In this document: piece after piece, positions 1 to 64,000 of the stretch
Layout: the number at the start of each line of letters is the position of its first letter
Numbering within the stretch: the first letter of the stretch is position 1
Origin: Streptomyces fradiae
Lineage (GTDB): Bacteria; Actinomycetota; Actinomycetes; Streptomycetales; Streptomycetaceae
Length of the DNA: 64,000 bases
Direction of reading: 5' to 3'
NCBI RefSeq assembly: GCF_041270065.1
Contig: NZ_CP065958.1
Span: forward strand, 1-64,000
Translations under genes and position numbers: made by a program
Notes under the pieces: generated by a model
The model's input: only the letters and a program-made list of their open reading frames with translations
Told to the model about the DNA's origin: nothing
Databases searched by the model: none

Positions 1-386
1 AACGCCCGTGACGAACCGGCCGTCGAGAGGGTGCTCACCGCCGGTGGCGGGTACGAAAGCTCGGCACCCGCTGTTCCGAGCCAGAGGAAGGGCGTTCGCG
101 AGGCGATTGTTGGCCGGGCTCCGTCCTGCTCCTGCGCGCTCGGGCCTCTAGCATTCAATCGCTCCCGCCGGTACCGGCGGGGCCACCCCGGGATGCCATG
201 ACGTGCGTATGACGGTGCAGCCCTTGCCGGCCGCATCAGCCTCTCCGCACCAAGAGCGCGTCGATCCACCGCAGTAGGTCCGTGACGGCCGCCCGACCCT
301 GTGGCGCGCCGCACCCCCCAGCCCGCGAGCGGACGCCCTCGTGCGCCCGCGCTCGCCCGGCCACCGAAGCACTGGATGGGAGAACC
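1..386. other. Left edge, no gene recognised
   Basis: I see no convincing coding sequence here. The first 60 bases could be read on the minus strand as an early-protein segment (GGEHPLDGRFVTGV), but no start codon precedes it in that frame, so no gene is called. The segment before base 387 is presumably the promoter and leader of the DUF4360 gene; I cannot assign -35/-10 boxes with confidence. Confidence 0.4.
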
Positions 387-1037
387 ATGAGAATCCCCTC
401 ACTGGTGAGCGGAGCGGTCATCGCCCTGTTCGCCTCGGCCCTGCCCGCGCAGGCGAGCCCCTCGTCGATCGCCGACCCGCCCCCGGACCGGATCGTCATC
501 GACATCGCCACGGTGAACGGCTCCGGCTGTCCCCTCGGCAGCGCCGCCGTCGCCGTGTCCGAGGACAACACCGCCTTCACCGTCACCTACAGCGAGTACC
601 TGGCGCAGGCGGGCGGCGGCTCCTCCCCCACGGCAGCTCGCAGGAACTGCCAGCTCAACCTGCTGGTGCATGTGCCCCAGGGGTTCACCTACGCGATCGC
701 CAGCGCCGACTACCGCGGCTATGCGTCGCTCCGGCCCGGAGCGAGCAGTACGGAGAAGGCTTCGTACTACTTCCAGGGCTCGCCGAGCACCGCGTCCCGG
801 ACGCACAGCTTCCGAGGGCCGTACGAGGACAACTGGCAGGCCACTGACGACACCGACTGGGCGCAACTCGTGTGGGCGCCCTGTGGCGTGCAGCGGAACT
901 TCAACATCAACACCGAGCTCCGGGTGAGCGCCGGCACGTCCGACCCGGCGACCACCAGCTACATGACCATGGACTCGACCGACGGTGACATCAGCACCGT
1001 CTACCACCTCGCGTGGAAGGCGTGTCCCAAGAGCTGA
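387..1037 (+). CDS. Secreted DUF4360 family protein
   Basis: A 216-residue exported protein of the DUF4360 family, whose biochemical role is unknown. The start is the ATG at 387 because GGGAG sits five to six bases upstream and because it gives a clean Sec signal peptide (MRIPSL, hydrophobic core, cleavage after A-Q-A near residue 23); the open frame extends further upstream without signal. The mature part has four cysteines (GSGCP, RNCQ, APCG, KACP), which suggests two disulfides and fits an extracellular location. Family features seen are the early 'VNGSGCP' motif and a terminal 'W' plus cysteine. The gene stands alone on the plus strand and is followed by a tandem-repeat spacer. Family assignment is by recognition of the pattern, without a search. 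Confidence 0.85.
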   Translation: MRIPSLVSGAVIALFASALPAQASPSSIADPPPDRIVIDIATVNGSGCPLGSAAVAVSEDNTAFTVTYSEYLAQAGGGSSPTAARRNCQLNLLVHVPQGFTYAIASADYRGYASLRPGASSTEKASYYFQGSPSTASRTHSFRGPYEDNWQATDDTDWAQLVWAPCGVQRNFNINTELRVSAGTSDPATTSYMTMDSTDGDISTVYHLAWKACPKS

Positions 1038-1048
1038 CACCGTGCCCG

Positions 1049-1142
1049 CCCCGGCCGGGCTCGCCCTTCCCCGGCCGGGCCTCACGGCCGCCTCACGCCT
1101 CACGCCTCACGCCTCACGCCTCAGCGGATTGCCTCAGCGGAT
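1049..1142. repeat. Short direct and tandem repeats
   Basis: Two copies of CCCCGGCCGGGC lie about 20 bases apart, followed by four perfect tandem copies of the 7-mer CCTCACG at 1091-1118 and two copies of CCTCAGCGGAT at 1119 and 1132. The last copy contains the stop codon of the minus-strand nucleotidyltransferase gene. This looks like replication slippage in a convergent intergenic spacer; each CCCGGCCGGG unit is also palindromic and could act as a weak terminator. Confidence 0.75.
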
Positions 1143-1833
1143 CGCGTATCCGTCCCACAGCGGGCCGCCGCACCGGTCCAGTACGTCCGTCACGACAGCG
1201 GCGAAGGCTTCGGTGTCGCCGGCGATCGCCTGCCCGGCGGCTTCGGTCAGGGCGCGGTGCATCCCGGGGTCGGCCGCGGCCAGCCGCCGCGACAACCACT
1301 TGCCTCCGCCGAGCCAGTGCCCGCCTCCCAGGAGGACCAGCTCCGAGGCACGCTGCAGCATGTGCGAGACCACGTACACCCGCTCCGCCGGGTCCGTGCA
1401 GCCCCGCAGATCGTCGAGCAAGTCGGTCAGCATGTAGCGCTGGTAGTCACGCTCACGCTCCGAGAGCGGCGGCGGACCCGCGGCCAGGCGCCTTCGCGCC
1501 TTGTCCTGGAGCGACGCGCCCAGACCGTCCGCGTCCACCAGGAGCTTGCCCTCGGCACACATGGCCAGCAGCGGTGAACGCCGCTGCTCGGTCTCCCGGT
1601 CGGCGAAGCTGTGCCAGGCGTCCTCCGTCTGGACGAACAGCTCCACCGGCCAGCCGCCGTACACGAGGTTCTCCCGGAGGGGGGGCCGGTGGCCCGTCCA
1701 GGAGGACCACGATGTCCAGATCCGAGGTCGGCGTACGGCGGTCGGTCAGCACGCTGCCGGCGAGAAAGGCCGCCCGGGCGGCGGGAAAACGCTCCCGCAC
1801 CAGCTCCCGGGCGGTGAGCACAGGGTCATCCAT
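1134..1833 (-). pseudogene. Nucleotidyltransferase, frameshifted
   Basis: The gene encodes a minimal nucleotidyltransferase-fold protein. The N-terminal part, from the ATG at 1833, reads MDDPVLTARELV and carries the signature GSVLTDRRTPTSDLDIVVL: the GS loop followed by the D-x-D metal site. The rest of the protein lies in another frame (ENLVYGGWPVELFV and onward to the stop at 1134). The break falls in a run of seven C residues on the coding strand (plus-strand 1679-1685). Removing one C restores the natural reading DGPPAPLREN and a single protein of about 232 residues. This is therefore either a genuine one-base insertion that inactivates the gene or a homopolymer sequencing error. Substrate unknown; the family includes resistance adenylyltransferases and toxin-antitoxin MNT proteins, neither of which the neighbours support. 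Confidence 0.75.
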
Positions 1834-1990
1834 GATCGCAGCGTACGTGCCGGAACAGTCGTTCCTCGACGCCGGCGGCAAGGCCCCGACGAGCCAGCCC
1901 GACCTCGGCGTTCGCCGCCTCCCGCTTCCTCGGCAACCTTTCCGGACGCGGCGGCGACTACGCGGTGGAACAGCCCCTCACGGAACGGAC

Positions 1991-4078
1991 ATGCCCATGA
2001 GTGACAGCCGCCGTACGCCTCGCCACCGAAGGCGCCGCACGGCCCTGACGATAGGACTGCCCGTGGCCCTGGCGGCCTCCGGCGCCCTCGCCTACGGGTC
2101 CGTCTTCGGTCTCGGACTCGGGCTCGGGCTCGGCGAGAAGGACCGGGCTGCCGCCGCCGTACCCGCATGGACGACCGCGGCCGCCGACGGATTCGCCGCG
2201 GTGAACGCGCTCGGCCAGCAGGGCACGTACGGCGGGCGCGGCGGACGGACCGTGACGGTCACGTCCCTCGCCGATCTGGAGAAGTACGCGGCCGCGCCGG
2301 AGCCGTACGTCATCGTGGTCGCCGGAGCGATCACCGTGAACCCCACGGGCAAGGAGATCAAGGTCGCCTCCGACAAGACGATCATCGGCTCCGGCACCTC
2401 CGGCCACATCGTCGGCGGCGGCTTCTTCCTCGCCCAGGGGGTCCACAACGTCATCATCCGGAACCTGACGATCAGGGATTCGTATCAGGGTGTGTGGAAC
2501 GACAAGGAACACGACTTCGACGCGATCCAGATGGACGGCGCCCATCACGTCTGGATCGACCACAACGATCTGCGGCACACCGCCGACGGGCTGATCGACG
2601 TGCGCAAGGACAGCACGTACGTGACGGTGTCGTGGAACCGGCTGAGCAACGCCAACAAGGCGTTCGGCATCGGATGGACCCAGAACGTCGTCACCGACAT
2701 CACCATCCATCACAACTGGATCCGCGAGACCGAGCAGCGCAACCCGTCCACGGACAACGCCGCCCACGCCCACCTCTACAACAACTACCTGGAGGACACC
2801 CCCGGTACCGCCATCACCTCCTCCTACGGCAACTACGCGCGTGGCAGAACGCGCATGCTGCTGGAGAACTCCTACTTCCAGGGCATGCGCAACCCCGTGA
2901 TCAGGGACTCCACCGCCGTCCTCGCGCAGCGCGGCAACGTCCTCTCCGGGACGAGCGGGCGCAACGAGAGCGGTGGCGGGGCGGCCTTCGACCCGAGGGC
3001 GTACTACGGCTACACGGCCGACGCGGCCGTGGACGTACCGGCGGTGGTGAAGGCCGGGGCAGGGCCGCGGAGTTCGCTGGGCAGCGCCAGTGCCACGAGG
3101 TCCGCTGCCGGCGCCGGTGCCGGTGCCACCAGGACGCTCACCGTCGCCAAGGACGGCAGCGGCCAGTACACGACCGTCCAGGCCGCGGTGAACGCCGTCC
3201 CGGCCGGCAACTCCTCCCGCGTGGTCATCTCGGTCAAGCCGGGGACGTACCGGGAGACGGTGACCGTGCCGGCCGACAAGCCGCACGTCACCATCCAGGG
3301 CTCGGGAGCGAGCCGCAAGGACACGGTCATCGTGTACGGCAACGCGGCCGGCCTGCGGAAGCCCGACGGCTCGGGAACCTACGGCACCCCGGGCAGCGCC
3401 ACCGTCGCCGTCCGGTCCGACGACTCCCGGCTGCGCAACCTGACCGTCTCCAACGACTTCGACGAGGCCGCGCACCGGTCTCTGACCGGCCATCAGGCGG
3501 TGGCCCTGCTCGCCGCCGCGGACAGGATCGTGCTGGACGGTCTGATCATCACCGGCGACCAGGACACCCTGGAGCTGGAGACGGCGGCCAAGGACGTGCC
3601 CGGCCGGGTCTACGTCACCAACTCCTACGTCGTCGGGAACGTCGACTTCGTCTTCGGCCGCGCCACCGCCGTGATCGACCGTTCGGTCATCACCCTCAAG
3701 AAGCGCTGGGACGGCACGTCGGCCGGCTACATCACCGCCCCGAGCACCCCGGCGGGCAGCAAGGGCATCCTCATCAACCGGTCCACGGTCAACGGGGATG
3801 TGGCCGCCTCCTCCTTCTTCCTCGGCCGTAACTGGCACCCCGGCGGCGACACCACGGCCGACCCCCAGGCCACGGTCCGCGACTCTCGTCTCAGCGCCGC
3901 GATCAAGCGCACGCCGTGGACCGACATGGGCGGCTTCTCCTGGAAGGAGGACCGCTTCGCCGAGTACCGGAACACCGGTCCGGGCGCGGGCCCCGCGAGC
4001 TCGGACCGGCCCCACCTGACCGACGCCCGAGCGGCCGACCAGGAAGTCGCGGACTGGCTCGGCGGCTGGACGCCGTGA
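1991..4078 (+). CDS. Secreted pectate lyase-pectinesterase fusion
   Basis: A 695-residue exported enzyme joining two pectin-degrading catalytic domains. After an Arg-rich signal sequence (RRRRTALTIG then a hydrophobic stretch), residues about 60-360 form a PL1-type pectate lyase beta-helix, with the VWIDHNDL strand near residue 185 and the RNPSTDN segment where the family's substrate-binding arginine lies. A short Ala/Gly/Ser linker leads to a CE8 pectin methylesterase at about 386-695. Its active-site motifs are intact: GDQDTL (Gln524, Asp525), VDFVFG (Asp552) and LGRNW (Arg613, Trp615). De-esterification by the C-terminal half would supply the polygalacturonate cleaved by the N-terminal half. 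ATG 1991 or 1997 are both possible starts; GGAACGG precedes the first. The gene is monocistronic. Confidence 0.9.
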   Translation: MPMSDSRRTPRHRRRRTALTIGLPVALAASGALAYGSVFGLGLGLGLGEKDRAAAAVPAWTTAAADGFAAVNALGQQGTYGGRGGRTVTVTSLADLEKYAAAPEPYVIVVAGAITVNPTGKEIKVASDKTIIGSGTSGHIVGGGFFLAQGVHNVIIRNLTIRDSYQGVWNDKEHDFDAIQMDGAHHVWIDHNDLRHTADGLIDVRKDSTYVTVSWNRLSNANKAFGIGWTQNVVTDITIHHNWIRETEQRNPSTDNAAHAHLYNNYLEDTPGTAITSSYGNYARGRTRMLLENSYFQGMRNPVIRDSTAVLAQRGNVLSGTSGRNESGGGAAFDPRAYYGYTADAAVDVPAVVKAGAGPRSSLGSASATRSAAGAGAGATRTLTVAKDGSGQYTTVQAAVNAVPAGNSSRVVISVKPGTYRETVTVPADKPHVTIQGSGASRKDTVIVYGNAAGLRKPDGSGTYGTPGSATVAVRSDDSRLRNLTVSNDFDEAAHRSLTGHQAVALLAAADRIVLDGLIITGDQDTLELETAAKDVPGRVYVTNSYVVGNVDFVFGRATAVIDRSVITLKKRWDGTSAGYITAPSTPAGSKGILINRSTVNGDVAASSFFLGRNWHPGGDTTADPQATVRDSRLSAAIKRTPWTDMGGFSWKEDRFAEYRNTGPGAGPASSDRPHLTDARAADQEVADWLGGWTP

Positions 4079-4446
4079 CCCGGGCCGCTTGAAACCACGG
4101 TGCGGTGCCGCTCCGTCCGGGGACACCATGCGGTCATGGCGGAAGACAGGACCCGTGCGTTTCAGGCGGGCCAGACCGCGCTCACCGTCCGGGTCCAGCA
4201 CTCCGTCCGCAGGTGGCGTGGTTCGGTGCCCCGGAGAGCCATGGGGTGGAGCCCGGCGGCCCGTCGGAGCCGGTACGCGTTCAGCAGCCGGATCACTCAC
4301 GCGATGCGGTCCGGGCCGGCCGGGCACGGCGCCGTTCGGGCGACATACGGTCGAGGAACCGGCGTGTCGCAGGTGCCGACGCGCCCGAAGAAACGATTGG
4401 GCTTTGGTAGGACGGGCGCGATCCCACGACCGAAAGGTGATCGCCC
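4079..4446. other. Intergenic leader of the propeller gene
   Basis: No gene is supported in these 368 bases; the open frames present have poor codon structure. The only clear element is AAAGGTGA at 4432-4439, a ribosome binding site seven bases before the ATG at 4447. Confidence 0.5.
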
Positions 4447-6237
4447 ATGCCTCCCACCACCGGCAGCACGCCAGATCCAGGGACGCTCCCCCGGCCGAGA
4501 CCCCGCCGTCGGCGCGGTCTCACGGCGCTGCTCGGCGGGGTCCTGATGGCCGCCGCCCTCCCCTTGGCCGCAGGAGCCCCGCAGGCCCGGGCCGACGTCG
4601 GCATCGACGAGTACCCCGTATCCGCCACCAGCACGCCGGTCGGGATCACCACCGGCCCCGACGGCAACCTGTGGTTCACCGAGGCGGCCGGGAACAAGAT
4701 CGGCCGGATGAGCCCGACGGGCGCCCTCATCGCCGAGTACCCCCTGCCCGGCGAGTTCAGCACGCCGCACGACATCACCACGGGCCCGGACGGGAACGTC
4801 TGGTTCACCATGCAGGACGTCGACTCCCGGGTCGGGAAGATCGACACGAACGGCACGATCACCGAATACCCCCTCCCCGACCAGCTCGTCGAGCCCACCG
4901 GGATCACCGCCGGCCCGGACGGGGCCATGTGGGTCACCGAGCAGAACGGCCACCGGATCGCCCGTATCACCACCACCGGCGCCGTCACCGAATACCCTCT
5001 GCCCGAGGGCTCCGGCCAGCCGTCCTACATCACCGCCGGGCCGGACGGGAACCTCTGGTTCACCGAGATCGACGCCAGCCTCATCGGCCGTATGACGCCG
5101 TCCGGCGTCGTCACCGAATTCCCGGTCCCGGGCGGCGGCGGGCCGTCCGACATCACCACCGGCCCCGACGGAAACCTCTGGTTCACCGTGTTCGGCGGCA
5201 ACAGGATCGGCCGGATCAGCACGTCCGGCGTGATCACCCAGTACGAGCTGCCCGCGGGCGAATTCCCGCCCGCGCCCCAGGACATCACCGCCGGGCCGGA
5301 CGACAGCCTGTGGTTCACCGAACGCAACGGCGGGAAGATCGGGCGGATCAGCACGTCCGGCGTCATCGCCGAGTTCCCCCTGCCCTTCCCCACCCGTGAC
5401 CCCTGGGGCATCACCAAGGGCCCGGACGGCGACATCTGGTTCGCCGAGACGGCCGGCCTCATCGGGCGCCTCCGTCTGACCGAGGCCGATCTGTCCGTCA
5501 CGAAGTCCGACACGGGCTCCGATCCCGTCGTCGAGGGGCAGAGCGTGACGTACACGCTCACCGCGACGAACAACGGCCCGCAGACGGCCGAGGGGGTCGT
5601 GCTGCGTGACGCGCTCCCGGCCGGAATGGAGTTCGTCTCGGCCTCCCCCGGGTGCACCGCGGCCGGCACCGCACCGGACGTCGTCACCTGTGGCATCGGC
5701 AGCCTCGCCGCCGGGGCGAGCGCCGCGCGGACCATCACCGCGACGGCCACGACCGAGGACGTCGCCGTCGACACGGCGGGCGTGGCCGGCGCGGTCTCCG
5801 ACCCGGCCCCGGCCAATGACACCACGACGGAGAACACCACCGTCGACGCGGTCACCTGCTTCGGTGAAGAGCCCACCCTCACCGGCACCCCCGGTGACGA
5901 CCAGATCAACGGCACGCCCGGACGCGATGTCATCCTCGCCCACGGCGGCGACGACACCATCAACAGCGGCGCGGGCGACGACCTCGTGTGCGGCGGCCCC
6001 GGGGCGGACTCGATCACCGGCGGGCCCGGAGCCGATGTGATCACGGGCGGCACGGGCGACGACACCCTCCACGGCTCCCAGGGCGCCGACATCGTCTTCG
6101 GCGGGCCCGGCGACGACTCCCTGTTCGGCAATGCGGGCAACGACACCCTCGACGGCGGCCCGGGCACGAACAGCAACAACGGCGGCCCCGGCACCGATTC
6201 CTGTACCGCCCCCGACACGGGCATCGGCTGCGCGTGA
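4447..6237 (+). CDS. Secreted Vgb-like propeller with DUF11 and RTX repeats
   Basis: A 596-residue exported protein with an unusual architecture. A twin-arginine-like signal (RPRPRRRRGL, hydrophobic run, cleavage after ARA near residue 50) precedes seven repeats of about 42 residues of the type 'GITTGPDGNLWFTE...GRI..G.ITEYPLP'. They run from about residue 58 to 345 and should close as a seven-bladed beta-propeller of the streptogramin B lyase (Vgb) family. Residues about 349-470 are a DUF11 domain (ADLSVTKSD, YTLTATNNGP), a stalk or cell-surface module. Residues about 480-590 are calcium-binding RTX/haemolysin-type nonapeptides (GGPGADSITGGPGADVITGG). The catalytic His/Glu of true Vgb enzymes could not be confirmed, so lyase activity is not claimed; a binding or adhesive role is equally possible. 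Confidence 0.85.
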   Translation: MPPTTGSTPDPGTLPRPRPRRRRGLTALLGGVLMAAALPLAAGAPQARADVGIDEYPVSATSTPVGITTGPDGNLWFTEAAGNKIGRMSPTGALIAEYPLPGEFSTPHDITTGPDGNVWFTMQDVDSRVGKIDTNGTITEYPLPDQLVEPTGITAGPDGAMWVTEQNGHRIARITTTGAVTEYPLPEGSGQPSYITAGPDGNLWFTEIDASLIGRMTPSGVVTEFPVPGGGGPSDITTGPDGNLWFTVFGGNRIGRISTSGVITQYELPAGEFPPAPQDITAGPDDSLWFTERNGGKIGRISTSGVIAEFPLPFPTRDPWGITKGPDGDIWFAETAGLIGRLRLTEADLSVTKSDTGSDPVVEGQSVTYTLTATNNGPQTAEGVVLRDALPAGMEFVSASPGCTAAGTAPDVVTCGIGSLAAGASAARTITATATTEDVAVDTAGVAGAVSDPAPANDTTTENTTVDAVTCFGEEPTLTGTPGDDQINGTPGRDVILAHGGDDTINSGAGDDLVCGGPGADSITGGPGADVITGGTGDDTLHGSQGADIVFGGPGDDSLFGNAGNDTLDGGPGTNSNNGGPGTDSCTAPDTGIGCA

Positions 6238-6259
6238 CCTGATTGACCTGATCAGGCAG

Positions 6260-6303
6260 GGGTGCTCCCGGAACCGGAACCGGAATCCGGACCGGGAGCA
6301 CCC
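6260..6303. terminator. Bidirectional hairpin terminator
   Basis: GGGTGCTCCCGG (6260-6271) pairs perfectly with CCGGGAGCACCC (6292-6303) around a 20-base loop. It lies between two converging genes and has no T-tract, as is usual for Streptomyces terminators. Confidence 0.8.
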
Positions 6304-6351
6304 GCGGCCACGCGGACGACCGGCGGCGGGCCCGCCGCCGGCCCGTACCGC

Positions 6352-8703
6352 TCAGGGGCGGATGTCCTCCGGCTCCGGGAGGACGCATTCGATGAGGTAG
6401 TCGCCTGTGGTGGGGTCCATGGTGACTCCGTGCGTCTCGCTGTGGAAGCCGGGGAAGGCGCGGTCGAACGCTTCGAGCGCGCCGAGGTAGCGCAGGAGCG
6501 GGCCGTCCGGGGTGCCGACGGCCTCGCCGGGCATCAGGACGGGGATGCCGGGCGGGGTGACGGTGACCATCGCGGCGGAGATGCGGCCGGCCGCCTCGGC
6601 CAGGGTCAGGCGCTCGGTCCCGCCACGGATCAGACGCTGGTAGCAGTGCTGCGGGGGTGCGACGGGCTCGGGGAGGTCGCGGAAGGCTGTATCGAGGGCG
6701 TCGATCAGCTCGGCCTCGGTGAGGTGTTCGTGCATGTCCTGGCACAACCGCTTCAGGGTGAGGCCGGTGTAGCGGTGCGGATGTGCCTCCACCAGGGCGG
6801 GCAGCACCCTTTCGAGCGGGGCGGCGCTGTCGTAGAGGGCCTTGAAGTCCATCAGGGCGTCCATGAGGGTGCCCCACTTGCCCTTGGTGATGCCCATGGA
6901 GAAGAGGATGAGCGTGCTGTAGCTGTCGGTCTTCTCCACGACGATGCCGCGGGTGGCGAGGTAGGCGGTCAGGACGCGGGCCGGGATGCCCCACTCCCCT
7001 CTGTGTCCCGTGGCGGTGACGCCGGGGCAGGTGAGGGTCACCTTCACCGGGTCGAGCATGCAATAGCCCTCGGTCAGCCCCTCGAAGCCGTGCCACGCGG
7101 CGCCGGGCTCCAGCTCCCAGCAGCGCGGATCCGCCGCGAGCAGGGCGGGCGGCGCGTCGACGAAGTCCACGCGCTCGCCGGTGGCGGGATCCGTCACGGT
7201 GTCGGGCTGCCACACGCCGAAGAACCAGCCGGGACGGTCGCCCGCGGCCTCAATGCGCCGTGCCGTGCGTACGACGGCCTTGCGGAAGCGGACGGCCTCG
7301 GTGATGGCCTCGTCGATCAGTGACGTGCCCTGGGGGCCGTCCATCATGGCCGTGGCCACGTCCAGTGAGGCGATCGCGGGATACAGCGGCGAGGTCGTGC
7401 CGTGCATCATGAACGCCTCGTTGAACCGCTCGTGCTGGACGGGGGCGCGGGGTGAGGGCTTGATGTGCACCATCGCGGTCTGGGACAGGGCCGCGAGCAG
7501 CTTGTGCGTGGACTGGGTGGCGAAGACGGTCGGTCGCATCGGGTCGTCGAAGGTGTCGGGGCCGACCGCCATCCCGTACCGGCCCTCGTACAGCGGGTGG
7601 AACCGGGCGTACGCGAACCACGCCTCGTCGAAGTGCAGCCGTGGTGTGCTCGGCGCCAGCGTCCGGGCGACCTGGAGCGTGTCGTAACACAGCCCGTCGT
7701 AGGTGGAGTTGGTGAGTACGGCGTACTGCGCGTGCGGGGAGAGGGCCTCCGCGACGAGGGGGTGGTCGGCGATGCGTGCCTGCACCGCGTCGGCATCGGT
7801 ACGGGCAGGGGGCAAGGGGCCCGCGAGTCCGTATCCGTTACGGGTGGGGACCAGGTAGACGGGGCGGGCACCGGAGATCACCAGGCCGTGCAGCACGGAC
7901 TTGTGGCAGTTGCGGTCCACCAGGGCGATCTCGTCGCGCATGACGCTGAAGTGGCCGACCATGCGGTCGGCGGTGGAGTCCCCGTGCAGTACGAAGTAGG
8001 TGCGGTCGGCGCCGAAGACGCGGGCGGCGTTGCGCTCGGCCTCGCCGATCGGGCCGCTGTGCTCGAACAGCGAGCCCAGTTCGCCGACCGAGATCGACAG
8101 GTCCGTACGGAACAGCCGCTCGCCGTAGTAGTCGAAGAAGGCCCGCCCCGCCGCCGACTTCAGGAACGCGACCCCGCCGGCGTGTGCCGGGGTGTGCCAG
8201 GAGTACTGGTGCGCGTCGTCGAAGCGGCGCAGTGCCTTGAAGAACGGTGGCAGCACACCGTCCTGATACGCGCGGGCCGCGGCGGTCACGCGTCCCGCGA
8301 TGAAGACGGGCGTGTCCTCCAAGGGCCACACGTAGCCGGTCACCACCTCGGCGACCCAGAGCGGAAGCTGTTCGAACTCTCCTTCCGAGTCCTGCGAGTG
8401 CTGTGGCATGAGCAGGAACACGGGCAGGTCCTTGAACCGCTTCCCGATCGCCTGCAGAACCTCCGCCCCGCCGCCCGCCGCGCCGCCGGTCCCGGCCTGC
8501 GCCTCCAGATCCCAGGCCACCATGGCCCCGGCGAGCCCGGCCTCCGTCCGCAGCACGGCCTGCGCGTCCCGCGCATCGCCGGCCCACCGCACCTGTAAAC
8601 CCTGGGCCTCCGCCTCCTTCCCGATGCGCCGCAGCTGCTCGCTGACCGCCCCGGCGCGCGCACCCAGCTCCCGTGTCGCGAGAAGGACCGTTCCCGTACT
8701 CAT
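6352..8703 (-). CDS. Orn/Lys/Arg decarboxylase family enzyme
   Basis: A 783-residue PLP-dependent basic amino acid decarboxylase of the large bacterial type (AdiA, LdcI/CadA, SpeF), which removes CO2 from arginine, lysine or ornithine to yield a polyamine or precursor. Residues 1-130 resemble the N-terminal 'wing' domain. The major domain carries HFDEAWFAY (Asp contacting the cofactor pyridine) and ATQSTHKLLAAL, in which Lys401 should form the Schiff base. A C-terminal domain completes the usual length. The start at 8703 is chosen because GGGAGC lies about six bases upstream on the minus strand; the frame extends 28 codons further without a ribosome site. It appears monocistronic. Substrate preference cannot be read from sequence by eye; cytoplasmic. 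Confidence 0.9.
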   Translation of the reverse strand: MSTGTVLLATRELGARAGAVSEQLRRIGKEAEAQGLQVRWAGDARDAQAVLRTEAGLAGAMVAWDLEAQAGTGGAAGGGAEVLQAIGKRFKDLPVFLLMPQHSQDSEGEFEQLPLWVAEVVTGYVWPLEDTPVFIAGRVTAAARAYQDGVLPPFFKALRRFDDAHQYSWHTPAHAGGVAFLKSAAGRAFFDYYGERLFRTDLSISVGELGSLFEHSGPIGEAERNAARVFGADRTYFVLHGDSTADRMVGHFSVMRDEIALVDRNCHKSVLHGLVISGARPVYLVPTRNGYGLAGPLPPARTDADAVQARIADHPLVAEALSPHAQYAVLTNSTYDGLCYDTLQVARTLAPSTPRLHFDEAWFAYARFHPLYEGRYGMAVGPDTFDDPMRPTVFATQSTHKLLAALSQTAMVHIKPSPRAPVQHERFNEAFMMHGTTSPLYPAIASLDVATAMMDGPQGTSLIDEAITEAVRFRKAVVRTARRIEAAGDRPGWFFGVWQPDTVTDPATGERVDFVDAPPALLAADPRCWELEPGAAWHGFEGLTEGYCMLDPVKVTLTCPGVTATGHRGEWGIPARVLTAYLATRGIVVEKTDSYSTLILFSMGITKGKWGTLMDALMDFKALYDSAAPLERVLPALVEAHPHRYTGLTLKRLCQDMHEHLTEAELIDALDTAFRDLPEPVAPPQHCYQRLIRGGTERLTLAEAAGRISAAMVTVTPPGIPVLMPGEAVGTPDGPLLRYLGALEAFDRAFPGFHSETHGVTMDPTTGDYLIECVLPEPEDIRP

Positions 8704-9064
8704 GACTTGCTCCCACACCATGTCGCGGACGTATGCCGCGCAGATAACCGGTGGAGGCGTCCGGCGACACCGGCGGTCGAGCGACATTCACCCGATGGGG
8801 TCGGCCTTCGAATCTCGACCACTCCCCCCGTGCCCACGGCCCCCTCCGCCACCGGGGCGCAGCCCGACCCCTGGGGGAAGCCGTCCGCACCGTCGGCGCC
8901 GCGTATCTCGCCCGGACGGGCCTCAGGCCTCCTGCGGGGGAAGTTGCACGGGGGGTGCGGCTCGGTGAAGTCGGCCGAGCGGCTCACCTGGTCCCAGGCG
9001 CCCGCCTCGGCCACTTGACGGCGATCGGGCGGCTGTTCGAGAGGGGGTGGATGTCGACGGAGGG
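8704..9064. other. Intergenic region, no gene recognised
   Basis: These 361 bases contain the leader of the decarboxylase gene and the downstream flank of the next minus-strand gene. Open frames exist on both strands, but none has a plausible start, ribosome site and codon pattern together. Confidence 0.4.
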
Positions 9065-9745
9065 TCAGGCGGGGGCCGTTCCGGTCTCCTCCTCCGCTTC
9101 CAGCATGCGGGCCGCCGCCCGGCACTCCGGCGATGCCTGCGGGTCCTCGCGGACGGCTCGCAGCAGGACCGGGACCGGCATCGTCGCGAGCCGGTGCCGC
9201 CAGGCGAGGTGCCCGTGCGCGGCCGCGTACCGGGCCGTCAGGATCTCGGCGGGGGTCAGTTCAGCCCCGGACCGCAGCAGCAGCGTCGCGATGCCCCGGC
9301 GCGCGAGGCCGTCGCAGATCTGCTGTGGGGTGACGTGGTTGCTGTGGTGGTCGTCGTGGACCTCGTACAGGAGGCCGTACACGAGCCGTTCCTCGCGCGG
9401 GGTGGCCGTGGCGGGCAACGGCGTCCTCCACCACAGCGACTCGATGCCGGCCGGCGAGACCGGCACGGGCAGTCCGCAGGCCAGCGGGCTCGGGGCCACC
9501 GCCAGCCGGATCGCGCCGAGCGCCACCGCCCGCTCCGACAACGCACGGTGGAACGCGAGCCCCTCGGCTGCCTCCGACGTCAATGCCGGCGCCCGGGCCG
9601 CCTCCGCCACCTGGTCGGCGGTCGGCCCGTCCGTCCAGGCCAACGCCGGCCCATCCCCTGTGTCCGCCTCGACGGCGAAGGCCGTCCCGAACCGCTCGCC
9701 CAGCGCCGCCGCCAGGGCCTCGACCGTACGCCGGGCATCCGTCAT
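9065..9745 (-). CDS. Hypothetical protein, 226 aa
   Basis: I do not recognise this protein. It is soluble, Ala/Leu-rich and lacks a signal peptide or membrane segment. It opens with MTDARRTVEALAAALGERF and contains a conserved-looking central block (LVYGLLYEVHDDHHSNHV), in which the acidic/His cluster could bind metal, followed by TPQQICDGLARRGI. Codon use is typical of the neighbourhood, which supports a real gene. The start at 9745 overlaps by four bases (ATGA) the stop of a possible short upstream ORF, so it may be translationally coupled. A role cannot be proposed from context. Confidence 0.75.
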   Translation of the reverse strand: MTDARRTVEALAAALGERFGTAFAVEADTGDGPALAWTDGPTADQVAEAARAPALTSEAAEGLAFHRALSERAVALGAIRLAVAPSPLACGLPVPVSPAGIESLWWRTPLPATATPREERLVYGLLYEVHDDHHSNHVTPQQICDGLARRGIATLLLRSGAELTPAEILTARYAAAHGHLAWRHRLATMPVPVLLRAVREDPQASPECRAAARMLEAEEETGTAPA

Positions 9746-10089
9746 GCCCTGAATCTAGCTCGCCGCCACACCGAGTCGCCCTCGAGGGAAGTCGCTGCGT
9801 GCCGCGCGCCACGGGGCCACCCCTGGAGGAGTCCTCGCGTACCACGGCAGAGTGCCGCTGCCGCTCGGCCGGCCAAGACGGGCTTCAGTCCTCGTCGAGA
9901 CGGGCCGGCGACCGTGCACGAGGTGCCGGCACCGCGGGAGAAGGCGCTTGCCAAAAAGACCGCGGCGAGGAAGGCCACTGCGGCCCGCCGCCGGAAGTCG
10001 GCGCAGACGCACCACATCACATGCCGTGGAGCTGGGTCGTCAGCCGAGAAAGCCCAGCTCGGGGCGTCGGGCTGACAGATGAGCGTCAT
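9742..10089 (-). CDS. Possible small protein, 115 aa
   Basis: A weakly supported gene. The ATG at 10089 is preceded by GGGAGGTG at an ideal six-base spacing, the frame ends in an ATGA overlap with the next gene (start 9745), and third-position GC is fairly high over the first half. Residues about 35-50 (RRRAAVAFLAAVFLASAF) could be one short hydrophobic segment. The C-terminal half is Arg/Ala/Gly-rich and low in information, so the call may be wrong. The opposite strand (9914-10075) carries a competing Lys/Arg-rich frame. Confidence 0.3.
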   Translation of the reverse strand: MTLICQPDAPSWAFSADDPAPRHVMWCVCADFRRRAAVAFLAAVFLASAFSRGAGTSCTVAGPSRRGLKPVLAGRAAAALCRGTRGLLQGWPRGARHAATSLEGDSVWRRARFRA

Positions 10090-10137
10090 CCGGCACCTCC
10101 CTGGGGCCGCTGGATCCGCCACACTCGCCCGGCGACG

Positions 10138-10863
10138 TCAGGCTTTCGCGCCGGGCATGCCGGTGGTGACGACGATCGCTGCCACGTCGCCGGTCTTCGT
10201 GCGCCCGAGCCACACGATGCCGCCCGATTCGGCCTCGAAGGTGACCAGGTCGGCTTGGTGTGACGCATCGCGCACCCGCTCGCAACCGTCGGCCAGCTGC
10301 TCGCTACTGCGCGGCACAGGGACGTCATCGCTGAACGTGCGAAACGGCGCGGACAAGGCCGTCCACGCGCCTGCGTCGGCAAAGCAGCCGACATTGGCGT
10401 CGGAGAAGAACCGGGGCTCTTCGCCCGGCTGAAGCCGGTCGATGTCGTCCTCGACACCCAGGCCCATTTCCCACCCGACGACGGGTTCGTCGCTGAGGCA
10501 CAAGCGGGTCGCGGCACGCTCGATGCCGTCGCAGTGCTCGCCCATGAACTCGTACGGGCCCGCCGTCCACGCGATCTCCACTCGGTAGGTCCCTGGGCGA
10601 ATCCTCACCGCCAGCTCCCGCGGAGGCGTTGTCGGCAGCCCTCTCTGGTAGTCATAGGCCTCGTCGTCGTGCCAGGGCGCATCGACGACGAGCCGGCCAC
10701 TGGGCACACGGATCGTCGTAAGCTCCTCGATGCCCGTGACGACGACCGGCGTCGTCGGATCGTCGTACACCGTGCCCAGCTCAGCGCCGGGCGTGAACGC
10801 TGCCTCCAGGTACGCGGCGGCCTCAGGCCCGGCTGCCAGCCTAGGATCCCCGACCCACTCCAT
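10138..10863 (-). CDS. DUF4241 domain protein
   Basis: A 241-residue cytoplasmic protein of the DUF4241 family, function unknown. Supporting motifs are the segment IRVPSGRLVVDAPW near residues 50-63, the acidic tail of the first half, and the C-terminal block EEPRFFSDANVGCFADAGA, which is the family's characteristic 'D...G.G.FAD' strand. The start ATG at 10863 begins MEWVGDPRLAAG; no strong ribosome site is visible. DUF4241 proteins are scattered through Streptomyces genomes, sometimes in polymorphic-toxin immunity settings, but no toxin gene is adjacent here. Confidence 0.75.
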   Translation of the reverse strand: MEWVGDPRLAAGPEAAAYLEAAFTPGAELGTVYDDPTTPVVVTGIEELTTIRVPSGRLVVDAPWHDDEAYDYQRGLPTTPPRELAVRIRPGTYRVEIAWTAGPYEFMGEHCDGIERAATRLCLSDEPVVGWEMGLGVEDDIDRLQPGEEPRFFSDANVGCFADAGAWTALSAPFRTFSDDVPVPRSSEQLADGCERVRDASHQADLVTFEAESGGIVWLGRTKTGDVAAIVVTTGMPGAKA

Positions 10864-11361
10864 CTCTCACTCCCTCCCCGCCACCCGGCCGGGTGGTCAC
10901 CTGGAATCTACGCGCGCCCACTGACAGCCTTCCGACCACCCGCCCCGTGCATAACCCGGCCCAGGCTCGGTCGAGGACGCCGAGGTTCGCATCCGCGCGG
11001 CAACGACGACACCGACGCCGACGCCGACGCCGACGGCACCGAACCCCCGCCAACCGCAGCAGCCAGCCGGCGGCTCAGCTCGGCGATGTTCCCTTTGACC
11101 GCGCCCAGCAGCGCCCACACCTCGTCCGACACCGCATACGGTCGGGCTCCAGCGCAACGCAAGCCGGAAACAGCTCCTGGCGTGCGCCCCGCTGTTCGGG
11201 TGAAACCACCCCCGGCAGAATCGGTCTGCCTGTTCCAGGGCAGTGACCAGCTCCTTCGCCGTCCCTACATTCCGTGGCATTCGGGCTTCACGCCCGTCTC
11301 CGGACAGCAGGCGGCGCCGACAAGCGCCTGACCTGCCATGCCCACAACCAAGGAGACCTCC
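10864..11361. other. Decayed intergenic region with hexamer repeat
   Basis: The region between the DUF4241 gene and the small secreted protein gene holds a probable gene remnant on the minus strand (annotated separately) and four perfect copies of CCGACG at 11012-11035. AAGGAGA at 11350-11356 is the ribosome site of the next gene. Confidence 0.5.
10908..11280 (-). pseudogene. Frameshifted remnant of a small gene
   Basis: From the ATG at 11280 one frame reads MPRNVGTAKELVTALEQADRF with good codon structure, then degenerates. A second minus-strand frame, covering about 11070-11162, continues with the protein-like SDEVWALLGAVKGNIAELSR and degenerates again over the CCGACG repeats. The two pieces together resemble one small helical protein broken by at least one frameshift. 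I cannot name the family. Confidence 0.35.
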
Positions 11362-11811
11362 ATGACCCGGAAGCCGGTCACCACAAGGCTGCGCCGTGCC
11401 CTCGCCGCCCTGGCCGCAGCCGCCGCTCTCACCGCGCTCCCCGCAGCGGCAGAAGCATCAACCCCCGCCGGCCCCACCACGGCAGGCACCACCTCGGCCA
11501 CCCGCCAGGCCGCGCAGGGGGACATGACGTTCTACAGCTACTGCGGAGCGGCGTTCATCCTCCACGTCGAACTGTGGTGGACCAACTCCGCCGGGCAGGT
11601 CGAACATACTGGATCCGGATGCTCTGCCGGAGCCACCGCCGGGCCGATGCGTGCCCCTGGCGACTCCCGCGACGTGAGCATCTACTGGTACAAGTACCCC
11701 TCCGGTTCCCACTTCGACGAGCGGCACTTCGCGAACGCCGACAGCGACACGCACTGCTACTCGGCCAGGGGCTCCCTGTTCTACGCCTGGGTCGTCGAGA
11801 CCAGCTGCTGA
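11362..11811 (+). CDS. Small secreted protein, 149 aa
   Basis: Exported protein of unknown function. The ATG at 11362 follows AAGGAGACCTCC, a strong ribosome site; an upstream in-frame ATG at 11338 lacks one. The signal peptide (MTRKPVTTRLRRALAALAAA, cleavage near AEA) is followed by a mature domain of about 110 residues rich in aromatic residues and containing four cysteines (YCGA, SGCSA, HCYS, TSC at the C-terminus), consistent with two disulfides in a small beta-rich extracellular domain. The segment HVELWWTNSAG and the final VVETSC are its most distinctive parts. No neighbour suggests a role. Confidence 0.8.
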   Translation: MTRKPVTTRLRRALAALAAAAALTALPAAAEASTPAGPTTAGTTSATRQAAQGDMTFYSYCGAAFILHVELWWTNSAGQVEHTGSGCSAGATAGPMRAPGDSRDVSIYWYKYPSGSHFDERHFANADSDTHCYSARGSLFYAWVVETSC

Positions 11812-12312
11812 CGCCGGACGGCCTCCGAGCGGTACGTCTGCCCGGAGGCCACGCAGCCGGCGTTCGACTGGCGTCGGCGCGGACGACGTCGAAGTCGAGC
11901 GACCCGGCCGCACCGACCAGGGCAGGCGGTCGGGCCGCCTTCGGCTCTTCCTCTGGAACTGGCGAACCGGTGCAGGGCGGGGTGGCCTCGCCGGCCCGCG
12001 ATAACAGTGCGGACCGGCCTGCTTCTGCCGCAAAGCCTCCTGCCGTTTCGGCAAGTTTTGCCGAAACGGCAGGAGCCCTGGCCCGCTCGGGACCCGTGGT
12101 CACAGGCCGGAGTGACCGCCGCGGCGGCGATCAACAACGATCTGCTGACGGCCGACGCCCGGCGGGCGGCGGTGTCTTCGGCGGGGCGGCGGAGGCCGAG
12201 GTGGCGCGGCGCGTGCCGGGGGTCCGGGCGCAGGGCCTGGGCCTCGGGCACGGCGGCCGCTGAGAACGATTCGGCGTTACGGCGCCACGGCCGTTCCGCG
12301 GCGGTCGCCGGC
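11812..12312. other. Intergenic region with a long perfect palindrome
   Basis: No gene is supported over these 501 bases. The notable element is the inverted repeat at 12037-12075, annotated separately. Confidence 0.5.
12037..12075. promoter_or_regulatory. 18-bp perfect inverted repeat
   Basis: CTCCTGCCGTTTCGGCAA (12037-12054) is the exact reverse complement of TTGCCGAAACGGCAGGAG (12058-12075), with a three-base spacer GTT. It could be a transcription terminator for the XRE-cupin gene 240 bases upstream of it on the minus strand, or an operator. The half-site TTGCCGAAA also occurs at the start codon of that regulator (12874-12882). Confidence 0.6.
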
Positions 12313-12882
12313 TCAGGCGGTGCGGGCCCTGAGGTGGGCCCGCTCCCCCTGCGGCCCGAACAGCACGAGGAGTTCCACGGTCCGTTCGTCGTCGGGGCCG
12401 AGCCAGTGCGGGACATGTGCGTCGAACTCGGCCGCCTCACCGGCCTTGAGGACCAGGCTCCGCTCGCCCAGGAGCAGCCGCAGCCTGCCCCCGAGGACGT
12501 AGACCCACTCGAAGCCGCCGTGCGTCTGCAGCTGCGGCTCCGTGCCCGGCCGGGCCGGGATCAGCACCTTGTGCGCCTGGACACCGCCGGGGCGGCTGAG
12601 CGGCACGTAGGTCAGTCCGCCGCGGGTGACCGGTTTGAGACGGATCCGCGGATCGCCGGTGCGCGGCGCGCCGACCAGTTCGTCCAGCGGTACGGCGTAC
12701 ACCTCGGCGAGCGGAAGGAGCAGCTCCAGGGTCGGCTTGCGCGCCCCGCCCTCGAGGCGGGAGAGCGTGCTCTCGTTGATCCCGGTCTCCGCGGAGAGCT
12801 CGGCCAGCGTCATGCCCCGCCCGCGCCGCAGCTCCCGCAGCCGCGGACCGACCGCTCCAGGACGTTGCTCCAATTTCGGCAA
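12313..12882 (-). CDS. XRE-family regulator with cupin domain
   Basis: A 189-residue transcription factor. Residues about 10-65 are a helix-turn-helix of the XRE/Cro type (GMTLAELSAETGINESTLSRLE), and residues about 110-180 are a cupin_2 sensor barrel (GGFEWVYVLGGRLRLLLGE, FDAHVPHWL). Members of this class sense small ligands and usually repress their own or adjacent genes. The start is a TTG at 12882 followed by CCGAAATTGGAG; this places a copy of the motif TTGCCGAAA exactly on the start codon. The gene lies downstream of, and codirectional with, the SMP-30-like gene; only 36 bases separate them, so they may be cotranscribed. Confidence 0.9.
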   Translation of the reverse strand: MPKLEQRPGAVGPRLRELRRGRGMTLAELSAETGINESTLSRLEGGARKPTLELLLPLAEVYAVPLDELVGAPRTGDPRIRLKPVTRGGLTYVPLSRPGGVQAHKVLIPARPGTEPQLQTHGGFEWVYVLGGRLRLLLGERSLVLKAGEAAEFDAHVPHWLGPDDERTVELLVLFGPQGERAHLRARTA

Positions 12883-12918
12883 GGCAACGTCTCTGGCGAC
12901 GGCTCCCTGCGTTCGGGC

Positions 12919-13914
12919 TCAGAGCCCGCGCACCTCCGCCACCGTGAACGGCGCCTCCGGCGTCCCCGGACCCATCGGGCCGCCCTTGTCGAACTGCGAC
13001 CGCACGACGAGGAGTCGTCCCCGGTCGCGGACCAGCGTGGTCGGAATCTGGAGGCTCGGGTCGGTCACCTGATGCTCCAGGTGCGCCGCACCGCCGTCTG
13101 GAGTCAGCCGCCACCGGCTGATCGTCTGGGACGTGTTGTGTGCGACCCACAGGGTCCGCCCGGCCAGCTCCAGGCCGTCGCCATGCGTCACGTCGCCCCC
13201 GTGCAGCGCGACCCGCCGCACGGCGCCGGACCGGAGGTCGATCCGGAACAGCTCGCCCACCGGCATGTCGACCACGAACAAGTGACGTCCGTCGGTGGTG
13301 ACGCCATTGAGCGAGAACCCGCCGGCCGGGCGCGGTGTGATCAGCCCGTTCAGGTCGCACCAGGGCGTCAGCGGTGCACGGCCGCCGCGGGTGCGGGCGA
13401 GGTCGGCGGGCGTGACCCGGTAGATCACCGCCCGGATGCTGTCGGTCAGACAGGCGGTGCCGTCGGGCGTGATGACCAGGTCGTTGACGAACCGCGGTGC
13501 GTCGTCCGGGACGTCGAGGCGGGCCACGAGGGAGCGGTCGCGCAGGTCGTAGACGGCGACACCGCTCGTCGAGTCGGTCACCCACAAGCGCCCGGCCGTA
13601 TCCACCTTGAGCCCGTTGGCGGTGGCTCGGCCGTCGGCTCCGGCGGGCAGGAAGACCTCGGCGGAGCGGGCTCCCGGTACAGCCCGCTGGACGGAGCCGT
13701 CGGCGTAGGAGCCGACGTACACATCTCCGTTGCGCGGGTCGAGCGCGATGCCCTCGGGGTACACGCGGTCGCCGGTGAGTGCGAAGGCCGTGGTGATCCT
13801 CGGTGCCCTCCCCGGGCTCGCGCCGGCCGCCCAAGCAGCCGGCGCTGCCGCGGTGGTGGCCAGCGCTGCAGTGGCGGCGGCCAGGAAGGTACGACGGTGG
13901 ATCGAGTGGGACAC
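12919..13914 (-). CDS. Tat-exported SMP-30/gluconolactonase-like propeller
   Basis: A secreted six-bladed beta-propeller of the SMP-30/gluconolactonase/LRE family, about 331 residues. The N-terminus has a twin-arginine signal (HRRTFLAAATAALATTAA, cleavage after AWA). Family features are YPEGIALDPRNGDVYVG, NGLKVDTAGRLWVTD and NDLVITPDGTACLTDS, which supply the Glu, Asn and Asp ligands of the metal site. The GTG at 13914 is preferred because AGAGG precedes it by about eight bases; another GTG at 13923 has no spacing for a ribosome site. It is divergent from a MarR regulator with a shared operator region, so it is the likely target. Lactonase activity is plausible, but the substrate is unknown. 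Confidence 0.85.
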   Translation of the reverse strand: MSHSIHRRTFLAAATAALATTAAAPAAWAAGASPGRAPRITTAFALTGDRVYPEGIALDPRNGDVYVGSYADGSVQRAVPGARSAEVFLPAGADGRATANGLKVDTAGRLWVTDSTSGVAVYDLRDRSLVARLDVPDDAPRFVNDLVITPDGTACLTDSIRAVIYRVTPADLARTRGGRAPLTPWCDLNGLITPRPAGGFSLNGVTTDGRHLFVVDMPVGELFRIDLRSGAVRRVALHGGDVTHGDGLELAGRTLWVAHNTSQTISRWRLTPDGGAAHLEHQVTDPSLQIPTTLVRDRGRLLVVRSQFDKGGPMGPGTPEAPFTVAEVRGL

Positions 13915-13965
13915 GTGGGGCACCTCTCGTTCGAATACACGCTAACCAGTGACCGAGAAGATAGG

Positions 13966-13995
13966 TTAGAACCCTAATCCTCGTCAAGGTTCTAA
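13966..13995. promoter_or_regulatory. Candidate MarR operator
   Basis: TTAGAACC (13966-13973) and GGTTCTAA (13988-13995) form an exact inverted repeat with a 14-base spacer in the 136-base gap between the divergent SMP-30-like and MarR genes. The segment is unusually AT-rich. MarR proteins typically bind such repeats and repress both directions. Confidence 0.6.
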
Positions 13996-14050
13996 TGGCT
14001 GCCAGCATGCTCACGCTCGACAGCCCCGCTATCCTGCGGAGATGACGTCC

Positions 14051-14482
14051 ATGCCGATCTCCGAGCGCATCGGCTCCCACCTCAAGCGGGCCGAACAGGC
14101 CCTGGGTGCGACCAAGGCCGCAGTACTGAAACCGTCGGGCCTGACCGTCCCCCAGTACGCCGCACTGCTCGGCCTCGACGAGAACCCGGGGATCTCGGCC
14201 GCGGCCCTGGCGCGCAGGTGCGGGGTCACGCCCCCGACCATGAACACGGTTCTGAAGAACCTCCAGGACCGCTCGCTGATCGAACGCACCCCGCACGAAT
14301 GGCACCGGAACATCCTCGAGACTCGCCTGACCGAGGAGGGCCGCGCGGTCCTCGCCGAAGCCGACGAGCGGGCCGTCCGCGTGGAACGGGCCCTGGCCGC
14401 CGAGTTCACGGACGAGGAGCGGCAAGCACTGATCGGCCTGCTGGGTCGGTGCGTCGACCTCCTGGAGAAGGTCCGGCCGTAG
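14051..14482 (+). CDS. MarR family transcriptional regulator
   Basis: A winged-helix repressor of about 143 residues. The core shows the MarR layout: dimerisation helices, then LTVPQYAALLGLDENPG, the recognition helix region AAALARRCGVTPPTMNTVLKNL, the wing LIERTPHEWHRNILETRLTEEG, and a C-terminal dimer helix. The ATG at 14051 is favoured because GGAG lies nine bases upstream; an ATG at 14042 directly abuts that GGAG. It is transcribed away from the SMP-30-like gene, and the inverted repeat between them suggests that it controls both itself and that gene in response to a small, probably phenolic or lipophilic, ligand. Confidence 0.9.
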   Translation: MPISERIGSHLKRAEQALGATKAAVLKPSGLTVPQYAALLGLDENPGISAAALARRCGVTPPTMNTVLKNLQDRSLIERTPHEWHRNILETRLTEEGRAVLAEADERAVRVERALAAEFTDEERQALIGLLGRCVDLLEKVRP

Positions 14483-14655
14483 GGGCGGTTCACGAACGAC
14501 TCGGGCGAAAGCCCGCGCCGGCAACTGCTCGGTGATTGCCAGAGGCCCGCGGCCGAAGGTCGGACACCGGAGGCAACGCGGACGCCCGATCCGACGTCTG
14601 CCAAGCAGAGAACGAACCGGGCGGACCGACCCCGCCGCGTGAAAGGAGCCCACTG

Positions 14656-15588
14656 GTGCTCATAGGACTGCTGACCGCGGTCGCGGCCTCGATCTGTTAC
14701 GGCACCGGATCCGTCCTGCAGGCCGTCGGCTCCCGCAAGTCCGCCCGGCACCAGGCGGCCGCGGCAGGACAGCTCACCGAGCACGGCGGGCCGAGCCTGT
14801 CGTCGACCGCGAAGGCCGCGATGACCTGGGAGTTCATCGTCGGCACCATCCTCGACTTCGTCGGCTTCGGCCTCGGCGCGCTCGCCGCCCGCATGCTCCC
14901 GCTGTTCCTCTCCCAGACCGTGATCAGCGCCAACCTGGTCATCACGGCCGTTCTCAGCGTGAGGCTTCTCGGCATCCGGCTGACCCGAGCGGAGTGGACC
15001 TCGATCGGTGTGGTCTGCTCCGCCCTGGTTCTGCTCGCGACCGCGGCCGGCCCAGAGGGCAGCGGGCACACGCCGATCGCCACGCACTGGTGGCTGCTCG
15101 CGATCTCCCTTCTCCTCATGGCCGGCGGCACGGTCCTCGTACGGGTGCTCGGCGCCCGGGCCGCGATCCTCGCCGGCCTCCTGTCGGGTCTCGGCTTCGG
15201 CGCGCTCGGGGTCGGTGTACGGATCCTCAACGGCATCGACCCGTTCGACCCGGCCACGGTGCTGACCGACCCGGCGCTGTACGCGATTCTCGTCGCCGGC
15301 GTCGGCGGCATGTACCTGCACACCGTCGCCCTCCAGATCGGCTCGGTGAACGGAGCCACAGCGGCGCTCGTGGTCGGCGAGACCGTACTGCCCGGCATGA
15401 TCGGCGTGTGGTGGCTGGGCGACGCCTCCCGCCCCAGCTTCGCCTGGCTCGCCGTCCTCGGCTTCGTCCTCGCGGTCGCGGGCGCGGTGGCGGTGGCGTG
15501 GTTCGGCGCCCCGGACAGCCACGGGGCCGAGCCCGAGAGCACGCCGCCGGAGCCCGTACGTATTCCGGAGCCCGCGCGCGTTCCGTAG
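14656..15588 (+). CDS. DMT-superfamily (EamA-like) membrane transporter
   Basis: A 310-residue integral membrane protein with about nine to ten hydrophobic segments arranged as two halves, as in the drug/metabolite transporter superfamily. It opens with VLIGLLTAVAASICYGTGSV, and the two half-repeats contain LFLSQTVISANLVITAVL and AALVVGETVLPGMIGVWWLG, the paired positions typical of EamA-like proteins. The GTG at 14656 is chosen because GAAAGGAG sits eight bases upstream; the longer frame from 14536 adds a hydrophilic, improbable leader. A proline/glutamate-rich cytoplasmic tail ends the protein. Substrate unknown. It follows the MarR gene by 173 bases and could belong to the same regulon. 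Confidence 0.85.
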   Translation: MLIGLLTAVAASICYGTGSVLQAVGSRKSARHQAAAAGQLTEHGGPSLSSTAKAAMTWEFIVGTILDFVGFGLGALAARMLPLFLSQTVISANLVITAVLSVRLLGIRLTRAEWTSIGVVCSALVLLATAAGPEGSGHTPIATHWWLLAISLLLMAGGTVLVRVLGARAAILAGLLSGLGFGALGVGVRILNGIDPFDPATVLTDPALYAILVAGVGGMYLHTVALQIGSVNGATAALVVGETVLPGMIGVWWLGDASRPSFAWLAVLGFVLAVAGAVAVAWFGAPDSHGAEPESTPPEPVRIPEPARVP

Positions 15589-15709
15589 GGCAGGCACCCA
15601 GCCGCACCGCCGCCACATCGGACCGGACGAGTGGTCAGCACCACTGACACACACGGTCAGGACCGCCCCCTGCGCCTGTGCCGCACGCAGCGGCGCTCCG
15701 CTGCGACCG

Positions 15710-16426
15710 TCACCTCACCGGGACGGAGGCCCACCAGGTCGAGGGCGCAGCGGCGACGTACCCCAGCGACTCGTACAACGGCCTGCCCAGCTTCGAAGCC
15801 GTGAGCGTGAAGGGCAGGTCCGCCAGGTCGGCGAGGGCACCGAGCATGACCGCCCGTCCCACGCCACGCGACCGGAACGCCGGCGACGTGCCGACCCAGT
15901 AATGGCTCCCGACGCCGTCGTCCACCACCCTGACGCACGCGCCCGCCGGCACGCCGTCGCGCAAGGCGACGAACACCTCCACGCCCGGCTGCTCGATCAG
16001 CGCCGCCGGGAACAGCTCGCCGGGGCGGTACGGCTCGAAGCCGTCCAGCTCGAAGCCCTCGATCACGATCCGCTCGGCCGCCTGGAGGTCCTCGGGCCGC
16101 CGAACCCGGACCGCGTCGAGCGCCGGACCGCCGACGGGCCCGGGCGGGCGCAGCATGACCGGCATCTGCCAGTCGCGCATGCCCAGGTGGCCAAGATCCG
16201 TCGAGCTGAATGGATCCTCCACGACCACCGGGCCCGGGGCGTGGAGAACCAACTCGCTCAACTCCGCCAGCTCGCCCGGCTCAAGGCCGCACTCCTGGAT
16301 CAGGACCCGCAGGCCGGCGCGCTCGTCGCCGTCGACCGCGACGAAGCCGCGGCGCCGGACGACCTCGTGCCCCCGGCAACGACCGGTCGCGATCCAGAAA
16401 GCGGCGGAATTACGAGCTTGACGCAT
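15710..16426 (-). CDS. GNAT family N-acetyltransferase
   Basis: A two-part acetyltransferase of about 238 residues. The C-terminal half (residues about 110-235) is a GNAT domain: VFVALRDGVPAGACVRVVDD is the central strand pair, VGTSPAFRSRGVGRAVML is motif A with the acetyl-CoA P-loop (R-S-R-G-V-G-R), and LYESLGYVAA is motif B. The N-terminal half appears to be a degenerate GNAT-like domain that probably packs against it. The ATG at 16426 has GAGG five bases upstream; ATG 16459 is an alternative. Cytoplasmic; acceptor substrate unknown. It stands alone, converging on the DMT transporter. Confidence 0.85.
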   Translation of the reverse strand: MRQARNSAAFWIATGRCRGHEVVRRRGFVAVDGDERAGLRVLIQECGLEPGELAELSELVLHAPGPVVVEDPFSSTDLGHLGMRDWQMPVMLRPPGPVGGPALDAVRVRRPEDLQAAERIVIEGFELDGFEPYRPGELFPAALIEQPGVEVFVALRDGVPAGACVRVVDDGVGSHYWVGTSPAFRSRGVGRAVMLGALADLADLPFTLTASKLGRPLYESLGYVAAAPSTWWASVPVR

Positions 16427-16586
16427 CGGCGCCTCGGTCAAAGTGGATCTGTTCGTCATTACGCTCACGCTAGTGCGCAACGGCCCCACCACACGGGCCA
16501 ATTCCCTGCGAGCCGACCGGGCCACCTTCGGACGGGGCGGGCTCCGACGCGTAGCCGGGCCTGCCCCGGCACCGGGTGGGAGGGTG

Positions 16587-17714
16587 TCAGCAGTAGAGGT
16601 TGGCGCCCGGCGCGACCCCGAGGATGGACGTGAACCGGAGATAGGCGTCCACCCGGCTCTGGACCTGCGCCGGGTTGCGGCCGTCGCACTCCAGGGAGCC
16701 GTTGATGGAGCGGATCGTCTGGCCGAAGCCGGCGCTGTTGACCATCGCGTTGTGCGGGGTCATCGTGCCGGGGCCGTTCTGGGTGTTCCAGTACCACAGG
16801 CCGGTCATCATCGCGATGTCCGGCTCGCGCTCGACCCGCCAGGGGTTGTTCAGGAGGTCGATGCCGAGGGCGTCACCGGCGGCCTTGTAGTTGAAGTTCC
16901 AGGAGAGCTGGATGGGGCCGCGGCCGTAGTACGCGGCCTGCCCGGCGGGGCAGCCGTACGGCTGGTTCCAGTCGCAGTAGTGCGGGTAGTTGGCGGTGTT
17001 CTGCTCGACAATGTGGACGAGGCCGCCGGTCTCGTGGTTCACGTTGGCGAGGAACGCGGCGGCCTCCTGCCGCTTCACGGTGTCGCTGCCGGTGGTGGCG
17101 AAGCCGGGGTACGCACTGAGGGCGGCCTTGAGGCCGGAGTACGTGTAGAAGGAGTTCCGGCTCGGGAACATCTGGTTGAACTGGGCCTCGGAGACGACGA
17201 ATCCGGAGGTGGACGGCGGCGGGGTGGTGCCGCCGCCGCTCGCGGGGGCGTTCCACTTCTGGTTGGCCCCGCCGGTACAGGTCCAGATCTGCAGCCGGGT
17301 GCCGTCGGCGCTGTTGTTGTCCCGGACGTCCAGGCACTTGTTCGCGGCCGGGTTGACGATGTCGTGCGCGGCGGTGACCACCCACTGCTGGTTGGCGCCA
17401 CCACTGCAGTCCCACAGCTGGACCGAGGCGCCGTCGCCGGTACCGCGGTCGACGACGTCGAGGCACTTGCCGAGGGCGCGGAGGGTCCCGTCACCGGGGT
17501 TGGACCAACGCTGGGCGTTGGTCCCGTTGCAGGAGTAGAGCTGGACGGCGGTGCCGTTGGCGCTGCTCGCGGCCGCGACGTCGACGCACTTGCCGGCGAG
17601 TCCGGTGATGGACCCCTCGGCGGCCTCGGCGGGCGCCACGGTGAAGAGGGCGGAGAGGACGGCGGTGAGCGCTGTCAGGGCCAGGGCCCGTCCGGAGAAT
17701 CGACTTCTGGGCAT
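16587..17714 (-). CDS. Secreted GH19 chitinase with ricin-type lectin domain
   Basis: A 375-residue exported chitinase. After a Sec signal (ALALTALTAVLSALFTVAPA, cleavage after AEA), residues about 33-155 form a ricin-B/CBM13 domain with three repeats ending in QRW/QQW/QKW and carrying GKCLDV/NKCLDV motifs. A Gly/Thr/Pro linker (GGGTTPPPST) leads to a GH19 catalytic domain at about 170-375, with NHETGG (catalytic acid Glu), VEQN (second Glu) and YYGRGPIQLSWNFNY in the substrate cleft. It cleaves chitin with inversion, releasing oligosaccharides. The pairing of CBM13 with GH19 differs from the CBM5-type ChiC. A DasR-like site lies about 90 bases upstream of the start, which suggests control by N-acetylglucosamine. 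Confidence 0.93.
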   Translation of the reverse strand: MPRSRFSGRALALTALTAVLSALFTVAPAEAAEGSITGLAGKCVDVAAASSANGTAVQLYSCNGTNAQRWSNPGDGTLRALGKCLDVVDRGTGDGASVQLWDCSGGANQQWVVTAAHDIVNPAANKCLDVRDNNSADGTRLQIWTCTGGANQKWNAPASGGGTTPPPSTSGFVVSEAQFNQMFPSRNSFYTYSGLKAALSAYPGFATTGSDTVKRQEAAAFLANVNHETGGLVHIVEQNTANYPHYCDWNQPYGCPAGQAAYYGRGPIQLSWNFNYKAAGDALGIDLLNNPWRVEREPDIAMMTGLWYWNTQNGPGTMTPHNAMVNSAGFGQTIRSINGSLECDGRNPAQVQSRVDAYLRFTSILGVAPGANLYC

Positions 17715-17800
17715 GGAGGGGACACGCTCCTCGGGTTCGCCGTCGCCGAGCAGTCGGCTGGGGTGGGGGAAGAAAGGGCTGCCGCGCGACCAGAAACTAG

Positions 17801-17813
17801 AGGTCTGGACCAA
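17801..17813 (-). promoter_or_regulatory. DasR-responsive (dre-like) site
   Basis: The plus strand reads AGGTCTGGACCAA; on the coding strand this is TTGGTCCAGACCT, close to the TGGTCTAGACCA core of known dre sites in Streptomyces chitinase promoters. A second related copy, GTCCAGACC, lies at 17896-17904. The position, about 90 bases before the chitinase start codon, suits a promoter operator. Confidence 0.5.
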
Positions 17814-17919
17814 CTTCCGTCAAGAGTTGAAGTAAGCGACGAGGAAAGAGAGTTCGCCTCCGCCCCGGCTCTCGGAGGGTCCAGTCGAGTTCCCAGTCCA
17901 GACCGGTGCCGGAGATGCC

Positions 17920-18477
17920 TTAGGTGCGGCCGGCGTCCATGCGCCAGAACTGGGAGTGGAGGATCACCTGGGCGTGGTCGGCCAGGTCGTTGATGATCTC
18001 GGTGAAGCGGGTCGAGGGCCAGCCGGGGGCGTCGGCCGCAGCGGTGGCTCGTAGGCGCGCGGTGAGCGAGGGGACGACGGGGGTGCGGGCGCCGAGTTCG
18101 GTCAGGGCCCAGCGGATGCCGCTGGGCTCGGTCCAGTCCGGTGGGGTCGCGCGCTGCAGGCAGGCGAGGTAGGCGCGGCGTACGGGCTCGACGGCGCCGT
18201 CGATCTCCAGGCTCGCCAGGGCCATGGCCGCCCATTCGCGGACGGTCGGGTTGTCGCTGTCCAGCAGGCCGATGAGGGCAGGGCCGCAGCGAGGATCGCC
18301 CACCTCCTCGAAGACCTCGATGGCGGTCAGCTGACCGAAGCCGCCGAGGGCGGGTAGCCCGTCGATGATGGCGGGTGTGGCGTCCACGCCGATCCAGATC
18401 AGTTCCGCGCGGGCGTCATAGGACTCCGCTGCCTCGCCGTCGAGTTGCCGGACGAGTCTGTCGATGTGCGGGTTCAT
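17920..18477 (-). CDS. HEAT-repeat-like protein, 185 aa
   Basis: A small all-helical cytoplasmic protein starting at the ATG at 18477, which has a near-ideal GGAGGAGTC ribosome site. The segment IEVFEEVGDPRCGPALIGLL with DNPTVREWAAMALASL is a typical HEAT/armadillo hairpin pair (conserved Asp, Val-Arg and Ala positions). These folds act as protein-binding scaffolds; no partner can be named. Its start overlaps by four bases (ATGA) the stop of the preceding 90-residue ORF, so the two are translationally coupled. Confidence 0.8.
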   Translation of the reverse strand: MNPHIDRLVRQLDGEAAESYDARAELIWIGVDATPAIIDGLPALGGFGQLTAIEVFEEVGDPRCGPALIGLLDSDNPTVREWAAMALASLEIDGAVEPVRRAYLACLQRATPPDWTEPSGIRWALTELGARTPVVPSLTARLRATAAADAPGWPSTRFTEIINDLADHAQVILHSQFWRMDAGRT

Positions 18478-18746
18478 GACTCCTCCGAGTGGCTGCGGCG
18501 GTGGCCGGCTTCCCGGATCGGGCGCCAGACCGGTTCGCGGGGCTGGTCCGCTGCCGGGGGTCGCACGAATCGTCGCCCGTGCTCGTCGCAGGCGCCCAAG
18601 CCCTGGTGGTTGCAGACCGTGTACGAGTCGGGCATCTCGTCCAGGACGAGGTGCCGGCGGATGGCGGTCAGGGTGTGTCCCGCGGAGGGTCGGCGCCGAG
18701 CCGGCCGTCCCGGCCGGGCCCGACGTGCAACTCCGGGGTGGGCCAT
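18474..18746 (-). CDS. Hypothetical protein, possibly 5'-truncated
   Basis: A 90-residue product that I do not recognise. Codon structure is good from about residue 20 on (LTAIRRHLVLDEMPDSY, VCNHQGLGACDEHGRRF; two Cys and two His could bind metal). The frame upstream of the ATG still looks coding (TSDRQHRLDILLAVAGA) until a TAG near 18805, and another frame before that also reads protein-like. The gene may therefore be the 3' part of a longer gene whose 5' end has decayed. It overlaps the HEAT-like gene by ATGA. Confidence 0.5.
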   Translation of the reverse strand: MAHPGVARRARPGRPARRRPSAGHTLTAIRRHLVLDEMPDSYTVCNHQGLGACDEHGRRFVRPPAADQPREPVWRPIREAGHRRSHSEES

Positions 18747-18857
18747 GGCGCCTGCGACGGCCAGCAGGATGTCCAGCCGGTGCTGCCGGTCGCTGGTCTA
18801 CACGGCGCCGACCCGCAGTCCGCCACATCCCGCAGAACGGCGCGGGCGGTGTCCGGG

Positions 18858-19439
18858 TCAGTTTCGTTTGCGCCACTCGGGGGCCACCATGGCGAGGACC
18901 ACTTCGTCGACGAATTCGCCGTAGCCCCAGGCGGATTCGCGGAAGGTGCCTTCGACGGTGAATCCGGCGCGTTCGGCGGAGCGGATCATCGGGGTGTTGG
19001 AGGAGGCGGTTTCGAGTTGGAGACGGTGAAGGCCGCGCACCTCGAATCCGTAGGCGCACAGGGCAGTCACGATGTCCGGTCCGAGTCCCATTCCGCGGAA
19101 GTCGGGGAGCAGCGAGAGTCCCAGGTGGGCGCGGCGGTTGTAGGTGTCGATGCCCCAGAGGAGGGCTTCTCCGGCGAGTTTTTCCGAGGCCAGTTCCACG
19201 ACCGAGAAGTAGACGATGTCGTCGGAGTGGTCGCCCACCGCGTAGGGGGATTTCGGCGATCCCGGAGGAATGGGGCGCCATGGTGCGGAATCGGCCAGGG
19301 CTTGCGTTCTGACGTCGTCATACAGTTCCGATTGCAGGACGGCGATGTCTTCTTCGTGGCGGGCGCGCAGCCCGATCTTCTCGCCTCGTATCACGGGGAC
19401 ATTCGTATCGGACGATGGGCGGCGCACACAAGCGATCAA
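18858..19439 (-). CDS. GNAT acetyltransferase, RimJ/RimL type
   Basis: A 193-residue acetyltransferase of the RimJ/RimL ribosomal-protein or amino-sugar class. Seen are the N-terminal GEKIGLRARHEEDIAVLQ, the central strand GEALLWGIDTYNRRAHLGLS, motif A LLPDFRGMGLGPDIVTALC, and motif B ETASSNTPMIRSAERAGFTV. The start at 19439 is a TTG with no clear ribosome site; an internal GTG (before IRGEKIG) would also preserve the domain. The regulator upstream ends only seven bases before, so the two could be one transcript. Its substrate, and whether it belongs to the adjacent biosynthetic cluster, are open. Confidence 0.85.
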   Translation of the reverse strand: MIACVRRPSSDTNVPVIRGEKIGLRARHEEDIAVLQSELYDDVRTQALADSAPWRPIPPGSPKSPYAVGDHSDDIVYFSVVELASEKLAGEALLWGIDTYNRRAHLGLSLLPDFRGMGLGPDIVTALCAYGFEVRGLHRLQLETASSNTPMIRSAERAGFTVEGTFRESAWGYGEFVDEVVLAMVAPEWRKRN

Positions 19440-19445
19440 TAACAG

Positions 19446-20408
19446 TCACCCGACCAGCCGGTCGCCGAGCGGGGTGCGGGAGTACAGGATCGCGTGACCG
19501 TGCCGGGCCCGGTCCAGGAGGCGGGCGCGGTGCAGGATGCCGAGGTGCTGGCTGACCGCTCCGGGGCTCAGTTCCAGGCGGCGGGCGAGTTCGGTGGTGC
19601 TGAGCGGCTGGCTGAGGACCTCCAGGATCCGGGCGCGGCTGCGGCCGAGCAGTTCGGCCAGGCCGTGGCTGTGGGAGACCACGCCGGCGCCCCATACCGT
19701 GCCGCGTCCGCGTGCCGGGTACCACAGGCGGGGCGGCCCGGAGTAGTCGATGAGGGTCACCGCGCGGTTGCAGAACAGCGAGGGCGTGAAGGTGAGTCCG
19801 CGGCCCCGGACGTCCAGTTGCTCCTCGACGCCCGGTTCGTCCACGCTGAGCGCGCCGTTGCTCCAGCGCAGGCCGCGGTCGATGTCGTTGAAGAGTCCCT
19901 GGGCGCCTTCGTCGGCCAGCCGTCTGGCCCGGTACAGCACGTCCGCCTCCAGGGCCGCGATCAGTTTCGGCCAGTGCGGTTCGAGCACCGCCGTCCAGTA
20001 GGCCCGGAGGGCCGCGGTGATCTCCTCCAGGAGACCCGCCGCATCGGTTCTCACCCCCTTCAGCCGGGGGTGCAGCCGGCCGCCGTTCGCGGCGTCGAGG
20101 AGATCGCGCAGCACGACATCGTGATCCGTCGAACGGATGGCGGCCAATTCGTCGTTGATGTCCGGTCTGGGACCGGTCGGATGTGGAGTAAGGAAATCCG
20201 GTAGGAATCCCGCGGGGCCGATCAGAGCCTGCAACAGAGCCCAGTCGAGATGTGCCAGATGCTGCGACGAAGCGCGCACAAGCGGCTGGTGAATCGCGTA
20301 TTTGGCAGGGTTCTGCCAGATCCACAGACTCATCACCGCCTCCTGCACGGGAGAGCAGGCGAAACGGACGGACGCCAGATCATCGGCGTCAAAGCGAAGG
20401 ACCAACAT
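19446..20408 (-). CDS. ArsR-family regulator with DUF5937 domain
   Basis: A 320-residue transcription factor. The first two thirds match the DUF5937 domain (MLVLRFDADDLASVRFACSP start, later GRGLTFTPSLFCNRAV), and the C-terminal 80 residues are an ArsR winged helix (LSTTELARRLELSPGAVSQHL with the wing HAILYSRTPLGDRL). The ATG at 20408 matches where family members begin, although the frame is open further upstream. It is divergent from the NRPS gene with only 47 bases between the starts, so one compact bidirectional promoter must serve both. That makes it the best candidate for the cluster-situated regulator. No cysteine metal site is evident in the winged helix. Confidence 0.88.
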   Translation of the reverse strand: MLVLRFDADDLASVRFACSPVQEAVMSLWIWQNPAKYAIHQPLVRASSQHLAHLDWALLQALIGPAGFLPDFLTPHPTGPRPDINDELAAIRSTDHDVVLRDLLDAANGGRLHPRLKGVRTDAAGLLEEITAALRAYWTAVLEPHWPKLIAALEADVLYRARRLADEGAQGLFNDIDRGLRWSNGALSVDEPGVEEQLDVRGRGLTFTPSLFCNRAVTLIDYSGPPRLWYPARGRGTVWGAGVVSHSHGLAELLGRSRARILEVLSQPLSTTELARRLELSPGAVSQHLGILHRARLLDRARHGHAILYSRTPLGDRLVG

Positions 20409-20455
20409 TCGGCCCAGACTAAATGTCTCGCCCGGCCGTGGGGAGGCCCACTTTG
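20409..20455. promoter_or_regulatory. Shared divergent promoter, regulator/NRPS
   Basis: The 47 bases between the two divergent start codons must carry the upstream signals for both genes. GGGAGG at 20441-20446 is the NRPS ribosome site. No clear -10 or palindrome stands out, so the actual promoters probably extend into the coding sequence of the opposite gene. Confidence 0.4.
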
Positions 20456-23400
20456 ATGTGCCCCATGGCCTCTCGCACATCCGACCACCCGTCGGAGATA
20501 TTTGCCCGTACACCAGCGGTCAGCAGCGAGCCAAACGGGGAAGCGTCCGGTGACCGACCGGACCGTCTGCCTGTCGCCCGCGCCCAGCGGGCCCTGTGGC
20601 TGCTGGACCGACTGCATCCCGGTCGCCCGCTCTACAACGTGCCCTTCGCCGTCCGGCTCCGGGGACACCTCGACGTCCCCGCCCTGGACCGCGCGCTGTC
20701 CCGTGTCGCCGAACGGCACGAGGTGCTGCGCACGGTCTTCCCGGAGCACGCCGGCGAACCGTACGCCCAGGTCCTGACCGACCCCACCGTCCCGCTCGTC
20801 CAGGTGGACCTGCGCGATCTCCCCCTCGCCGCACGGGAGGAGGAGGCGCTGGCCACGCTGCGCGGCTGGGCCGACGCACCGTTCGACCTGGCCGGCGGGC
20901 GGCTCTTCCGGGCCGGCCTGCTGCGCCTCGCGGACGACGAGCACCTGCTCGGGCTGTTCCTGCACCACATCGTGTGCGACGGCCCGTCCGTGCACGTGCT
21001 CTTCGAGGAGCTCGGCGCCTTTTACGCGGGCAAGGAGGAACTTCCTCCGCTTCCCCTGCAGTTCACCGACTACGCAGAACGGCAGGGCGACGGTGCGCCC
21101 GACCCGGCGGCCCTGGACTGGTGGCAGGAGCACCTCGACGGCGCCCCGACCCGGCTCGCCCTGCCCACCGACCGTCCCGCGCCCGGCCGGCGCAGCGGCC
21201 GGGGCGACACTCACACCGTCCGGCTGCCCCGGGAGCTCGTCGAGGCGGGCGCGGCGCTCGGCCGAAGCCTGCGCACGACCCCGTTCACGGTGATGACCGC
21301 CGCCTACGCCGCGCTGCTCGGCCGCCTCACCGGCGCCACCGACCTGCTGATCGGCACCCCCGTGACCGGCCGCACGGAGGAGGAGTACGAGCCTCTGATC
21401 GGCTTCTTCGTCAACACCGTGCCGCTGCGCATCGATCTGAGCGGCGATCCGGACTTCCGCGAGCTGGTGCGGAGGGTGCGCTCGGCGACCCTCGCGTCCG
21501 TCACGCACGCCGGCGTGCCGTTCGAGGCGCTGGTGGACAGGATGCGGGTCGAACGGGACCCGGGGACCGTGCCGCTCGTCCAGGCCATGCTCACCTTCGA
21601 GTCCCGGCCGCTGGCCGAACCGGACTTCCCGGGGCTCGCCTCGGAACTGCTGCCGCTGCTGCCGTCGGCCGCCAAGTTCGACCTGGACGTCATGATCGTG
21701 CGCGCGCCGGACGGCAGCGGCGACTACGACCTCTCGCTCACGTACAACACCGATCTGTTCGAGGCCGGCACGGTCGAGGCGTTCGCGCGCCGCTTCCACC
21801 GCCTCCTCGACGCGGGCGCCCACGACCCCGGCCTGCCCTTGCACCGGCTGCCGCTGCTCACCCCGGAGGAGGAGCGGGCCGCGGCGGAGGTGTGGAACCC
21901 GGCGCGGACGCCGCGCGACCCCGACGCGCTCGTGCCGGTGCACGACTGGGTACGCCGGCACGCGGCCACGAGCCCCGACGCGCCCGCGGTGACGTCGGCG
22001 GCGGGCACCCTGACGTACGCGGAACTCGACCGCGCCGCGGAACGCCTCGCCCACGGGCTCACCCGGGAGGGCGTGCGGCCCGGTGACGTGGTCGGCATCC
22101 TGCTGCCCCGCGGCGCCGATCTGGTCACCGCGCTCCTGGGGGTGCTCGGTTCCGGTGCCGCCTACCTCCCGCTGGACCTCACCCACCCCGCCGGGCATCT
22201 GCGGAGGATCCTGGCGGCGGCCGGCGTCCGGCACGTCCTCACCGACGGTGCCTCCGCTCCGCGGCTGGAGCAGACGGGGGCCCGGGTCCTCGACGTCCAC
22301 GAGACCGGGGCGTCCGGCCGCCGGGAGCAGCGGGACGAGCCGGCCCCGCTCCCCCACCCCGACGCCCTCGCCTATGTCCTGTTCACCTCCGGGTCGACCG
22401 GCGAGCCCAAGGGCGTGGGCGTCCCGCACCGCGCCCTCGCCAACCACGCGGCGGCCATCCGGCACGCCTACCGGCTGCAGGCGGGCGACCGGGTGCTGCA
22501 GTTCGCCAACGTCGCCTTCGACGTGGCCGCCGAGGAGCTGTTCCCGACCTGGGCGGCGGGCGCCTGCGCGGTGCTGTGCGAACAGCCGCCGGTGCCCGAG
22601 GACCTGACCCGGCTGCTCGACGAGCACGCCGTCACCGTGGCGAACCTGCCGTCGAGCTACTGGCAGCGGTGGGACGCGGCGATCGACGGCGGCGCCTCCC
22701 CGCAGGCCCGCGCGCTGCGCCTGCTGGTGGTGGGCAGCGAGCCGGTCGACCCCTCGGCGCTCCGGGGCTGGCAGGCCCGCGGCGGCGCTCCGGTCGTCAA
22801 CGCGTACGGGCTGACCGAGACGACGATCACCTCGCTCGCCCACGAGGTGCCGGCCCCCTTCGCGGACACCGTGGTGCCGGTCGGCACCCCCATCGGCGGC
22901 GTGCGCGCCTATGTCCTCGACGACGGCCTGGGGCAGCTCCCGCCGGGTGTGCCCGGCGAGCTGTACGTCGGCGGCGCCGGACTCGCGCGGGGCTATCTGG
23001 ACCGGCCCGGGGCGACGGCCGAGCGCTTCCTGCCCGACCCGTTCTCGCCCGAGCCCGGCGCCCGGATGCACCGCACCGGCGACCTGGCCCGGCGGCGGCC
23101 CTCGGGCGGTATCGAGGTGCTCGGCCGGATCGACACGCAGCTGAAGGTGCGGGGTTACCGCATCGAGCCCGGCGAGGTGGAGGCCGCCCTGTGCGGCCAC
23201 CCCGATGTGGTGCAGGCGGCGGTCGCCGCCCGGCCCGGCGCCGACGGCGTCGTACGGCTCACGGCCTACGTGGTGACCCGCTCCGGTGCCGTACCGCCCG
23301 ACCTGCGCGAGCAGTTGACGGGGCGCCTTCCGGCCCATCTCGTGCCCGGGTCCCTCACCGCCCTGCCGGCCCTGCCGCTGCTGCCCAGCGGCAAGGTCGA

Positions 23401-23830
23401 CCGCTCCGCCCTGCCCGAACCCGTCGCCCCGGCGCCGCACGCCGGAGCCGGCGCGGCACCCGGCACCGACCTGGAGCGGCTGCTCTGCGGGATCTGGCAG
23501 GAGGTGCTCGGTCTCGACGAGGTGGGTGTGCACGAGAACTTCTTCGACCTCGGCGGCACATCGTACGGTCTGGCCGCGGTCCACGTCCGGCTGCGCGAGC
23601 ACAGCGGTGGACGGCTGCCGCTGGTCGCGCTGTACGAGTACCCGACGATCGCGGCCCTCGCCCGCCACCTGGCCGACACGGCCGACGGCGCCGGCCCGGA
23701 AGGCCAGACCCCGGCAGGCTCCGCCACGGGAAGCCCCGCCCCGGAAGGCCCTCGTGCGGCGGCCCCGCAGAACACGGCTCTCAGCGCCGGCCGGGACCGG
23801 CTGCGCCGGCGCCGGCTCCAGCAGCAGTGA
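20456..23830 (+). CDS. Nonribosomal peptide synthetase, C-A-T
   Basis: A 1124-residue single NRPS module. The condensation domain (about 45-470) has an intact HHIVCDG at 170-176. The adenylation domain (about 490-990) has LFTSGSTGEPKG near 642, NAYGLTETTI and the closing LPSGKVD lysine. Reading the ten specificity positions by eye gives D-V-E-N-L-V-A-I-T-K. Glu at the third position is typical of A domains for basic amino acids (compare D-M-E-N-L-G-L-I-N-K for hydroxyornithine), but this is not a firm match. The thiolation domain has FFDLGGTS with Ser1036 for phosphopantetheine, followed by a charged tail ending RLRRRRLQQQ. There is no thioesterase or reductase. ATG 20456 follows GGGAGG by nine bases. 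It is the first gene of the operon. Confidence 0.95.
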   Translation: MCPMASRTSDHPSEIFARTPAVSSEPNGEASGDRPDRLPVARAQRALWLLDRLHPGRPLYNVPFAVRLRGHLDVPALDRALSRVAERHEVLRTVFPEHAGEPYAQVLTDPTVPLVQVDLRDLPLAAREEEALATLRGWADAPFDLAGGRLFRAGLLRLADDEHLLGLFLHHIVCDGPSVHVLFEELGAFYAGKEELPPLPLQFTDYAERQGDGAPDPAALDWWQEHLDGAPTRLALPTDRPAPGRRSGRGDTHTVRLPRELVEAGAALGRSLRTTPFTVMTAAYAALLGRLTGATDLLIGTPVTGRTEEEYEPLIGFFVNTVPLRIDLSGDPDFRELVRRVRSATLASVTHAGVPFEALVDRMRVERDPGTVPLVQAMLTFESRPLAEPDFPGLASELLPLLPSAAKFDLDVMIVRAPDGSGDYDLSLTYNTDLFEAGTVEAFARRFHRLLDAGAHDPGLPLHRLPLLTPEEERAAAEVWNPARTPRDPDALVPVHDWVRRHAATSPDAPAVTSAAGTLTYAELDRAAERLAHGLTREGVRPGDVVGILLPRGADLVTALLGVLGSGAAYLPLDLTHPAGHLRRILAAAGVRHVLTDGASAPRLEQTGARVLDVHETGASGRREQRDEPAPLPHPDALAYVLFTSGSTGEPKGVGVPHRALANHAAAIRHAYRLQAGDRVLQFANVAFDVAAEELFPTWAAGACAVLCEQPPVPEDLTRLLDEHAVTVANLPSSYWQRWDAAIDGGASPQARALRLLVVGSEPVDPSALRGWQARGGAPVVNAYGLTETTITSLAHEVPAPFADTVVPVGTPIGGVRAYVLDDGLGQLPPGVPGELYVGGAGLARGYLDRPGATAERFLPDPFSPEPGARMHRTGDLARRRPSGGIEVLGRIDTQLKVRGYRIEPGEVEAALCGHPDVVQAAVAARPGADGVVRLTAYVVTRSGAVPPDLREQLTGRLPAHLVPGSLTALPALPLLPSGKVDRSALPEPVAPAPHAGAGAAPGTDLERLLCGIWQEVLGLDEVGVHENFFDLGGTSYGLAAVHVRLREHSGGRLPLVALYEYPTIAALARHLADTADGAGPEGQTPAGSATGSPAPEGPRAAAPQNTALSAGRDRLRRRRLQQQ

Positions 23831-23965
23831 CCAGGCCGCCGGTCACGACCAGGCCGGCGGCCCCCCTCCCCCTCCCTCGGCCGGCTGCTTCCGCACGGCC
23901 GCACGCGCTGCCGGCAGTCCCTGCCCCGCACGCTTCCCTTTTGCCCCGAAAGAGGTACGTCTCAG

Positions 23966-24193
23966 ATGTCCACCGAGTCCGCCGTGCGGCGGTCCACCGA
24001 ACCCGAGGCGCGACGCTACGTCGTCGTGCGCAACGACGAGGAGCAGTACTCGATCTGGCCGGACGGCCGGGCCCTGCCAAGCGGCTGGCACGACCAGGGG
24101 TTCTCGGGCCCCAAGGAGGAATGCCTGGAGCACATCCGCGGGGTGTGGACCGATCTGCGCCCCCGGTCCCTGCGCGAGACGGCGGGTCACTGA
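23966..24193 (+). CDS. MbtH-like NRPS partner protein
   Basis: A 75-residue MbtH-family protein that binds and activates NRPS adenylation domains. The family signature is complete: NDEEQYSIWPDGRALPSGW, then G..G.KEECLEHI and VWTDLRPRSL, with both conserved tryptophans. It lies between the C-A-T NRPS and the exporter in the same direction, 135 bases after the NRPS stop. It may serve the C-A-T protein, the free-standing A-T protein, or both. Confidence 0.96.
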   Translation: MSTESAVRRSTEPEARRYVVVRNDEEQYSIWPDGRALPSGWHDQGFSGPKEECLEHIRGVWTDLRPRSLRETAGH

Positions 24194-24194
24194 C

Positions 24195-25505
24195 ATGCAG
24201 CGCAACCTGTGGCGGGTCCCCGACTACCGCAACCTCTGGCTGTCGCACTCGGTCAGCCTGATCGGCACCCAGGTCAGCGTGCTGGCCTTCCCCTTGATGG
24301 CACTGCTGCTGCTCGACGCCTCGGCGACCGAGGTCAGCATGCTCGCCGCGGTGGAGTTCCTGCCCTCCCTGCTGCTCGGCCTGCCGGCCGGCGCCTGGGT
24401 GGAACGGCTGCCCCGGCGCGCCGTGCTGATCGTGTCCGACGTCGTACGGGCCGTGGCGATGGCCGCCGTCCCGCTCGCGTACGTCCTCGACGCGCTGAGC
24501 CTTCCGCTGCTGTTCGTCGTCGCGTTCGTGATCGGCCTCGGCACGATCTTCTTCGACATCGCGCAGCTGTCGTACCTGCCCGCGCTCATCGAGCAGGACG
24601 AACTGACCGACGGGAACGCCAAGCTGGAGGGGGCGCGCTCGGTCGCGCAGCTCGGCGGGCCGACGGCGGGCGGATTCCTGATCCAGATCTTCACCGTGCC
24701 CGTCGCCATCGCCGTCGACGTGTTCAGCTACATCCTGTCGGCCTTCTTCCTGCTGCGGGTGCGCGGCCGGGACGTGCCGCCGGAGCCGATCGAGCAGATG
24801 AGCCTGCGCAAGGAGATCGCCGAAGGCGTCCGGTTCGTCTTCGCGCACCCGCTGGTACGGCCGCTGGCGCTGTGCGCCCTCGCCGCCGACCTCGCCTTCG
24901 CGGCGGTGCTGGCCCTGCAGGTCCCGTACGCGGCGACCACCCTCCACCTGGAGTCCGGCGTGATCGGCATCGCCCTCGCCGTCGGCAGCGCCGGCGGGCT
25001 CGTGGGCGCCGCGATCAGCGGCCGGCTCGCCGAGCGCCTCGGCGCGGGCCGTACGGTCCTGGTGAGCATCGTGGTCTTCAGTGCCGGTGCCGCGCTCGTG
25101 CCGCTGGCCGGCGGGGCGGTCGGCTTCGCGGCCGGACTGTTCGTGGTGTACCTGGGCGTGGTCGTCTTCAACATCCTGCAGGTGACGATCTGCCAGACGG
25201 TCACCCCGGCACGGCTGCTCGGGCGGATGAACGCGACGCTGCGCTTCATCTCCTGGGGCTCGGTGCCGCTGGGCGCCGCCGTCGGCGGTGTCCTCGTCGG
25301 ACCGCTCGACATCCGGGGCGTGCTGTGGGCCGCGGCCGGCGTGTGCGCCCTCTCCGTCCTGCCGCCGCTGTTCTCGCGCATCCGCGGCTACGTCGAGGGA
25401 CCCGAGCAGGAGCCGGAGCCGGAGTCCGGTCCGGAGTCCGGGCCGAAGCAGGAATCGACCGACGAGGCAGGTGCGCCGCCCCTGGAGACGGAAGGCGCGG
25501 CATGA
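24195..25505 (+). CDS. MFS exporter of the biosynthetic cluster
   Basis: A 436-residue major facilitator of the MFS_3 (enterobactin/macrolide exporter-like) type with about twelve membrane segments. It starts MQRNLWRVPDYRNLWLSHSV, has the inter-helix loop GLPAGAWVERLPRRAVLIVSD (motif A-like), and ends with a Glu/Pro/Ser-rich cytoplasmic tail. The ATG at 24195 follows the MbtH stop by one base, and the stop overlaps a possible upstream ATG of the PKS gene, so it is embedded in the operon. Its likely job is export of the product, which also gives self-protection. Confidence 0.93.
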   Translation: MQRNLWRVPDYRNLWLSHSVSLIGTQVSVLAFPLMALLLLDASATEVSMLAAVEFLPSLLLGLPAGAWVERLPRRAVLIVSDVVRAVAMAAVPLAYVLDALSLPLLFVVAFVIGLGTIFFDIAQLSYLPALIEQDELTDGNAKLEGARSVAQLGGPTAGGFLIQIFTVPVAIAVDVFSYILSAFFLLRVRGRDVPPEPIEQMSLRKEIAEGVRFVFAHPLVRPLALCALAADLAFAAVLALQVPYAATTLHLESGVIGIALAVGSAGGLVGAAISGRLAERLGAGRTVLVSIVVFSAGAALVPLAGGAVGFAAGLFVVYLGVVVFNILQVTICQTVTPARLLGRMNATLRFISWGSVPLGAAVGGVLVGPLDIRGVLWAAAGVCALSVLPPLFSRIRGYVEGPEQEPEPESGPESGPKQESTDEAGAPPLETEGAA

Positions 25506-25546
25506 CAGGGCACGTTCCGACATTCGACGCGAACGACGGGGGAAGA

Positions 25547-28500
25547 ATGAACAGCACAGAGCACGTGGAAGAGGCGTCGGGAAGGGCGCCGGAAGAGGCG
25601 GAGGACATCGGCGGCTTCGCCGCCGTGGTGGGGATGGCGGCCCGGGTTCCCGGTGCCCGGGACCTCGACGGCCTGTGGCAGGTCCTGGTCCGCGGCGAGG
25701 AACCCCTCACCCGCCGGCCGGCCGCCCCGGAGACCGGCCGGGCGTCCGCCTACGGTGCCGTCGACGGCGCCGACGAGTTCGACGCGGCCTTCTTCGGCTA
25801 CGCCCCGCGCGAGGCCCTGCTGCTCGACCCGCAGCACCGGGCGTTCCTGGAGTGCGCCTGGGAGGCGATGGAACACGCCGGGTACGACCCCGGCCGCCAC
25901 CCGGGACCGGTCGGCGTCTACGGGGGCAGCGGCGACACCGGGCACTTCTCCACCCTGCTCGCCCACCGGGCCGCGTTCCCCGGGGTGAGCGAGTGGCAGC
26001 TGCGCCTCGCCGGCGGAGCGGACTTCCTGACCAGCCGGGTCGCCTACAAGCTCGGCCTCAACGGCCCCGCCGTGACCGTGCAGACCGCCTGCTCGACCTC
26101 GCTCGTCGCGGTGCACACGGCCCTGCAGGCGCTCCTCGCCGGCGAGTGCGACCTGGCCCTCGCGGGCGGGGTCACGCTGCGCGTCCCGCACCCCGTGGAC
26201 GAGAACCTCGGCGACGGTCTGCTGGCCCACGACGGCCACTGCCGGGCGTTCGACGCGGCCGCCACGGGCACCGTCTCCAGCGACGGCGTCGGGGTCGTCG
26301 TACTCAAGCGCCTCGAGGACGCCCTGCGCGACGGGGACGAGATCCATGCCGTCGTCCGCGGTTCCGCGGTCAACAACGACGGCGCGGCCAAGGCCGGATT
26401 CACCGCGCCGAGCGTCGACGGGCAGGTCGCCGCCGTCCGGGCCGCGCATCTGGTCGCCGGCGTGAGCGCGGACAGCATCGGTTACGTCGAGGCGCACGGC
26501 ACCGGCACGCCGGTGGGCGACCCCATCGAGGTCCGCGCGCTGGCCAAGGCGTTCGCGGACGCGCCGGGCGGGCCCGGCTCCTGCGTCCTGGGGTCGGTCA
26601 AGAGCAACCTCGGGCACACGGACGCGGCGTCTGGGGTCGTCGGCCTCATCAAGACGGTGCTGGCGCTGCGCCATGAGCTGATCCCGGGAACCGTCCACTT
26701 CGAGCGGCCCAACCCCGAACTCGATCTGGACCGGACCCCGTTCACGGTCAGTGCGACCGCTCGCCCCTGGCCGCGGGGAGCGGCTCCGCGCCGTGCCGGC
26801 GTGAACTCCCTCGGGATCGGCGGCACCAACGCCCATGTCGTCCTGGAGGAGGCGCCGCCGCTTCCGGCCGGCTCCCCGGGCCGCCCGTACCAGCTGCTCC
26901 CCCTGTCCGCCCGCACCGGCACCGCGCTGAAGGCCGGCGCCCTGCGGCTCGGCGCCGCGCTGCGCGACGGCGCCGCCCCACTGGCGGACGTCGCGTGGAC
27001 CCTGCAGACCGGGCGGGCGGAGTTCACCCACCGGGGCTTCGTCGCGGCCACCGGCCACGAGGAGGCCGCCGGGCTCCTGGCGGGCGGTGACCCGGGGGCC
27101 CTGTCCCCGTCCCGCTACCGGGGGCGGCCGCGCCCCGTGGCGTTCCTCTTCCCCGGCCAGGGCGGGCAGCACATCGGCATGGCCCGCGACCTGTACCGGC
27201 ACGAGCCGGTGTACCGGGACGTGGTGGACGAGTGCGCGCGCCTTGCCGAGCCCGAACTCGGGACCGACATCCGCTCGGTGCTCTACCCGTCGGAGGACGA
27301 AAACAGCGAGAGCGGCGAGGCCGCCGCGCTGCTGCGGACCATGCGCTGCAGCCAGGTGGCGGTGTTCGCCACGCAGTGCGCGCTCGCGGCGCTGTGGCGC
27401 TCCTGGGGGGTGCAGCCCGCGATCGTCCTCGGGCACAGTCTGGGCGCGTACGCGGCGGCCACCGTGGCGGGCGTGCTCGACCTGCCGGACGCCCTGCGCC
27501 TGGTCCTGGAGCGCAGCCGGATTCTCGACGGCCTGCCGGGCGGGGCCATGCTGGCCGTCCCGCTGTCCGAGGACGAACTGCTGCCGCTGCTCCCGGCCGA
27601 GGTGTCCGTCGCCGCGGTCAACGGGCCCCGGCAGTGCGTCCTCACCGGCACCACGGACGGGATCGCCGCGGTCCGCGGGCGCCTGGACGCGCAGGGGGTG
27701 GACGCCCGGCTGCTGCACATCAGCGCCGCCGCCCACTCCGCGCTGGTCGAACCGGCCCTGCCCGAGTTCGAGAAGCATCTCGCCGAGGTGACGCTGCGGC
27801 CGCCGGTCCTGCCCTGGATCTCCGACCGCACCGGACTTCCGGTCACCCCGGAGCAGGCCTGCGACCCGTCGTACTGGAGCGGGCACCTGCGGCACACCGT
27901 CCGGTTCGAGCAGGCGCTGCGCACCCTGTTCGCCGCCGGCGACCACGCCCTGCTGGAGATCGGACCGGGCCACACGCTGACCACCCTCGCGCGCCGGCAC
28001 CCGGACTGCGGGGCGGACCGCGCCCTCGCGCCCAGCCTCCCGCACGCCGCCGACGAGGCGGGCGGCGGTCTGACGCTGATGACCGCCCTGGGCCGGCTGT
28101 GGCAGGAGGGCGTGGCCGTGGACTGGGCGGCCGTGCACGGCGGCGAGTCCCGGCGCCGTACCCCGCTGCCGGCCTACCCGTTCGAGCGGCAGCGATTCCG
28201 GCTGGCGGCCCCGGCGGCCCAGGCCGGGGTTCCTGGCGCCGGAGTTCCGGTGGCCGAGGTCACGGCGGTCGCACCGGAGCCGGAGGCCGGTGGAGGCGGC
28301 GGCTCGGTCGAGTACGCACGGCCCGACCTCGGCGACGAGTACGAGGAGCCGGTCGGCCCCCTGGAGCGGGCCGTCGCGGCGGCGTTCGCCGAAGTGCTCG
28401 GCCTGGACCGGGTCGGACGGCACGACAACTTCTTCGACTACGGGGGCGACTCCCTGGTCGCGGCGCAGTACTGCGCGCTGATCCGCGCCGCGTCCGGCGC

Positions 28501-28588
28501 CGAGGTCGCCGTCCGCGCGGTGTTCCGGGCGCCCACGGTGGCCCGGCTGGCCGCGGCGATCGAGCTGGCGAAGGAGGCCGGGGAATGA
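25547..28588 (+). CDS. Type I polyketide synthase, KS-AT-ACP
   Basis: A 1013-residue PKS module. The ketosynthase (about 20-450) has the Cys of TACSTSL at residue 182 and both histidine motifs (EAHGTGTPVGDP, KSNLGHTDAASG), so it should be active. The acyltransferase (about 525-830) has GHSLGAY with Ser631. Its specificity loop reads AAAHSALVEP in place of HAFH (malonyl) or YASH (methylmalonyl); GHSLG and the overall pattern favour malonyl-CoA. The carrier domain has DYGGDS with Ser969. There is no ketoreductase, dehydratase or enoylreductase, so a beta-keto product is expected. The short N-terminus before the KS suits an NRPS-to-PKS handover. ATG 25547 has GGGGGAAG; ATG 25502, overlapping the MFS stop, is an alternative. 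Confidence 0.95.
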   Translation: MNSTEHVEEASGRAPEEAEDIGGFAAVVGMAARVPGARDLDGLWQVLVRGEEPLTRRPAAPETGRASAYGAVDGADEFDAAFFGYAPREALLLDPQHRAFLECAWEAMEHAGYDPGRHPGPVGVYGGSGDTGHFSTLLAHRAAFPGVSEWQLRLAGGADFLTSRVAYKLGLNGPAVTVQTACSTSLVAVHTALQALLAGECDLALAGGVTLRVPHPVDENLGDGLLAHDGHCRAFDAAATGTVSSDGVGVVVLKRLEDALRDGDEIHAVVRGSAVNNDGAAKAGFTAPSVDGQVAAVRAAHLVAGVSADSIGYVEAHGTGTPVGDPIEVRALAKAFADAPGGPGSCVLGSVKSNLGHTDAASGVVGLIKTVLALRHELIPGTVHFERPNPELDLDRTPFTVSATARPWPRGAAPRRAGVNSLGIGGTNAHVVLEEAPPLPAGSPGRPYQLLPLSARTGTALKAGALRLGAALRDGAAPLADVAWTLQTGRAEFTHRGFVAATGHEEAAGLLAGGDPGALSPSRYRGRPRPVAFLFPGQGGQHIGMARDLYRHEPVYRDVVDECARLAEPELGTDIRSVLYPSEDENSESGEAAALLRTMRCSQVAVFATQCALAALWRSWGVQPAIVLGHSLGAYAAATVAGVLDLPDALRLVLERSRILDGLPGGAMLAVPLSEDELLPLLPAEVSVAAVNGPRQCVLTGTTDGIAAVRGRLDAQGVDARLLHISAAAHSALVEPALPEFEKHLAEVTLRPPVLPWISDRTGLPVTPEQACDPSYWSGHLRHTVRFEQALRTLFAAGDHALLEIGPGHTLTTLARRHPDCGADRALAPSLPHAADEAGGGLTLMTALGRLWQEGVAVDWAAVHGGESRRRTPLPAYPFERQRFRLAAPAAQAGVPGAGVPVAEVTAVAPEPEAGGGGGSVEYARPDLGDEYEEPVGPLERAVAAAFAEVLGLDRVGRHDNFFDYGGDSLVAAQYCALIRAASGAEVAVRAVFRAPTVARLAAAIELAKEAGE

Positions 28589-29343
28589 CACGGACCCGCA
28601 CCCGGTGGGTGCTCTCCCGCCCGGGCGGTGACCCGCAGGGGGCCCACGTGTACTGCTTCCCGCACAGCGGCGGTTCGCCGGGCGAGTACCTGCGCTGGGC
28701 CACGCGGCTTCCCGCGCACCGGGTCCGGGCCGTGCAGCCGCCGGGCCGCGGCAGCCGCCTGGACGAGGAGCCGTACACCGACATGGCGCCGCTCGTGGAC
28801 GCCCTGGTCTCCCAGGTCGCGTTCGAGGAGCCGTACACCCTCTTCGGCCACAGCCTCGGCGCGCTCGTCGCGTACGAGACGGCGCTCGCCCTGCGCGAAC
28901 GGGGCCTGCCCGGACCGCGGGCGCTGGTCCTGTCCGGCACCGCCGCGCCGCACGCCCTGCCGGTCAGGCCGTCGCTGCGGCACCTGGACGGACCTGAGCT
29001 GGCGGCCGCCGTCGAGCGGACGTACGGTCCGCTGCCGGCCGGGCTGCACGAGGACCCGGAGCTGCGCGATCTGCTGCTCACCAGTCTGCGGGCCGATCTG
29101 GAGATCGTCAGCGGCTACCGGCACCGGCCGGTGCCCCCGCTGTCCTGCCCGCTCACCGTGCTGGGCGGCAGCGACGACTCCGAGCCGCTCGACGGCCTCG
29201 GCGCCTGGCGCACGTACACCACCGGGCCGTTCGACCTGCAGATCCTTCCTGGCGACCACTTCTACTTCCGGGAGTGCCCCGATGTCTTCTTCGCCCTCCT
29301 CGACCGCGTCCTCGACCGTCCCCTCGACCGCCCCCTCGCGTAG
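28585..29343 (+). CDS. Type II thioesterase
   Basis: A 252-residue alpha/beta hydrolase of the external (type II) thioesterase family. It has YCFPHSGGSPGEYLRWA at the N-terminus, the nucleophile motif LFGHSLGAL (Ser90), a catalytic Asp region (VLGGSDDSEPL) and the His of PGDHFYF. Such enzymes clear mis-primed or stalled carrier proteins; in a cluster without an integrated TE it might also release product. It overlaps the PKS by ATGA, and its own 3' end is overlapped by the next gene by 62 bases. Confidence 0.94.
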   Translation: MTRTRTRWVLSRPGGDPQGAHVYCFPHSGGSPGEYLRWATRLPAHRVRAVQPPGRGSRLDEEPYTDMAPLVDALVSQVAFEEPYTLFGHSLGALVAYETALALRERGLPGPRALVLSGTAAPHALPVRPSLRHLDGPELAAAVERTYGPLPAGLHEDPELRDLLLTSLRADLEIVSGYRHRPVPPLSCPLTVLGGSDDSEPLDGLGAWRTYTTGPFDLQILPGDHFYFRECPDVFFALLDRVLDRPLDRPLA

Positions 29344-31243
29344 TCCGCTGCACACCCTCTACTCGGGGACCGTGCCCTGGCAGCGGCTCCTCGCCTTCCC
29401 CGAGCCGGGCGCCGGTCCCGGCCGGGCGGCCGGGGACGCGGCGGTCGCCGCGATGGCCCGGCTGCTCCGCGAGCACGTCGACCCCGAACAGGTGGAACGC
29501 ACGGGCCGCCTCCCGCAGGAGCTCATGCCCGCGCTGCGCGAGGGCGGATTCCTGAAGCTGATGATCGGCACGGACCTGGGCGGGCTCGGCCTGACGCCGT
29601 ACCACGCCTTCCGGGTCCTGGAGGTCGCGGCGAGCTGGTGCACACCGGTGGCCTTCAGCCTCGCCATCACCAACGGCTTCGGCTCCGGCTCGTACCTGCC
29701 ACTGCTGCCCGCCGGACCGCTGAAGGAGCTCATCACCGAGCGCGTGCGCGAGGGCATCGTCTCGGCCGGCGCGGACGCCGAACCCATCGGCACGGCCAAC
29801 GAACGGCGGGCGACCACGGCCGTTCCGGTGGACGGCGGGAAGTTCTACGAGATCACCGGCGAGAAGGTGTTCATCGGCAACGGCACGGTCGCCGACCTGA
29901 TGGACGTCTCCGCCACCGTCCCGTGCCCCGACGGCCCGGACGAGGTCCGTCTGCTGTTCGTGGACAGCCGCGCGGAGGGGTTCCGGGCGCTGGGGCGGCA
30001 CGAGTTCATGGGCCTGCACGGCGCCGAGATCGGCCGGCTGCGACTGGACCGGGTCCGGGTGCCCGCCTTCCACCTGATGGACGAGTCCGAGGACAGCTGG
30101 CGGATGCGTCCGGGGGAACGGGAGCCTTGTGATCGGGAGCCGGGCGAAGAGAAGCCGGGCGTAGGGGAGCCGGAGGCGGTTTCCCGCCCGGTGGCCGAGG
30201 CCGGATTCACGCCCACCGATCTCGGACAACTCGCCTCCCTCGGGCGGATGCTGGTGATCGGCCCGTCGTCCCTCGCCATCGCCCGGCTGTGTCTGCACTG
30301 GTCCCGTGCGTTCGCCGCCGAGCGCGTCATCGACGGGCGCAGCCTCGCGGAGTACGAGGAGATCCGGCACCGCATCGCCGCGACGGCCGCGGACGTGTAC
30401 ACCATCGACAGCGTGATGGCGTGGGTCCTGCAGGCCCACGAGTCCGGGGACAGCCAGCCGGAACTGACGGCGGCGAAGAACCTCGTCTCGCTGGCCTGCT
30501 GGCGCACGGTGGACCGTACGGTCTCGCTGCTCGGCGGAGAGGGGTACGAGACCGCCGCCAGCAAGGCCCGGCGGGGCGCCCAGCCCTTTCCCGTGGAGCG
30601 GTTCTTCCGGGACGCACGGGCCCTGCGGGTGGCCGGCGGCGTCGACTTCATGGTCGACCGGTGGTCGGCCGAGGCCGCCCTGAGCACCTGCTGGACCACC
30701 GGCGAGCCGCCCGACATCACGCTCCTGGACCGGGTGCCCGCGCCCGACGGCGCCCATCTGTCCCCGCCGTGCCGGGAGCACCTGGAGCATCTCCACGCCG
30801 AGGCACACAGGCTCGCCTCCGCCTGTGCGCGGCTGACCATCGGCCGGTCCGCGCAGGAGGTGTTCGCCCGGCAGCGCCGCACCACCGTCCTCGGCCGGAT
30901 CGGCACCGAACTTCTCGGCATGGCTCTCGTCCTGGCCCGGGCCGCCGCCCGCGCGGCTCAGGGCCACCCGGAGCAGCTGCCGCTCGCCGACCTGGCGTGC
31001 GCCGCCGCGCGTCGCCGGCTCGCCGGGCTGTGGCCCGTGCTGGACGACCGGGACGACGGCCGGGGCGACCGGGACGGCGAGCCGTCGGTCGCGGGGCCGG
31101 TGGAGGCGCTGCTGACCGGCACCGGCTGCGACTTCCTCGTCACGGACGTGATCACCGACCTGCCGAACGCCGGCTCCACGGAATCCGGCTCCACGGAATC
31201 CAGCACTACGGAATCCAGCTCTACGGAAAGGGATGGTCGCTGA
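29282..31243 (+). CDS. Acyl-CoA dehydrogenase homologue with atypical active site
   Basis: A 653-residue flavoprotein-like protein within the NRPS-PKS operon. Residues about 30-480 follow the acyl-CoA dehydrogenase layout (helical, beta, helical domains: ITGEKVFIGNGTVADL, LGGEGYETAASKARR, FRDARALRVAGGVDFM). At the position of the MCAD base (Glu in YEGT) it has Ala (RVAGGVD), and at the isovaleryl-CoA dehydrogenase base (DLER) it has Gly (SLGR). A charged insertion of about 40 residues lies near 280-320, and an extra helical region of about 150 residues follows the core. The last residues are GSTES-type repeats. The neighbouring valine-loading A-T protein suggests that it acts on a carrier-bound valyl group, as KtzA and prolyl-carrier dehydrogenases do on theirs. 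ATG 29282 has GGGAG seven bases upstream. Confidence 0.85.
   Translation: MSSSPSSTASSTVPSTAPSRSPLHTLYSGTVPWQRLLAFPEPGAGPGRAAGDAAVAAMARLLREHVDPEQVERTGRLPQELMPALREGGFLKLMIGTDLGGLGLTPYHAFRVLEVAASWCTPVAFSLAITNGFGSGSYLPLLPAGPLKELITERVREGIVSAGADAEPIGTANERRATTAVPVDGGKFYEITGEKVFIGNGTVADLMDVSATVPCPDGPDEVRLLFVDSRAEGFRALGRHEFMGLHGAEIGRLRLDRVRVPAFHLMDESEDSWRMRPGEREPCDREPGEEKPGVGEPEAVSRPVAEAGFTPTDLGQLASLGRMLVIGPSSLAIARLCLHWSRAFAAERVIDGRSLAEYEEIRHRIAATAADVYTIDSVMAWVLQAHESGDSQPELTAAKNLVSLACWRTVDRTVSLLGGEGYETAASKARRGAQPFPVERFFRDARALRVAGGVDFMVDRWSAEAALSTCWTTGEPPDITLLDRVPAPDGAHLSPPCREHLEHLHAEAHRLASACARLTIGRSAQEVFARQRRTTVLGRIGTELLGMALVLARAAARAAQGHPEQLPLADLACAAARRRLAGLWPVLDDRDDGRGDRDGEPSVAGPVEALLTGTGCDFLVTDVITDLPNAGSTESGSTESSTTESSSTERDGR
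31172..31231 (+). repeat. 15-bp tandem repeat inside the dehydrogenase gene
   Basis: Four units of 15 bases: GGCTCCACGGAATCC twice exactly, then two diverged copies. They encode GSTES repeats at the extreme C-terminus and run into the ribosome site of the next gene. The number of units is likely to vary between strains. Confidence 0.9.
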
Positions 31244-31244
31244 C

Positions 31245-33134
31245 ATGCGCAACGGCTTCACCCGCCGGGTGCACGACGCACGCTGTGCGGACCTGTGCGT
31301 CCACGAACTGTTCGCCGGGCACGTGCTCGCCACACCCGACCGCGTCGCCCTCACCTGCGCGGGCCTCGACCTCACCTACGCCGAACTCGACGCCCGCGCC
31401 GCTCGGTTGGCCCAGCGGCTGCACCGGGCGGGCGTGACGGGCAACGTCCCGGTCGGGGTCCTTCTGGACCGCTCGGCGGAGTTCGTCGTGGCCGTCCTCG
31501 CGATCCTGAAGGCCGGCGGCTGCTACGTCCCCCTGGACCCGGAGTATCCGGTGGCGCGGCTGACGGCGATGCTGGAACTGGCCGGCGCCCGGGTCGTCGT
31601 GTCGCGCGGGAGTACCCCGGGGTGGCTCGCCGGGCGGGCCGACCTCGCCGATGGGGCGATGACGGCCATGACGGCCGTGACGGTGCTGGACGTCGAAGAG
31701 GCGGCGGCGTACGAGGAAGCAGGCGGCGAGGCCGGTTCGATGGGCGCGCCGGCCGTGACCGCGTATCCGGACCCACGCCCGGACGATGTCGCCTACATCA
31801 TGTTCACGTCCGGATCGACCGGTACGCCCAAGGCCGTGGCCGTACGCCACGCGGGCATCGTCCGTCTGGTCGACGAGCCCAACTACGCCCGCCTGGACGC
31901 GGACCAGGTGATCGCCCAGCTGTCCTCGGTCTCCTTCGACGCGGCGACGTTCGAGATCTGGGGCGCGCTCGCCAACGGCGCGCGGCTGGTGGTGGCACCG
32001 CCCGGCCCGCTCTCCCCGCAGGAGCTGGGCACGCTGCTGCGCGAGGAACGCGTCACCTGCGCGTGGCTCACGGCGGGACTGTTCAACATCATGGTCGACG
32101 AATGCCCGGACGACCTCGCCGCCCTGCAGCAGCTGCTGACCGGCGGCGACGTGATGTCCCCCGACCACGCCGGCCGGTTCCTGCGGGCGGCGCCGCACTG
32201 CACGCTCATCAACGGCTACGGTCCGACGGAGGTGACGACCTTCACCGCGTGCCACACCGTCACGGCGGCCGACACGAAGGCGCCGCGCATCCCTATCGGC
32301 CGCCCCGTCGACGGCACCTGGACCGAGATCCTCGACGACGACCTGCGTCCGGTGCCGCCGGGTGTCCCCGGCCACCTCTACGCGGGCGGCTTCGGGGTGG
32401 CCCGCGGCTATGTGGGTGACGCGGCCCTGACCGCCGAGCGCTTCGTGCCCGACCCCTGGGCGTGCGGCGAGCGGCTCTACGCGACCGGTGATCTGGCCAC
32501 GTACGGCCCCGACGGCACGATCGACTTCCTCGGCCGGGCCGATCAGCAGCTGAAGAAGCGCGGCTATCGCGTGGAACCGGCCGAGATCGAGTCGGCGTTG
32601 CGCCAGGACCCGCTCGTCGCCGACGCGGCCGTGCTCCTCCACGGGGAGCGGGCGGACGACGGCACGCTCGTGGCCTGCCTCGTACTGCAGGCGGGCGTGG
32701 GTGCGGACACCGAGGCCGGCCCGCTCGATGCGATCCGTGAGCGTCTGACCGACCGTCTGCCGCACTATCTGCTGCCCGACCGCCTGGTGCGGCTCGACTC
32801 GCTCCCGCTGACCCCGAACGGCAAGGTGGACCGGCGTGCTCTGGCCTCCGCCGTGACGGCGGTGCCGTCGGACGTGCCCACGTCGCACTCCCCCACGGAG
32901 GCCGGCGCTCCGCTCCCCGGCACCGAGCAGGCCCTGGCGGCCATCTGGACCGAGATCCTCGGCCTGCCGCGGGTCACCCGCGACGACGACTTCTTCGCCC
33001 TGGGCGGCCAGTCGCTGCAGGCGAGCCGCATGGCCTCCCGCATCCGTAACCGCCTCGGCACGTCGGTCCCGCTCGACGCCATCTTCGACCACCCCACCAT
33101 CGCGGAGCTGGCCGAGCTCCTCGACGCGGGGTAG
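31245..33134 (+). CDS. Free-standing A-T NRPS protein, valine-type code
   Basis: A 629-residue adenylation-thiolation didomain protein. The A domain (about 15-520) has MFTSGSTGTPKA near 186, INGYGPTEVTTF and LTPNGKVD. The ten specificity residues read by eye are D-A-F-W-L-G-G-T-F-K, one conservative change from the published valine code DAFWIGGTFK, so L-valine is predicted. The T domain has FFALGGQS with Ser590. With no condensation domain, the protein can load an amino acid for modification in trans or act as initiation module for the C domain at 20456. The start is ATG 31245 (an ATG at 31233 is an alternative); it directly follows the dehydrogenase stop at 31243. Confidence 0.94.
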   Translation: MRNGFTRRVHDARCADLCVHELFAGHVLATPDRVALTCAGLDLTYAELDARAARLAQRLHRAGVTGNVPVGVLLDRSAEFVVAVLAILKAGGCYVPLDPEYPVARLTAMLELAGARVVVSRGSTPGWLAGRADLADGAMTAMTAVTVLDVEEAAAYEEAGGEAGSMGAPAVTAYPDPRPDDVAYIMFTSGSTGTPKAVAVRHAGIVRLVDEPNYARLDADQVIAQLSSVSFDAATFEIWGALANGARLVVAPPGPLSPQELGTLLREERVTCAWLTAGLFNIMVDECPDDLAALQQLLTGGDVMSPDHAGRFLRAAPHCTLINGYGPTEVTTFTACHTVTAADTKAPRIPIGRPVDGTWTEILDDDLRPVPPGVPGHLYAGGFGVARGYVGDAALTAERFVPDPWACGERLYATGDLATYGPDGTIDFLGRADQQLKKRGYRVEPAEIESALRQDPLVADAAVLLHGERADDGTLVACLVLQAGVGADTEAGPLDAIRERLTDRLPHYLLPDRLVRLDSLPLTPNGKVDRRALASAVTAVPSDVPTSHSPTEAGAPLPGTEQALAAIWTEILGLPRVTRDDDFFALGGQSLQASRMASRIRNRLGTSVPLDAIFDHPTIAELAELLDAG

Positions 33135-33156
33135 GGGGTATCCACCAGCTGGTCCT

Positions 33157-33185
33157 GCGGCGCCTGACCCTGGGTCAGGCGCCGC
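33157..33185 (+). terminator. Hairpin after the NRPS operon
   Basis: GCGGCGCCTGACC (33157-33169) and GGTCAGGCGCCGC (33173-33185) form a perfect 13-bp stem with a three-base loop, 22 bases after the A-T stop codon. A second imperfect hairpin, CCGATCGACCG with CGGTTGATCGG (33219-33251), follows. Confidence 0.75.
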
Positions 33186-33365
33186 TGTGGCGAGCCGGGG
33201 CGGCCGGTGAGGGATCACCCGATCGACCGCACGGACCGGTCGGTTGATCGGACTTGTGACGAGATGCCGTAGGGGGCATTCGGGTGGCATATGTCGTCTG
33301 CCGCAACCGACCCCGCCGCCCACGCTGTCGTCCTCCGCAGTGGCATGACGACCAAGGAGGCACTT

Positions 33366-33704
33366 GTGACTGGTTTTCAGGCTTTCACCTCGAACACCGC
33401 CGGGCTGTGGGATCTCGACCCCTACCGCTTCCCCGCCGCAATCGTCGACGACCTGCCCGAGCCGCACTCGACCGTCTGCGGCCTCTTGGAGCCGGGTGAC
33501 TACGCCCTGCCCGCACCGGACCCGGCGAGCCGGCTGGCCGATCCGCTCGAGCCGGCCGACCGGCGCCGGCTGGAGCTGCACGCGGCTCTCACGACCGCGG
33601 GCATCGCGCCGCTGCCGGGCGACCTCGACGCCATCACCGCGCTGTGCGAGCTGGACGACACCACGCACGCCGCGCTCCGGCGGTGGATCAGCCACACCGT
33701 GTGA
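33366..33704 (+). CDS. Unrecognised 112-aa protein at the cluster edge
   Basis: A small acidic soluble protein with no family that I recognise. The GTG at 33366 is chosen because AAGGAGG lies five bases upstream, one of the strongest ribosome sites in the window; earlier in-frame ATGs at 33291 and 33345 lack one. The sequence has a Phe/Pro-rich N-terminus (TGFQAFTSNTAGLWDLDPYR), a proline-rich middle and a predicted helical C-terminal half (ELHAALTTAGIAPLPGDLDAITALCELD). It sits after the operon terminator with its own leader, codirectional with the cluster. It might be an accessory or regulatory protein of the pathway, or unrelated. Confidence 0.75.
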   Translation: MTGFQAFTSNTAGLWDLDPYRFPAAIVDDLPEPHSTVCGLLEPGDYALPAPDPASRLADPLEPADRRRLELHAALTTAGIAPLPGDLDAITALCELDDTTHAALRRWISHTV

Positions 33705-33727
33705 CCCGCGCCGCGCCGGGAATGAAC

Positions 33728-33755
33728 GCCGCGGCGGCGGGCTCGCCGCCGCGGC
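33728..33755. terminator. Bidirectional hairpin terminator
   Basis: GCCGCGGCGGCG (33728-33739) and CGCCGCCGCGGC (33744-33755) form a perfect 12-bp stem with a GGCT tetraloop between two converging genes. Confidence 0.75.
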
Positions 33756-33791
33756 AGGCCCGGCGAACGCCGAGGTGTCACCACCGCGCGG

Positions 33792-34403
33792 TCAGCCGTC
33801 GGCGCCCTGGGCGGTGTCGGTGCCCTGAGGGGTGGTGTCACCGTCCCCGCGCTGGTGGCCGCGGCGGGCGTCGCGGTCGAAGATGCCGAGGATCTCGCAG
33901 GGTCCGCCGTCGGCTCCGATGGCGTGCGGCATCATCGTGGGGAACTCGGCCGCCTGGTTGGTCTCGACGCGGAAGCGGCGGTGGCCGAGCATGAGGATCG
34001 CGGTGCCGGACAGGACGACCAGCCATTCGCGCCCCGGGTGGGCCCGCATGCGCGCCGGATTCTCGGGCGGCGGTTCGGTCATGCGCTGGCGCACCACGGT
34101 CATGCCGGGATCGCCCTTGACGGGCCAGCGCATCAGCCCGTGGGCGCTGTCGATCATCGGGCTGGTGACGACGTCGTCGGCGGCGGTCTCCACGAGCTGA
34201 TCCAGCGTGGTGTCCAGGGCGCGGGCGAGGACGACCAGCTGGTCGAGGGCGAGGCGGCGCCGGCCGTTCTCGATGCGGCTCAGGGAGGACTGGCTGAGGT
34301 TGGCGCGGGTGGCCAGCTCGTCCAGGGACCAGCCCTGCGCCACGCGCAGAGCGCGGATCCGTTTGCGTACGAGGCTGTCCAGATCGCCATCTTCTTGCGT
34401 CAT
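33792..34403 (-). CDS. XRE-family regulator with cupin domain
   Basis: A 203-residue regulator. Residues about 10-65 are an XRE helix-turn-helix (GWSLDELATRANLSQSSLSRIE), and residues about 105-180 are a cupin sensor (PGREWLVVLSGTAILMLGHR, PTMMPHAIGA). The tail is Asp/Gly/Thr-rich. It is divergent from the CPYC flavoprotein gene, and a perfect inverted repeat, CATACG-N6-CGTATG, begins on its own start codon. This organisation points to autoregulation and control of the flavoprotein. The ATG at 34403 lacks a strong ribosome site, which could mean a leaderless or short-leader transcript. Confidence 0.9.
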   Translation of the reverse strand: MTQEDGDLDSLVRKRIRALRVAQGWSLDELATRANLSQSSLSRIENGRRRLALDQLVVLARALDTTLDQLVETAADDVVTSPMIDSAHGLMRWPVKGDPGMTVVRQRMTEPPPENPARMRAHPGREWLVVLSGTAILMLGHRRFRVETNQAAEFPTMMPHAIGADGGPCEILGIFDRDARRGHQRGDGDTTPQGTDTAQGADG

Positions 34404-34418
34404 ACGCAACATCGTATG
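34401..34418. promoter_or_regulatory. Candidate operator of the XRE-cupin regulator
   Basis: CATACG (34401-34406), six bases, CGTATG (34413-34418): an exact inverted repeat covering the regulator start codon in the divergent promoter region. Confidence 0.55.
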
Positions 34419-34505
34419 CCTGCACCGCAAGGCCCGCCTAACGTCGTTGCCGTGGGTCCGGAGCTCCTCGGGCCACGCACGAGGAAAGGGCAGGAGGCCT
34501 TGGCT

Positions 34506-35516
34506 GTGGCTGCTTCCGTGTACGCGAGCGACGCGATGCCTGACGGGACCGTCGACGTGGTGGTGATCGGCGGCGGTGCCGCCGGGCTGAACGGTGCGCT
34601 GATGCTCGCCCGCTCCCGGCGCTCGGTCGTGGTGATCGACAGCGGCACTCCGCGCAACGCGCCGGCCGACGCCATGCACGGCTTCATCGTGCTCGACGGC
34701 ACCCCGCCCCTGGAGATCCTTCGGCGGGGCCGGGAGCAGGTGCGCCGGTACGGCGGCCACGTCGTCCTCGGTGAGGTGGCCTCGGCCGAGCCCGCCGCCC
34801 CGTCGGCCGACGGGGACCTGCGCTTCGGCATCGCCCTCACCGACGGACGGCAGGTGACCGCGCGCCGCGTGCTTGTGGCCACCGGGCTGCGCGACGTGCT
34901 GCCCGAGGTCCCGGGCCTGGCGCGGCACTGGGGACAGGGCGTGGTGCACTGCCCGTACTGCCATGGATGGGAGGTGCGCGACGCGCCCATCGGCGTTCTC
35001 GCCACCGGTCCCGCCTCCGTCCATCAGGCGCTTCTCTTCCGCCAGTTGACCGAGGACCTGGTCTACTTCACCCGCGGCACCGCCCTGGACGAGGACACCC
35101 GCGCCCGGTGCGCCGCCCGCGGCATCCGCACCGTCGACACCCCGGTACGGGAGGTCACGAGCGACGAGGACGGCGGCCTCGCGGGTGTACGCCTGGCCGA
35201 CGGTCGGTTCGTGGCCCGTCGGGTCCTCGCGGTCGCCACGCGGATGCAGGCCCGTACGGAGGGCCTGGCCGGTCTGAGGCTGCCGATGGAGGAACTGCCC
35301 GACGGCATGGGCCGCCGCTTCGCCTCGGGCCCGGCCGGCGCCACCGAGGTGCCGGGGGTGTGGGTGGCCGGCAACGCCACCGAGCTCACCGCGCAGGTCG
35401 GCGCCTCCGCCGCGGCCGGCGCCCTGGCCGGCGCGCACATCAACGCCCTGCTTGTCGCCGCCGACACCGATGCGGCCCTCGCGGCCGCGGCCCGGGGCGA
35501 GGCACCCGCCTCCTGA
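34506..35516 (+). CDS. FAD/NAD(P) oxidoreductase, thioredoxin-reductase-like
   Basis: A 336-residue flavoprotein. The N-terminal Rossmann motif VVVIGGGAAGLNGALMLAR binds FAD, the second dinucleotide region follows VRDAPIGVLATGPAS, and the closing flavin motif is GVWVAGNATELTAQVGASAA. The redox pair is CPYC (HCPYCHGWE), rather than the CATC of standard thioredoxin reductase; this variant is shared with dithiol oxidases such as the HlmI/GliT group and with many actinobacterial paralogues. GTG 34506 is used because AGGAGG lies eight bases upstream. It is divergent from an XRE-cupin regulator, 0.8 kb beyond the NRPS cluster. It may reduce disulfides or oxidise a dithiol product; a link to the cluster is only positional. 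Confidence 0.88.
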   Translation: MAASVYASDAMPDGTVDVVVIGGGAAGLNGALMLARSRRSVVVIDSGTPRNAPADAMHGFIVLDGTPPLEILRRGREQVRRYGGHVVLGEVASAEPAAPSADGDLRFGIALTDGRQVTARRVLVATGLRDVLPEVPGLARHWGQGVVHCPYCHGWEVRDAPIGVLATGPASVHQALLFRQLTEDLVYFTRGTALDEDTRARCAARGIRTVDTPVREVTSDEDGGLAGVRLADGRFVARRVLAVATRMQARTEGLAGLRLPMEELPDGMGRRFASGPAGATEVPGVWVAGNATELTAQVGASAAAGALAGAHINALLVAADTDAALAAAARGEAPAS

Positions 35517-35611
35517 CGTCCCGGCCCGGTGGCGCGCGGGCCCCCATTCCCTTCACTCGGCGACCGGCCCCCGCCCGGCGCTGACTCCGTATGCCCTTTC
35601 GAGAGGAAACC

Positions 35612-37261
35612 ATGAGTACGAACCATCCCGTGGACACCGCTGAAGCCGGCGCCGAGGCCGTACCCGGCGCCGTACCCGATGCCCGCCGGCTGCGCACGAT
35701 CCTGATCGCCGTCTCGATCGCCCTGATGGCCGTCGTCGCCTCCGTGTCCGGGCTGAACGTCGCCCAGACCCACCTGGCGGTGGAGTTCGGCGCCTCGCAG
35801 AACACCGTCCTGTGGATCATCAACATCTACACGCTCGCCCTGGCCGCGCTGCTGCTCCCGCTCGGCGCGATCGGCGACCGCCTGGGCCGCAAGCCCACGC
35901 TGGTCGCCGGGCTGGGCGTCTTCGGCGTGGCGAACGTGGTCGCGGGTCTGGCCCCGTCGGCCGAGGTCATGCTCGCCGCCCGGGTGGCCGTCGGCATCGG
36001 GGCAGCGATGATCATGCCGATCACGCTCGCGGTCATCACCTCCACGTTCCCCGAGGAGCAGCGCGGCAAGGCGATCGGCGTGTGGACCGGCGTCGCCGGA
36101 GGCGGCGGCATCCTGGGCATGTTCCTCTCCGCTCTCCTCGTCGACATAGCCGACTGGCGCGGGCTGTTCGTCCTGCCGGTGGTCCTGGTCGTCGCCGCCC
36201 TGGTCCTGACGGTGAAGGCGGTTCCCGACTCCCGGGAGAGTTCGGCGCATCGTTTCGACACGGTCGGCGCACTCGTCTCCGCCGTGGCCGTGGTGGGTCT
36301 CATCTTCGTCCTGCAGGAAGGCCCCGAGCGCGGCTGGACCGCCCCCGCGACGCTGGTCGGCCTCGCCGTCGGACTCACGGCGGCCGTCGGGTTCGTGGCC
36401 TGGGAGCTGCGCCGTCGGGACGCCTCGCTCCTCGACGTACGCCTGTTCCGCGAGCGCGGCCTGGCGGGCGGTTCGCTCACGCTGCTCGTGGTCTTCGGTG
36501 TCCAGGCGGGCATCGCCGTGGTCCTGTTCCCGTTCTTCCAGGCCGTGCTCGGCTGGTCGGGCCTGCTGTCCACGGTGGCGCTGATGCCCATGGCCGTCAT
36601 GATGATGCTGTCCTCGGGCCTGGCCCCCAAGCTCGCCGCCCATTTGGGCTCCCGCCCGACGATGGCCATGGGCATCGCGCTGGCCGGTGTCGGCCTGGCG
36701 CTGATGGCGCTGTTCGTCTCGGTCGACGGCGGATACCTCGCCGTACTGCCCGGCATGCTCGCCATGGGAATGGGCATGGGCCTGTCGATGACCCCGTCCA
36801 CCGAGGCCATCACCGGCTCCCTGCCGCGCGACAAGCAGGGCGTCGCGTCGGCACTCAACGACGTCACGCGCGAGTTCGGCACCGCGCTCGGGGTCGCCCT
36901 GCTCGGTGCGCTGCTCGCCGCCGGCTACCGCCGGGCCATCGACGGCCGGTTGAACGGCGTCCCCGAGGGACCTGCGGAGACCGCCCGGGAGGGCGTCGCC
37001 AACGCCGTCGAGGCGGCGGGCAGCGCCGGCCGGCACGCGCAGGACGTTCTCCACGCGGCCCAGCAGTCCTTCGTCGACGGCTGGCAGCAGGCCATGTGGG
37101 CAGGCGTCGCCGTCATGGGCGTCCTGTTCGTCTACGTGGTCTTCCGCGGCCCGGAGCGCAGGACCCCCGCGGCCTCGGACGAGACTGAGGCCACCGAGAC
37201 CACACAGGCGACGGACGCCACGGACGCCACGGACGCCTTCCAGCAGTCCTCGGTCGGCTAG
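35612..37261 (+). CDS. EmrB/QacA-type MFS drug exporter
   Basis: A 549-residue, 14-helix transporter of the DHA2 family. It has the early IALMAVVASVSGLNVAQTHL (variant of the LDxTVVNVALP motif), motif A in GAIGDRLGRKPTLVAG, and motif C in GVWTGVAGGGGILGMFLSA, which marks antiporters. A periplasmic or cytoplasmic segment of about 60 residues lies before the last helix, and the C-terminus is a Thr/Glu/Asp tail with ATD repeats. ATG 35612 follows GAGAGG. It probably exports a hydrophobic compound by proton antiport, perhaps the flavoprotein's product or substrate. Its TAG stop shares the palindrome CTAG with the stop of the converging kinase gene. Confidence 0.93.
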   Translation: MSTNHPVDTAEAGAEAVPGAVPDARRLRTILIAVSIALMAVVASVSGLNVAQTHLAVEFGASQNTVLWIINIYTLALAALLLPLGAIGDRLGRKPTLVAGLGVFGVANVVAGLAPSAEVMLAARVAVGIGAAMIMPITLAVITSTFPEEQRGKAIGVWTGVAGGGGILGMFLSALLVDIADWRGLFVLPVVLVVAALVLTVKAVPDSRESSAHRFDTVGALVSAVAVVGLIFVLQEGPERGWTAPATLVGLAVGLTAAVGFVAWELRRRDASLLDVRLFRERGLAGGSLTLLVVFGVQAGIAVVLFPFFQAVLGWSGLLSTVALMPMAVMMMLSSGLAPKLAAHLGSRPTMAMGIALAGVGLALMALFVSVDGGYLAVLPGMLAMGMGMGLSMTPSTEAITGSLPRDKQGVASALNDVTREFGTALGVALLGALLAAGYRRAIDGRLNGVPEGPAETAREGVANAVEAAGSAGRHAQDVLHAAQQSFVDGWQQAMWAGVAVMGVLFVYVVFRGPERRTPAASDETEATETTQATDATDATDAFQQSSVG

Positions 37262-38562
37262 AACTCCACCCGGACGGTCAGGCCGCCGCCCTCCGCGTTG
37301 GCCGTCGCCGTCGCCCGGGCCCCGTGCGCCCGGGCGACGGCGTCGACGATCGACAGGCCGAGGCCCGCGCCCTCGCCGGGTGTGTGGGTGCGCTCGTGGA
37401 GTCGGCGGAAGGGCTCGAAGAGCAGCGGGACGGTGTCGGGCGGTACGACGGGACCGGTGTTGGTCACCTCGATGCCGGTGTCCGGGCCGGTGCGCACCTC
37501 GACGTGCCCCCGCGGGACGTTGTGCCGTACCGCGTTCGCGACGAGGTTGTGCAGGAGGCGCTCCAGGAGCACCGGATCCCCCTGGACGGTGAGCGGCAGG
37601 GCCCGGACCGCGATGTGCACGCCGCGGTCGGCCGCTTCGTCGGCCAGCGCGGCCGCGGTCTGCTGGGCGAGGTCGTCCAGGGCGACCGGGCGGCGTTCCT
37701 TGAGGCCCTGTTCGGAGGCGGCGAGGAGGAGCAGCCCTTCGATGATCCGCTCGCTCGTGTCGGCGACCTCGATGAGTTTCGAACGCATCCGTGCCACCCG
37801 CTCCGCGGACGGCTCGCCGGCGAGCCCGATCTCGGCGGCCGCCCGCTGCACGGCGAGCGGGGTGCGCAGTTCGTGCGCGGCGTTGGCCGCGAACCGCTGC
37901 TGTGCGGAGACGAGCCGTTCCATCCGGCCGAGCATGCCGTCGAAGGTGTCGGCGAGCCGCTTGAGCTCGCCGGGCGGCCCGTCGAGCGCGATCCTCTCGT
38001 GCAGGTTCTCGCCGGACAGCCGGCGGGCGGTGTCGGTGATCACGGCGATCGGCCGGAGCACCCGGCCCGCGGTCCACCAGGCGAGCGCTACGGACAGGAC
38101 GGCGTAGCAGACGAAGACCGTGACGGAGACGGTGAGGAGCCGGTCCAGGGCCGCGGACTCCGCGGCGTCGCTGAGTGTCCGCGTGATCGCCAGGGCCTCG
38201 CGCGGGACGACGCCGGTGCCGGTGCTCGGTCCGGGGCTCGCCGGTGCGGGGCTCGCCGGTGCGGCGGTCGGCATCCCGGTCGGGAAGGCGGTCGGCCGGG
38301 CGGACGGCAATTGTTCCAGCCGATGGGCCGGTACGGCGGTGGTGACGGCCGTGCTGATGGACGCGTACAGGCCCTCCTGCACGAGCACGTACACGACGCC
38401 CGTGAGCAGGGCCCCGGCAAGGAGGAGCAGCCCGGTGTAGAGGGCGGTCAGCCGGGCCCGTTCACCACGGAACGGCAACAGGCGGCCATGCCCCACGCCC
38501 GGGCCCGGTGTCCTGGGCGGGCGAGGGTGCGGTGTCGTAAACGTCTTCCGCCGGGCGTTCAC
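37258..38562 (-). CDS. Membrane sensor histidine kinase
   Basis: A 434-residue kinase of the EnvZ/HPK class. It has a basic N-terminus, a first membrane helix (ALYTGLLLLAGALLTGVVYV), an extracytoplasmic domain of about 80 residues rich in Pro/Ala/Thr, a second helix (LTVSVTVFVCYAVLSVALAW), a HAMP linker, an H-box AANAAHELRTPLAV with His230, and the ATPase N, G1 and G2 boxes (NLVANAVRHN, PGEGAGLGLSIVDAV). It partners the response regulator, whose stop overlaps the GTG start (GTGA). The proline-rich sensor loop gives no hint of its ligand; the divergent efflux operon is the likely target. Confidence 0.94.
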   Translation of the reverse strand: MNARRKTFTTPHPRPPRTPGPGVGHGRLLPFRGERARLTALYTGLLLLAGALLTGVVYVLVQEGLYASISTAVTTAVPAHRLEQLPSARPTAFPTGMPTAAPASPAPASPGPSTGTGVVPREALAITRTLSDAAESAALDRLLTVSVTVFVCYAVLSVALAWWTAGRVLRPIAVITDTARRLSGENLHERIALDGPPGELKRLADTFDGMLGRMERLVSAQQRFAANAAHELRTPLAVQRAAAEIGLAGEPSAERVARMRSKLIEVADTSERIIEGLLLLAASEQGLKERRPVALDDLAQQTAAALADEAADRGVHIAVRALPLTVQGDPVLLERLLHNLVANAVRHNVPRGHVEVRTGPDTGIEVTNTGPVVPPDTVPLLFEPFRRLHERTHTPGEGAGLGLSIVDAVARAHGARATATANAEGGGLTVRVEF

Positions 38563-39218
38563 GACGCGATCCGGTAGCCGGCTCCGGGGACCGTCTCCAC
38601 GACCGGTGGCTCGCCGAGCTTGGCCCGCAGCTTGCTGAGGGTGACCCGTACCGCGTTCGTGCGGTAGCTGGTGTGCTCCTCCCAGACCTGCTCGATCAGG
38701 TCCTCGCCGCTGACCACGGCCCCCTCGGCCCGCAGCAGCGCCTCCAGGACGCCGAACTCCTTGGGCGACAGATGCAGATGCCGGCCGTCCCGGCTCGCCT
38801 GGCGGCGGGCGGTGTCCAGGGCGATCCCGGACCGCTCGAGGACGGGTGGCAGCGCGGGCCTGGCCCGCCGGCCCAGGGCCAGGACGCGGGCGAGGAGTTC
38901 GTCGTACGCGAAGGGCTTGGTCAGGTAGTCGTCCGCGCCGAGCCCCAGGCCCTCGACCCGGTCCCGTACCGTACCGGCCGCCGTCAGCATCAGGACCCGG
39001 GTCATCAGCCGCCGCTCGACCACGTGGCGGCACACCTCGTCGCCGTGCGTCCCGGGCAGGTCGCGGTCGAGGACGAGGACGTCGTACTCGCCGAACCGCA
39101 GTTTCCGCAGGGCTTCCAGGCCGTCGGCCGCGACGTCCACGGCGAGCGCGGCACGGCGCAGCCCCTCGGCGATCATCTCCGCGAGGAACGCCTCGTCCTC
39201 CACCACCAGTACGCGCAT
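38559..39218 (-). CDS. OmpR-family response regulator
   Basis: A 219-residue regulator with a CheY-like receiver (MRVLVVEDEAFLAEMI, phospho-acceptor Asp51 in VLVLDRDLPG, conserved Lys in LTKPFAYDEL) and a winged-helix DNA-binding domain (LSPKEFGVLEALLRAEGAVV, TNAVRVTLSKLRAKLG, ETVPGAGYRI). It is the first gene of a two-gene operon with the kinase and is divergent from the lipoprotein-efflux operon 89 bases away. Confidence 0.95.
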   Translation of the reverse strand: MRVLVVEDEAFLAEMIAEGLRRAALAVDVAADGLEALRKLRFGEYDVLVLDRDLPGTHGDEVCRHVVERRLMTRVLMLTAAGTVRDRVEGLGLGADDYLTKPFAYDELLARVLALGRRARPALPPVLERSGIALDTARRQASRDGRHLHLSPKEFGVLEALLRAEGAVVSGEDLIEQVWEEHTSYRTNAVRVTLSKLRAKLGEPPVVETVPGAGYRIAS

Positions 39219-39258
39219 GGCCCCTGTCTATCCGAAGGGGGCCTTTCGCCGGTGTAAA

Positions 39259-39282
39259 CGAAACCGCTGAGAGAAGCGAAAC
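39259..39282. promoter_or_regulatory. Direct repeats in the regulator/efflux divergent promoter
   Basis: CGAAAC occurs at 39259-39264 and 39277-39282 (wider context AAACGAAAC and AAGCGAAAC), 18 bases apart, between the response regulator and the lipoprotein gene. OmpR-type regulators bind direct repeats, so these may be its boxes, although the usual spacing is 10-11 or 21-22 bases. Confidence 0.35.
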
Positions 39283-39307
39283 ATCCCCGCGCGGCACGCT
39301 CCTCGGC

Positions 39308-39820
39308 ATGACGATTCGACGGATCACCCGAGCGGCTGCCGCGCCCTGTCTGGCCGCCGCCCTCGCCCTGCTCGCCACCGCCTGCTCCTGGACCGGCGGA
39401 GGAGCCGCCGACGCGGGCGGGAGGAACGACCGGAGCGTGACCGAGGAGGGCAGGAAGGCCGACCAGGCCTTCGAGCACCGCAAGTGCCTGCGCGAGCAGG
39501 GGCTCGACGTGCCCGAGCCCAAGCCGGGCGAGAGCGGCGTGGGGCTCACCATCGGCGGTGACGGCATGTCCAAGGAGAAGATGGAGAAGGCGTTCAAGGC
39601 CTGCGCGGACAAGGCCGGCGGCGCCGGGTTCGGCAAGGAGCCGACGCAGGCCGACAAGGACAAGGCGCTCGCGTACGCGAAGTGCATGCGCGAGAACGGC
39701 TTCGACATGCCCGACCCGAGGTTCGACGGCGGCGCGCAGCAGGCCCTGCCGATACCGAAGGGCGCGCAGAAGCAGAAGTTCGAGAAGGCCGCCGAGGCGT
39801 GCGAAGGCGTGGCCCGATGA
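39308..39820 (+). CDS. Secreted lipoprotein, first gene of efflux operon
   Basis: A 170-residue lipoprotein: signal peptide MTIRRITRAAAAPCLAAALA ending in the lipobox LATAC. The mature protein is charged and helical and contains two similar Cys-bearing blocks (HRKCLREQGLDVPEPKP and YAKCMRENGFDMPDPRF), an internal duplication common in actinobacterial lipoproteins next to MacAB-like systems. Its stop overlaps the adaptor ATG (ATGA). It is anchored outside the membrane, where it may deliver a ligand to the efflux complex or signal to the kinase. Confidence 0.88.
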   Translation: MTIRRITRAAAAPCLAAALALLATACSWTGGGAADAGGRNDRSVTEEGRKADQAFEHRKCLREQGLDVPEPKPGESGVGLTIGGDGMSKEKMEKAFKACADKAGGAGFGKEPTQADKDKALAYAKCMRENGFDMPDPRFDGGAQQALPIPKGAQKQKFEKAAEACEGVAR

Positions 39821-41016
39821 GCGGCGGTACGGCGGAGGGCGCGGCGGACCCGGACCCGTACCCGGACGAGCGACGGCGGCCGCTCGGGCGGCGGCGGCTC
39901 GGGTTCGCCCTCCTCGCGATCGTCGCCGTCGCGGGTGGGGGCGTCGCCGTCACCGCCCTGACCGCGCCGAAGGAGCCTCCGGCCGGCGGCGCAGGTGCCG
40001 GCACCGGCGCCAAGGGGCTGCCGCCCGCCACGGCTCCGGTCACCCGGGGCGACCTCACCGACAGCTCGCAGCAGGACGGCACGCTCGGGCACCTCGGGGA
40101 GCGGAAGATCAACGCGGGCGGTCCCGGCGGCACCCTCACCTGGCTCGCGCCGTCCGGCTCCGTGGTGCGGCGGGACGAGCGGCTCTACGAGGTCGACGGC
40201 GAGGCCGTCCGGCTGATGTACGGGGACGAGCCCATGTACCGGAGTCTGAAGACCGGCGACAAGGGCACGGACGTACGGCAGCTGGAGGAGAACCTGGCCG
40301 CCCTCGGGTTCACCGGCTTCGACGTCGACGAGGAGTACACCGCGAAGACCGCAGCGGCGGTCAAGCGCTGGCAGAAGTCGCACGACCTGCGGCAGACCGG
40401 CACCGTCGGCCCCGACCGGATCGCCTTCGCGGGCAGCGCGGTACGGGTGAGGGAGGCGGGTTCCGGCTCCGGTACGGGCTCGGGCGACGGGGGTGGCGGA
40501 GGCGGCGCGGGCGTTCGGATCGCCGTCGGCGACCGGGTCGCACCGGGCTCGACGGTCCTCACGGTGACGGGCTCCGAGCGGGTCGTGGCCTTCCGGGTAC
40601 CGGCCTCCGAGGCCGGCTCGGCGAAGACCGGGACGCGGGTCCAGGTCACGCTTCCGGACGGCAAGCGGCTGCCGGGGAAGGTGTCGGCGGTCGGCAGGAC
40701 CGCGACAGCCGGTGACGACCCCCAGGACAAGACCCCGAAGATCGATGTCACGGTCTCCTTCGACGAGCCGGACGAGGTGCGGGGCGTCGACCAGTCCCCG
40801 GTCACCGTCGAGCTGGCCGGCCAGACCCGTCGGGACGTCCTCTCCGTGCCCGTCAACGCCCTGCTCGCGCTACCCGACGGCGGATTCGGCGTCCAGGTCG
40901 TCGAGAACGGTACGGCGAGGGACGTCAGGGTCGAGCTCGGCATGTTCGCCCAGGGCAGGGTCGAGATCAGCGGCCAGGGGCTGCGCGAGGGCATGAAGGT
41001 CGGGGTGCCGTCCTGA
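39817..41016 (+). CDS. Efflux adaptor with peptidoglycan-binding domain
   Basis: A 399-residue single-span membrane protein equivalent to MacA-type adaptors of Gram-positive bacteria. The N-terminus is charged, followed by one membrane helix (FALLAIVAVAGGGVAVTAL). Residues about 130-200 are a PG_binding_1 domain (GDKGTDVRQLEENLAALGF, VKRWQKSHDLRQTG), and residues about 235-395 are the adaptor's barrel and beta domains (VAPGSTVLTVTGSERVVAFR, VPVNALLALPDGGFGVQVV). It should link the ABC permease to the wall. Overlapping starts and stops on both sides (ATGA, TGATG) show tight translational coupling. Confidence 0.9.
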   Translation: MSGGTAEGAADPDPYPDERRRPLGRRRLGFALLAIVAVAGGGVAVTALTAPKEPPAGGAGAGTGAKGLPPATAPVTRGDLTDSSQQDGTLGHLGERKINAGGPGGTLTWLAPSGSVVRRDERLYEVDGEAVRLMYGDEPMYRSLKTGDKGTDVRQLEENLAALGFTGFDVDEEYTAKTAAAVKRWQKSHDLRQTGTVGPDRIAFAGSAVRVREAGSGSGTGSGDGGGGGGAGVRIAVGDRVAPGSTVLTVTGSERVVAFRVPASEAGSAKTGTRVQVTLPDGKRLPGKVSAVGRTATAGDDPQDKTPKIDVTVSFDEPDEVRGVDQSPVTVELAGQTRRDVLSVPVNALLALPDGGFGVQVVENGTARDVRVELGMFAQGRVEISGQGLREGMKVGVPS

Positions 41017-41816
41017 TGACCGGCACACTGGAACACCTCGCGGACCCCGGCCCGACCCCGGATCCGCCCCCGGATCCGGCTCAGGATCCGGCTCAGGTCC
41101 CCCGCCCCTCCCCCGTCCGGGTGCCGGTCGTGGAGCTCAGCGGCGTCGTCAAGGAGTACGCGGGCTGCGTCCGCGCGCTCGACGGCGTCGACCTCACCGT
41201 CGGCGCGGGTGAACTCGTCGGCATCGTCGGCCCCTCGGGCTCCGGCAAGTCGACCCTGCTCCACATCGTCGGCACCCTCGACCGGCCGACCGCCGGCACG
41301 GTCGCGATCGCCGGTCACGACATCGCCGCGCTCACCGACCGGCGGCTCTCCGCCCTGCGCGCCCGTCACATCGGCTTCGTCTTCCAGGCCTTCCACCTGG
41401 CCCAGGGCGTCAGCGCCGTGGACAACGTCGCCGAGGGACTGCTCTACTCCGGAATGCCCCGGGCCCGGCGCCGCAGGCTCGCCGTCGAGGCACTGGCACG
41501 GGTCGGCCTCGCCGACCGCGCCGGCCACCGGCCGCACGAGCTGTCCGGCGGTCAGAAGCAGCGCGTCGCGATCGCCCGCGCGGTCGTCGGCGGACCTGAC
41601 CTGCTGCTCGCCGACGAGCCGACCGGCGCCCTGGACACGGCGTCCGGCGAGACCGTCATGGAACTGCTGCACGCCCTCCACCAGGAGGGGGCGACGATCG
41701 CGGTCATCACCCACGACACCGAGATCGCACGTCGCCTGCCCCGGCAGGTCCGGATCCGCGACGGCAGGGTCGTCGCGGACTCGGCCCCGTCGGAGCCGGG
41801 AAAGGGCGTGAGCTGA
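41016..41816 (+). CDS. ABC transporter ATP-binding protein, MacB/LolD type
   Basis: A 266-residue ATPase with all motifs: Walker A GPSGSGKST, Q-loop FVFQAFHL, signature LSGGQKQR, Walker B LLLADEPTGAL and the switch His in VITHD. An N-terminal extension of about 40 residues is made of Asp/Pro repeats encoded by GGATCCGGCTCA units and precedes the domain. It powers the permease encoded next; both junctions are TGATG overlaps. Confidence 0.95.
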   Translation: MTGTLEHLADPGPTPDPPPDPAQDPAQVPRPSPVRVPVVELSGVVKEYAGCVRALDGVDLTVGAGELVGIVGPSGSGKSTLLHIVGTLDRPTAGTVAIAGHDIAALTDRRLSALRARHIGFVFQAFHLAQGVSAVDNVAEGLLYSGMPRARRRRLAVEALARVGLADRAGHRPHELSGGQKQRVAIARAVVGGPDLLLADEPTGALDTASGETVMELLHALHQEGATIAVITHDTEIARRLPRQVRIRDGRVVADSAPSEPGKGVS

Positions 41817-43147
41817 TGGCCGGCACACGCAAGCGCGGGACGAACCGGCCGACTTGGCGGGCGAGGTCCCACGGCACGCCACGAGGCACGATGGCTTTCC
41901 AGGTGACGTCCCAGGGCGCGTCCCGGGCCGGTTCCGGTGCCGCCGGCCGGGAGGCCGGCGCGCTCAGAGCCCGCCGGCTCCGGCCGCGCGACGTCCTGCA
42001 CGTCGGCTCGGCCGGGCTGCGCAGCCGGCCCATGCGGGTGGTGCTCTCGGCGCTCGGGATCGCCATCGGCATCGCGACGATGATCGCGGTGGTGGGCATC
42101 TCGGCCTCCAGCCAGGCGCAACTGCTCCAACGGCTCGACGCCCTCGGCACCAACATGCTGGTGGCGAAGCCAGGCGAGGGGGTGTTCAGCGGCCAGGAGG
42201 TGAAGCTGCCCAAGGACGCCGTCGGCATGGTCGGCCGCATCGAGGGCGTGGAGGAGACCGGCGCGAGCGCGGACCTCCGGCACACGGTGCGGCGCTCGCA
42301 GTTGATCCCGGAGGCGGAGACCGGCGGCATCGCCGTGAAAGCGGCGACCGAGGGCCTGCTCGGCGTGCTGCGCGGCACGACGGCGTCCGGCATCTGGCTG
42401 AACGCCGCCAACGGACGCTACCCCTCCGTGGTGCTCGGCCATGTCGCGGCGGAACGCCTTGGCATCGACCGGCCCGGACGGCAGGTGTGGATCGGCCACC
42501 GGTACTTCACCGTCGTCGGCATCCTCGACCCCCTGCCGCTCGCCCCCGAGATCGAGCGCTCGGCGCTGGTCGGCTGGGAGAGCGCGCAGCGGCTGCTCGG
42601 CTTCGACGGGCATCCGACGGCGGTGTACGAGCGGTCCACGGACGCGTCCGTCCGGCAGGTCCAGCGGCTGCTCGCCCCGACGATCGACCCGCGGAACCCG
42701 CAGAACGTGGCGGTGAGCGACCCGTCCGAGGCGCTCAAGGCGAAGGCGGCGACGGAGGGGGCGTTCTCCACGCTGCTCCTCGGGCTCGGCGGCATCGCCC
42801 TGCTCGTGGGTGGTGTCGGCGTCGCCAACACCATGATCATCTCGGTCCTGGAGCGACGCCACGAGATCGGGCTGCGCCGCTCGCTCGGCGCGACGCGGGG
42901 TCAGATCCGGATCCAGTTCGTCACGGAATCGCTGATGCTGTCGGGCCTCGGCGGCATCGCCGGCGTCGTGCTCGGCGGCGCGGCGACGGCGGTGTACGCC
43001 TCCGCGGGCGGCCTGCCCTGGGTGGTCCCGCCCTGGGCGGCCGGGGCCGGTTTCGTCGCGACTCTCGCGATCGGCACGGTGGCGGGCCTGTACCCGGCGG
43101 TCCGCGCCGCCCGCCAGTCACCGACCCTGGCGCTGGCGGCGGCGTAG
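41816..43147 (+). CDS. ABC transporter permease, MacB/FtsX type
   Basis: A 443-residue permease with four membrane helices: one after a basic N-terminal region (RVVLSALGIAIGIATMIAVV), a large extracytoplasmic MacB_PCD domain (about 110-310), and three near the C-terminus (LLLGLGGIALLVGGVGVANT, SLMLSGLGGIAGVVLGGAAT, AGFVATLAIGTVAGLYPAVR). The family motif ERRHEIGLRRSLGATRGQIR contacts the ATPase. Together with the adaptor and ATPase it forms a mechanotransmission-type exporter or stress system, probably controlled by the adjacent two-component pair. Confidence 0.94.
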   Translation: MAGTRKRGTNRPTWRARSHGTPRGTMAFQVTSQGASRAGSGAAGREAGALRARRLRPRDVLHVGSAGLRSRPMRVVLSALGIAIGIATMIAVVGISASSQAQLLQRLDALGTNMLVAKPGEGVFSGQEVKLPKDAVGMVGRIEGVEETGASADLRHTVRRSQLIPEAETGGIAVKAATEGLLGVLRGTTASGIWLNAANGRYPSVVLGHVAAERLGIDRPGRQVWIGHRYFTVVGILDPLPLAPEIERSALVGWESAQRLLGFDGHPTAVYERSTDASVRQVQRLLAPTIDPRNPQNVAVSDPSEALKAKAATEGAFSTLLLGLGGIALLVGGVGVANTMIISVLERRHEIGLRRSLGATRGQIRIQFVTESLMLSGLGGIAGVVLGGAATAVYASAGGLPWVVPPWAAGAGFVATLAIGTVAGLYPAVRAARQSPTLALAAA

Positions 43148-43278
43148 CGACCGGTCCCGCTCCGGGCGTCCGAGCGAGACCAACCCCGCCTGTCGCCCTG
43201 TGAGTTCACCCGACCACCCAGAGCTATGCTCGCGAGCGCCGCCGCGGTCGCACGGCGGACCGAGACAGGAGCATCACC

Positions 43279-43572
43279 ATGGCCATCATCGTCACGTTCG
43301 ACCTCCCCGGCGCCGGACAGGAGCTCTACGACGCGGTCATCGATCGCGTGACGGGCGGCCGAGGCTTCTCCCGGTTCGCGGACCTGCCGAACCCGGGGCT
43401 CGTCTCCCATGCGGCGGGGCCGGTCGACGGAGGGTTCCGCGTGACCGAGGTCTGGGAGAGCGCGGAGGCCCTGGAGACCCACGCGAAGACGTTCGGTCCG
43501 GTCCTGGCCGAGCTCGGCCATGCCGACCTGCGGCCCACGATCATTCCGGCACACAACGTCGTCGTCCGGTAG
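43279..43572 (+). CDS. Small dimeric alpha/beta-barrel-like protein, 97 aa
   Basis: A compact cytoplasmic protein (MAIIVTFDLPGAGQELYDAV, RVTEVWESAEALETHAKTFG) whose pattern resembles the ferredoxin-like ABM/stress-responsive dimeric alpha/beta-barrel families: a beta strand, a helix, then 'W.S.E....H' before the last strand. No catalytic residues are evident. AGGAG lies eight bases before the ATG. It is monocistronic and of unknown function. Confidence 0.8.
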   Translation: MAIIVTFDLPGAGQELYDAVIDRVTGGRGFSRFADLPNPGLVSHAAGPVDGGFRVTEVWESAEALETHAKTFGPVLAELGHADLRPTIIPAHNVVVR

Positions 43573-43889
43573 GTGCGGTTCGGACCGCTCCCGCACCCGC
43601 ACCCACACCCACACCCACACCGCATCGCACCACGCCGATTGCCCCGGTCGCACCGCGTCCGGGGCATCGTCGTGCCGGGACGCGGCGCGCACGCGCCAAC
43701 TCACCTGCACCGCGAATGAATTCGCACGAATCCGGTCTTCGATTCGATCTTCCAACAGGCCCAGTTCGGCGCAATGTTGCAGATTCTGTCACATGATGTC
43801 TCTGATGGAATGTTTGTCCTGACGGCTGATAAACACTTCCCTGTCGGTGTCACCCCCCAGACGCCTGTACGAGATTCTCCGCATCGAGC
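43573..43889. other. Intergenic region with hexamer repeat, AT-richer leader
   Basis: Five tandem hexamers (CCCGCA twice, CCCACA three times) lie at 43590-43619. The stretch from about 43,700 to 43,870 is noticeably AT-richer than its surroundings and is probably the promoter region of the next operon; I cannot fix the -10 and -35 boxes. Confidence 0.5.
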
Positions 43890-44768
43890 GTGCGACAGGC
43901 CTGGAAAGGGTGGGTTCTGCTGGATACGAGCAACTGCCCGCACCGTGCTCGGCACAGGCTGCTCTACCTCGCCCTGACTCAGTGCAGGGCGGCACGTTCC
44001 ACCCTCGCCCTGCGGGTACACGGCAGGCCGGGCGGAGTGTTCCACCTGCGGCAGGGCCAGGTGTTCGCGGTCGAGACACCTGGCGCTCCGACGGCGGAGG
44101 CGCTGCTGCTGCGGTCCGGACGGGTCAGCGCGGCGGACTGGGCGACAGCGTTGCCGACCGGGACGCTCGTGCCGGCCGAGGAACTCGTGACGCGCGGTCA
44201 CATCGGCGCGGCCGAACTGCAGGTGGTCACGGTGATGGCCCTGCGGGACGCGGTCTTCGCCGTCGTCGCGGGCGAGACCGCCGAGTGCGTCGCCGTCCCG
44301 CCGCGGAACGCGCCGACGACGCTCGCCGCCCGTGGGGACGACCCGCTGAAGCTCCTCGACGAGGCGGCCCGCAAGGTCGCCGGCCTCGCCGCGCTGCCGC
44401 AGGCCGTACTCCCCGATCGCGAGCGGGTCGTCGCCGGCGCCGGTGTCGTGGGGCCGGCCGAACACCTGGCCCGGCAGCGGAGGGAGATCCTCTTCCACGC
44501 CAACGGCCGGCGTACGGCACGGGACATCGCCTTCATGGTGGGGCGCGGCGTCTACCACGTCACCGTCGAGATCTCCCGGATGCTCGGCGAAGGACTCCTT
44601 GAGCGAGCCGGCCGGGGCGAGGTGCTCGGGACGACGGAATCACGGTCGGTCCCGGCGCTCGAACCGCGACGCGCGGCCCACGGCGCCGGCACGGCGGGCG
44701 CGGACGCGGACCTGCCGTACCGCACCCCGGGGGCCAGCGGTTTCACGATGAAGTCCCGTCTCGGATGA
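43890..44768 (+). CDS. DUF4388-like protein with C-terminal winged helix
   Basis: A 292-residue cytoplasmic protein. The N-terminal half has the DUF4388/PATAN-like pattern (PGGVFHLRQGQVFAVETPG, EALLLRSGRVSAADW), repeated more weakly to about residue 140. Residues about 180-245 look like a winged helix (NGRRTARDIAFMVGRGVYHV, ISRMLGEGLLERAG). In other bacteria DUF4388 proteins work with response regulators and small GTPase modules. The start GTG at 43890 lacks a good ribosome site, so a later start is possible. Two roadblock-domain genes follow in the same direction, which suggests one signalling or polarity module. Confidence 0.75.
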   Translation: MRQAWKGWVLLDTSNCPHRARHRLLYLALTQCRAARSTLALRVHGRPGGVFHLRQGQVFAVETPGAPTAEALLLRSGRVSAADWATALPTGTLVPAEELVTRGHIGAAELQVVTVMALRDAVFAVVAGETAECVAVPPRNAPTTLAARGDDPLKLLDEAARKVAGLAALPQAVLPDRERVVAGAGVVGPAEHLARQRREILFHANGRRTARDIAFMVGRGVYHVTVEISRMLGEGLLERAGRGEVLGTTESRSVPALEPRRAAHGAGTAGADADLPYRTPGASGFTMKSRLG

Positions 44769-44882
44769 CTCCGTGACGGGTTGACGGGCCCCGGATACGG
44801 GGCCGTACCCGAGTGGTGAACGCCAGGGCCACCGGCCCATGGGTGCTCGGGGAAGCCAGGAACAGGTGCGAAGGGAAACCGA

Positions 44883-45257
44883 ATGGACCATGAGGCATTG
44901 ACCGGTGAGATGAGAGGGCTGCGGGACCAGATTCCCGGCATCACCGACACGGCCCTGGCGGCCGTCGACGGCATCCTCATCGCGGCCGACACCGAGGACG
45001 GCATAGAACCCAACGGTCTGGCCGCCCTCGCCGCGGCCAGTCTCGGCCTCGCCCGCCGGACCACCGGCGCGACCGGCCGAGGGGCGCTGCGCCGGACCGT
45101 GGCGTACGGCACCACCGGCTGCGCGGCGGTCTACGCCGTGGCCGACACGGCGCTGATGGTCGTCCTGGGCGACGAGGGAATGGACCTGGAGCGGCTCCAC
45201 CTCGAATCCCAACCCGTACTGAAGCGGGTCGAAGCCATTCTGTCCGGAAGGAAGTGA
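44883..45257 (+). CDS. Roadblock/LC7-domain protein
   Basis: A 124-residue protein with the roadblock fold typical of MglB and CvnB: helix one (LTGEMRGLRDQIPGITDTAL), strands AVDGILIAADTEDG, helix two, and LMVVLGDEGMDLERLHLE before the last helix. Such proteins regulate small Ras-like GTPases, but no GTPase gene lies nearby. AGGTG and GAAGGG precede the start. It is followed seven bases later by a second roadblock protein, so the pair may form a heterodimer. Confidence 0.85.
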   Translation: MDHEALTGEMRGLRDQIPGITDTALAAVDGILIAADTEDGIEPNGLAALAAASLGLARRTTGATGRGALRRTVAYGTTGCAAVYAVADTALMVVLGDEGMDLERLHLESQPVLKRVEAILSGRK

Positions 45258-45264
45258 CGACGAG

Positions 45265-45690
45265 GTGACGAAGCCTGTGGCACAGGGATTCTCGGACGCG
45301 ATCCAGGGGCTGGTGAAGGAGCTGCGCGCCGATGCCCCCGACTGCGTCGCGGCCGGGGTGGTCGACATGGGGACGGGGATGCTCCTGTCCTACGAGACCG
45401 TCGACAGCCACCCTCCGGAGGTCCTGGACCTGCTCGCGGGAGCCACCCTCGACCTGTTCCAGGGCCGCACCGTGGTCCTGATCGAGGACGTGTTCAAGGA
45501 GCGTCGCGGGGTCGCCAACGACCAACACTACTTCCAGGAGATCCTCGTCAACAGCGCCAATCTGACCCATCTGTTCATCCGCATGACGGAGAGCCAGGAC
45601 GTGGTCGCGGTGGTCGTCTGCCGCAAGTCGGTGAACGTGGGCATGCTCTTCGCCCAGGCCCGGCGGGTGGTCAAGGCGTACGGGCTCTGA
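45265..45690 (+). CDS. Second roadblock/LC7-like protein
   Basis: A 141-residue protein starting at a GTG. It has the roadblock outline: helix (GFSDAIQGLVKELRADAPDC), strands VAAGVVDMGTGMLLSYETVD, helix two, and strand plus helix SQDVVAVVVCRKSVNVGMLF. It is more divergent than its partner, and its central segment (LIEDVFKERRGVANDQHYFQ) is longer. Cotranscription with the gene at 44883 is near certain from the seven-base spacing. Confidence 0.8.
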   Translation: MTKPVAQGFSDAIQGLVKELRADAPDCVAAGVVDMGTGMLLSYETVDSHPPEVLDLLAGATLDLFQGRTVVLIEDVFKERRGVANDQHYFQEILVNSANLTHLFIRMTESQDVVAVVVCRKSVNVGMLFAQARRVVKAYGL

Positions 45691-45712
45691 GCCGGGGCCG
45701 CGGCCACACCTG

Positions 45713-45759
45713 ACTTCATGGACGGGTGTCCATGTATGCTGGACACCCGTCCATGAAGT
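45713..45759. promoter_or_regulatory. Twin TetR-type operator
   Basis: A perfect 19-bp inverted repeat (45713-45731 with 45741-45759) with a nine-base centre. Each arm holds a complete palindrome TGGAC-N4-GTCCA (45719-45732 and 45740-45753), centred 21 bp apart, two helical turns. A possible -10 box, TATGCT (45735-45740), lies between them. It precedes the DUF1304-TetR operon. Confidence 0.75.
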
Positions 45760-45777
45760 ATGAGGAGTGGGGTATCC

Positions 45778-46140
45778 GTGGAGACAACCGCGAACGTACT
45801 GGTCGCGCTGGTGGCCGCGCTGCACGCGTACATCCTGGTTCTGGAGATGTTCCTGTGGGAGCGGAAGCCGGGCCGTAACCTCTCCGGCTTCGACGCGGAG
45901 ATGGCCCGCGCCACCGCGCCGCTCGCCGCGAACCAGGGCCTCTACAACGGCTTCCTGGCCGCCGGCCTTGTCTGGGGGCTGATCGCCGGGGATCCGACCG
46001 GGTTCCGGGTCCAGGTCTTCTTCCTCGTCTGCGTGCTCGTCGCCGGGCTGTACGGCGGCTTCACCGCCAATCGGCGCATCTTCGTCGCCCAGGCGCTGCC
46101 CGGCGCGCTGGCCCTGGCGGCCGTCCTGCTCGCCCGGTGA
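45778..46140 (+). CDS. DUF1304 family membrane protein
   Basis: A 120-residue protein with four membrane helices and the DUF1304 hallmarks: ALVAALHAYILVLEMFLWE near the start and ANQGLYNGFLAAGLVWGL in the middle. Function is unknown. GTG 45778 has AGGAG about nine bases upstream. Its stop overlaps the GTG start of the TetR gene (GTGA), so it and its probable repressor form one operon behind the twin operator. Confidence 0.92.
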   Translation: METTANVLVALVAALHAYILVLEMFLWERKPGRNLSGFDAEMARATAPLAANQGLYNGFLAAGLVWGLIAGDPTGFRVQVFFLVCVLVAGLYGGFTANRRIFVAQALPGALALAAVLLAR

Positions 46141-46703
46141 CCGAAGTGCCCGCGGATCCCCGTACGGCGCGGACACGGGCCACGCTGCGCCGCGCGCTCC
46201 TGGAGGAGTGCGCCCAGCGCCCGCTGGCGGAGGTCAGCGTCGCCGCGCTGGTGCGCCGGGCGGGGGTCGGCCGTGCGACCTTCTACCTCCACTACGCGGA
46301 CCTGGAGGCGCTCGCCGTCGACGCCTGCGCCGACATCGTCCGCGAAGCCGTGGACGCCCTCCACGCGTGGCGCGGTGTACCCGACCCCGTCACCCCGCCG
46401 CCGGCCCTGCCCGCCTTCTTCGAGCGTCTCGCCCCGCACGCCGCGCTCTACCGGGAGCTGCTGCGCCCGGGCGGCAGCGGCCCGCTCGGCCAGGTGCTGC
46501 ACCAGGATCTGCGCGCCCGCAGCCGCACCGAGCGCGCCCTGGCCGGCGCGCCCGAACCCGACCTGGTCGCCTCCGCCGTGGCCGCGACCTTCGCCGGGGT
46601 GCTCGCCGACTGGCTGCACGGCCTCATCGAGGCCTCCCCCGCCGAGATCGCCCAGCGGGTCTGGCGCCTGCTCGTCAACCTGCACCGCACCCCACTGAAC
46701 TGA
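46137..46703 (+). CDS. TetR family repressor
   Basis: A 188-residue regulator. The N-terminal helix-turn-helix is clear (RATLRRALLEECAQRPLAEV, VAALVRRAGVGRATFYLHYA), followed by a C-terminal ligand-binding helical domain with an Arg/Leu/Pro-rich interface. Translational coupling to DUF1304 and the duplicated TGGAC-N4-GTCCA palindrome upstream make autorepression of this operon the simplest model. The ligand is unknown. Confidence 0.92.
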   Translation: MTEVPADPRTARTRATLRRALLEECAQRPLAEVSVAALVRRAGVGRATFYLHYADLEALAVDACADIVREAVDALHAWRGVPDPVTPPPALPAFFERLAPHAALYRELLRPGGSGPLGQVLHQDLRARSRTERALAGAPEPDLVASAVAATFAGVLADWLHGLIEASPAEIAQRVWRLLVNLHRTPLN

Positions 46704-46801
46704 CCTCGGTCGTCAGGAGTCCGTGGACCTCGAGAGCGTGGCGAGGAGCGCCCGCCGTAGGCCGGCCGGGCCGGCGGATCGGCGGCGCCTCGGAAATCCA
46801 T

Positions 46802-46830
46802 TTGGCAACCGTGACGACCGCTGTTACGTT
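46802..46830 (+). promoter_or_regulatory. Candidate promoter of the mini-ORF
   Basis: TTGGCA (46802-46807), 17 bases, TACGTT (46825-46830): a fair match to a vegetative -35/-10 pair at ideal spacing, about 20 bases before a strong ribosome site. Confidence 0.4.
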
Positions 46831-46867
46831 TCCGGAGGCCGTGCAGCAGAACGAGGAGGTGGTACCC

Positions 46868-46921
46868 GTGAACACAGTATCGACATGGGTGCTCCCTTCC
46901 GGGGTCACGGTCGGGCGATAG
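46868..46921 (+). CDS. Mini-ORF, 17 codons, possible leader peptide
   Basis: A GTG-started ORF encoding MNTVSTWVLPSGVTVGR, with a perfect GAGGAGG ribosome site eight bases upstream and a plausible promoter before that. The stop is followed nine bases later by a hairpin whose 3' arm meets the ribosome site of the hydrolase gene. It could be a regulatory leader peptide or a genuine tiny peptide; valine (4) and threonine (3) are its most frequent residues. Confidence 0.45.
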   Translation: MNTVSTWVLPSGVTVGR

Positions 46922-46930
46922 GTCGTCGTC

Positions 46931-46957
46931 CGGGAGCGCCGCATCAGTGCACTCCCG
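46931..46957 (+). promoter_or_regulatory. Hairpin abutting a ribosome site
   Basis: CGGGAG (46931-46936) pairs with CTCCCG (46952-46957), extended by an inner G-C pair set after one mismatch. The 3' arm ends where GAAAGG, the ribosome site of the gene at 46971, begins. Confidence 0.45.
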
Positions 46958-46970
46958 AAAGGCATGACCC

Positions 46971-47711
46971 ATGCACTTCACTTCCCAGCAGCACCTCGAC
47001 GACGGTGTTCTAGAGCGCCGCTTCACCCTCGGCGAGATCCCCGGAATCCTGTGGACGCCCGCCTCGGCGTCCCCGTCCGCACCGGTGCCGCTGATCCTGC
47101 TCGGGCACCCCACGCTCGGGCTCGACAAGATGTACCCCCGGCTGGCGGAGCGGGCCCGGCACGCCGCGGCCGACGGCTTCGCCTCGGCCACCATCGAGCT
47201 CCCCGGCAGCGGTGACCGGCCCCATTGGCCCGCCGCCGAGCAGGCCCGAGCCGAGCTGCGGCAGGCTCTGGCGGCCGGCGAGCCGGTCGGTGACGAGATC
47301 GTCGACGCCGTCATCCTGCCGCTCGTCGACAGGGCGGTTCCGGAATGGCAGGCCGCTCTCGACGCCCTGCTGGCGCTGCCCGAGCTCGGCGGCCCGGTCG
47401 GGTACTCGGGCGGCGTGATCTCCATCGGCGTCCGGCTCGCGGTGGTCGAACCGCGCATCGTGGCCGCCGGCCTCTTCGCCGGCAGCTTCATCCCGCGCGC
47501 CATGTTCGAGGAGGCCCGTCGGGTCACCATTCCGCTGCACGTCCTGTTGCAGTGGGACGACGAAGGGAACGACCGGCAGGCCGCCCTGGACATGTTCGAC
47601 GCCTTCGGCTCCAAGGAGAAGTCCCTGCACGCCAACATGGGCGGGCACACCGGCGTCCCCGCGTACGCGGGGGAAGCCGCGGCCCGGTTCTTCACCCGGC
47701 ATCTGCGCTGA
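46971..47711 (+). CDS. Alpha/beta hydrolase, dienelactone-hydrolase-like
   Basis: A 246-residue cytoplasmic hydrolase. It has the nucleophile elbow GYSGG (about residue 144), a candidate catalytic Asp in LLQWDDEGN and a His in MGGHTGVP, consistent with the alpha/beta hydrolase triad. The N-terminal LGHPTLGLDKMYPRL forms the oxyanion region. Substrate unknown; ester or lactone hydrolysis is likely. ATG 46971 is preceded by GAAAGG at eight bases. It may be controlled by the leader ORF and hairpin just upstream. Confidence 0.85.
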   Translation: MHFTSQQHLDDGVLERRFTLGEIPGILWTPASASPSAPVPLILLGHPTLGLDKMYPRLAERARHAAADGFASATIELPGSGDRPHWPAAEQARAELRQALAAGEPVGDEIVDAVILPLVDRAVPEWQAALDALLALPELGGPVGYSGGVISIGVRLAVVEPRIVAAGLFAGSFIPRAMFEEARRVTIPLHVLLQWDDEGNDRQAALDMFDAFGSKEKSLHANMGGHTGVPAYAGEAAARFFTRHLR

Positions 47712-47789
47712 GCCGGGGGGCCGGCCCCGCGGCCGTTCGCCGGACGGTAGGCGGTCGGCGGTAAGGGGTCGGCCTCCTGCGTAGCCGCC

Positions 47790-47833
47790 CCGATCGCGGC
47801 GGTACCGGCCCTCGGCGGTACCGCCGCGATCGG
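47790..47833 (+). terminator. 17-bp perfect hairpin
   Basis: CCGATCGCGGCGGTACC (47790-47806) and its exact reverse complement GGTACCGCCGCGATCGG (47817-47833) form a strong stem with a ten-base loop, 79 bases after the hydrolase stop. There is no T-tract. Confidence 0.8.
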
Positions 47834-47948
47834 CTGTCCGGGAGACCGGTCGGGACGGGATCGCCTGACGGTCTGTCGCCTCCGGAAGACCACCCCCGGC
47901 CTCGCCCGGCAACGGCCCCGCGCACCTCGCGGAGATACCCCCTTGCCT

Positions 47949-47972
47949 AATGGTCAAGAATCGTTGACCATT
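47949..47972. promoter_or_regulatory. ArsR-type operator over the promoter
   Basis: AATGGTCAA (47949-47957), six bases, TTGACCATT (47964-47972): an exact 9-bp inverted repeat ending seven bases before the ATG at 47979. A -35-like TTGCCT at 47943 and a weak -10 inside the repeat would start transcription at or near the ATG. Confidence 0.65.
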
Positions 47973-47978
47973 GCTCGC

Positions 47979-48521
47979 ATGACTGCGGACGATCAGCCCG
48001 AGACCTTTCACGTCACCACCGACGAACAACTGCGCGCCGTCTCCAACCTCACGCGTCACCGGATCATGGCCGTGCTCCGCTTCGAGCCCGCGACGATCAC
48101 CCAGATCGCCGAGCGAGTGGGCCTCGCGAAGGGGAGTTCCAGCTACCACGTACGGCTCCTGGAGCGGGCCGGCCTGGTGAAGGTGGTGCGGACCCGGAAG
48201 GTCCGGGGCGTCACCGAGCGGTACTACGCGATGGCCGCGCGGTCGATCGTGCTGCCTGATCCGGGCCAGGGAGGCCCGGACGTGCTGATGCGGCACGCGG
48301 TGGCGGACCTGGAGGCGTCGCCGGCGGCCGGCGAGCGGCACGTGGGGATGGCGCATCTGCGGCTCACCGACGAGCAGTTCGCGGAGCTGGGGGCGCGGCT
48401 GCAGGCTCTGGCGGAGGAGTACCGGGAGCTGTCCGATCCGTCGCTGCCGGACACGTCGCTCGTCTTCGCGCTGTTCCACCCGGCACGGCCCGAGCAGCAG
48501 GTAGAGGGGGGCGCCAAGTGA
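47979..48521 (+). CDS. ArsR-type winged-helix regulator
   Basis: A 180-residue regulator. The winged helix (LRAVSNLTRHRIMAVLRF, ITQIAERVGLAKGSSSYHVR, wing VRTRKVRGVTERYY) lies at residues about 18-90 and is followed by a helical C-terminal domain that probably dimerises or binds a ligand. ATG 47979 is preferred to the upstream TTG because the operator overlaps the latter; no ribosome site precedes it, so the mRNA may be leaderless. Its stop overlaps the GTG start of an MFS gene, which it most likely represses. Confidence 0.88.
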   Translation: MTADDQPETFHVTTDEQLRAVSNLTRHRIMAVLRFEPATITQIAERVGLAKGSSSYHVRLLERAGLVKVVRTRKVRGVTERYYAMAARSIVLPDPGQGGPDVLMRHAVADLEASPAAGERHVGMAHLRLTDEQFAELGARLQALAEEYRELSDPSLPDTSLVFALFHPARPEQQVEGGAK

Positions 48522-49801
48522 CCTCAGACATACGGAAGTTGCCGACCGGGTTCGGACGGCTGTGGACCGCGCAGACGGTCTCCTCGCTCGGTGACGGGGT
48601 CACCCACGCCGCGCTGCCGCTGATCGCGCTGACCTTGACGCGGGACCCGATGGCGCTCGCCGTCGTCACGGCAGCGGGGACGCTGCCGTGGCTGCTCTTC
48701 GGGGTGCTCGGCGGTGCGCTCGTGGACCGCTGGGACCGCCGGCACACGATGTGGATCGCGGACACCGCACGGGCGGTCCTGCTCGCGATACCCGCGGCGG
48801 CGGCCGTGCTCGACCTGCTGAGCATTCCGCTGCTCGCGGCCGTCGCCTTCCTGCTCGGCCTCGGCGGACTCTTCTTCGACACCGCCGCCACGGCCTATCT
48901 GCCGGATCTCCTCCGGCGCGACCCCGCGCTCCTGGAGTGCGCCAACTCCCGCTTGCGCGGCGCCCAGACCGCCATGTCCGGCTTCGCGGGGCCGCCTGCG
49001 GGCAGCGCCCTGCTCGCGCTCGGGCGGGCGGTTCCGCTGCTCACCGACGCGGCGTCGTTCCTGCTCTCCGCCCTGCTCGTACGGACGCTGCCTGCCGTGC
49101 CCCGGCCCGCACCGGAGGCCCGCGAGTCGCTGCTCCGACAGGCACGGGCCGGGGCCTCGTACGTCTTCCGGGACCGGGTGCTGCTCGGGCTCGCGCTCCG
49201 TCCGGCGGTCGGGAACATCGCCTTTCTCGCCGTGGAGACCGTGCTCGCCCTCTTCTCCCGCGAGCGCCTCGGCATCGACACCTACGGCTTCGGCCTGCTC
49301 CTCACGGCGGAGGCCACCGGCGGTCTGCTCGGCGCGGGCATCGCCTCCCACCTCGGCCGGCGGCTCGGCACCGGCGCCGCGCTGACCTTCACGGCCACCG
49401 TCGAAGGGCTTGCCATCCTCGGACTCGCCTCCGCCCCGAACCCGTACGTGGCCGGGCTCGCGCTCGCCGTCTGCGGGGCCGGCATGGGTGCCACCATGGT
49501 GCTCGCGCCCTCCCTCCGGCAGGCGATCGTCCCCGCCCACCTGATGGGCCGGGTCGCCTCCACCTCCCGCATGCTGGCCATGTGCGCCGCCCCCGTCGGT
49601 GCCTTCCTCGGCGGCTGGCTGGCCACCACGTACGACATCCGCACCCCGCTGTACGCCGCCGCCGTCCTCCTCCTGGCGATGACGGCCGTCACGGCGTCCA
49701 TGACCAGCAACCGCCGGGTGGAAGCGGCGCTGAAGGCCGCCGGCGCCGAGGACACCGCCAAGGGCCCTGCCCAGGAGGCCGCCCCCGACGCGGGCCGTTG
49801 A
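48518..49801 (+). CDS. MFS transporter controlled by adjacent ArsR protein
   Basis: A 427-residue, twelve-helix transporter of the MFS_3/enterobactin-exporter-like family. It starts at a GTG (MTSDIRKLPTGFGRLWTAQT), has motif A GVLGGALVDRWDRRHTMWIA, and carries TAYLPDLLRRDPALLECANS in the central loop, which is typical of drug or macrolide exporters. The GTGA overlap with the regulator shows coupling. It probably exports a toxic compound recognised by the ArsR protein. Confidence 0.93.
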   Translation: MTSDIRKLPTGFGRLWTAQTVSSLGDGVTHAALPLIALTLTRDPMALAVVTAAGTLPWLLFGVLGGALVDRWDRRHTMWIADTARAVLLAIPAAAAVLDLLSIPLLAAVAFLLGLGGLFFDTAATAYLPDLLRRDPALLECANSRLRGAQTAMSGFAGPPAGSALLALGRAVPLLTDAASFLLSALLVRTLPAVPRPAPEARESLLRQARAGASYVFRDRVLLGLALRPAVGNIAFLAVETVLALFSRERLGIDTYGFGLLLTAEATGGLLGAGIASHLGRRLGTGAALTFTATVEGLAILGLASAPNPYVAGLALAVCGAGMGATMVLAPSLRQAIVPAHLMGRVASTSRMLAMCAAPVGAFLGGWLATTYDIRTPLYAAAVLLLAMTAVTASMTSNRRVEAALKAAGAEDTAKGPAQEAAPDAGR

Positions 49802-50224
49802 CCGGGAGCCGGCCAGGCACGCGATCGCGTCCGGCCACGTCCGGCCGCGGATTTGTCTGCAGGTTTTCACCATGGAAAGAGTGGGCGCGCGCCGCGAGAC
49901 TTGCCGCGACCAGCCGATCTTGCAGGGGGACGCCTCGATGGTGTGGATGACGGCACGCGAGGTAGGCACCGCGTCCTCGACCATCCCGGCCACGGGAGTG
50001 CCCGACGGCGCCAGACCGGCGTCCAGGGCGCACCTCTCCGGCAGCACCGAGTAGCGGCCGGCTCCCGGACTTCGGCGCAACGCTCCACCAGCGCCGCGAG
50101 ACGCGCGACAGCGCGCAGACACTCAGGCACCGCAGTGCCTCCGAGGTCCGGTCGAGCGCCCGTTTCCTGACCGGCTCGTGCCCACGTGCCGGGCCGACCG
50201 AAAACCCTCATGGAGTTCACCTTG
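49802..50224. other. Intergenic region, no gene recognised
   Basis: These 423 bases have weaker codon bias than either neighbour on both strands. Short open frames at 49872-50054 (+) and on the minus strand do not look convincing. GGAG at 50212-50215 is the ribosome site of the next gene. The stretch might contain a decayed gene. Confidence 0.4.
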
Positions 50225-52138
50225 ATGTACCGCAGACCACGCCGACGACGTGTGCTCGCCGCCCTTCCCGCGCTGATGGTCGGCGCGCTCCTCTCCCCGG
50301 CGGCGACCGCGAGCGCCTCCCCGGCAGCACCCGTCTCACCCGCAGGACCCGCGGCTCCGGAACCCGCGGCCCGGATCGACCTGGTGCTCGACCTGTCCGG
50401 GTCGATGAACGAGAACGACGCCGGCGGCCAGACCCGTCTCGCCGCCGCCAAGCAGGCCGTCACCCGGATCATCGACACGGCCCCCGGACAGGCCCCGTTG
50501 GGACTGCGCGTCTACGGCGCCACGTACCCGGGACAGGACAAGAAGCGGGGCTGTGCCGACACCCAGCAGGTCCTGCCGGTCACGCCGATGGACGGGGCGG
50601 CGCGTGCCGACGCCAAGCAGCGGGTGGCCGGGTTCAAGGCGGTCGGGTTCACCCCGATCGGCGTCTCGCTCCGCGAAGCCGCCAAGGACCTCGGCACGAG
50701 CGGCAGGCGCCGCATCGTCCTGGTCTCGGACGGTGAGGACACCTGCGCGCCGCCGCCTCCGTGCGACGTCGCCCGGGAGCTCAAGGCGCAGGGCGTCGAC
50801 CTCGCCGTGGACGTGGTCGGGTTCCGTACGCCCTCCTCGGCACGTGCGCAGCTGAAGTGCATCGCCGACGTGACCGACGGGTCGTACGCGGACGCCGACG
50901 ACGCCGACTCGCTCACCGCCGATCTGGGCACCCTGTTCCGCAAGGGATGGCGCACCTACCGCGCCACCGGAAAGCCGGTAGAGGGTTCCCTCAACGGCTG
51001 CCAGGACGCTCCGCTGGTCGCGCCCGGCCAGTACCTGGACAAGTTCACCGGCGGCCGCAACCTCTACTACAAGGTCAAGAAGCGCCCCGACCAGCGGCTG
51101 CAGGTGAGCGCCACCGCCGTCGCAGAGGAGGGGTACGGGCGCGGTGCCATCATCACCGTCGCGGCCGGGCCTGCGGGCGACGGTGAACCCCGCGCCTGGC
51201 TGAGGGAGTTCGACCAGTCCATGGGGTGGGCGAACATCATCACCACCGGAGGCCGCAGCAGGCCCGGAGCGGGCAACGAATCGCCCGCGCCGGACGACAC
51301 CGGCTGCATCATGGTCGAGAACGACATCACCGACTCCGGCGACAAGCCGATGCCCGTCGAGCTGCTCGTCGGCATCGCCGACAAGACGACCCAGGCGGCC
51401 GGAGCCCGGACTCCGGCGCCCCGCACCGGGGCCGAAGCCGAGGGCGGTTTCTCCTTCAACAGCGCCACCCCGATCGGACCGGGCACCCACCGGCAGTCCA
51501 TCGCCGTCGGCGAGGCGCCGTTCTGGCGGGTGGAGGTGAAGGCGGGCCAGAAGCTCACGGTCAAGGGCGGTGTGGACATCCCTGCCGACTTCCCCAACTC
51601 CGTCACCACCGGGTGGAACGTCACCGTCTACAACGCCATGCGTGAGGAGACGCTGTGCAATGAGGACAATGACGTGACCGAGCTCTTCGCGGGTCGGACG
51701 GGGCACATCGAGCGGGTCTGCGGGCCGTGGGAGATCACCGCGCCGGACGACACGAAGAGCCCCGACTCGAAGGGGTACGACGTGCCCGGCACGTACTACA
51801 TCCAGGCGCAGGTCGCCGAGCCGCACGACGAGGCGAAGGGCATCGTCGTGCCGATCTCGCTGACCGTGGACATCTCCGGCGCACCGCGTTCCGGGAACGG
51901 CCCGGTGTTCTTCTTCGGTGACGACGCCGCCCAGGGCCCCGCGCCGTCGGGCGCGACGGGGAACGGGGCCGAGAGCGGGAGCGCCAAGCAGGATGGGGCC
52001 GGCGACACGGCGGGTGCTGCCGCGAAGGACGACGGCTCGCTCGTCGGCGGGCTCGCCCTGCCGGTCGGCATCGGCGCCGGGGTCCTCCTGCTGGGCGGCA
52101 TCACCTTCTACGCCCTCAGGCGCCGCGGGACCGCCTGA
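50225..52138 (+). CDS. Membrane-anchored VWA-domain protein
   Basis: A 637-residue cell-surface protein. It has a Sec signal (RRPRRRRVLAALPALMVGAL, cleavage after ASA), then a von Willebrand factor A domain (about 48-240) with an intact MIDAS (DLSGSMN, Thr in GFTPIGVS, Asp in VLVSDGEDTC). A beta-rich region of about 350 residues follows, then a Gly/Ala/Ser-rich stretch, one membrane helix (GLALPVGIGAGVLLLGGITF) and a basic tail. It should bind a protein or matrix partner through a divalent metal. ATG 50225 is chosen because GGAG lies nine bases upstream. It is monocistronic. Confidence 0.9.
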   Translation: MYRRPRRRRVLAALPALMVGALLSPAATASASPAAPVSPAGPAAPEPAARIDLVLDLSGSMNENDAGGQTRLAAAKQAVTRIIDTAPGQAPLGLRVYGATYPGQDKKRGCADTQQVLPVTPMDGAARADAKQRVAGFKAVGFTPIGVSLREAAKDLGTSGRRRIVLVSDGEDTCAPPPPCDVARELKAQGVDLAVDVVGFRTPSSARAQLKCIADVTDGSYADADDADSLTADLGTLFRKGWRTYRATGKPVEGSLNGCQDAPLVAPGQYLDKFTGGRNLYYKVKKRPDQRLQVSATAVAEEGYGRGAIITVAAGPAGDGEPRAWLREFDQSMGWANIITTGGRSRPGAGNESPAPDDTGCIMVENDITDSGDKPMPVELLVGIADKTTQAAGARTPAPRTGAEAEGGFSFNSATPIGPGTHRQSIAVGEAPFWRVEVKAGQKLTVKGGVDIPADFPNSVTTGWNVTVYNAMREETLCNEDNDVTELFAGRTGHIERVCGPWEITAPDDTKSPDSKGYDVPGTYYIQAQVAEPHDEAKGIVVPISLTVDISGAPRSGNGPVFFFGDDAAQGPAPSGATGNGAESGSAKQDGAGDTAGAAAKDDGSLVGGLALPVGIGAGVLLLGGITFYALRRRGTA

Positions 52139-52160
52139 CAGCACCCCGCATCCGTCCCGT

Positions 52161-52192
52161 CCCGGCCCGGCCCGACGCGGGGCCGGGCCGGG
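52161..52192. terminator. Bidirectional 13-bp hairpin terminator
   Basis: CCCGGCCCGGCCC (52161-52173) pairs with GGGCCGGGCCGGG (52180-52192) around six bases, and outer bases extend the stem imperfectly. It separates two converging genes. Confidence 0.8.
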
Positions 52193-52239
52193 CGGGTGCG
52201 GATCCGTCGTACGTCAGCCTCGGACCGAGGCATGGAAGG

Positions 52240-52926
52240 TCACTTGGCGAGCGACTGCTTCACGGCCAGGTCCTCGCTGCCGGTCCAGTAGGTGACCTTG
52301 GGATCGTTGTCGATGTTCACGAAACCCATGCCGCCGGGCAGCGGGACATTCTGCTCGTAGCCCTCCGGAGAGAGGCTGACGCCCATCTTCTTCACCGCGG
52401 TCGTCGGCACGCCGGTCCGGAAGAGGCGAACGCCCGCGTACGCCTTCTTCCCCGGCTGGACCAGGAACTCCTCGAGCTGGGACTTCATGACGCTCGCCTG
52501 GTGGTGCGCGTCCTCGAAGACCACCGCGGGGTATCCGCCCAGGACGCACGCCTTGTCGCTGGTGTTGGTGGCTGTGAGGAGGATGTGCTGGAGCGAGTCG
52601 TGCGGCGAGGTCGACGCGGTGATCGTGAAGCTGTCGTCCGTGCACGGAGGGCCGGGGACGCCGTCGCCCCCGACGTCGCCTCCGCCGTCACCGCCCTTGC
52701 CGGGGCTGGTGCTGGGCGCGGCGGAGCCGGGCGCGGCCGAGCCGGGTGCGGCGGAGCCGGTACCGCCGCTCGGTGTGGCGGACGGGGTCGCGCTCGCGGT
52801 GCTGGACGGCGCGGTCCCCGCGCCCTCCGCCCCGGCGTCGGGGCTGCAGGCGGCGGTCGAGAGCAGCGCGGCGACGGCCGCCGCTCCCAGGGCGTAATTC
52901 CTCAAGGTCGTGCGTGCGGTACGCAT
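52240..52926 (-). CDS. DUF4232 lipoprotein
   Basis: A 228-residue exported lipoprotein with lipobox LSTAAC (Cys near residue 27). A low-complexity stretch contains three GSAAP repeats encoded by 15-base units. The DUF4232 beta-sandwich follows, with CTDDSFTITAS, LLTATNTSDKACVLGGYPAV and FVNIDNDPKVTYWTG. Two cysteines in the domain probably pair. GGGGGAA precedes the ATG by six bases. DUF4232 proteins are abundant surface proteins of unknown function in Streptomyces. Confidence 0.92.
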   Translation of the reverse strand: MRTARTTLRNYALGAAAVAALLSTAACSPDAGAEGAGTAPSSTASATPSATPSGGTGSAAPGSAAPGSAAPSTSPGKGGDGGGDVGGDGVPGPPCTDDSFTITASTSPHDSLQHILLTATNTSDKACVLGGYPAVVFEDAHHQASVMKSQLEEFLVQPGKKAYAGVRLFRTGVPTTAVKKMGVSLSPEGYEQNVPLPGGMGFVNIDNDPKVTYWTGSEDLAVKQSLAK

Positions 52927-53492
52927 GGTGGTTCCCCCGTGTGCGATTGCGTGATCGACGTGGCGTGATGCGGTGTGCCCTGTCGAGGGCACGCCGGCGG
53001 CGGGCGTCGTGGTCTCAGAAGATACGGACTCCCGACGGGGCCGGCGTCCCACACGGGGTTGAACTTCCGCGCCAACTTCCGCCGTATCCCCCCGGTTCCG
53101 CCGCCTCGCTCCGTCCTCCTCAGGTTGACCTCGATGCGCGGGGGACTCCAGAAGTCGACGGGAACGGTGAACTGCCGGCGGATGCCGGCCGCGCCGGCCT
53201 TCTTCTACGGTCGGCGTACCGGCTGGACGAGGAAGGCGTGGGTATGGCGCCTCGGTCGTCCCGCCGGCCGGCATGCTCGGCAGGGGGAAGCGCGGCCGTG
53301 CCGGGCCGCGGCCCGGCACGTGCCGACGCACGAGGGAGCCGGCGACGGTGTGGGCGGCAGGAGCGGCGACGGGGACGCTGCTGCCGCCCACGACCGGGCG
53401 GGAGCGGCGCCTGCCGAGAGCTGCCTCGCCGGCGACACTTTCGACTCACCCTGAGGAACGAGCAGTTGGGGACCGTCATCTACCATGTCCGG
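52927..53492. other. Intergenic region, no gene recognised
   Basis: The 566 bases between the divergent DUF4232 and kinase genes contain no convincing coding frame on either strand. I see no tRNA, palindrome or repeat of note. The last 30 bases have a TGAGGA ribosome-site-like sequence ahead of a TTG at 53466, an alternative start for the kinase. Confidence 0.45.
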
Positions 53493-54773
53493 ATGCCCGC
53501 GCTGCAGGCCCTCCGCCCACGGTTGGCGCCGGTGGCCCTGGCCGTCGGTTTCGCCGTCGCCGGCTGCCTGATCGGCACCTTCTACCACCCGGCGCCGTGG
53601 CGGCCGTTCGGCCCGGGGGCGTACCTGCTCACCCTGCTGATCGCCCTGCCTCTCGCGCTCCGGGAGAAGCGGGCGTTCGGCGTGCTCGTGGTCACGGGGG
53701 CGGGATTCGCCGGATATCTGCTCCTGGGGTATCAGCCCTCGCTCAACTTCTGGTGTCCGGCGGTGGCGTTCGTCTCCGTCTGCGCCCGCGAGCGGCGCGG
53801 CCGGGTCATCTGCGGCACGGTGCTGCTGGCTGTGGTCATCGCCCTCAGCGGGGTGTACGGCCGGCTTCCCTGGCCCGTGACGGTCGTGCAGGCGCTGATC
53901 GTGCCCGCCGTGGCCGGCGCCGTCGGGCTCACCCAGCGCCGACTCGCCCAGCGCAACGCGGAGTTGCGGCGGCTCACCCTCCTGCTCGACGAGCAGCAGC
54001 GCCAGGAGGCCCGGCGGGCGGTGCTCGACGAGCGCTTCCGGATCGCGCGCGAGCTCCACGACACGATCTCGCAGCACATGACCATCGTCACCCTGCAGAC
54101 CGGCCTCGCCCAGTACACCTTCCACTCCGATCCCGCCGCGGCCCACCAGGCGCTCGGCATCGCCGCCACCGCCGGACGCGAGACGCTGGACGACCTGCGC
54201 CGCCTCCTGGTCGTGCTCCGTACGTACGATCTCGGCGGAGGCGGCAACGGCGCGACGAGCAGCGCACAGGGCCCGTCCGTCTCCGTGGACCCGTCCGCGC
54301 CGATCCCCGACGACCTGCTCGCCGGCATCGACCGCATCCTCGCACTCGCCGAGCGCCTCGAAGCGGCCGGTCTGCGTGTCGTCGTGCACTTCTCCGGGGC
54401 ACGACGCCCCCTGCACCCAGGGATCGAACTGTGCGCCTACCGCGTCGTCCAGGAGTCGCTCACCAACGTCGTCAAACACTCCGGGGCGCGTGCCGCCGAC
54501 GTCGCCGTCGCCTATCTGGACCAGGAACTGCGCGTGACGGTTCTGGACGAGGGGGCGGTGGACGATGCCCCAGGGCCGCTCACGAGCGCCCTCGGATCCG
54601 GGCACGGCTTGATCGGAATGCGGGAACGGGCGAAGATTTGGCACGGCTCGCTGACCGCCGAAGCCCGCCCGGGGGGTGGATTCCAGGTACGCCTCCGCAT
54701 CCCTCTGGAGCAGAACGCCGCTCCGCGGAACGACACCTTCCAGAATCGGGATCGGGACAGCGGCCGACCATGA
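53493..54773 (+). CDS. NarL-type sensor histidine kinase
   Basis: A 426-residue kinase of the HisKA_3 class. The N-terminal half has five to six membrane helices (VALAVGFAVAGCLIGTFY, YLLTLLIALPLAL, ICGTVLLAVVIALSGVY) and no large external loop, so it probably senses within or at the membrane. The dimerisation helix is FRIARELHDTISQHMTIV, with His189 as phosphosite. The ATPase domain has YRVVQESLTNVVKHS and GSGHGLIGMRERA. The start is uncertain (ATG 53493 or TTG 53466). The response regulator follows 30 bases later. Confidence 0.92.
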   Translation: MPALQALRPRLAPVALAVGFAVAGCLIGTFYHPAPWRPFGPGAYLLTLLIALPLALREKRAFGVLVVTGAGFAGYLLLGYQPSLNFWCPAVAFVSVCARERRGRVICGTVLLAVVIALSGVYGRLPWPVTVVQALIVPAVAGAVGLTQRRLAQRNAELRRLTLLLDEQQRQEARRAVLDERFRIARELHDTISQHMTIVTLQTGLAQYTFHSDPAAAHQALGIAATAGRETLDDLRRLLVVLRTYDLGGGGNGATSSAQGPSVSVDPSAPIPDDLLAGIDRILALAERLEAAGLRVVVHFSGARRPLHPGIELCAYRVVQESLTNVVKHSGARAADVAVAYLDQELRVTVLDEGAVDDAPGPLTSALGSGHGLIGMRERAKIWHGSLTAEARPGGGFQVRLRIPLEQNAAPRNDTFQNRDRDSGRP

Positions 54774-54803
54774 CGTGAGCGACACCCGAGGCCGAGGAGC
54801 GCT

Positions 54804-55535
54804 GTGGCCCGCATCCTGGTGGTGGACGACCAGCACCTGATCCGTGCCGGCATCGTCACGCTGCTGCGCACGGTCGACGGGCTGGGCCCGATCGTGGAGG
54901 CCTCGGACGGCGAGGAGGCCGTCGCCGCGGCCCGCGAGCACCGCCCCGATCTCATCCTGATGGACATCTACATGCCCCGTCTCAGCGGACTCGCCGCCGC
55001 CGAGCGGATCCTCGCCCTCGGTCTCGACCCGGCTCCGCGGATCGTCGTCCTCACCACGTTCGACGAGGACGAGTTCGTCTACGCGGCCCTGCGCGCCGGC
55101 TGCACCGGCTTCCTGCTGAAGGACATGCCGCCCGAGCAGCTCCTCAGCGCCGTCAACGCGACCCTCTCCGCCGACCTCCTGGTCGCGCCGGCCCGCATCC
55201 GCCGCCTCATCCAGAAGCACACCGTCCCCGATCAGCAGCGTCAGCAGACGGTCCGGCCCGGGGGCGACGCGACGAGCCTGCTCACCGGACGCGAGAGCGA
55301 GGTGCTCGGCCTGGTCGCCCAGGGCCTGGCCAATGAGGAGATCGCCGAGCGCCTGTGCGTCAGCGATTCCACCGTCAAGACCCACCTCCACCGGCTCATG
55401 GCCAAGCTGAACCTCCGCAGCCGCGCCCAGGCGGTGGTGTTCGCGTACGAGTCGGGCATCGCGCGCGTCGGCGAAGGCCCCGCGCTGCCGGGCGGGCGGG
55501 GCGGGTCAGGCGGGTCGGGCGGGCCGGGCGCCTGA
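54804..55535 (+). CDS. NarL/LuxR-family response regulator
   Basis: A 243-residue regulator starting at a GTG. The receiver domain has Asp54 as phospho-acceptor (LILMDIYMPR), Thr in VVLTTFDEDE and Lys in FLLKDMPPEQ. The C-terminal LuxR helix-turn-helix reads LTGRESEVLGLVAQGLANEE and STVKTHLHRLMAKLNLRSR. A Gly/Ser-rich tail ends the protein. It is partner of the upstream kinase; the targets are unknown. Confidence 0.95.
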   Translation: MARILVVDDQHLIRAGIVTLLRTVDGLGPIVEASDGEEAVAAAREHRPDLILMDIYMPRLSGLAAAERILALGLDPAPRIVVLTTFDEDEFVYAALRAGCTGFLLKDMPPEQLLSAVNATLSADLLVAPARIRRLIQKHTVPDQQRQQTVRPGGDATSLLTGRESEVLGLVAQGLANEEIAERLCVSDSTVKTHLHRLMAKLNLRSRAQAVVFAYESGIARVGEGPALPGGRGGSGGSGGPGA

Positions 55536-55568
55536 GATCGCCGTACGGCGGTGGCGGCGCCGCCCGAT

Positions 55569-56819
55569 TCACCGGCGTCCGTCGTCCAGCAAGGCGCAGA
55601 CGAACTTCTCCTCGGTGGCCCGCAGTCGGGCGAGCAGGGCCGGGTCGAGCGTGAGCTGGCTGGTCACGGAGACGGTGATCGTGCGGCGGCCGTCCCGGGT
55701 GGCGGCGGCGAACTGGGTGTAGCCGGGGGTGTTGCCGGTGTGGCCGAAGACGGTGCCGCAGCGGGTGGTGTAGCGGAACAGCGCGAGCCCGGCCGCGTTG
55801 CTGCCCGGACCGGCGGGTTCGGAGGCGCCGCCTGGCAGGAAGTCCTGCTGGGCATGGCGGGTGGCCGGGCTCAGCAGCGTCGGGCCGGCATAGCCGCCGA
55901 TGAAGGCGGAGAGGTCGCGAGGTGTGGAGACGATGCCGCCCGAGGCCCACGCGCCGGACGCGCTGATCGCCTCGCTGACGTCCTCCGGTGCCTCGCCGGG
56001 GGTCGTGTCGTAGCCGTGCAGGTAGGGGCGGGGCAGCCGGTAGCCCTGCGGCAGGCTGGTCTGGTGAAGGCCGAGCGGCCGGTACACCAGCTCGCGCAGC
56101 AGCGACTCGTACGGGCGCCCGGTGACCTGTTCGGACATCAACGCGACGGCGATGTTGTCGGAGTTCGAGTAGCCGTAGCGGCTGCCGGGCTTGAAGGCCA
56201 GGTCCTGGTCGGCGACGAAGTCCAGCAGCCGGCGGGAGTCGAAGTGGTGGCGGGGGTCGGCGCGGACGATGTCCTGGAACGCCTGGCTCCGGCTGAAGTC
56301 GGGCAGGCCGCTGGTGTGCTGCAGGAGCTGTCGCAGCGTCACCTTGTGCCAGGCGGCGGGGAGGTGGGGCAGTCGTCTGCCGATCGTGTCGTCGAGGGCG
56401 AGGGCCCGTCGGTCCACGAGGCTGAGCGCCACCGCTCCGCTGAAGGCCTTGGCCGCACTCGCGATCCGCATGTGGTCGCCGGTCCTGGGCGGGCGTCCGG
56501 TGCCCAGCTCCGCCGCACCGGCCCGGTAGACCCGCCGATCACCGTCCCGGGTGAGCACGGCGATCACGCCAGGCGGACCGCCCGGCGCGGCCACCAGGTC
56601 GGCCAGGGCGCGCTGCAGACCCTTGTCATGAGGACCACCGTGCGGGCCGTCGCCCTGAGGGCCCTTGTCGTGAGGGCCCTGGGCGGCGGGTGACGGTACG
56701 TCGGCGGAGACCGGGGTCGCCAGCAGTCCGGTCAGCACGGCCCCGGCCACAAGGGCCGTGCCGACGGCACGCCGGGCAGCGCGCCGGCCGATGCCGGCTG
56801 CGGGGGCGGGTACGGGCAC
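55569..56819 (-). CDS. Secreted serine hydrolase, beta-lactamase/DD-peptidase family
   Basis: A 416-residue exported enzyme of the class C beta-lactamase/D-Ala-D-Ala carboxypeptidase (S12) family. The GTG at 56819 follows AGGAGG by six bases and yields a signal peptide (ARRAVGTALVAGAVLTGLLA, cleavage near SAD). The catalytic motifs are SxxK in RIASAAKAFSG, YxN in YGYSNSD and HTG in FGHTGNTPG. Spacing and the QLLQHTSGLPDF segment fit the R61-like carboxypeptidases and esterases. His/Gly/Pro repeats lie between the signal and the domain. It may trim peptidoglycan or act as an esterase; resistance activity cannot be inferred. Confidence 0.92.
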   Translation of the reverse strand: MPVPAPAAGIGRRAARRAVGTALVAGAVLTGLLATPVSADVPSPAAQGPHDKGPQGDGPHGGPHDKGLQRALADLVAAPGGPPGVIAVLTRDGDRRVYRAGAAELGTGRPPRTGDHMRIASAAKAFSGAVALSLVDRRALALDDTIGRRLPHLPAAWHKVTLRQLLQHTSGLPDFSRSQAFQDIVRADPRHHFDSRRLLDFVADQDLAFKPGSRYGYSNSDNIAVALMSEQVTGRPYESLLRELVYRPLGLHQTSLPQGYRLPRPYLHGYDTTPGEAPEDVSEAISASGAWASGGIVSTPRDLSAFIGGYAGPTLLSPATRHAQQDFLPGGASEPAGPGSNAAGLALFRYTTRCGTVFGHTGNTPGYTQFAAATRDGRRTITVSVTSQLTLDPALLARLRATEEKFVCALLDDGRR

Positions 56820-57002
56820 GTGTTTCCTCCTCGGGCGCGGTGCGGACGCCTGCCGGCCCGGCAGGCGTCCGATGCACCCAGCATCGAGCCCCTCCCCCGC
56901 CGCCGCTCCTCCACCGCGCCCCCTCTGCGCCATCTGGCCCTGATCGCGCTCACCGAAACTCGGTGGCCGCGCGGGCCGGCGGGTGCCATGCTTCAGGCAC
57001 CA

Positions 57003-57076
57003 AGGGGTGTAGCTCAGATGGCCAGAGCGCCGGTCTCCAAAACCGGATGCCGCAGGTTCGACTCCTGTCACCCCTG
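57003..57076 (+). tRNA. tRNA-Trp (anticodon CCA)
   Basis: A complete cloverleaf: acceptor AGGGGTG with CACCCCT, D-arm GCTC...GAGC, anticodon arm CCGGT-CTCCAAA-ACCGG with anticodon CCA, T-arm GCAGG-TTCGACT-CCTGT and discriminator G. The CCA end is encoded (57077-57079). It lies between the hydrolase and DUF5954 genes with no other RNA gene nearby. Confidence 0.96.
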
Positions 57077-57232
57077 CCACGATCCACAGCAGGTCCGCGT
57101 CCTGCGCGCCGAGCCCGCGACCCGTCAGCGACGGTGAGGCACCGGCGGCGCGTTCACCCCGGAGTGGTGCTTTCACCACACAATCCGGCGAATCCGTGAT
57201 GCGTCCGCGTGGTTTGCCGCCAGGATGTCGGC

Positions 57233-58354
57233 ATGAGCCATAAGGGTGCGGGGCCGGCCGGATGGCCGGTGGTGGTGAGGGTTCCTGTGGAGCCGGTGGA
57301 GGCCGCGGTCGAGGCCGATGCCCGTGACGCGGCGATGAACAGCAACGTTCTGGCGGTGCGGGGCCCGCTGTTCGGGGTGATGGCGCAGGGCGAGGCCGAC
57401 GGGCGGTGCTGGCGGGTGGTCGTCGAGGTCACCCATGGCGGCCCGCAGGAGGCCCGTGACGGGCTGAACTCCCTGCTGTGGTTCCGGGCGAAGGACGACA
57501 CCGAGGACAGAACGGAGCGGCGCGCGCTGCTCGCGGCGGTCGCCCGGCTGGAGACGGAGCGCGTCGACGAACTCACCGTGCTCGGCACCCGCTACCGCGT
57601 GGTGAGGGCCGACGAGTACACGGGCATGGACGCGCACGGCGACGTCGAACCGCCACGGCCCACCGACCCCGAACCCCTCACCCCCGACTGGGACCGCCGC
57701 AGGCACAGCCCGCGCATCGACGAAGGCCTGGTGCTGGGCCCGGACACGCCCGTCTCCCCTGTCCAGGCGGCCGAGCGGCTGTCACTGCGCTCCTTCGTCT
57801 ACACCGGGACCAGGTTCCCCGCCCGTGTGCGGCGCGACTCCGAGCGGGCCGTGGAGAGCCACCCCGACGTCCTGCTCATGCCCGCTCTGTTCAGGATCAT
57901 GGAGCGGTCCGGCGACGAGCCGTGGTCCACCGGCAGCGGCCTGCACGCCACCGCCCACGACGCGCGCCGGACCCTGGACTTCTCCCTGGTCTGGTGGGAG
58001 CCACGCGCACGCGGCCTGATCCCGCGGGACGTCCTGGGCGACCTTCACAAGCCGGTCGACGCCCGTACCCTCGTCGCCGAGGGCACCGACCCGGCGGTCG
58101 AGGAACTCGCGGTGCTCGCCGAGGCGGCGGACCGCGTCCGTGCGGAACGACTCAACGAGATCGAGGTGAACGGCACCGTCTCCCGGATCGGCCGCATCCG
58201 CCGCCTGCTGCGCTGGGGCCCCGACGGACCGGAAGGCCCGCGCCCGTCCGACCTCGACAGCCAGGATCCGTGCCGGCTCCACCCGCTGCTCGACGAGGAC
58301 GGCGTGATCCATTACGAGGACTCCGAGGAGGAGGACGAGGACGCGGCCCCGTAG
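57233..58354 (+). CDS. DUF5954 family protein
   Basis: A 373-residue cytoplasmic protein of the actinobacterial DUF5954 family, function unknown. It begins MSHKGAGPAGWPVVVRVPVE and shows the family's VRGPLFGVMAQGE and LNSLLWFRAKDD segments early, and LSLRSFVYTGTRFP and DFSLVWWEPRARGLIP in the second half, where a helix-rich region ends in a run of acidic residues. Start ATG 57233 is preceded by AGGA at a long spacing. It follows the tRNA gene by 157 bases and is probably transcribed on its own. Confidence 0.82.
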   Translation: MSHKGAGPAGWPVVVRVPVEPVEAAVEADARDAAMNSNVLAVRGPLFGVMAQGEADGRCWRVVVEVTHGGPQEARDGLNSLLWFRAKDDTEDRTERRALLAAVARLETERVDELTVLGTRYRVVRADEYTGMDAHGDVEPPRPTDPEPLTPDWDRRRHSPRIDEGLVLGPDTPVSPVQAAERLSLRSFVYTGTRFPARVRRDSERAVESHPDVLLMPALFRIMERSGDEPWSTGSGLHATAHDARRTLDFSLVWWEPRARGLIPRDVLGDLHKPVDARTLVAEGTDPAVEELAVLAEAADRVRAERLNEIEVNGTVSRIGRIRRLLRWGPDGPEGPRPSDLDSQDPCRLHPLLDEDGVIHYEDSEEEDEDAAP

Positions 58355-58399
58355 GACCTCGAAGCGCCAGCGCTTCCCCTCCCCCGCCGCCTCCAGAAC

Positions 58400-58424
58400 G
58401 GTCCGAGCGGAAAACCGCTCGACC
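58400..58424. terminator. Hairpin terminator with AAAA loop
   Basis: GGT-c-CGAGCGG (58400-58410) pairs with CCGCTCG-ACC (58415-58424) around AAAA, with one bulged C. It lies between converging genes. Confidence 0.7.
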
Positions 58425-58474
58425 GAGAACCGCCCGCACGAGTAGGCGTTCGCCCCGCGCGAGCGGAGACCCGG

Positions 58475-59185
58475 CTACCGGCAGAACTTGTCGGGGAACT
58501 GCGCGATGATCCCCCTGGAGAGGATGTCGGACAGCATCATCATGTGGTCGAAGGCCGCGTCGTAGTCCTTGATGGCCTTCGGGTAGTCGCCGTTGAGCAG
58601 GTCGGTGGCGTAGACGGTGGTCTGGTCGATGTGCTGCCTCAGGGCGGGGCGCGTGACGGACTTCGGCCACTGCTTGGGATTGGCCGCGGTGAGGAAGTCG
58701 GCGATGTCCTCGGCGTTGGCGTACCAGTCGTCCAGCGCCTTCTGCAGGGCCTGCTGGTCGCCCGCCTGCGCGGCCTCGAGGACCGGCACCGCCTGCTGGA
58801 TGTGCGTGGTCAGCAGCGCGGCCAGCTGGTCTCCGGCGGCCTGGCCGTAGTACGGAACGATCGCGGCGCCCAGGTCCTGCTGGTTCCGCAGGAGCCGGTC
58901 CAGGGACGGCTGCAGGGCCTGCGGGTTGTGGAAGAACGCGTCGACCGTCACGTACGTCCACTGCATGTGGTCGCCCCACAGTTCACGCAGCGTGGTGTAG
59001 AGCGCGATCTCCTTCTTCGGGTCCTTCGCGTGCGGGCCGTCACCGAAGGCGGTGCCGGCCGCGGCCGGTGCCGGCGCGGTCTCGGCGGAGCCGGCGGTGG
59101 TGTAGCCGGTGAGCAGGGTTCCCGCGATGGCCAGGGCCGCCGTCGCGGACGCGACACGGTGACGGCGTCGGAGCACTCCGGTCAT
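58475..59185 (-). CDS. Secreted helical protein, 236 aa
   Basis: An exported protein of unknown function. The signal peptide reads RRRHRVASATAALAIAGTLL, with cleavage near the GSA at residue 34. The mature part is almost wholly helical and conserved-looking: YTTLRELWGDHMQWTYVTVD, LRNQQDLGAAIVPYYG, LLTTHIQQAVPVL, YDAAFDHMMMLSDILSRGII. The regularly spaced His and Asp/Glu residues could bind metal in a four-helix bundle, but this is inference. Only one cysteine is present, three residues from the end in the mature protein. It lies downstream of the kinase gene on the same strand with a 221-base gap. Confidence 0.8.
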   Translation of the reverse strand: MTGVLRRRHRVASATAALAIAGTLLTGYTTAGSAETAPAPAAAGTAFGDGPHAKDPKKEIALYTTLRELWGDHMQWTYVTVDAFFHNPQALQPSLDRLLRNQQDLGAAIVPYYGQAAGDQLAALLTTHIQQAVPVLEAAQAGDQQALQKALDDWYANAEDIADFLTAANPKQWPKSVTRPALRQHIDQTTVYATDLLNGDYPKAIKDYDAAFDHMMMLSDILSRGIIAQFPDKFCR

Positions 59186-59406
59186 GACTGTCTCCTTTCG
59201 GGGGCGCGCCGCCGGGCGGCGCGCCGAGGACGGCCGATGGAGCGCCCCCGCGCCCCTACGGTCGGTGACCGATGGTCACGAACAGTGAGTGTTCGGGACC
59301 GGGGGCGTCCCTACCACCGAGGGCGATCCGACTGGGGGAACTCCCGTGCCGACCGGGGGAAGGCGCCAGGGGAAGATGCCCGAACGCCGACCGCGTCCCA
59401 GCGGTC

Positions 59407-61269
59407 CTAGCACCGGGCGAGCGAGCCGCTGTCCAGGGTCGACTTGTCGCCGAAGACCCAGCCCTCCGTGTCCGTGCCCGTGATGCGGGCGTAGATCCAC
59501 TTGTTGGCATGGGCGTTGGAGACGTAGCACTCGTAGGAGACCTTGGTGCCGGACTTCAGCACGGTCACATAGGAGCATTCCGCGTACGGGCCGGTGTAGA
59601 GGTGGGTGTTCTGGGACGCGTGGCCCACGCCGCTGCTGCGGTTCGTGTGGGCCCAGCCGGTGCACGCCGTCGACACCGGGGTGGGCTCCTTCACCGTGGC
59701 ACTGGACGTGGCCTTCGGAGTGGCGGACGGGCTCCCGGACGGCTTGTCGCCTCCCCCGCTCGGCGGCCGGGTGGGTTCCGTCTCCCGGTCCTCGGGCTTC
59801 TCCGAGGGGGTGCCGGCCGGCGTCCCGCCGGGGCTGATGGAGGTCAGGTCGCCCGGGGCGGTCGGCCCGTCGGTCGCGCCACCCGGATCGGACACGCCCG
59901 CGCCGGCGGAGGTGCTCGCCGTGGGGAGCGCCGTGTTCGGCCCTGCGGCGTCCTCGTCGCCCCGCATGTCCATGAGTGCGTAGGCGACTCCGCCGCAGGT
60001 GAGAACGGTGGCGGCCGCCACCGCGACGACGGTACGGGTGCGGCGGTGGCGTGCGCGGTCCGCCGTGGCGCGGGTCTCGGAACGGCTGCGGGAAACGGCG
60101 GGCGTGCCGGGCGCCGGCATTCCCGGCTGTCCCATGCCCGGCTGCGCCATGCCGGGCTGTCCCATGCCCGGCTGCGCCATGCCCGGCGGCGGGGGCGGAG
60201 CGTACGCGCCGGGGGCGGGCGAGGCGAAGGGCGCGGCGACGGCGGGACCGAAGCCCGGCGGCGTGAACGGCTGCGGCGCCGCGCCGGGCGTCGGGCCCGG
60301 TCCGGGGGCGGGAGCCTGCCCCTGCGCCAGGGTCGGTGCCTGTACGGGCGCGGGTGAAGGCGCAGGCGCAGGTGAAGGAGCAGGCGCCTGTACGGGCGCC
60401 GCCGCGAGGTTCGGCACGCCGCCCGCGGCGACCGCCGCCAGCATCTCGCGCGCCTGCGCGGCATCGGGCCGCTGCTGCGGGTCCTTGGCCATCAGCGCCC
60501 GCAGCACCGGGGTGAGCGGCCCGGCACGCCGGGGCTCCGGCAGCGGTTCCCCGACGATGGCCGCCAGCGTCTCCCACACCGACGTACGGCGGAAGGCCGA
60601 AGCGCCCTCCACGGCCGCGTACAGCGTCATGCCGAGCGCCCAGATGTCCGACGGGGCACCCGGTACCTGCCCCTGCGCGCGCTCCGGCGGCAGATAGTCG
60701 AGCGAGCCGACGATCTGGCCGCTCTGGGTCAGCTTGGCCAGGGCCTCGTCGCCGGAGGGGTCCATGCTGGCGATGCCGAAGTCCGTGAGCACGACTCGGC
60801 CGCCCTGCTCGAGGAGGACGTTGCCGGGCTTGACGTCCCGGTGGAGGACCCCGGCCCGGTGTGCCGCGTCGAGCGCGTCCATCAGGCTGGCGCCGATCGC
60901 GGCCGCTTCGCGCGGGTCCAGCGCGCCGCGCTCCGCCAGCACGTCGTCGAGGGAGGGCCCGTCGACCAGCTCCATGACGATGACCGGCAGCCCGCGCTCC
61001 TCGACCACGTCGTGCACGGTGACCACGCCCGTGTGCCGGATACGGGCGGCCGCCTGGGCCTCCCGCTGCATCCGGACCCGCAGATCGGCCAGGTCGGCCG
61101 GAGAGGCGTCGTTGTAGGCCCGCAGCACCTTGACGGCGACCTCGCGGTTCAGCAACTGGTCCGTCGCCCGGGCGACCACGCCCATGCCGCCGCGGCCGAT
61201 CATCGCGGTCACCCGGTACCGCCCGCCCAGAACCTCGCCGACCAGGTCCGCGCCGTTCGCCCCCGTCAC
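59407..61269 (-). CDS. PknB-type Ser/Thr protein kinase with SH3-like domain
   Basis: A 620-residue transmembrane kinase. The kinase domain (about 15-275) has the Gly loop IGRGGMGVV, Lys in EVAVKVLRAY, the catalytic loop VLHRDVKPGNVLL and DFG in LTDFGIAS. A long Pro/Ala/Gln linker with MAQPG/MGQPG repeats precedes one membrane helix (TVVAVAAATVLTCGGVAYAL). The extracellular part has a Ser/Thr/Pro stalk and an 85-residue C-terminal domain with five cysteines and SH3-like repeats (HLYTGPYAECSYVTVL, KWIYARITGTDTEGWVFG), instead of PASTA repeats. It may sense wall fragments. It is divergent from the helicase gene. Confidence 0.94.
   Translation of the reverse strand: MTGANGADLVGEVLGGRYRVTAMIGRGGMGVVARATDQLLNREVAVKVLRAYNDASPADLADLRVRMQREAQAAARIRHTGVVTVHDVVEERGLPVIVMELVDGPSLDDVLAERGALDPREAAAIGASLMDALDAAHRAGVLHRDVKPGNVLLEQGGRVVLTDFGIASMDPSGDEALAKLTQSGQIVGSLDYLPPERAQGQVPGAPSDIWALGMTLYAAVEGASAFRRTSVWETLAAIVGEPLPEPRRAGPLTPVLRALMAKDPQQRPDAAQAREMLAAVAAGGVPNLAAAPVQAPAPSPAPAPSPAPVQAPTLAQGQAPAPGPGPTPGAAPQPFTPPGFGPAVAAPFASPAPGAYAPPPPPGMAQPGMGQPGMAQPGMGQPGMPAPGTPAVSRSRSETRATADRARHRRTRTVVAVAAATVLTCGGVAYALMDMRGDEDAAGPNTALPTASTSAGAGVSDPGGATDGPTAPGDLTSISPGGTPAGTPSEKPEDRETEPTRPPSGGGDKPSGSPSATPKATSSATVKEPTPVSTACTGWAHTNRSSGVGHASQNTHLYTGPYAECSYVTVLKSGTKVSYECYVSNAHANKWIYARITGTDTEGWVFGDKSTLDSGSLARC
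60122..60181 (-). repeat. 15-bp tandem repeat in the kinase linker
   Basis: Four 15-base units alternating CCCGGCTGTCCCATG and CCCGGCTGCGCCATG (with one base change) encode alternating MGQPG and MAQPG. Confidence 0.9.
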
Positions 61270-61511
61270 CTGTCACATCCTGTTCTTCGCACAGTTCGAA
61301 ATCCGCCAAGTGGCGGGCACCAGGGTAGGGGTTCGCGTGTGTGCGAGTGCGCACGGTCCATCTCTCGACGCGAAATCCACACACCAGGGCCGATCGCAGC
61401 GGTCCGCTCACGGCAGTTGCCCGGAAGGATGGTTCGTCACCGGGGATTCGGCGGGCCCGTGCCCTCCGTGTTTTCCTTGGTGGACACCCCATCGACGAAG
61501 GCATCGCATCC

Positions 61512-62978
61512 ATGAACCGCTCGGCCCGTACGGGAGACCTCACCGGCACCGCCGACGACATCGGCATCGCCGGCGACACCGGTACCGGCGGCGACATCGG
61601 TATCGGCGGCCGCGCCGGCGCCCCGCCGCTCCCGGCCGAGCAGCGCTTCGACGCGATGGGGCTGCCCGAGGCGGTCCTGGCGACGCTCGCCGATCAGGGG
61701 CTCACCACCCCCTTCCCCATCCAGTCGGCCACCCTGCCCAGTGCCCTCGCGGGCCGCGACGTCCTCGGCCGGGGGCGTACGGGGTCGGGCAAGACGCTCG
61801 CCTTCGGGCTCGCGCTGCTCGCCCGCACGGCCGGCCGGCGCGCCGATGCCAAGAAGCCGCTCGCGCTGGTCCTCGTACCGACGCGTGAGCTGGCTCAGCA
61901 GGTGAGCGAGGCGCTCGCGCCGTACGCCGGGGCCCTGCGGCTGCGCGTCGCCACCGTCGTCGGCGGTCTGCAGTCGGGCCGGCAGGCGAGCGAGCTGCGG
62001 GCCGGGGCCGAGGTCCTCGTCGCCACGCCGGGACGTCTCCGGGACCTCGTCCAGCGCCGGGACTGCCGTCTCGACCAGGTGGAGATCACGGTCCTCGACG
62101 AGGCCGATCAGATGGCCGACATGGGCTTCCTGCCCCAGGTGACCGAGCTGCTCGACCTGGTGAAGCCCGGCGGGCAGCGGATGCTGTTCTCGGCCACGCT
62201 GGACCAGGACGTCGAGCAGCTTGTCCGGCGGTACCTGCGGGATCCGGTGACCCACGCGGCCGATCTCGCCGAGGAGACCGGCTCCGCGGCCGAGCACCAT
62301 GTGCTCCAGGTCCAGGGTGCCGAGAAGTTCGCCACCGCCACGGAGATCGCCGCCCGCGAAGGCCGCGTGATCATGTTCCTGGACACCAAGGCCGCCGTCG
62401 ACCGGTTCACCCGGCACCTCGTCGGCAGCGGGGTGCGGGCGGCCGCGCTGCACGGCGGTAAGTCCCAGCCGCAGCGCACCGACACCCTGGAGCGGTTCAG
62501 GACCGGGGCGATCAACGTCCTGGTGGCGACGAACGTCGCCGCCCGCGGCATCCACGTCGACGACCTCGAACTCGTGGTGAACGTCGACCCGCCGACCGAT
62601 CCCAAGGACTACCTCCACCGCAGCGGCCGTACGGCGCGGGCCGGGGCGTCCGGAAGCGTCGTCACCCTGGCCCTGCCCGATCAGCGCCGTGACCTGGCTC
62701 TTCTCCTCGCGGAGGCGGGCATCCGGCCCCGGATCACCAAGGTCCGTCCGGGCGACGCCGAGCTGCGCCGCATCACCGGGGCCAAGGCGCCCGCGGGCGC
62801 ACCCGACGGCGGCACGGCCGCCTCCGCGGACCGCGACGGGCGGCGCGGCGCGGCCTTCCGGGGCATCGGCACCGTCCCGGGCAAGGCGGGCCGCACCAGG
62901 AACGAGTCCCGCAAGTCCGCCGAGGCGCGGCGTACGGCCGAGGCCCGCAAGGCGGCCCGGGTGCGGCGCGGCAAGTAG
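61512..62978 (+). CDS. DEAD-box RNA helicase
   Basis: A 488-residue ATP-dependent RNA helicase. It has the Q motif (TTPFPIQSATLPSAL), motif I GRTGSGKT, Ia VPTRELAQQV, II LDEADQ, III FSATL, V NVLVATNVAARGI and VI HRSGRTARAG. The N-terminus is a Gly/Thr/Ile/Asp repeat of about 30 residues, and the C-terminus is a basic Arg/Lys/Ala tail (ARRTAEARKAARVRRGK) that should bind RNA. It likely remodels RNA during cold or ribosome assembly. The ATG at 61512 has GAAGG at about ten bases. The helicase and the kinase gene are divergent across 242 bases. Confidence 0.95.
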   Translation: MNRSARTGDLTGTADDIGIAGDTGTGGDIGIGGRAGAPPLPAEQRFDAMGLPEAVLATLADQGLTTPFPIQSATLPSALAGRDVLGRGRTGSGKTLAFGLALLARTAGRRADAKKPLALVLVPTRELAQQVSEALAPYAGALRLRVATVVGGLQSGRQASELRAGAEVLVATPGRLRDLVQRRDCRLDQVEITVLDEADQMADMGFLPQVTELLDLVKPGGQRMLFSATLDQDVEQLVRRYLRDPVTHAADLAEETGSAAEHHVLQVQGAEKFATATEIAAREGRVIMFLDTKAAVDRFTRHLVGSGVRAAALHGGKSQPQRTDTLERFRTGAINVLVATNVAARGIHVDDLELVVNVDPPTDPKDYLHRSGRTARAGASGSVVTLALPDQRRDLALLLAEAGIRPRITKVRPGDAELRRITGAKAPAGAPDGGTAASADRDGRRGAAFRGIGTVPGKAGRTRNESRKSAEARRTAEARKAARVRRGK

Positions 62979-63136
62979 GCGGCGCCCCGCGCCTGTCTCC
63001 GTGTCAGCTGTCCACAGGCCGTGCCGCGTTGTCAGTGGCTCTGGTTAGTCTCCCCACATGTCGCAGTTCAGGGGCGTGATCGCCCCTTGTTCGGGCTGCG
63101 CCGGCATCTGATGGGACAGGCGGAGGGGCACGGCTG

Positions 63137-64000
63137 ATGGCGTGGCTGGCAGCGGGTGAGGGGTACGAGATCACCCTCGAGGACGGGCGTGTGGTGGCAC
63201 GGCGCGCCGGGGGACGGCAGTTGAAGACGGTGCCGAAGGCATTGCGCGACAGTCCCGAGGTCGACCGGCTGAAGCAGCTGGCCGAGTGGCTGGACCGGCA
63301 CGCGGCCTCGTGCGTGGCCCAGGTGGACGCCTGGATGGTGTCGTCGCTCCCGGTGCCGACCGAGCTGATCGCGCGGGTGTGGCCGGACGAGGCGTGGCAG
63401 GCGGCGCTGCGTGACATGGCGGTGGTGGGCGACGACCCGGACGAGGTCGGCTTCCTGCGGGACGTCACGGCCGACGGGGAGCTGAAGGTCGTCGACCTCG
63501 ACGGCGAGACGGTCCGCCTCTCGCCCCGTGCGGTGACGCTTCCCCACCCCGTGCTCCTGCCGGACCTGGACGACGTACGGGACTTCGCGGCCGACCTCGG
63601 CATCACCCAGAAGGTGGAGCAGATCCACCGGGCGACCTGGGCCAGGCAGGAGGGGACGAACGGGACGGGGGCCGGTCGTCCGGAGTCGGCGACGGAGGTA
63701 CGGGACTACGCGGGCGGGAAGTTCGCCTCGCGGTTCGGTCTCGCGGCGCGCGCGACGAGCCTGGGCTATCGGGTGTCCGGTGGCTACGCCACCTGCAAGG
63801 TGCGGGACGGGGGTCGCAGCACGGAGGCGTCGGTGTGGATCGGCGAGCCGTACTGGGACGGGGAGTCGGAGACCGGCGGCCTGAGCTGGCACGACGAGGA
63901 CGGCCGCGCGGTGCGGCTGACGGAGGTCGGACCGGTGGCCTGGTCCGAGGGGATGCGCATGGCCGCTGCGCTGTACGCCGGCCGCACGATCGAAGAGGGT
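63137..64000 (+). CDS. DUF4132 family protein, truncated by window end
   Basis: The first 288 residues of a protein resembling the Streptomyces DUF4132 (MolR-like) family. It opens MAWLAAGEGYEITLEDGRVV, then PKALRDSPEVDRLKQLAEWL, and later contains the DUF4132 core start (PDLDDVRDFAADLGITQKVE, YAGGKFASRFGLAARATSLG, WIGEPYWDGESETGGLSW). The window ends before the stop. GGAGG lies about ten bases upstream of the ATG. The function is unknown; the E. coli homologue YehI/MolR has been implicated in WGR-type regulation without a defined activity. Confidence 0.8.
   Translation, partial: MAWLAAGEGYEITLEDGRVVARRAGGRQLKTVPKALRDSPEVDRLKQLAEWLDRHAASCVAQVDAWMVSSLPVPTELIARVWPDEAWQAALRDMAVVGDDPDEVGFLRDVTADGELKVVDLDGETVRLSPRAVTLPHPVLLPDLDDVRDFAADLGITQKVEQIHRATWARQEGTNGTGAGRPESATEVRDYAGGKFASRFGLAARATSLGYRVSGGYATCKVRDGGRSTEASVWIGEPYWDGESETGGLSWHDEDGRAVRLTEVGPVAWSEGMRMAAALYAGRTIEEG

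Follow-up and report, generated by a model that had tools for sequence, protein, structure and literature searches.

EpxF, a flavoenzyme of epoxyketone biosynthesis, acts on a β-keto acid after polyketide extension; its Arg273 is reported to be needed for decarboxylation, the R273A variant being inactive, and its Ser406 for epoxidation, the S406A mutant halting at the enone (PMC12624316). In the matlystatin (mat) pathway, the unit added by MatO derives from methylmalonyl-CoA, as traced by labelling, a vinyl ketone is formed from methylmalonyl, and deletion of matG abolished deshydroxymatlystatin A, an outcome that was explained via the vinyl ketone (PMC5719088). Threopeptin (sna) is described as an enone product whose polyketide synthase (PKS), SnaB, has no methyltransferase and probably takes methylmalonyl, although antiSMASH predicted malonyl (PMC11212132). 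We analysed a gene block of Streptomyces fradiae within the first 64,000 nucleotides of contig NZ_CP065958.1, hereafter the window. Seven genes and a regulator probably constitute a self-contained pathway to a small peptidyl vinyl ketone, Val-X.

Organization and distribution of the gene block

The seven plus-strand genes, joined by tight or overlapping junctions, encode a C-A-T protein, an MbtH-like protein, an MFS exporter, a KS-AT-ACP protein, a thioesterase (TE), an acyl-CoA dehydrogenase homologue (ACAD) and a free-standing A-T protein (Table 1). This is the gene set named by a sequence-only reading of the same DNA, and all of it was recovered by Pfam (C, 9e-85; A, 2e-83; KS, 5e-61; AT, 7e-57; TE, 4e-39; A of the A-T protein, 4e-85; and, more weakly, ACAD, 2e-15) and by a motif search, in which active-site motifs were present in the KS, AT, ACP, C, both A, both T and TE domains. 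With the divergent regulator gene the block spans 19446-33134 (~13.7 kb). The earlier reading had it begin at the same position but run on to 33704, an extension that we reject, as tblastn found no counterpart of the ORF at 33291-33704 in L009 or L010, two loci that share the regulator; nor does this ORF match a Pfam family. The C-A-T protein probably starts at the conserved ATG at 20465 rather than at 20423, where the reading frame has its first ATG. A sigma-70 scan returned zero sites, and a terminator scan gave 3 observed against 2.3 expected. The flanking genes, which include a chitinase with a ricin-type lectin domain and GNAT, HEAT-like, oxidoreductase and MFS genes, look unrelated.

Table 1. 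Features of the locus, in window coordinates
Feature	Position	Strand	Evidence
Regulator, ArsR-type HTH C-terminal; N-terminal part DUF5937-like in orthologues	19446..20408	-	Pfam
Short divergent intergenic region with a conserved block	20409..20464		4/4 aligned loci: window, L009, L010, L103
NRPS C-A-T, code DVENVGAIT, C motif LHHIVCDG	20465..23830	+	Pfam, motifs, alignment
MbtH-like protein	23966..24193	+	Pfam MbtH 1.3e-19
Predicted MFS exporter	24195..25505	+	Pfam MFS_1 3e-41
PKS KS-AT-ACP lacking methyltransferase and reductive domains; GHSLG and AAAHS	25502..28588	+	Pfam, motifs
Stand-alone thioesterase, motif GHSLG	28585..29343	+	Pfam Thioesterase 4e-39
EpxF/MatG-type ACAD-like flavoenzyme, predicted decarboxylase-dehydrogenase	29372..31243	+	EpxF 9gn5 by sequence and fold
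Codon CGG, ACAD Arg292 = EpxF Arg273 (decarboxylation)	30245..30247	+	Alignment
Codon GCC, ACAD Ala421 = EpxF Ser406 (epoxidation residue)	30632..30634	+	Alignment
Separate A-T protein with code DAFWLGGTF, presumed to load valine; could also start at 31233	31245..33134	+	Pfam, motifs, alignment
Segment missing in same-species genome G770	17867..33066		Genome comparison

The regulator had been taken for a divergent DUF5937 protein. It is divergent, but Pfam detects an ArsR-type HTH in the window protein and no DUF5937 even at E 10; that domain appears only in the orthologues, where the match is at the cut-off in L010 (3e-6) and falls short of it in L009 (5.7e-5). Orthologues of 73-78% identity occupy the same position in L009, L010 and L103, the stretch of the last being partial, and none was seen in what was retrieved of the remaining six loci that share the window order. 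This biosynthetic order recurs in nine of 48 other ACAD-centred loci, including those of S. montanisoli and Actinoplanes xinjiangensis (the counts over 49 loci leave out L133 and L134, which came from a search of 397 genomes). In G770, 193 bp stand in place of the missing segment, and the A-T gene survives as a 68-bp scar, its 3' end.

The flavoenzyme and positions 273 and 406

The ACAD belongs to the EpxF family. Its best PDB match by sequence is EpxF (9gn5; 374 bits, 1.1e-110), the next best scoring 67 bits, and Foldseek likewise ranks 9gn5 first (2e-38 against 3e-22 for the next; TM-score 0.77/0.90). The protein is 39% identical to EpxF over 567 columns, the EpxF copy having X for an unseen loop, and 37% identical over 466 columns to MatG, whose identity is presumed from cluster content. 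Its gene adjoins the single PKS module and the TE gene, and we predict, from its sequence, a decarboxylase-dehydrogenase that acts on a β-keto acid.

The decarboxylation arginine is kept (Arg292, equivalent to Arg273), and the position of Ser406 is taken by Ala421. Among 261 aligned homologues, a set that counts the window protein and MatG, the former position is Arg in 259, and the latter is Ala in 141 and Ser in 102; across the 49 loci, position 406 is Ala in 26, Ser in 14, Val in 5, Gly in 2, Thr in 1 and Ile in 1. Arg273 and Ala406 occur together in the window and in all nine other loci of the same architecture, and Ala406 is found in 60 of the 62 tips of the window clade (support 0.996), a member of which, P0012, has Ser. 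Ser406 is carried by nine of ten epoxyketone-linked ACADs, the tenth having Asn. The presumed MatG keeps Arg273 and has Ala at 406; its neighbours in the tree carry Ser, a placement whose local support is low (0.119). Because residues at 406 are mixed, with Asn in one epoxyketone-linked enzyme and Ser in P0012, a single residue may not decide epoxidation. In the open-licence literature we found no link between S406A and natural Ala-bearing homologues, S406A occurring only in PMC12624316, there without MatG or SnaO (ADD43710.1), the other enzyme known for vinyl-ketone formation.

Were the flavoenzyme also to epoxidise its enone, the block would be a full epoxyketone pathway to a proteasome-type inhibitor. 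EpxF is the nearest solved relative by both sequence and fold, and the PKS module for macyranone, an epoxyketone, is likewise described without a methyltransferase domain (PMC11212132); with the serine essential for EpxF epoxidation replaced by alanine, however, we consider this unlikely. The window lacks, besides Ser406, two further features of epoxyketone pathways that are not universal, a PKS C-methyltransferase and a proteasome beta-subunit gene. No proteasome-family gene lies within the window, the two matches in the genome being at 1.48 Mb, but the epoxomicin cluster is also described as having none (PMC8988807).

Extender unit and chain release

The PKS has no methyltransferase according to Pfam, its AT-to-ACP gap measuring 110 residues, and MatO likewise lacks this domain. 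The window AT carries GHSLG and AAAHS, the MatO AT carries GHSLG and TAGHS, and the two are 53% identical. AAAHS is not known as a textbook methylmalonyl motif. The sequence-only reading had assumed a C2 unit; the likeness to the MatO AT makes methylmalonyl (C3) the more likely extender. An AT using malonyl would not reach the vinyl ketone by the route proposed below. The TE had been read as a type II, editing enzyme, and by analogy with related pathways a role in releasing the β-keto acid is more likely.

The same assembly line could end otherwise, if malonyl were used and the flavoenzyme only assisted decarboxylation, or if ring closure between a free amine and the ketone made a pyrazinone-like ring the final product. 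The AAAHS motif is not diagnostic; Pfam recognises no block gene for N-capping, which would leave a free valine amine at the start of the chain; and threopeptin and its congeners are reported to undergo ring closure of the ketone product, there via a ureido NH (PMC11212132). Against this, the MatO AT, 53% identical to that of the window, installs a methylmalonyl-derived unit (PMC5719088), and SnaB probably takes methylmalonyl despite the malonyl prediction (PMC11212132); such an outcome seems improbable to us.

Amino acid selection and condensation

Alignment to PheA confirmed the A-T code as DAFWLGGTF at the nine positions before 517. It had been reported as DAFWLGGTFK, one change from the valine code; the letters hold at the nine positions, but DAFWLGGTFK is listed as a Val code, for MlcM (PMC9113097), and the code is therefore identical to a listed one rather than one change away. 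The free A-T protein is presumed to be a valine loader acting in trans, and the earlier suggestion of a small hybrid NRPS-PKS product with such a loader is consistent with the evidence.

The C-A-T code is DVENVGAIT; its Glu at position 239 would fit an amino acid whose side chain is basic or polar. DVENVGA[IV]T is common to all eight ureido-signature loci and to all nine window-type loci in which the A domain is intact (L085, where it is fragmented, was dropped); divergent codes occur in L086 (DVENVGGIT) and in L121 and L122 (DAESIGSVT). We found DVENVGAIT in no paper of the open-licence literature searched, and predictors applied to SnaA are reported not to have named Arg (PMC11212132). The second residue, X, is perhaps polar or basic, and possibly arginine. 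A ureido product was rejected because the C-domain motif, LHHIVCDG, lacks the ureido signature EHHXXHDG.

Dehydrogenation of carrier-bound amino acids is known from prolyl-carrier-protein dehydrogenases and KtzA. Action of the ACAD on valine or the second residue while on its carrier protein, giving a dehydro amino acid, would suit the direct adjacency of the A-T and ACAD genes, and carrier domains fused to the ACAD (P0028, P0049) or directly after it (L121, L122) in relatives leave room for a carrier-bound substrate; yet the match to the prolyl-PCP dehydrogenase model NF045652 (RedW/PltE type) reaches 32 bits where 650 are required, on which ground we rejected this as the likeliest role, the EpxF decarboxylation arginine is retained, and KS-AT-ACP and TE accompany the ACAD even in L086 and L091, where no downstream A-T was detected, making the idea improbable. 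The earlier proposal of a modified valine is likewise not supported, as the EpxF/MatG family works on a β-keto acid after chain extension.

Proposed pathway

In the route to a Val-X vinyl ketone, valine would be loaded by the free A-T protein and joined through an amide bond to the second amino acid by the C-A-T protein, aided by the MbtH-like protein. The KS-AT-ACP protein would add one methylmalonyl unit, and the TE would release an α-methyl β-keto acid, which the flavoenzyme would decarboxylate, desaturating the resulting enolate to the vinyl ketone. With Ala in place of the epoxidation serine, the reaction is expected to stop there. The product would be exported by the MFS protein, and the operon controlled by the ArsR-like protein. 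The vinyl ketone is predicted to act as a Michael acceptor towards the active sites of proteases, and a product with a free N-terminus may also cyclise.

A broader proposal, which we offer tentatively and consider less likely than not, is that residue 406 acts as a natural switch in EpxF-type enzymes, Ser giving an epoxyketone warhead and Ala a vinyl ketone, so that a large part of the clusters filed as epoxyketone-like, including that of the window, make vinyl ketones. The window family would then produce Val-X vinyl ketones with trypsin-like or cysteine proteases as targets, and amide- and ureido-type lines would share the second residue (DVENVGA[IV]T), which may be arginine. If true, the switch would provide a one-residue rule for warhead type in a family that is being mined for drugs against the proteasome. 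For the window itself, an orphan 13.7-kb block gains a concrete prediction, a two-residue vinyl ketone trappable by thiols, and the split seven-gene line with its trans loader would be a compact system for decarboxylative desaturation.

Comparison with known systems

The sequence-only reading had recognised no known pathway, which may be true of this precise set of genes, no cluster with the window gene order having been found in the open-licence literature, but misses a kinship with matlystatin, threopeptin and the epoxyketones. Epoxomicin and eponemycin share a homologous flavoenzyme (EpxF/EpnF) with Arg273; unlike them, the window has Ala at 406, a PKS without methyltransferase and an assembly line for two residues that is loaded in trans. 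The mat cluster has an EpxF-type ACAD with Arg273 and Ala406 (the presumed MatG), a single KS-AT-ACP without methyltransferase and a stand-alone TE, as does the window, whereas the window block contains no N-oxygenase, mutase or piperazic-acid-type genes and differs in its NRPS and gene order. Threopeptin (SnaA-SnaE, SnaO), by its published description, resembles the window in two A-T units, one C domain, KS-AT-T, MbtH, a stand-alone TE, an ACAD and a transporter (PMC11212132), but the window C domain is not of the ureido type, its A-T is a separate protein and its block has no PEARL gene. In sum, our best reading is that the Val-X vinyl ketone pathway is a conserved variant, not previously described, of the type represented by matlystatin and threopeptin.

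Gene block and its layout

The gene set named in the sequence-only reading was largely found in the window (table below). Adjacent genes overlap by four bases at two junctions and almost touch at others, and the active-site motifs searched for in the enzymes of the block were found. The window is the start (first 64 kb) of a single 7.88-Mb contig, and a GH19 chitinase with a ricin-type lectin domain adjoins the block.

Coordinates of the block and of the adjoining gene in the window
Feature	Position	Strand
GH19 chitinase	16587–17813	
ArsR-like regulator	19446–20408	divergent from the + strand genes
C-A-T	20465–23830	+
MbtH	23966–24193	+
MFS exporter	24195–25505	+
KS-AT-ACP (PKS)	25502–28588	+
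Thioesterase	28585–29343	+
Acyl-CoA-dehydrogenase homologue (ACAD)	29372–31243	+
Free A-T protein	31245–33134	+

The ACAD is a relative of EpxF

A search of all PDB sequences returned the epoxomicin epoxyketone synthase EpxF (9gn5) as the best match of the window ACAD (374 bits), followed by very-long-chain acyl-CoA dehydrogenase (67 bits). The AlphaFold2 model (mean pLDDT 81.8) matched 9gn5 in Foldseek with E 2e-38, TM-score 0.77/0.90 and 36% identity, with ACAD9 and VLCAD ranking behind (3e-22 and weaker). According to the parts of PMC12624316 consulted, EpxF works after the assembly line in beta-keto acid decarboxylation, desaturation and epoxidation; its R273A variant is inactive, and S406A converts the substrate to the enone only. 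Arg292 and Ala421 of the window ACAD align with EpxF Arg273 and Ser406 (the printed EpxF alignment is numbered as the paper plus 1), and the window enzyme, having Ala421 in place of Ser406, thus naturally carries the change that halts EpxF at the enone. As a relative of EpxF, the ACAD probably does not modify valine, which was the central chemical interpretation proposed earlier. We read the block as a conserved variant of the EpxF/MatG-type decarboxylase-dehydrogenase line, undescribed as far as searched, and its predicted product is a Val-X vinyl ketone.

Less probably, the ACAD may act on a carrier-bound substrate, as suggested by relatives in which a carrier domain follows the EpxF-type ACAD directly (loci L121 and L122) or is fused to it (proteins P0028 and P0049). 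No A domain was detected downstream of the ACAD-carrier pair in L121, and the L122 stretch ends there.

Distribution, synteny and probable loss

A 17-row profile with an E cut-off of 1e-125 was applied to partly overlapping draws of genomes and matched 24 of 391 in the order (own genome included), 3 of 35 in the order of genome G498, 10 of 341 in the family of genome G734, 2 of 397 in another draw, and none in a draw of 22. In a class draw of 394 genomes, nine, the window's own included, matched at 5.4e-138 or better; the other matches in the 128 genomes found at 1e-60 have much lower scores and resemble housekeeping ACADs.

The synteny set comprised 49 loci (the window, L009, L010 and 46 fetched), ten of which, window included, have the full biosynthetic order, all with Ala406 and Arg273. 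Among these ten, MbtH was undetected in L105 and L106, L085 is apparently frameshifted, and four (window, L009, L010 and L103) showed the regulator. L086 and L091 follow the window order up to the ACAD, and the A-T gene was not detected in their remaining stretches.

Genome G770, labelled as the same species, aligns with the window at roughly 95.5% as far as 17866, and the alignment resumes at 33067; in place of 17867–33066 it has 193 bases, for which the compared 24 kb gave no significant match. Because the final 68 bp of the A-T gene remain in the second match (L137), a deletion of the block in G770 is a simpler explanation than its insertion in the window genome, and the remnant is an apparent deletion scar.

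Position 406 across homologues

The best 120 rows from each of three protein searches (of 265, 256 and 268) gave 260 distinct proteins, window ACAD included, and with the presumed MatG, the matlystatin ACAD, 261 aligned sequences, a set biased to the three queries. Among these best matches, Arg273 is present in 259 (Lys in 2), and position 406 is Ala in 141, Ser in 102, Thr in 9, Met in 2, Trp in 2, and Leu, Gly, Pro, Asn or a gap in one each. Nine of ten epoxyketone-linked ACADs have Ser at 406, and the tenth, from eDNA clone AZ_40, has Asn. The nine include EpxF (P0190, so named in its own record), Cystobacter fuscus P0205, which we take to belong to the epoxyketone macyranone, and clones AR_412, NM_1663, AB_162, AZ_379 and AB_1383, which, like AZ_40, presumably encode epoxyketones. 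The other two, from Streptomyces sp. BRA346 (P0238) and S. sparsogenes (P0225), are putatively tied to epoxyketones by statements in PMC8988807 and PMC13126170, each protein being presumed the cluster's own.

On a FastTree phylogeny (307/308 sequences, column 406 omitted), the Ala/Ser/other label undergoes 31 changes, whereas each of 200 shuffles gave 103 or more. Ala is found in 60 of the 62 tips of the clade that unites the window with its synteny relatives (support 0.996), the exceptions being P0012 (Ser) and P0088 (gap); the clade surrounding EpxF (n = 112) has Ser in 92, Ala in 9, Thr in 7 and four others. We note that P0012, on a 22.7-kb Streptomyces virginiae contig, is the only Ser member of the window clade and a natural comparison for a proposed Ser/Ala switch at 406.

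Among the 49 compared loci, Arg273 occurs in 44, and position 406 is Ala in 26, Ser in 14, Val in 5, Gly in 2, Thr in 1 and Ile in 1. With Val, Gly, Thr and Ile in some loci, the position is more variable than a strict switch would be, which counts against the vinyl ketone reading, as do the Ser of P0012 and that of three ureido-type loci (L093, L099 and L117). The loci with Val (L098, L100, L101, L120 and L128) carry more distant EpxF-family ACADs, and their stretches gave matches for KS and AT and none for C or A.

Residues and bond type

The window, L009, L010 and L103 share the A-T code DAFWLGGTF, whereas L105 and L106 have DAFFIGGTF, L123, L124 and L126 have DAFFLGATF, and L085 has DAFLVGATA; a passage of PMC9113097 gives DAFWLGGTFK as the Val code for MlcM. 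The A domain presumed to feed the PKS has the code DVENVGA[IV]T, of which no mention was found in the literature searched, in all nine loci of the window type that have a complete A domain, as well as in all eight loci with the ureido signature EHHLVHDG in the C domain; divergent codes occur in L086 (DVENVGGIT) and in L121 and L122 (DAESIGSVT). The eight (L087–L090, L092, L093, L099 and L117) form a sister cluster type with this signature and split genes. An amide bond is expected for the window, since its C domain reads LHHIVCDG instead, and the common code suggests that the second residue may be the same in both types of line. Because L093, L099 and L117 (three of the eight) carry Ser at 406, ureido epoxyketones from clusters of this type are conceivable.

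Comparison with threopeptin and matlystatin

Pfam assigns KS, AT and ACP domains to the block PKS and none to the 110 residues between AT and ACP. According to the parts of PMC11212132 consulted, the threopeptin PKS SnaB takes up propionate, making methylmalonyl likely where antiSMASH had predicted malonyl. Methylmalonyl is the likely, though not proven, extender of the window PKS; malonyl would yield no vinyl ketone via the proposed route. Threopeptin has arginine at the residue fed by the corresponding A domain. The AT of the matlystatin PKS MatO (motifs GHSLG and TAGHS) is 53% identical to that of the window (GHSLG and AAAHS) over 291 columns.

L131/L132, from genome G1076, encodes an AurF-type N-oxygenase, a methylmalonyl-CoA-mutase homologue, an FMN_bind_2 protein that we take to be the KtzT-like MatF, an ACAD, two zinc dehydrogenases, an MFS protein and an A-T-KS-AT-ACP protein. 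This is the matlystatin cluster content as described in the part of PMC5719088 consulted; by gene content, L131/L132 is apparently that cluster and its ACAD MatG, a useful anchor. Downstream of this ACAD come C, carrier, A and C domains (L129). The same paper describes that deleting matG eliminated deshydroxymatlystatin A, which it explains through a vinyl ketone. The presumed MatG lies among Ser-bearing sequences in the tree with poor local support (0.119), so its Ala406 may be an independent change. In the alignment it has Arg273 and Ala406, and this known vinyl-ketone enzyme, if correctly assigned, agrees with the Ala406 pattern of the window ACAD.
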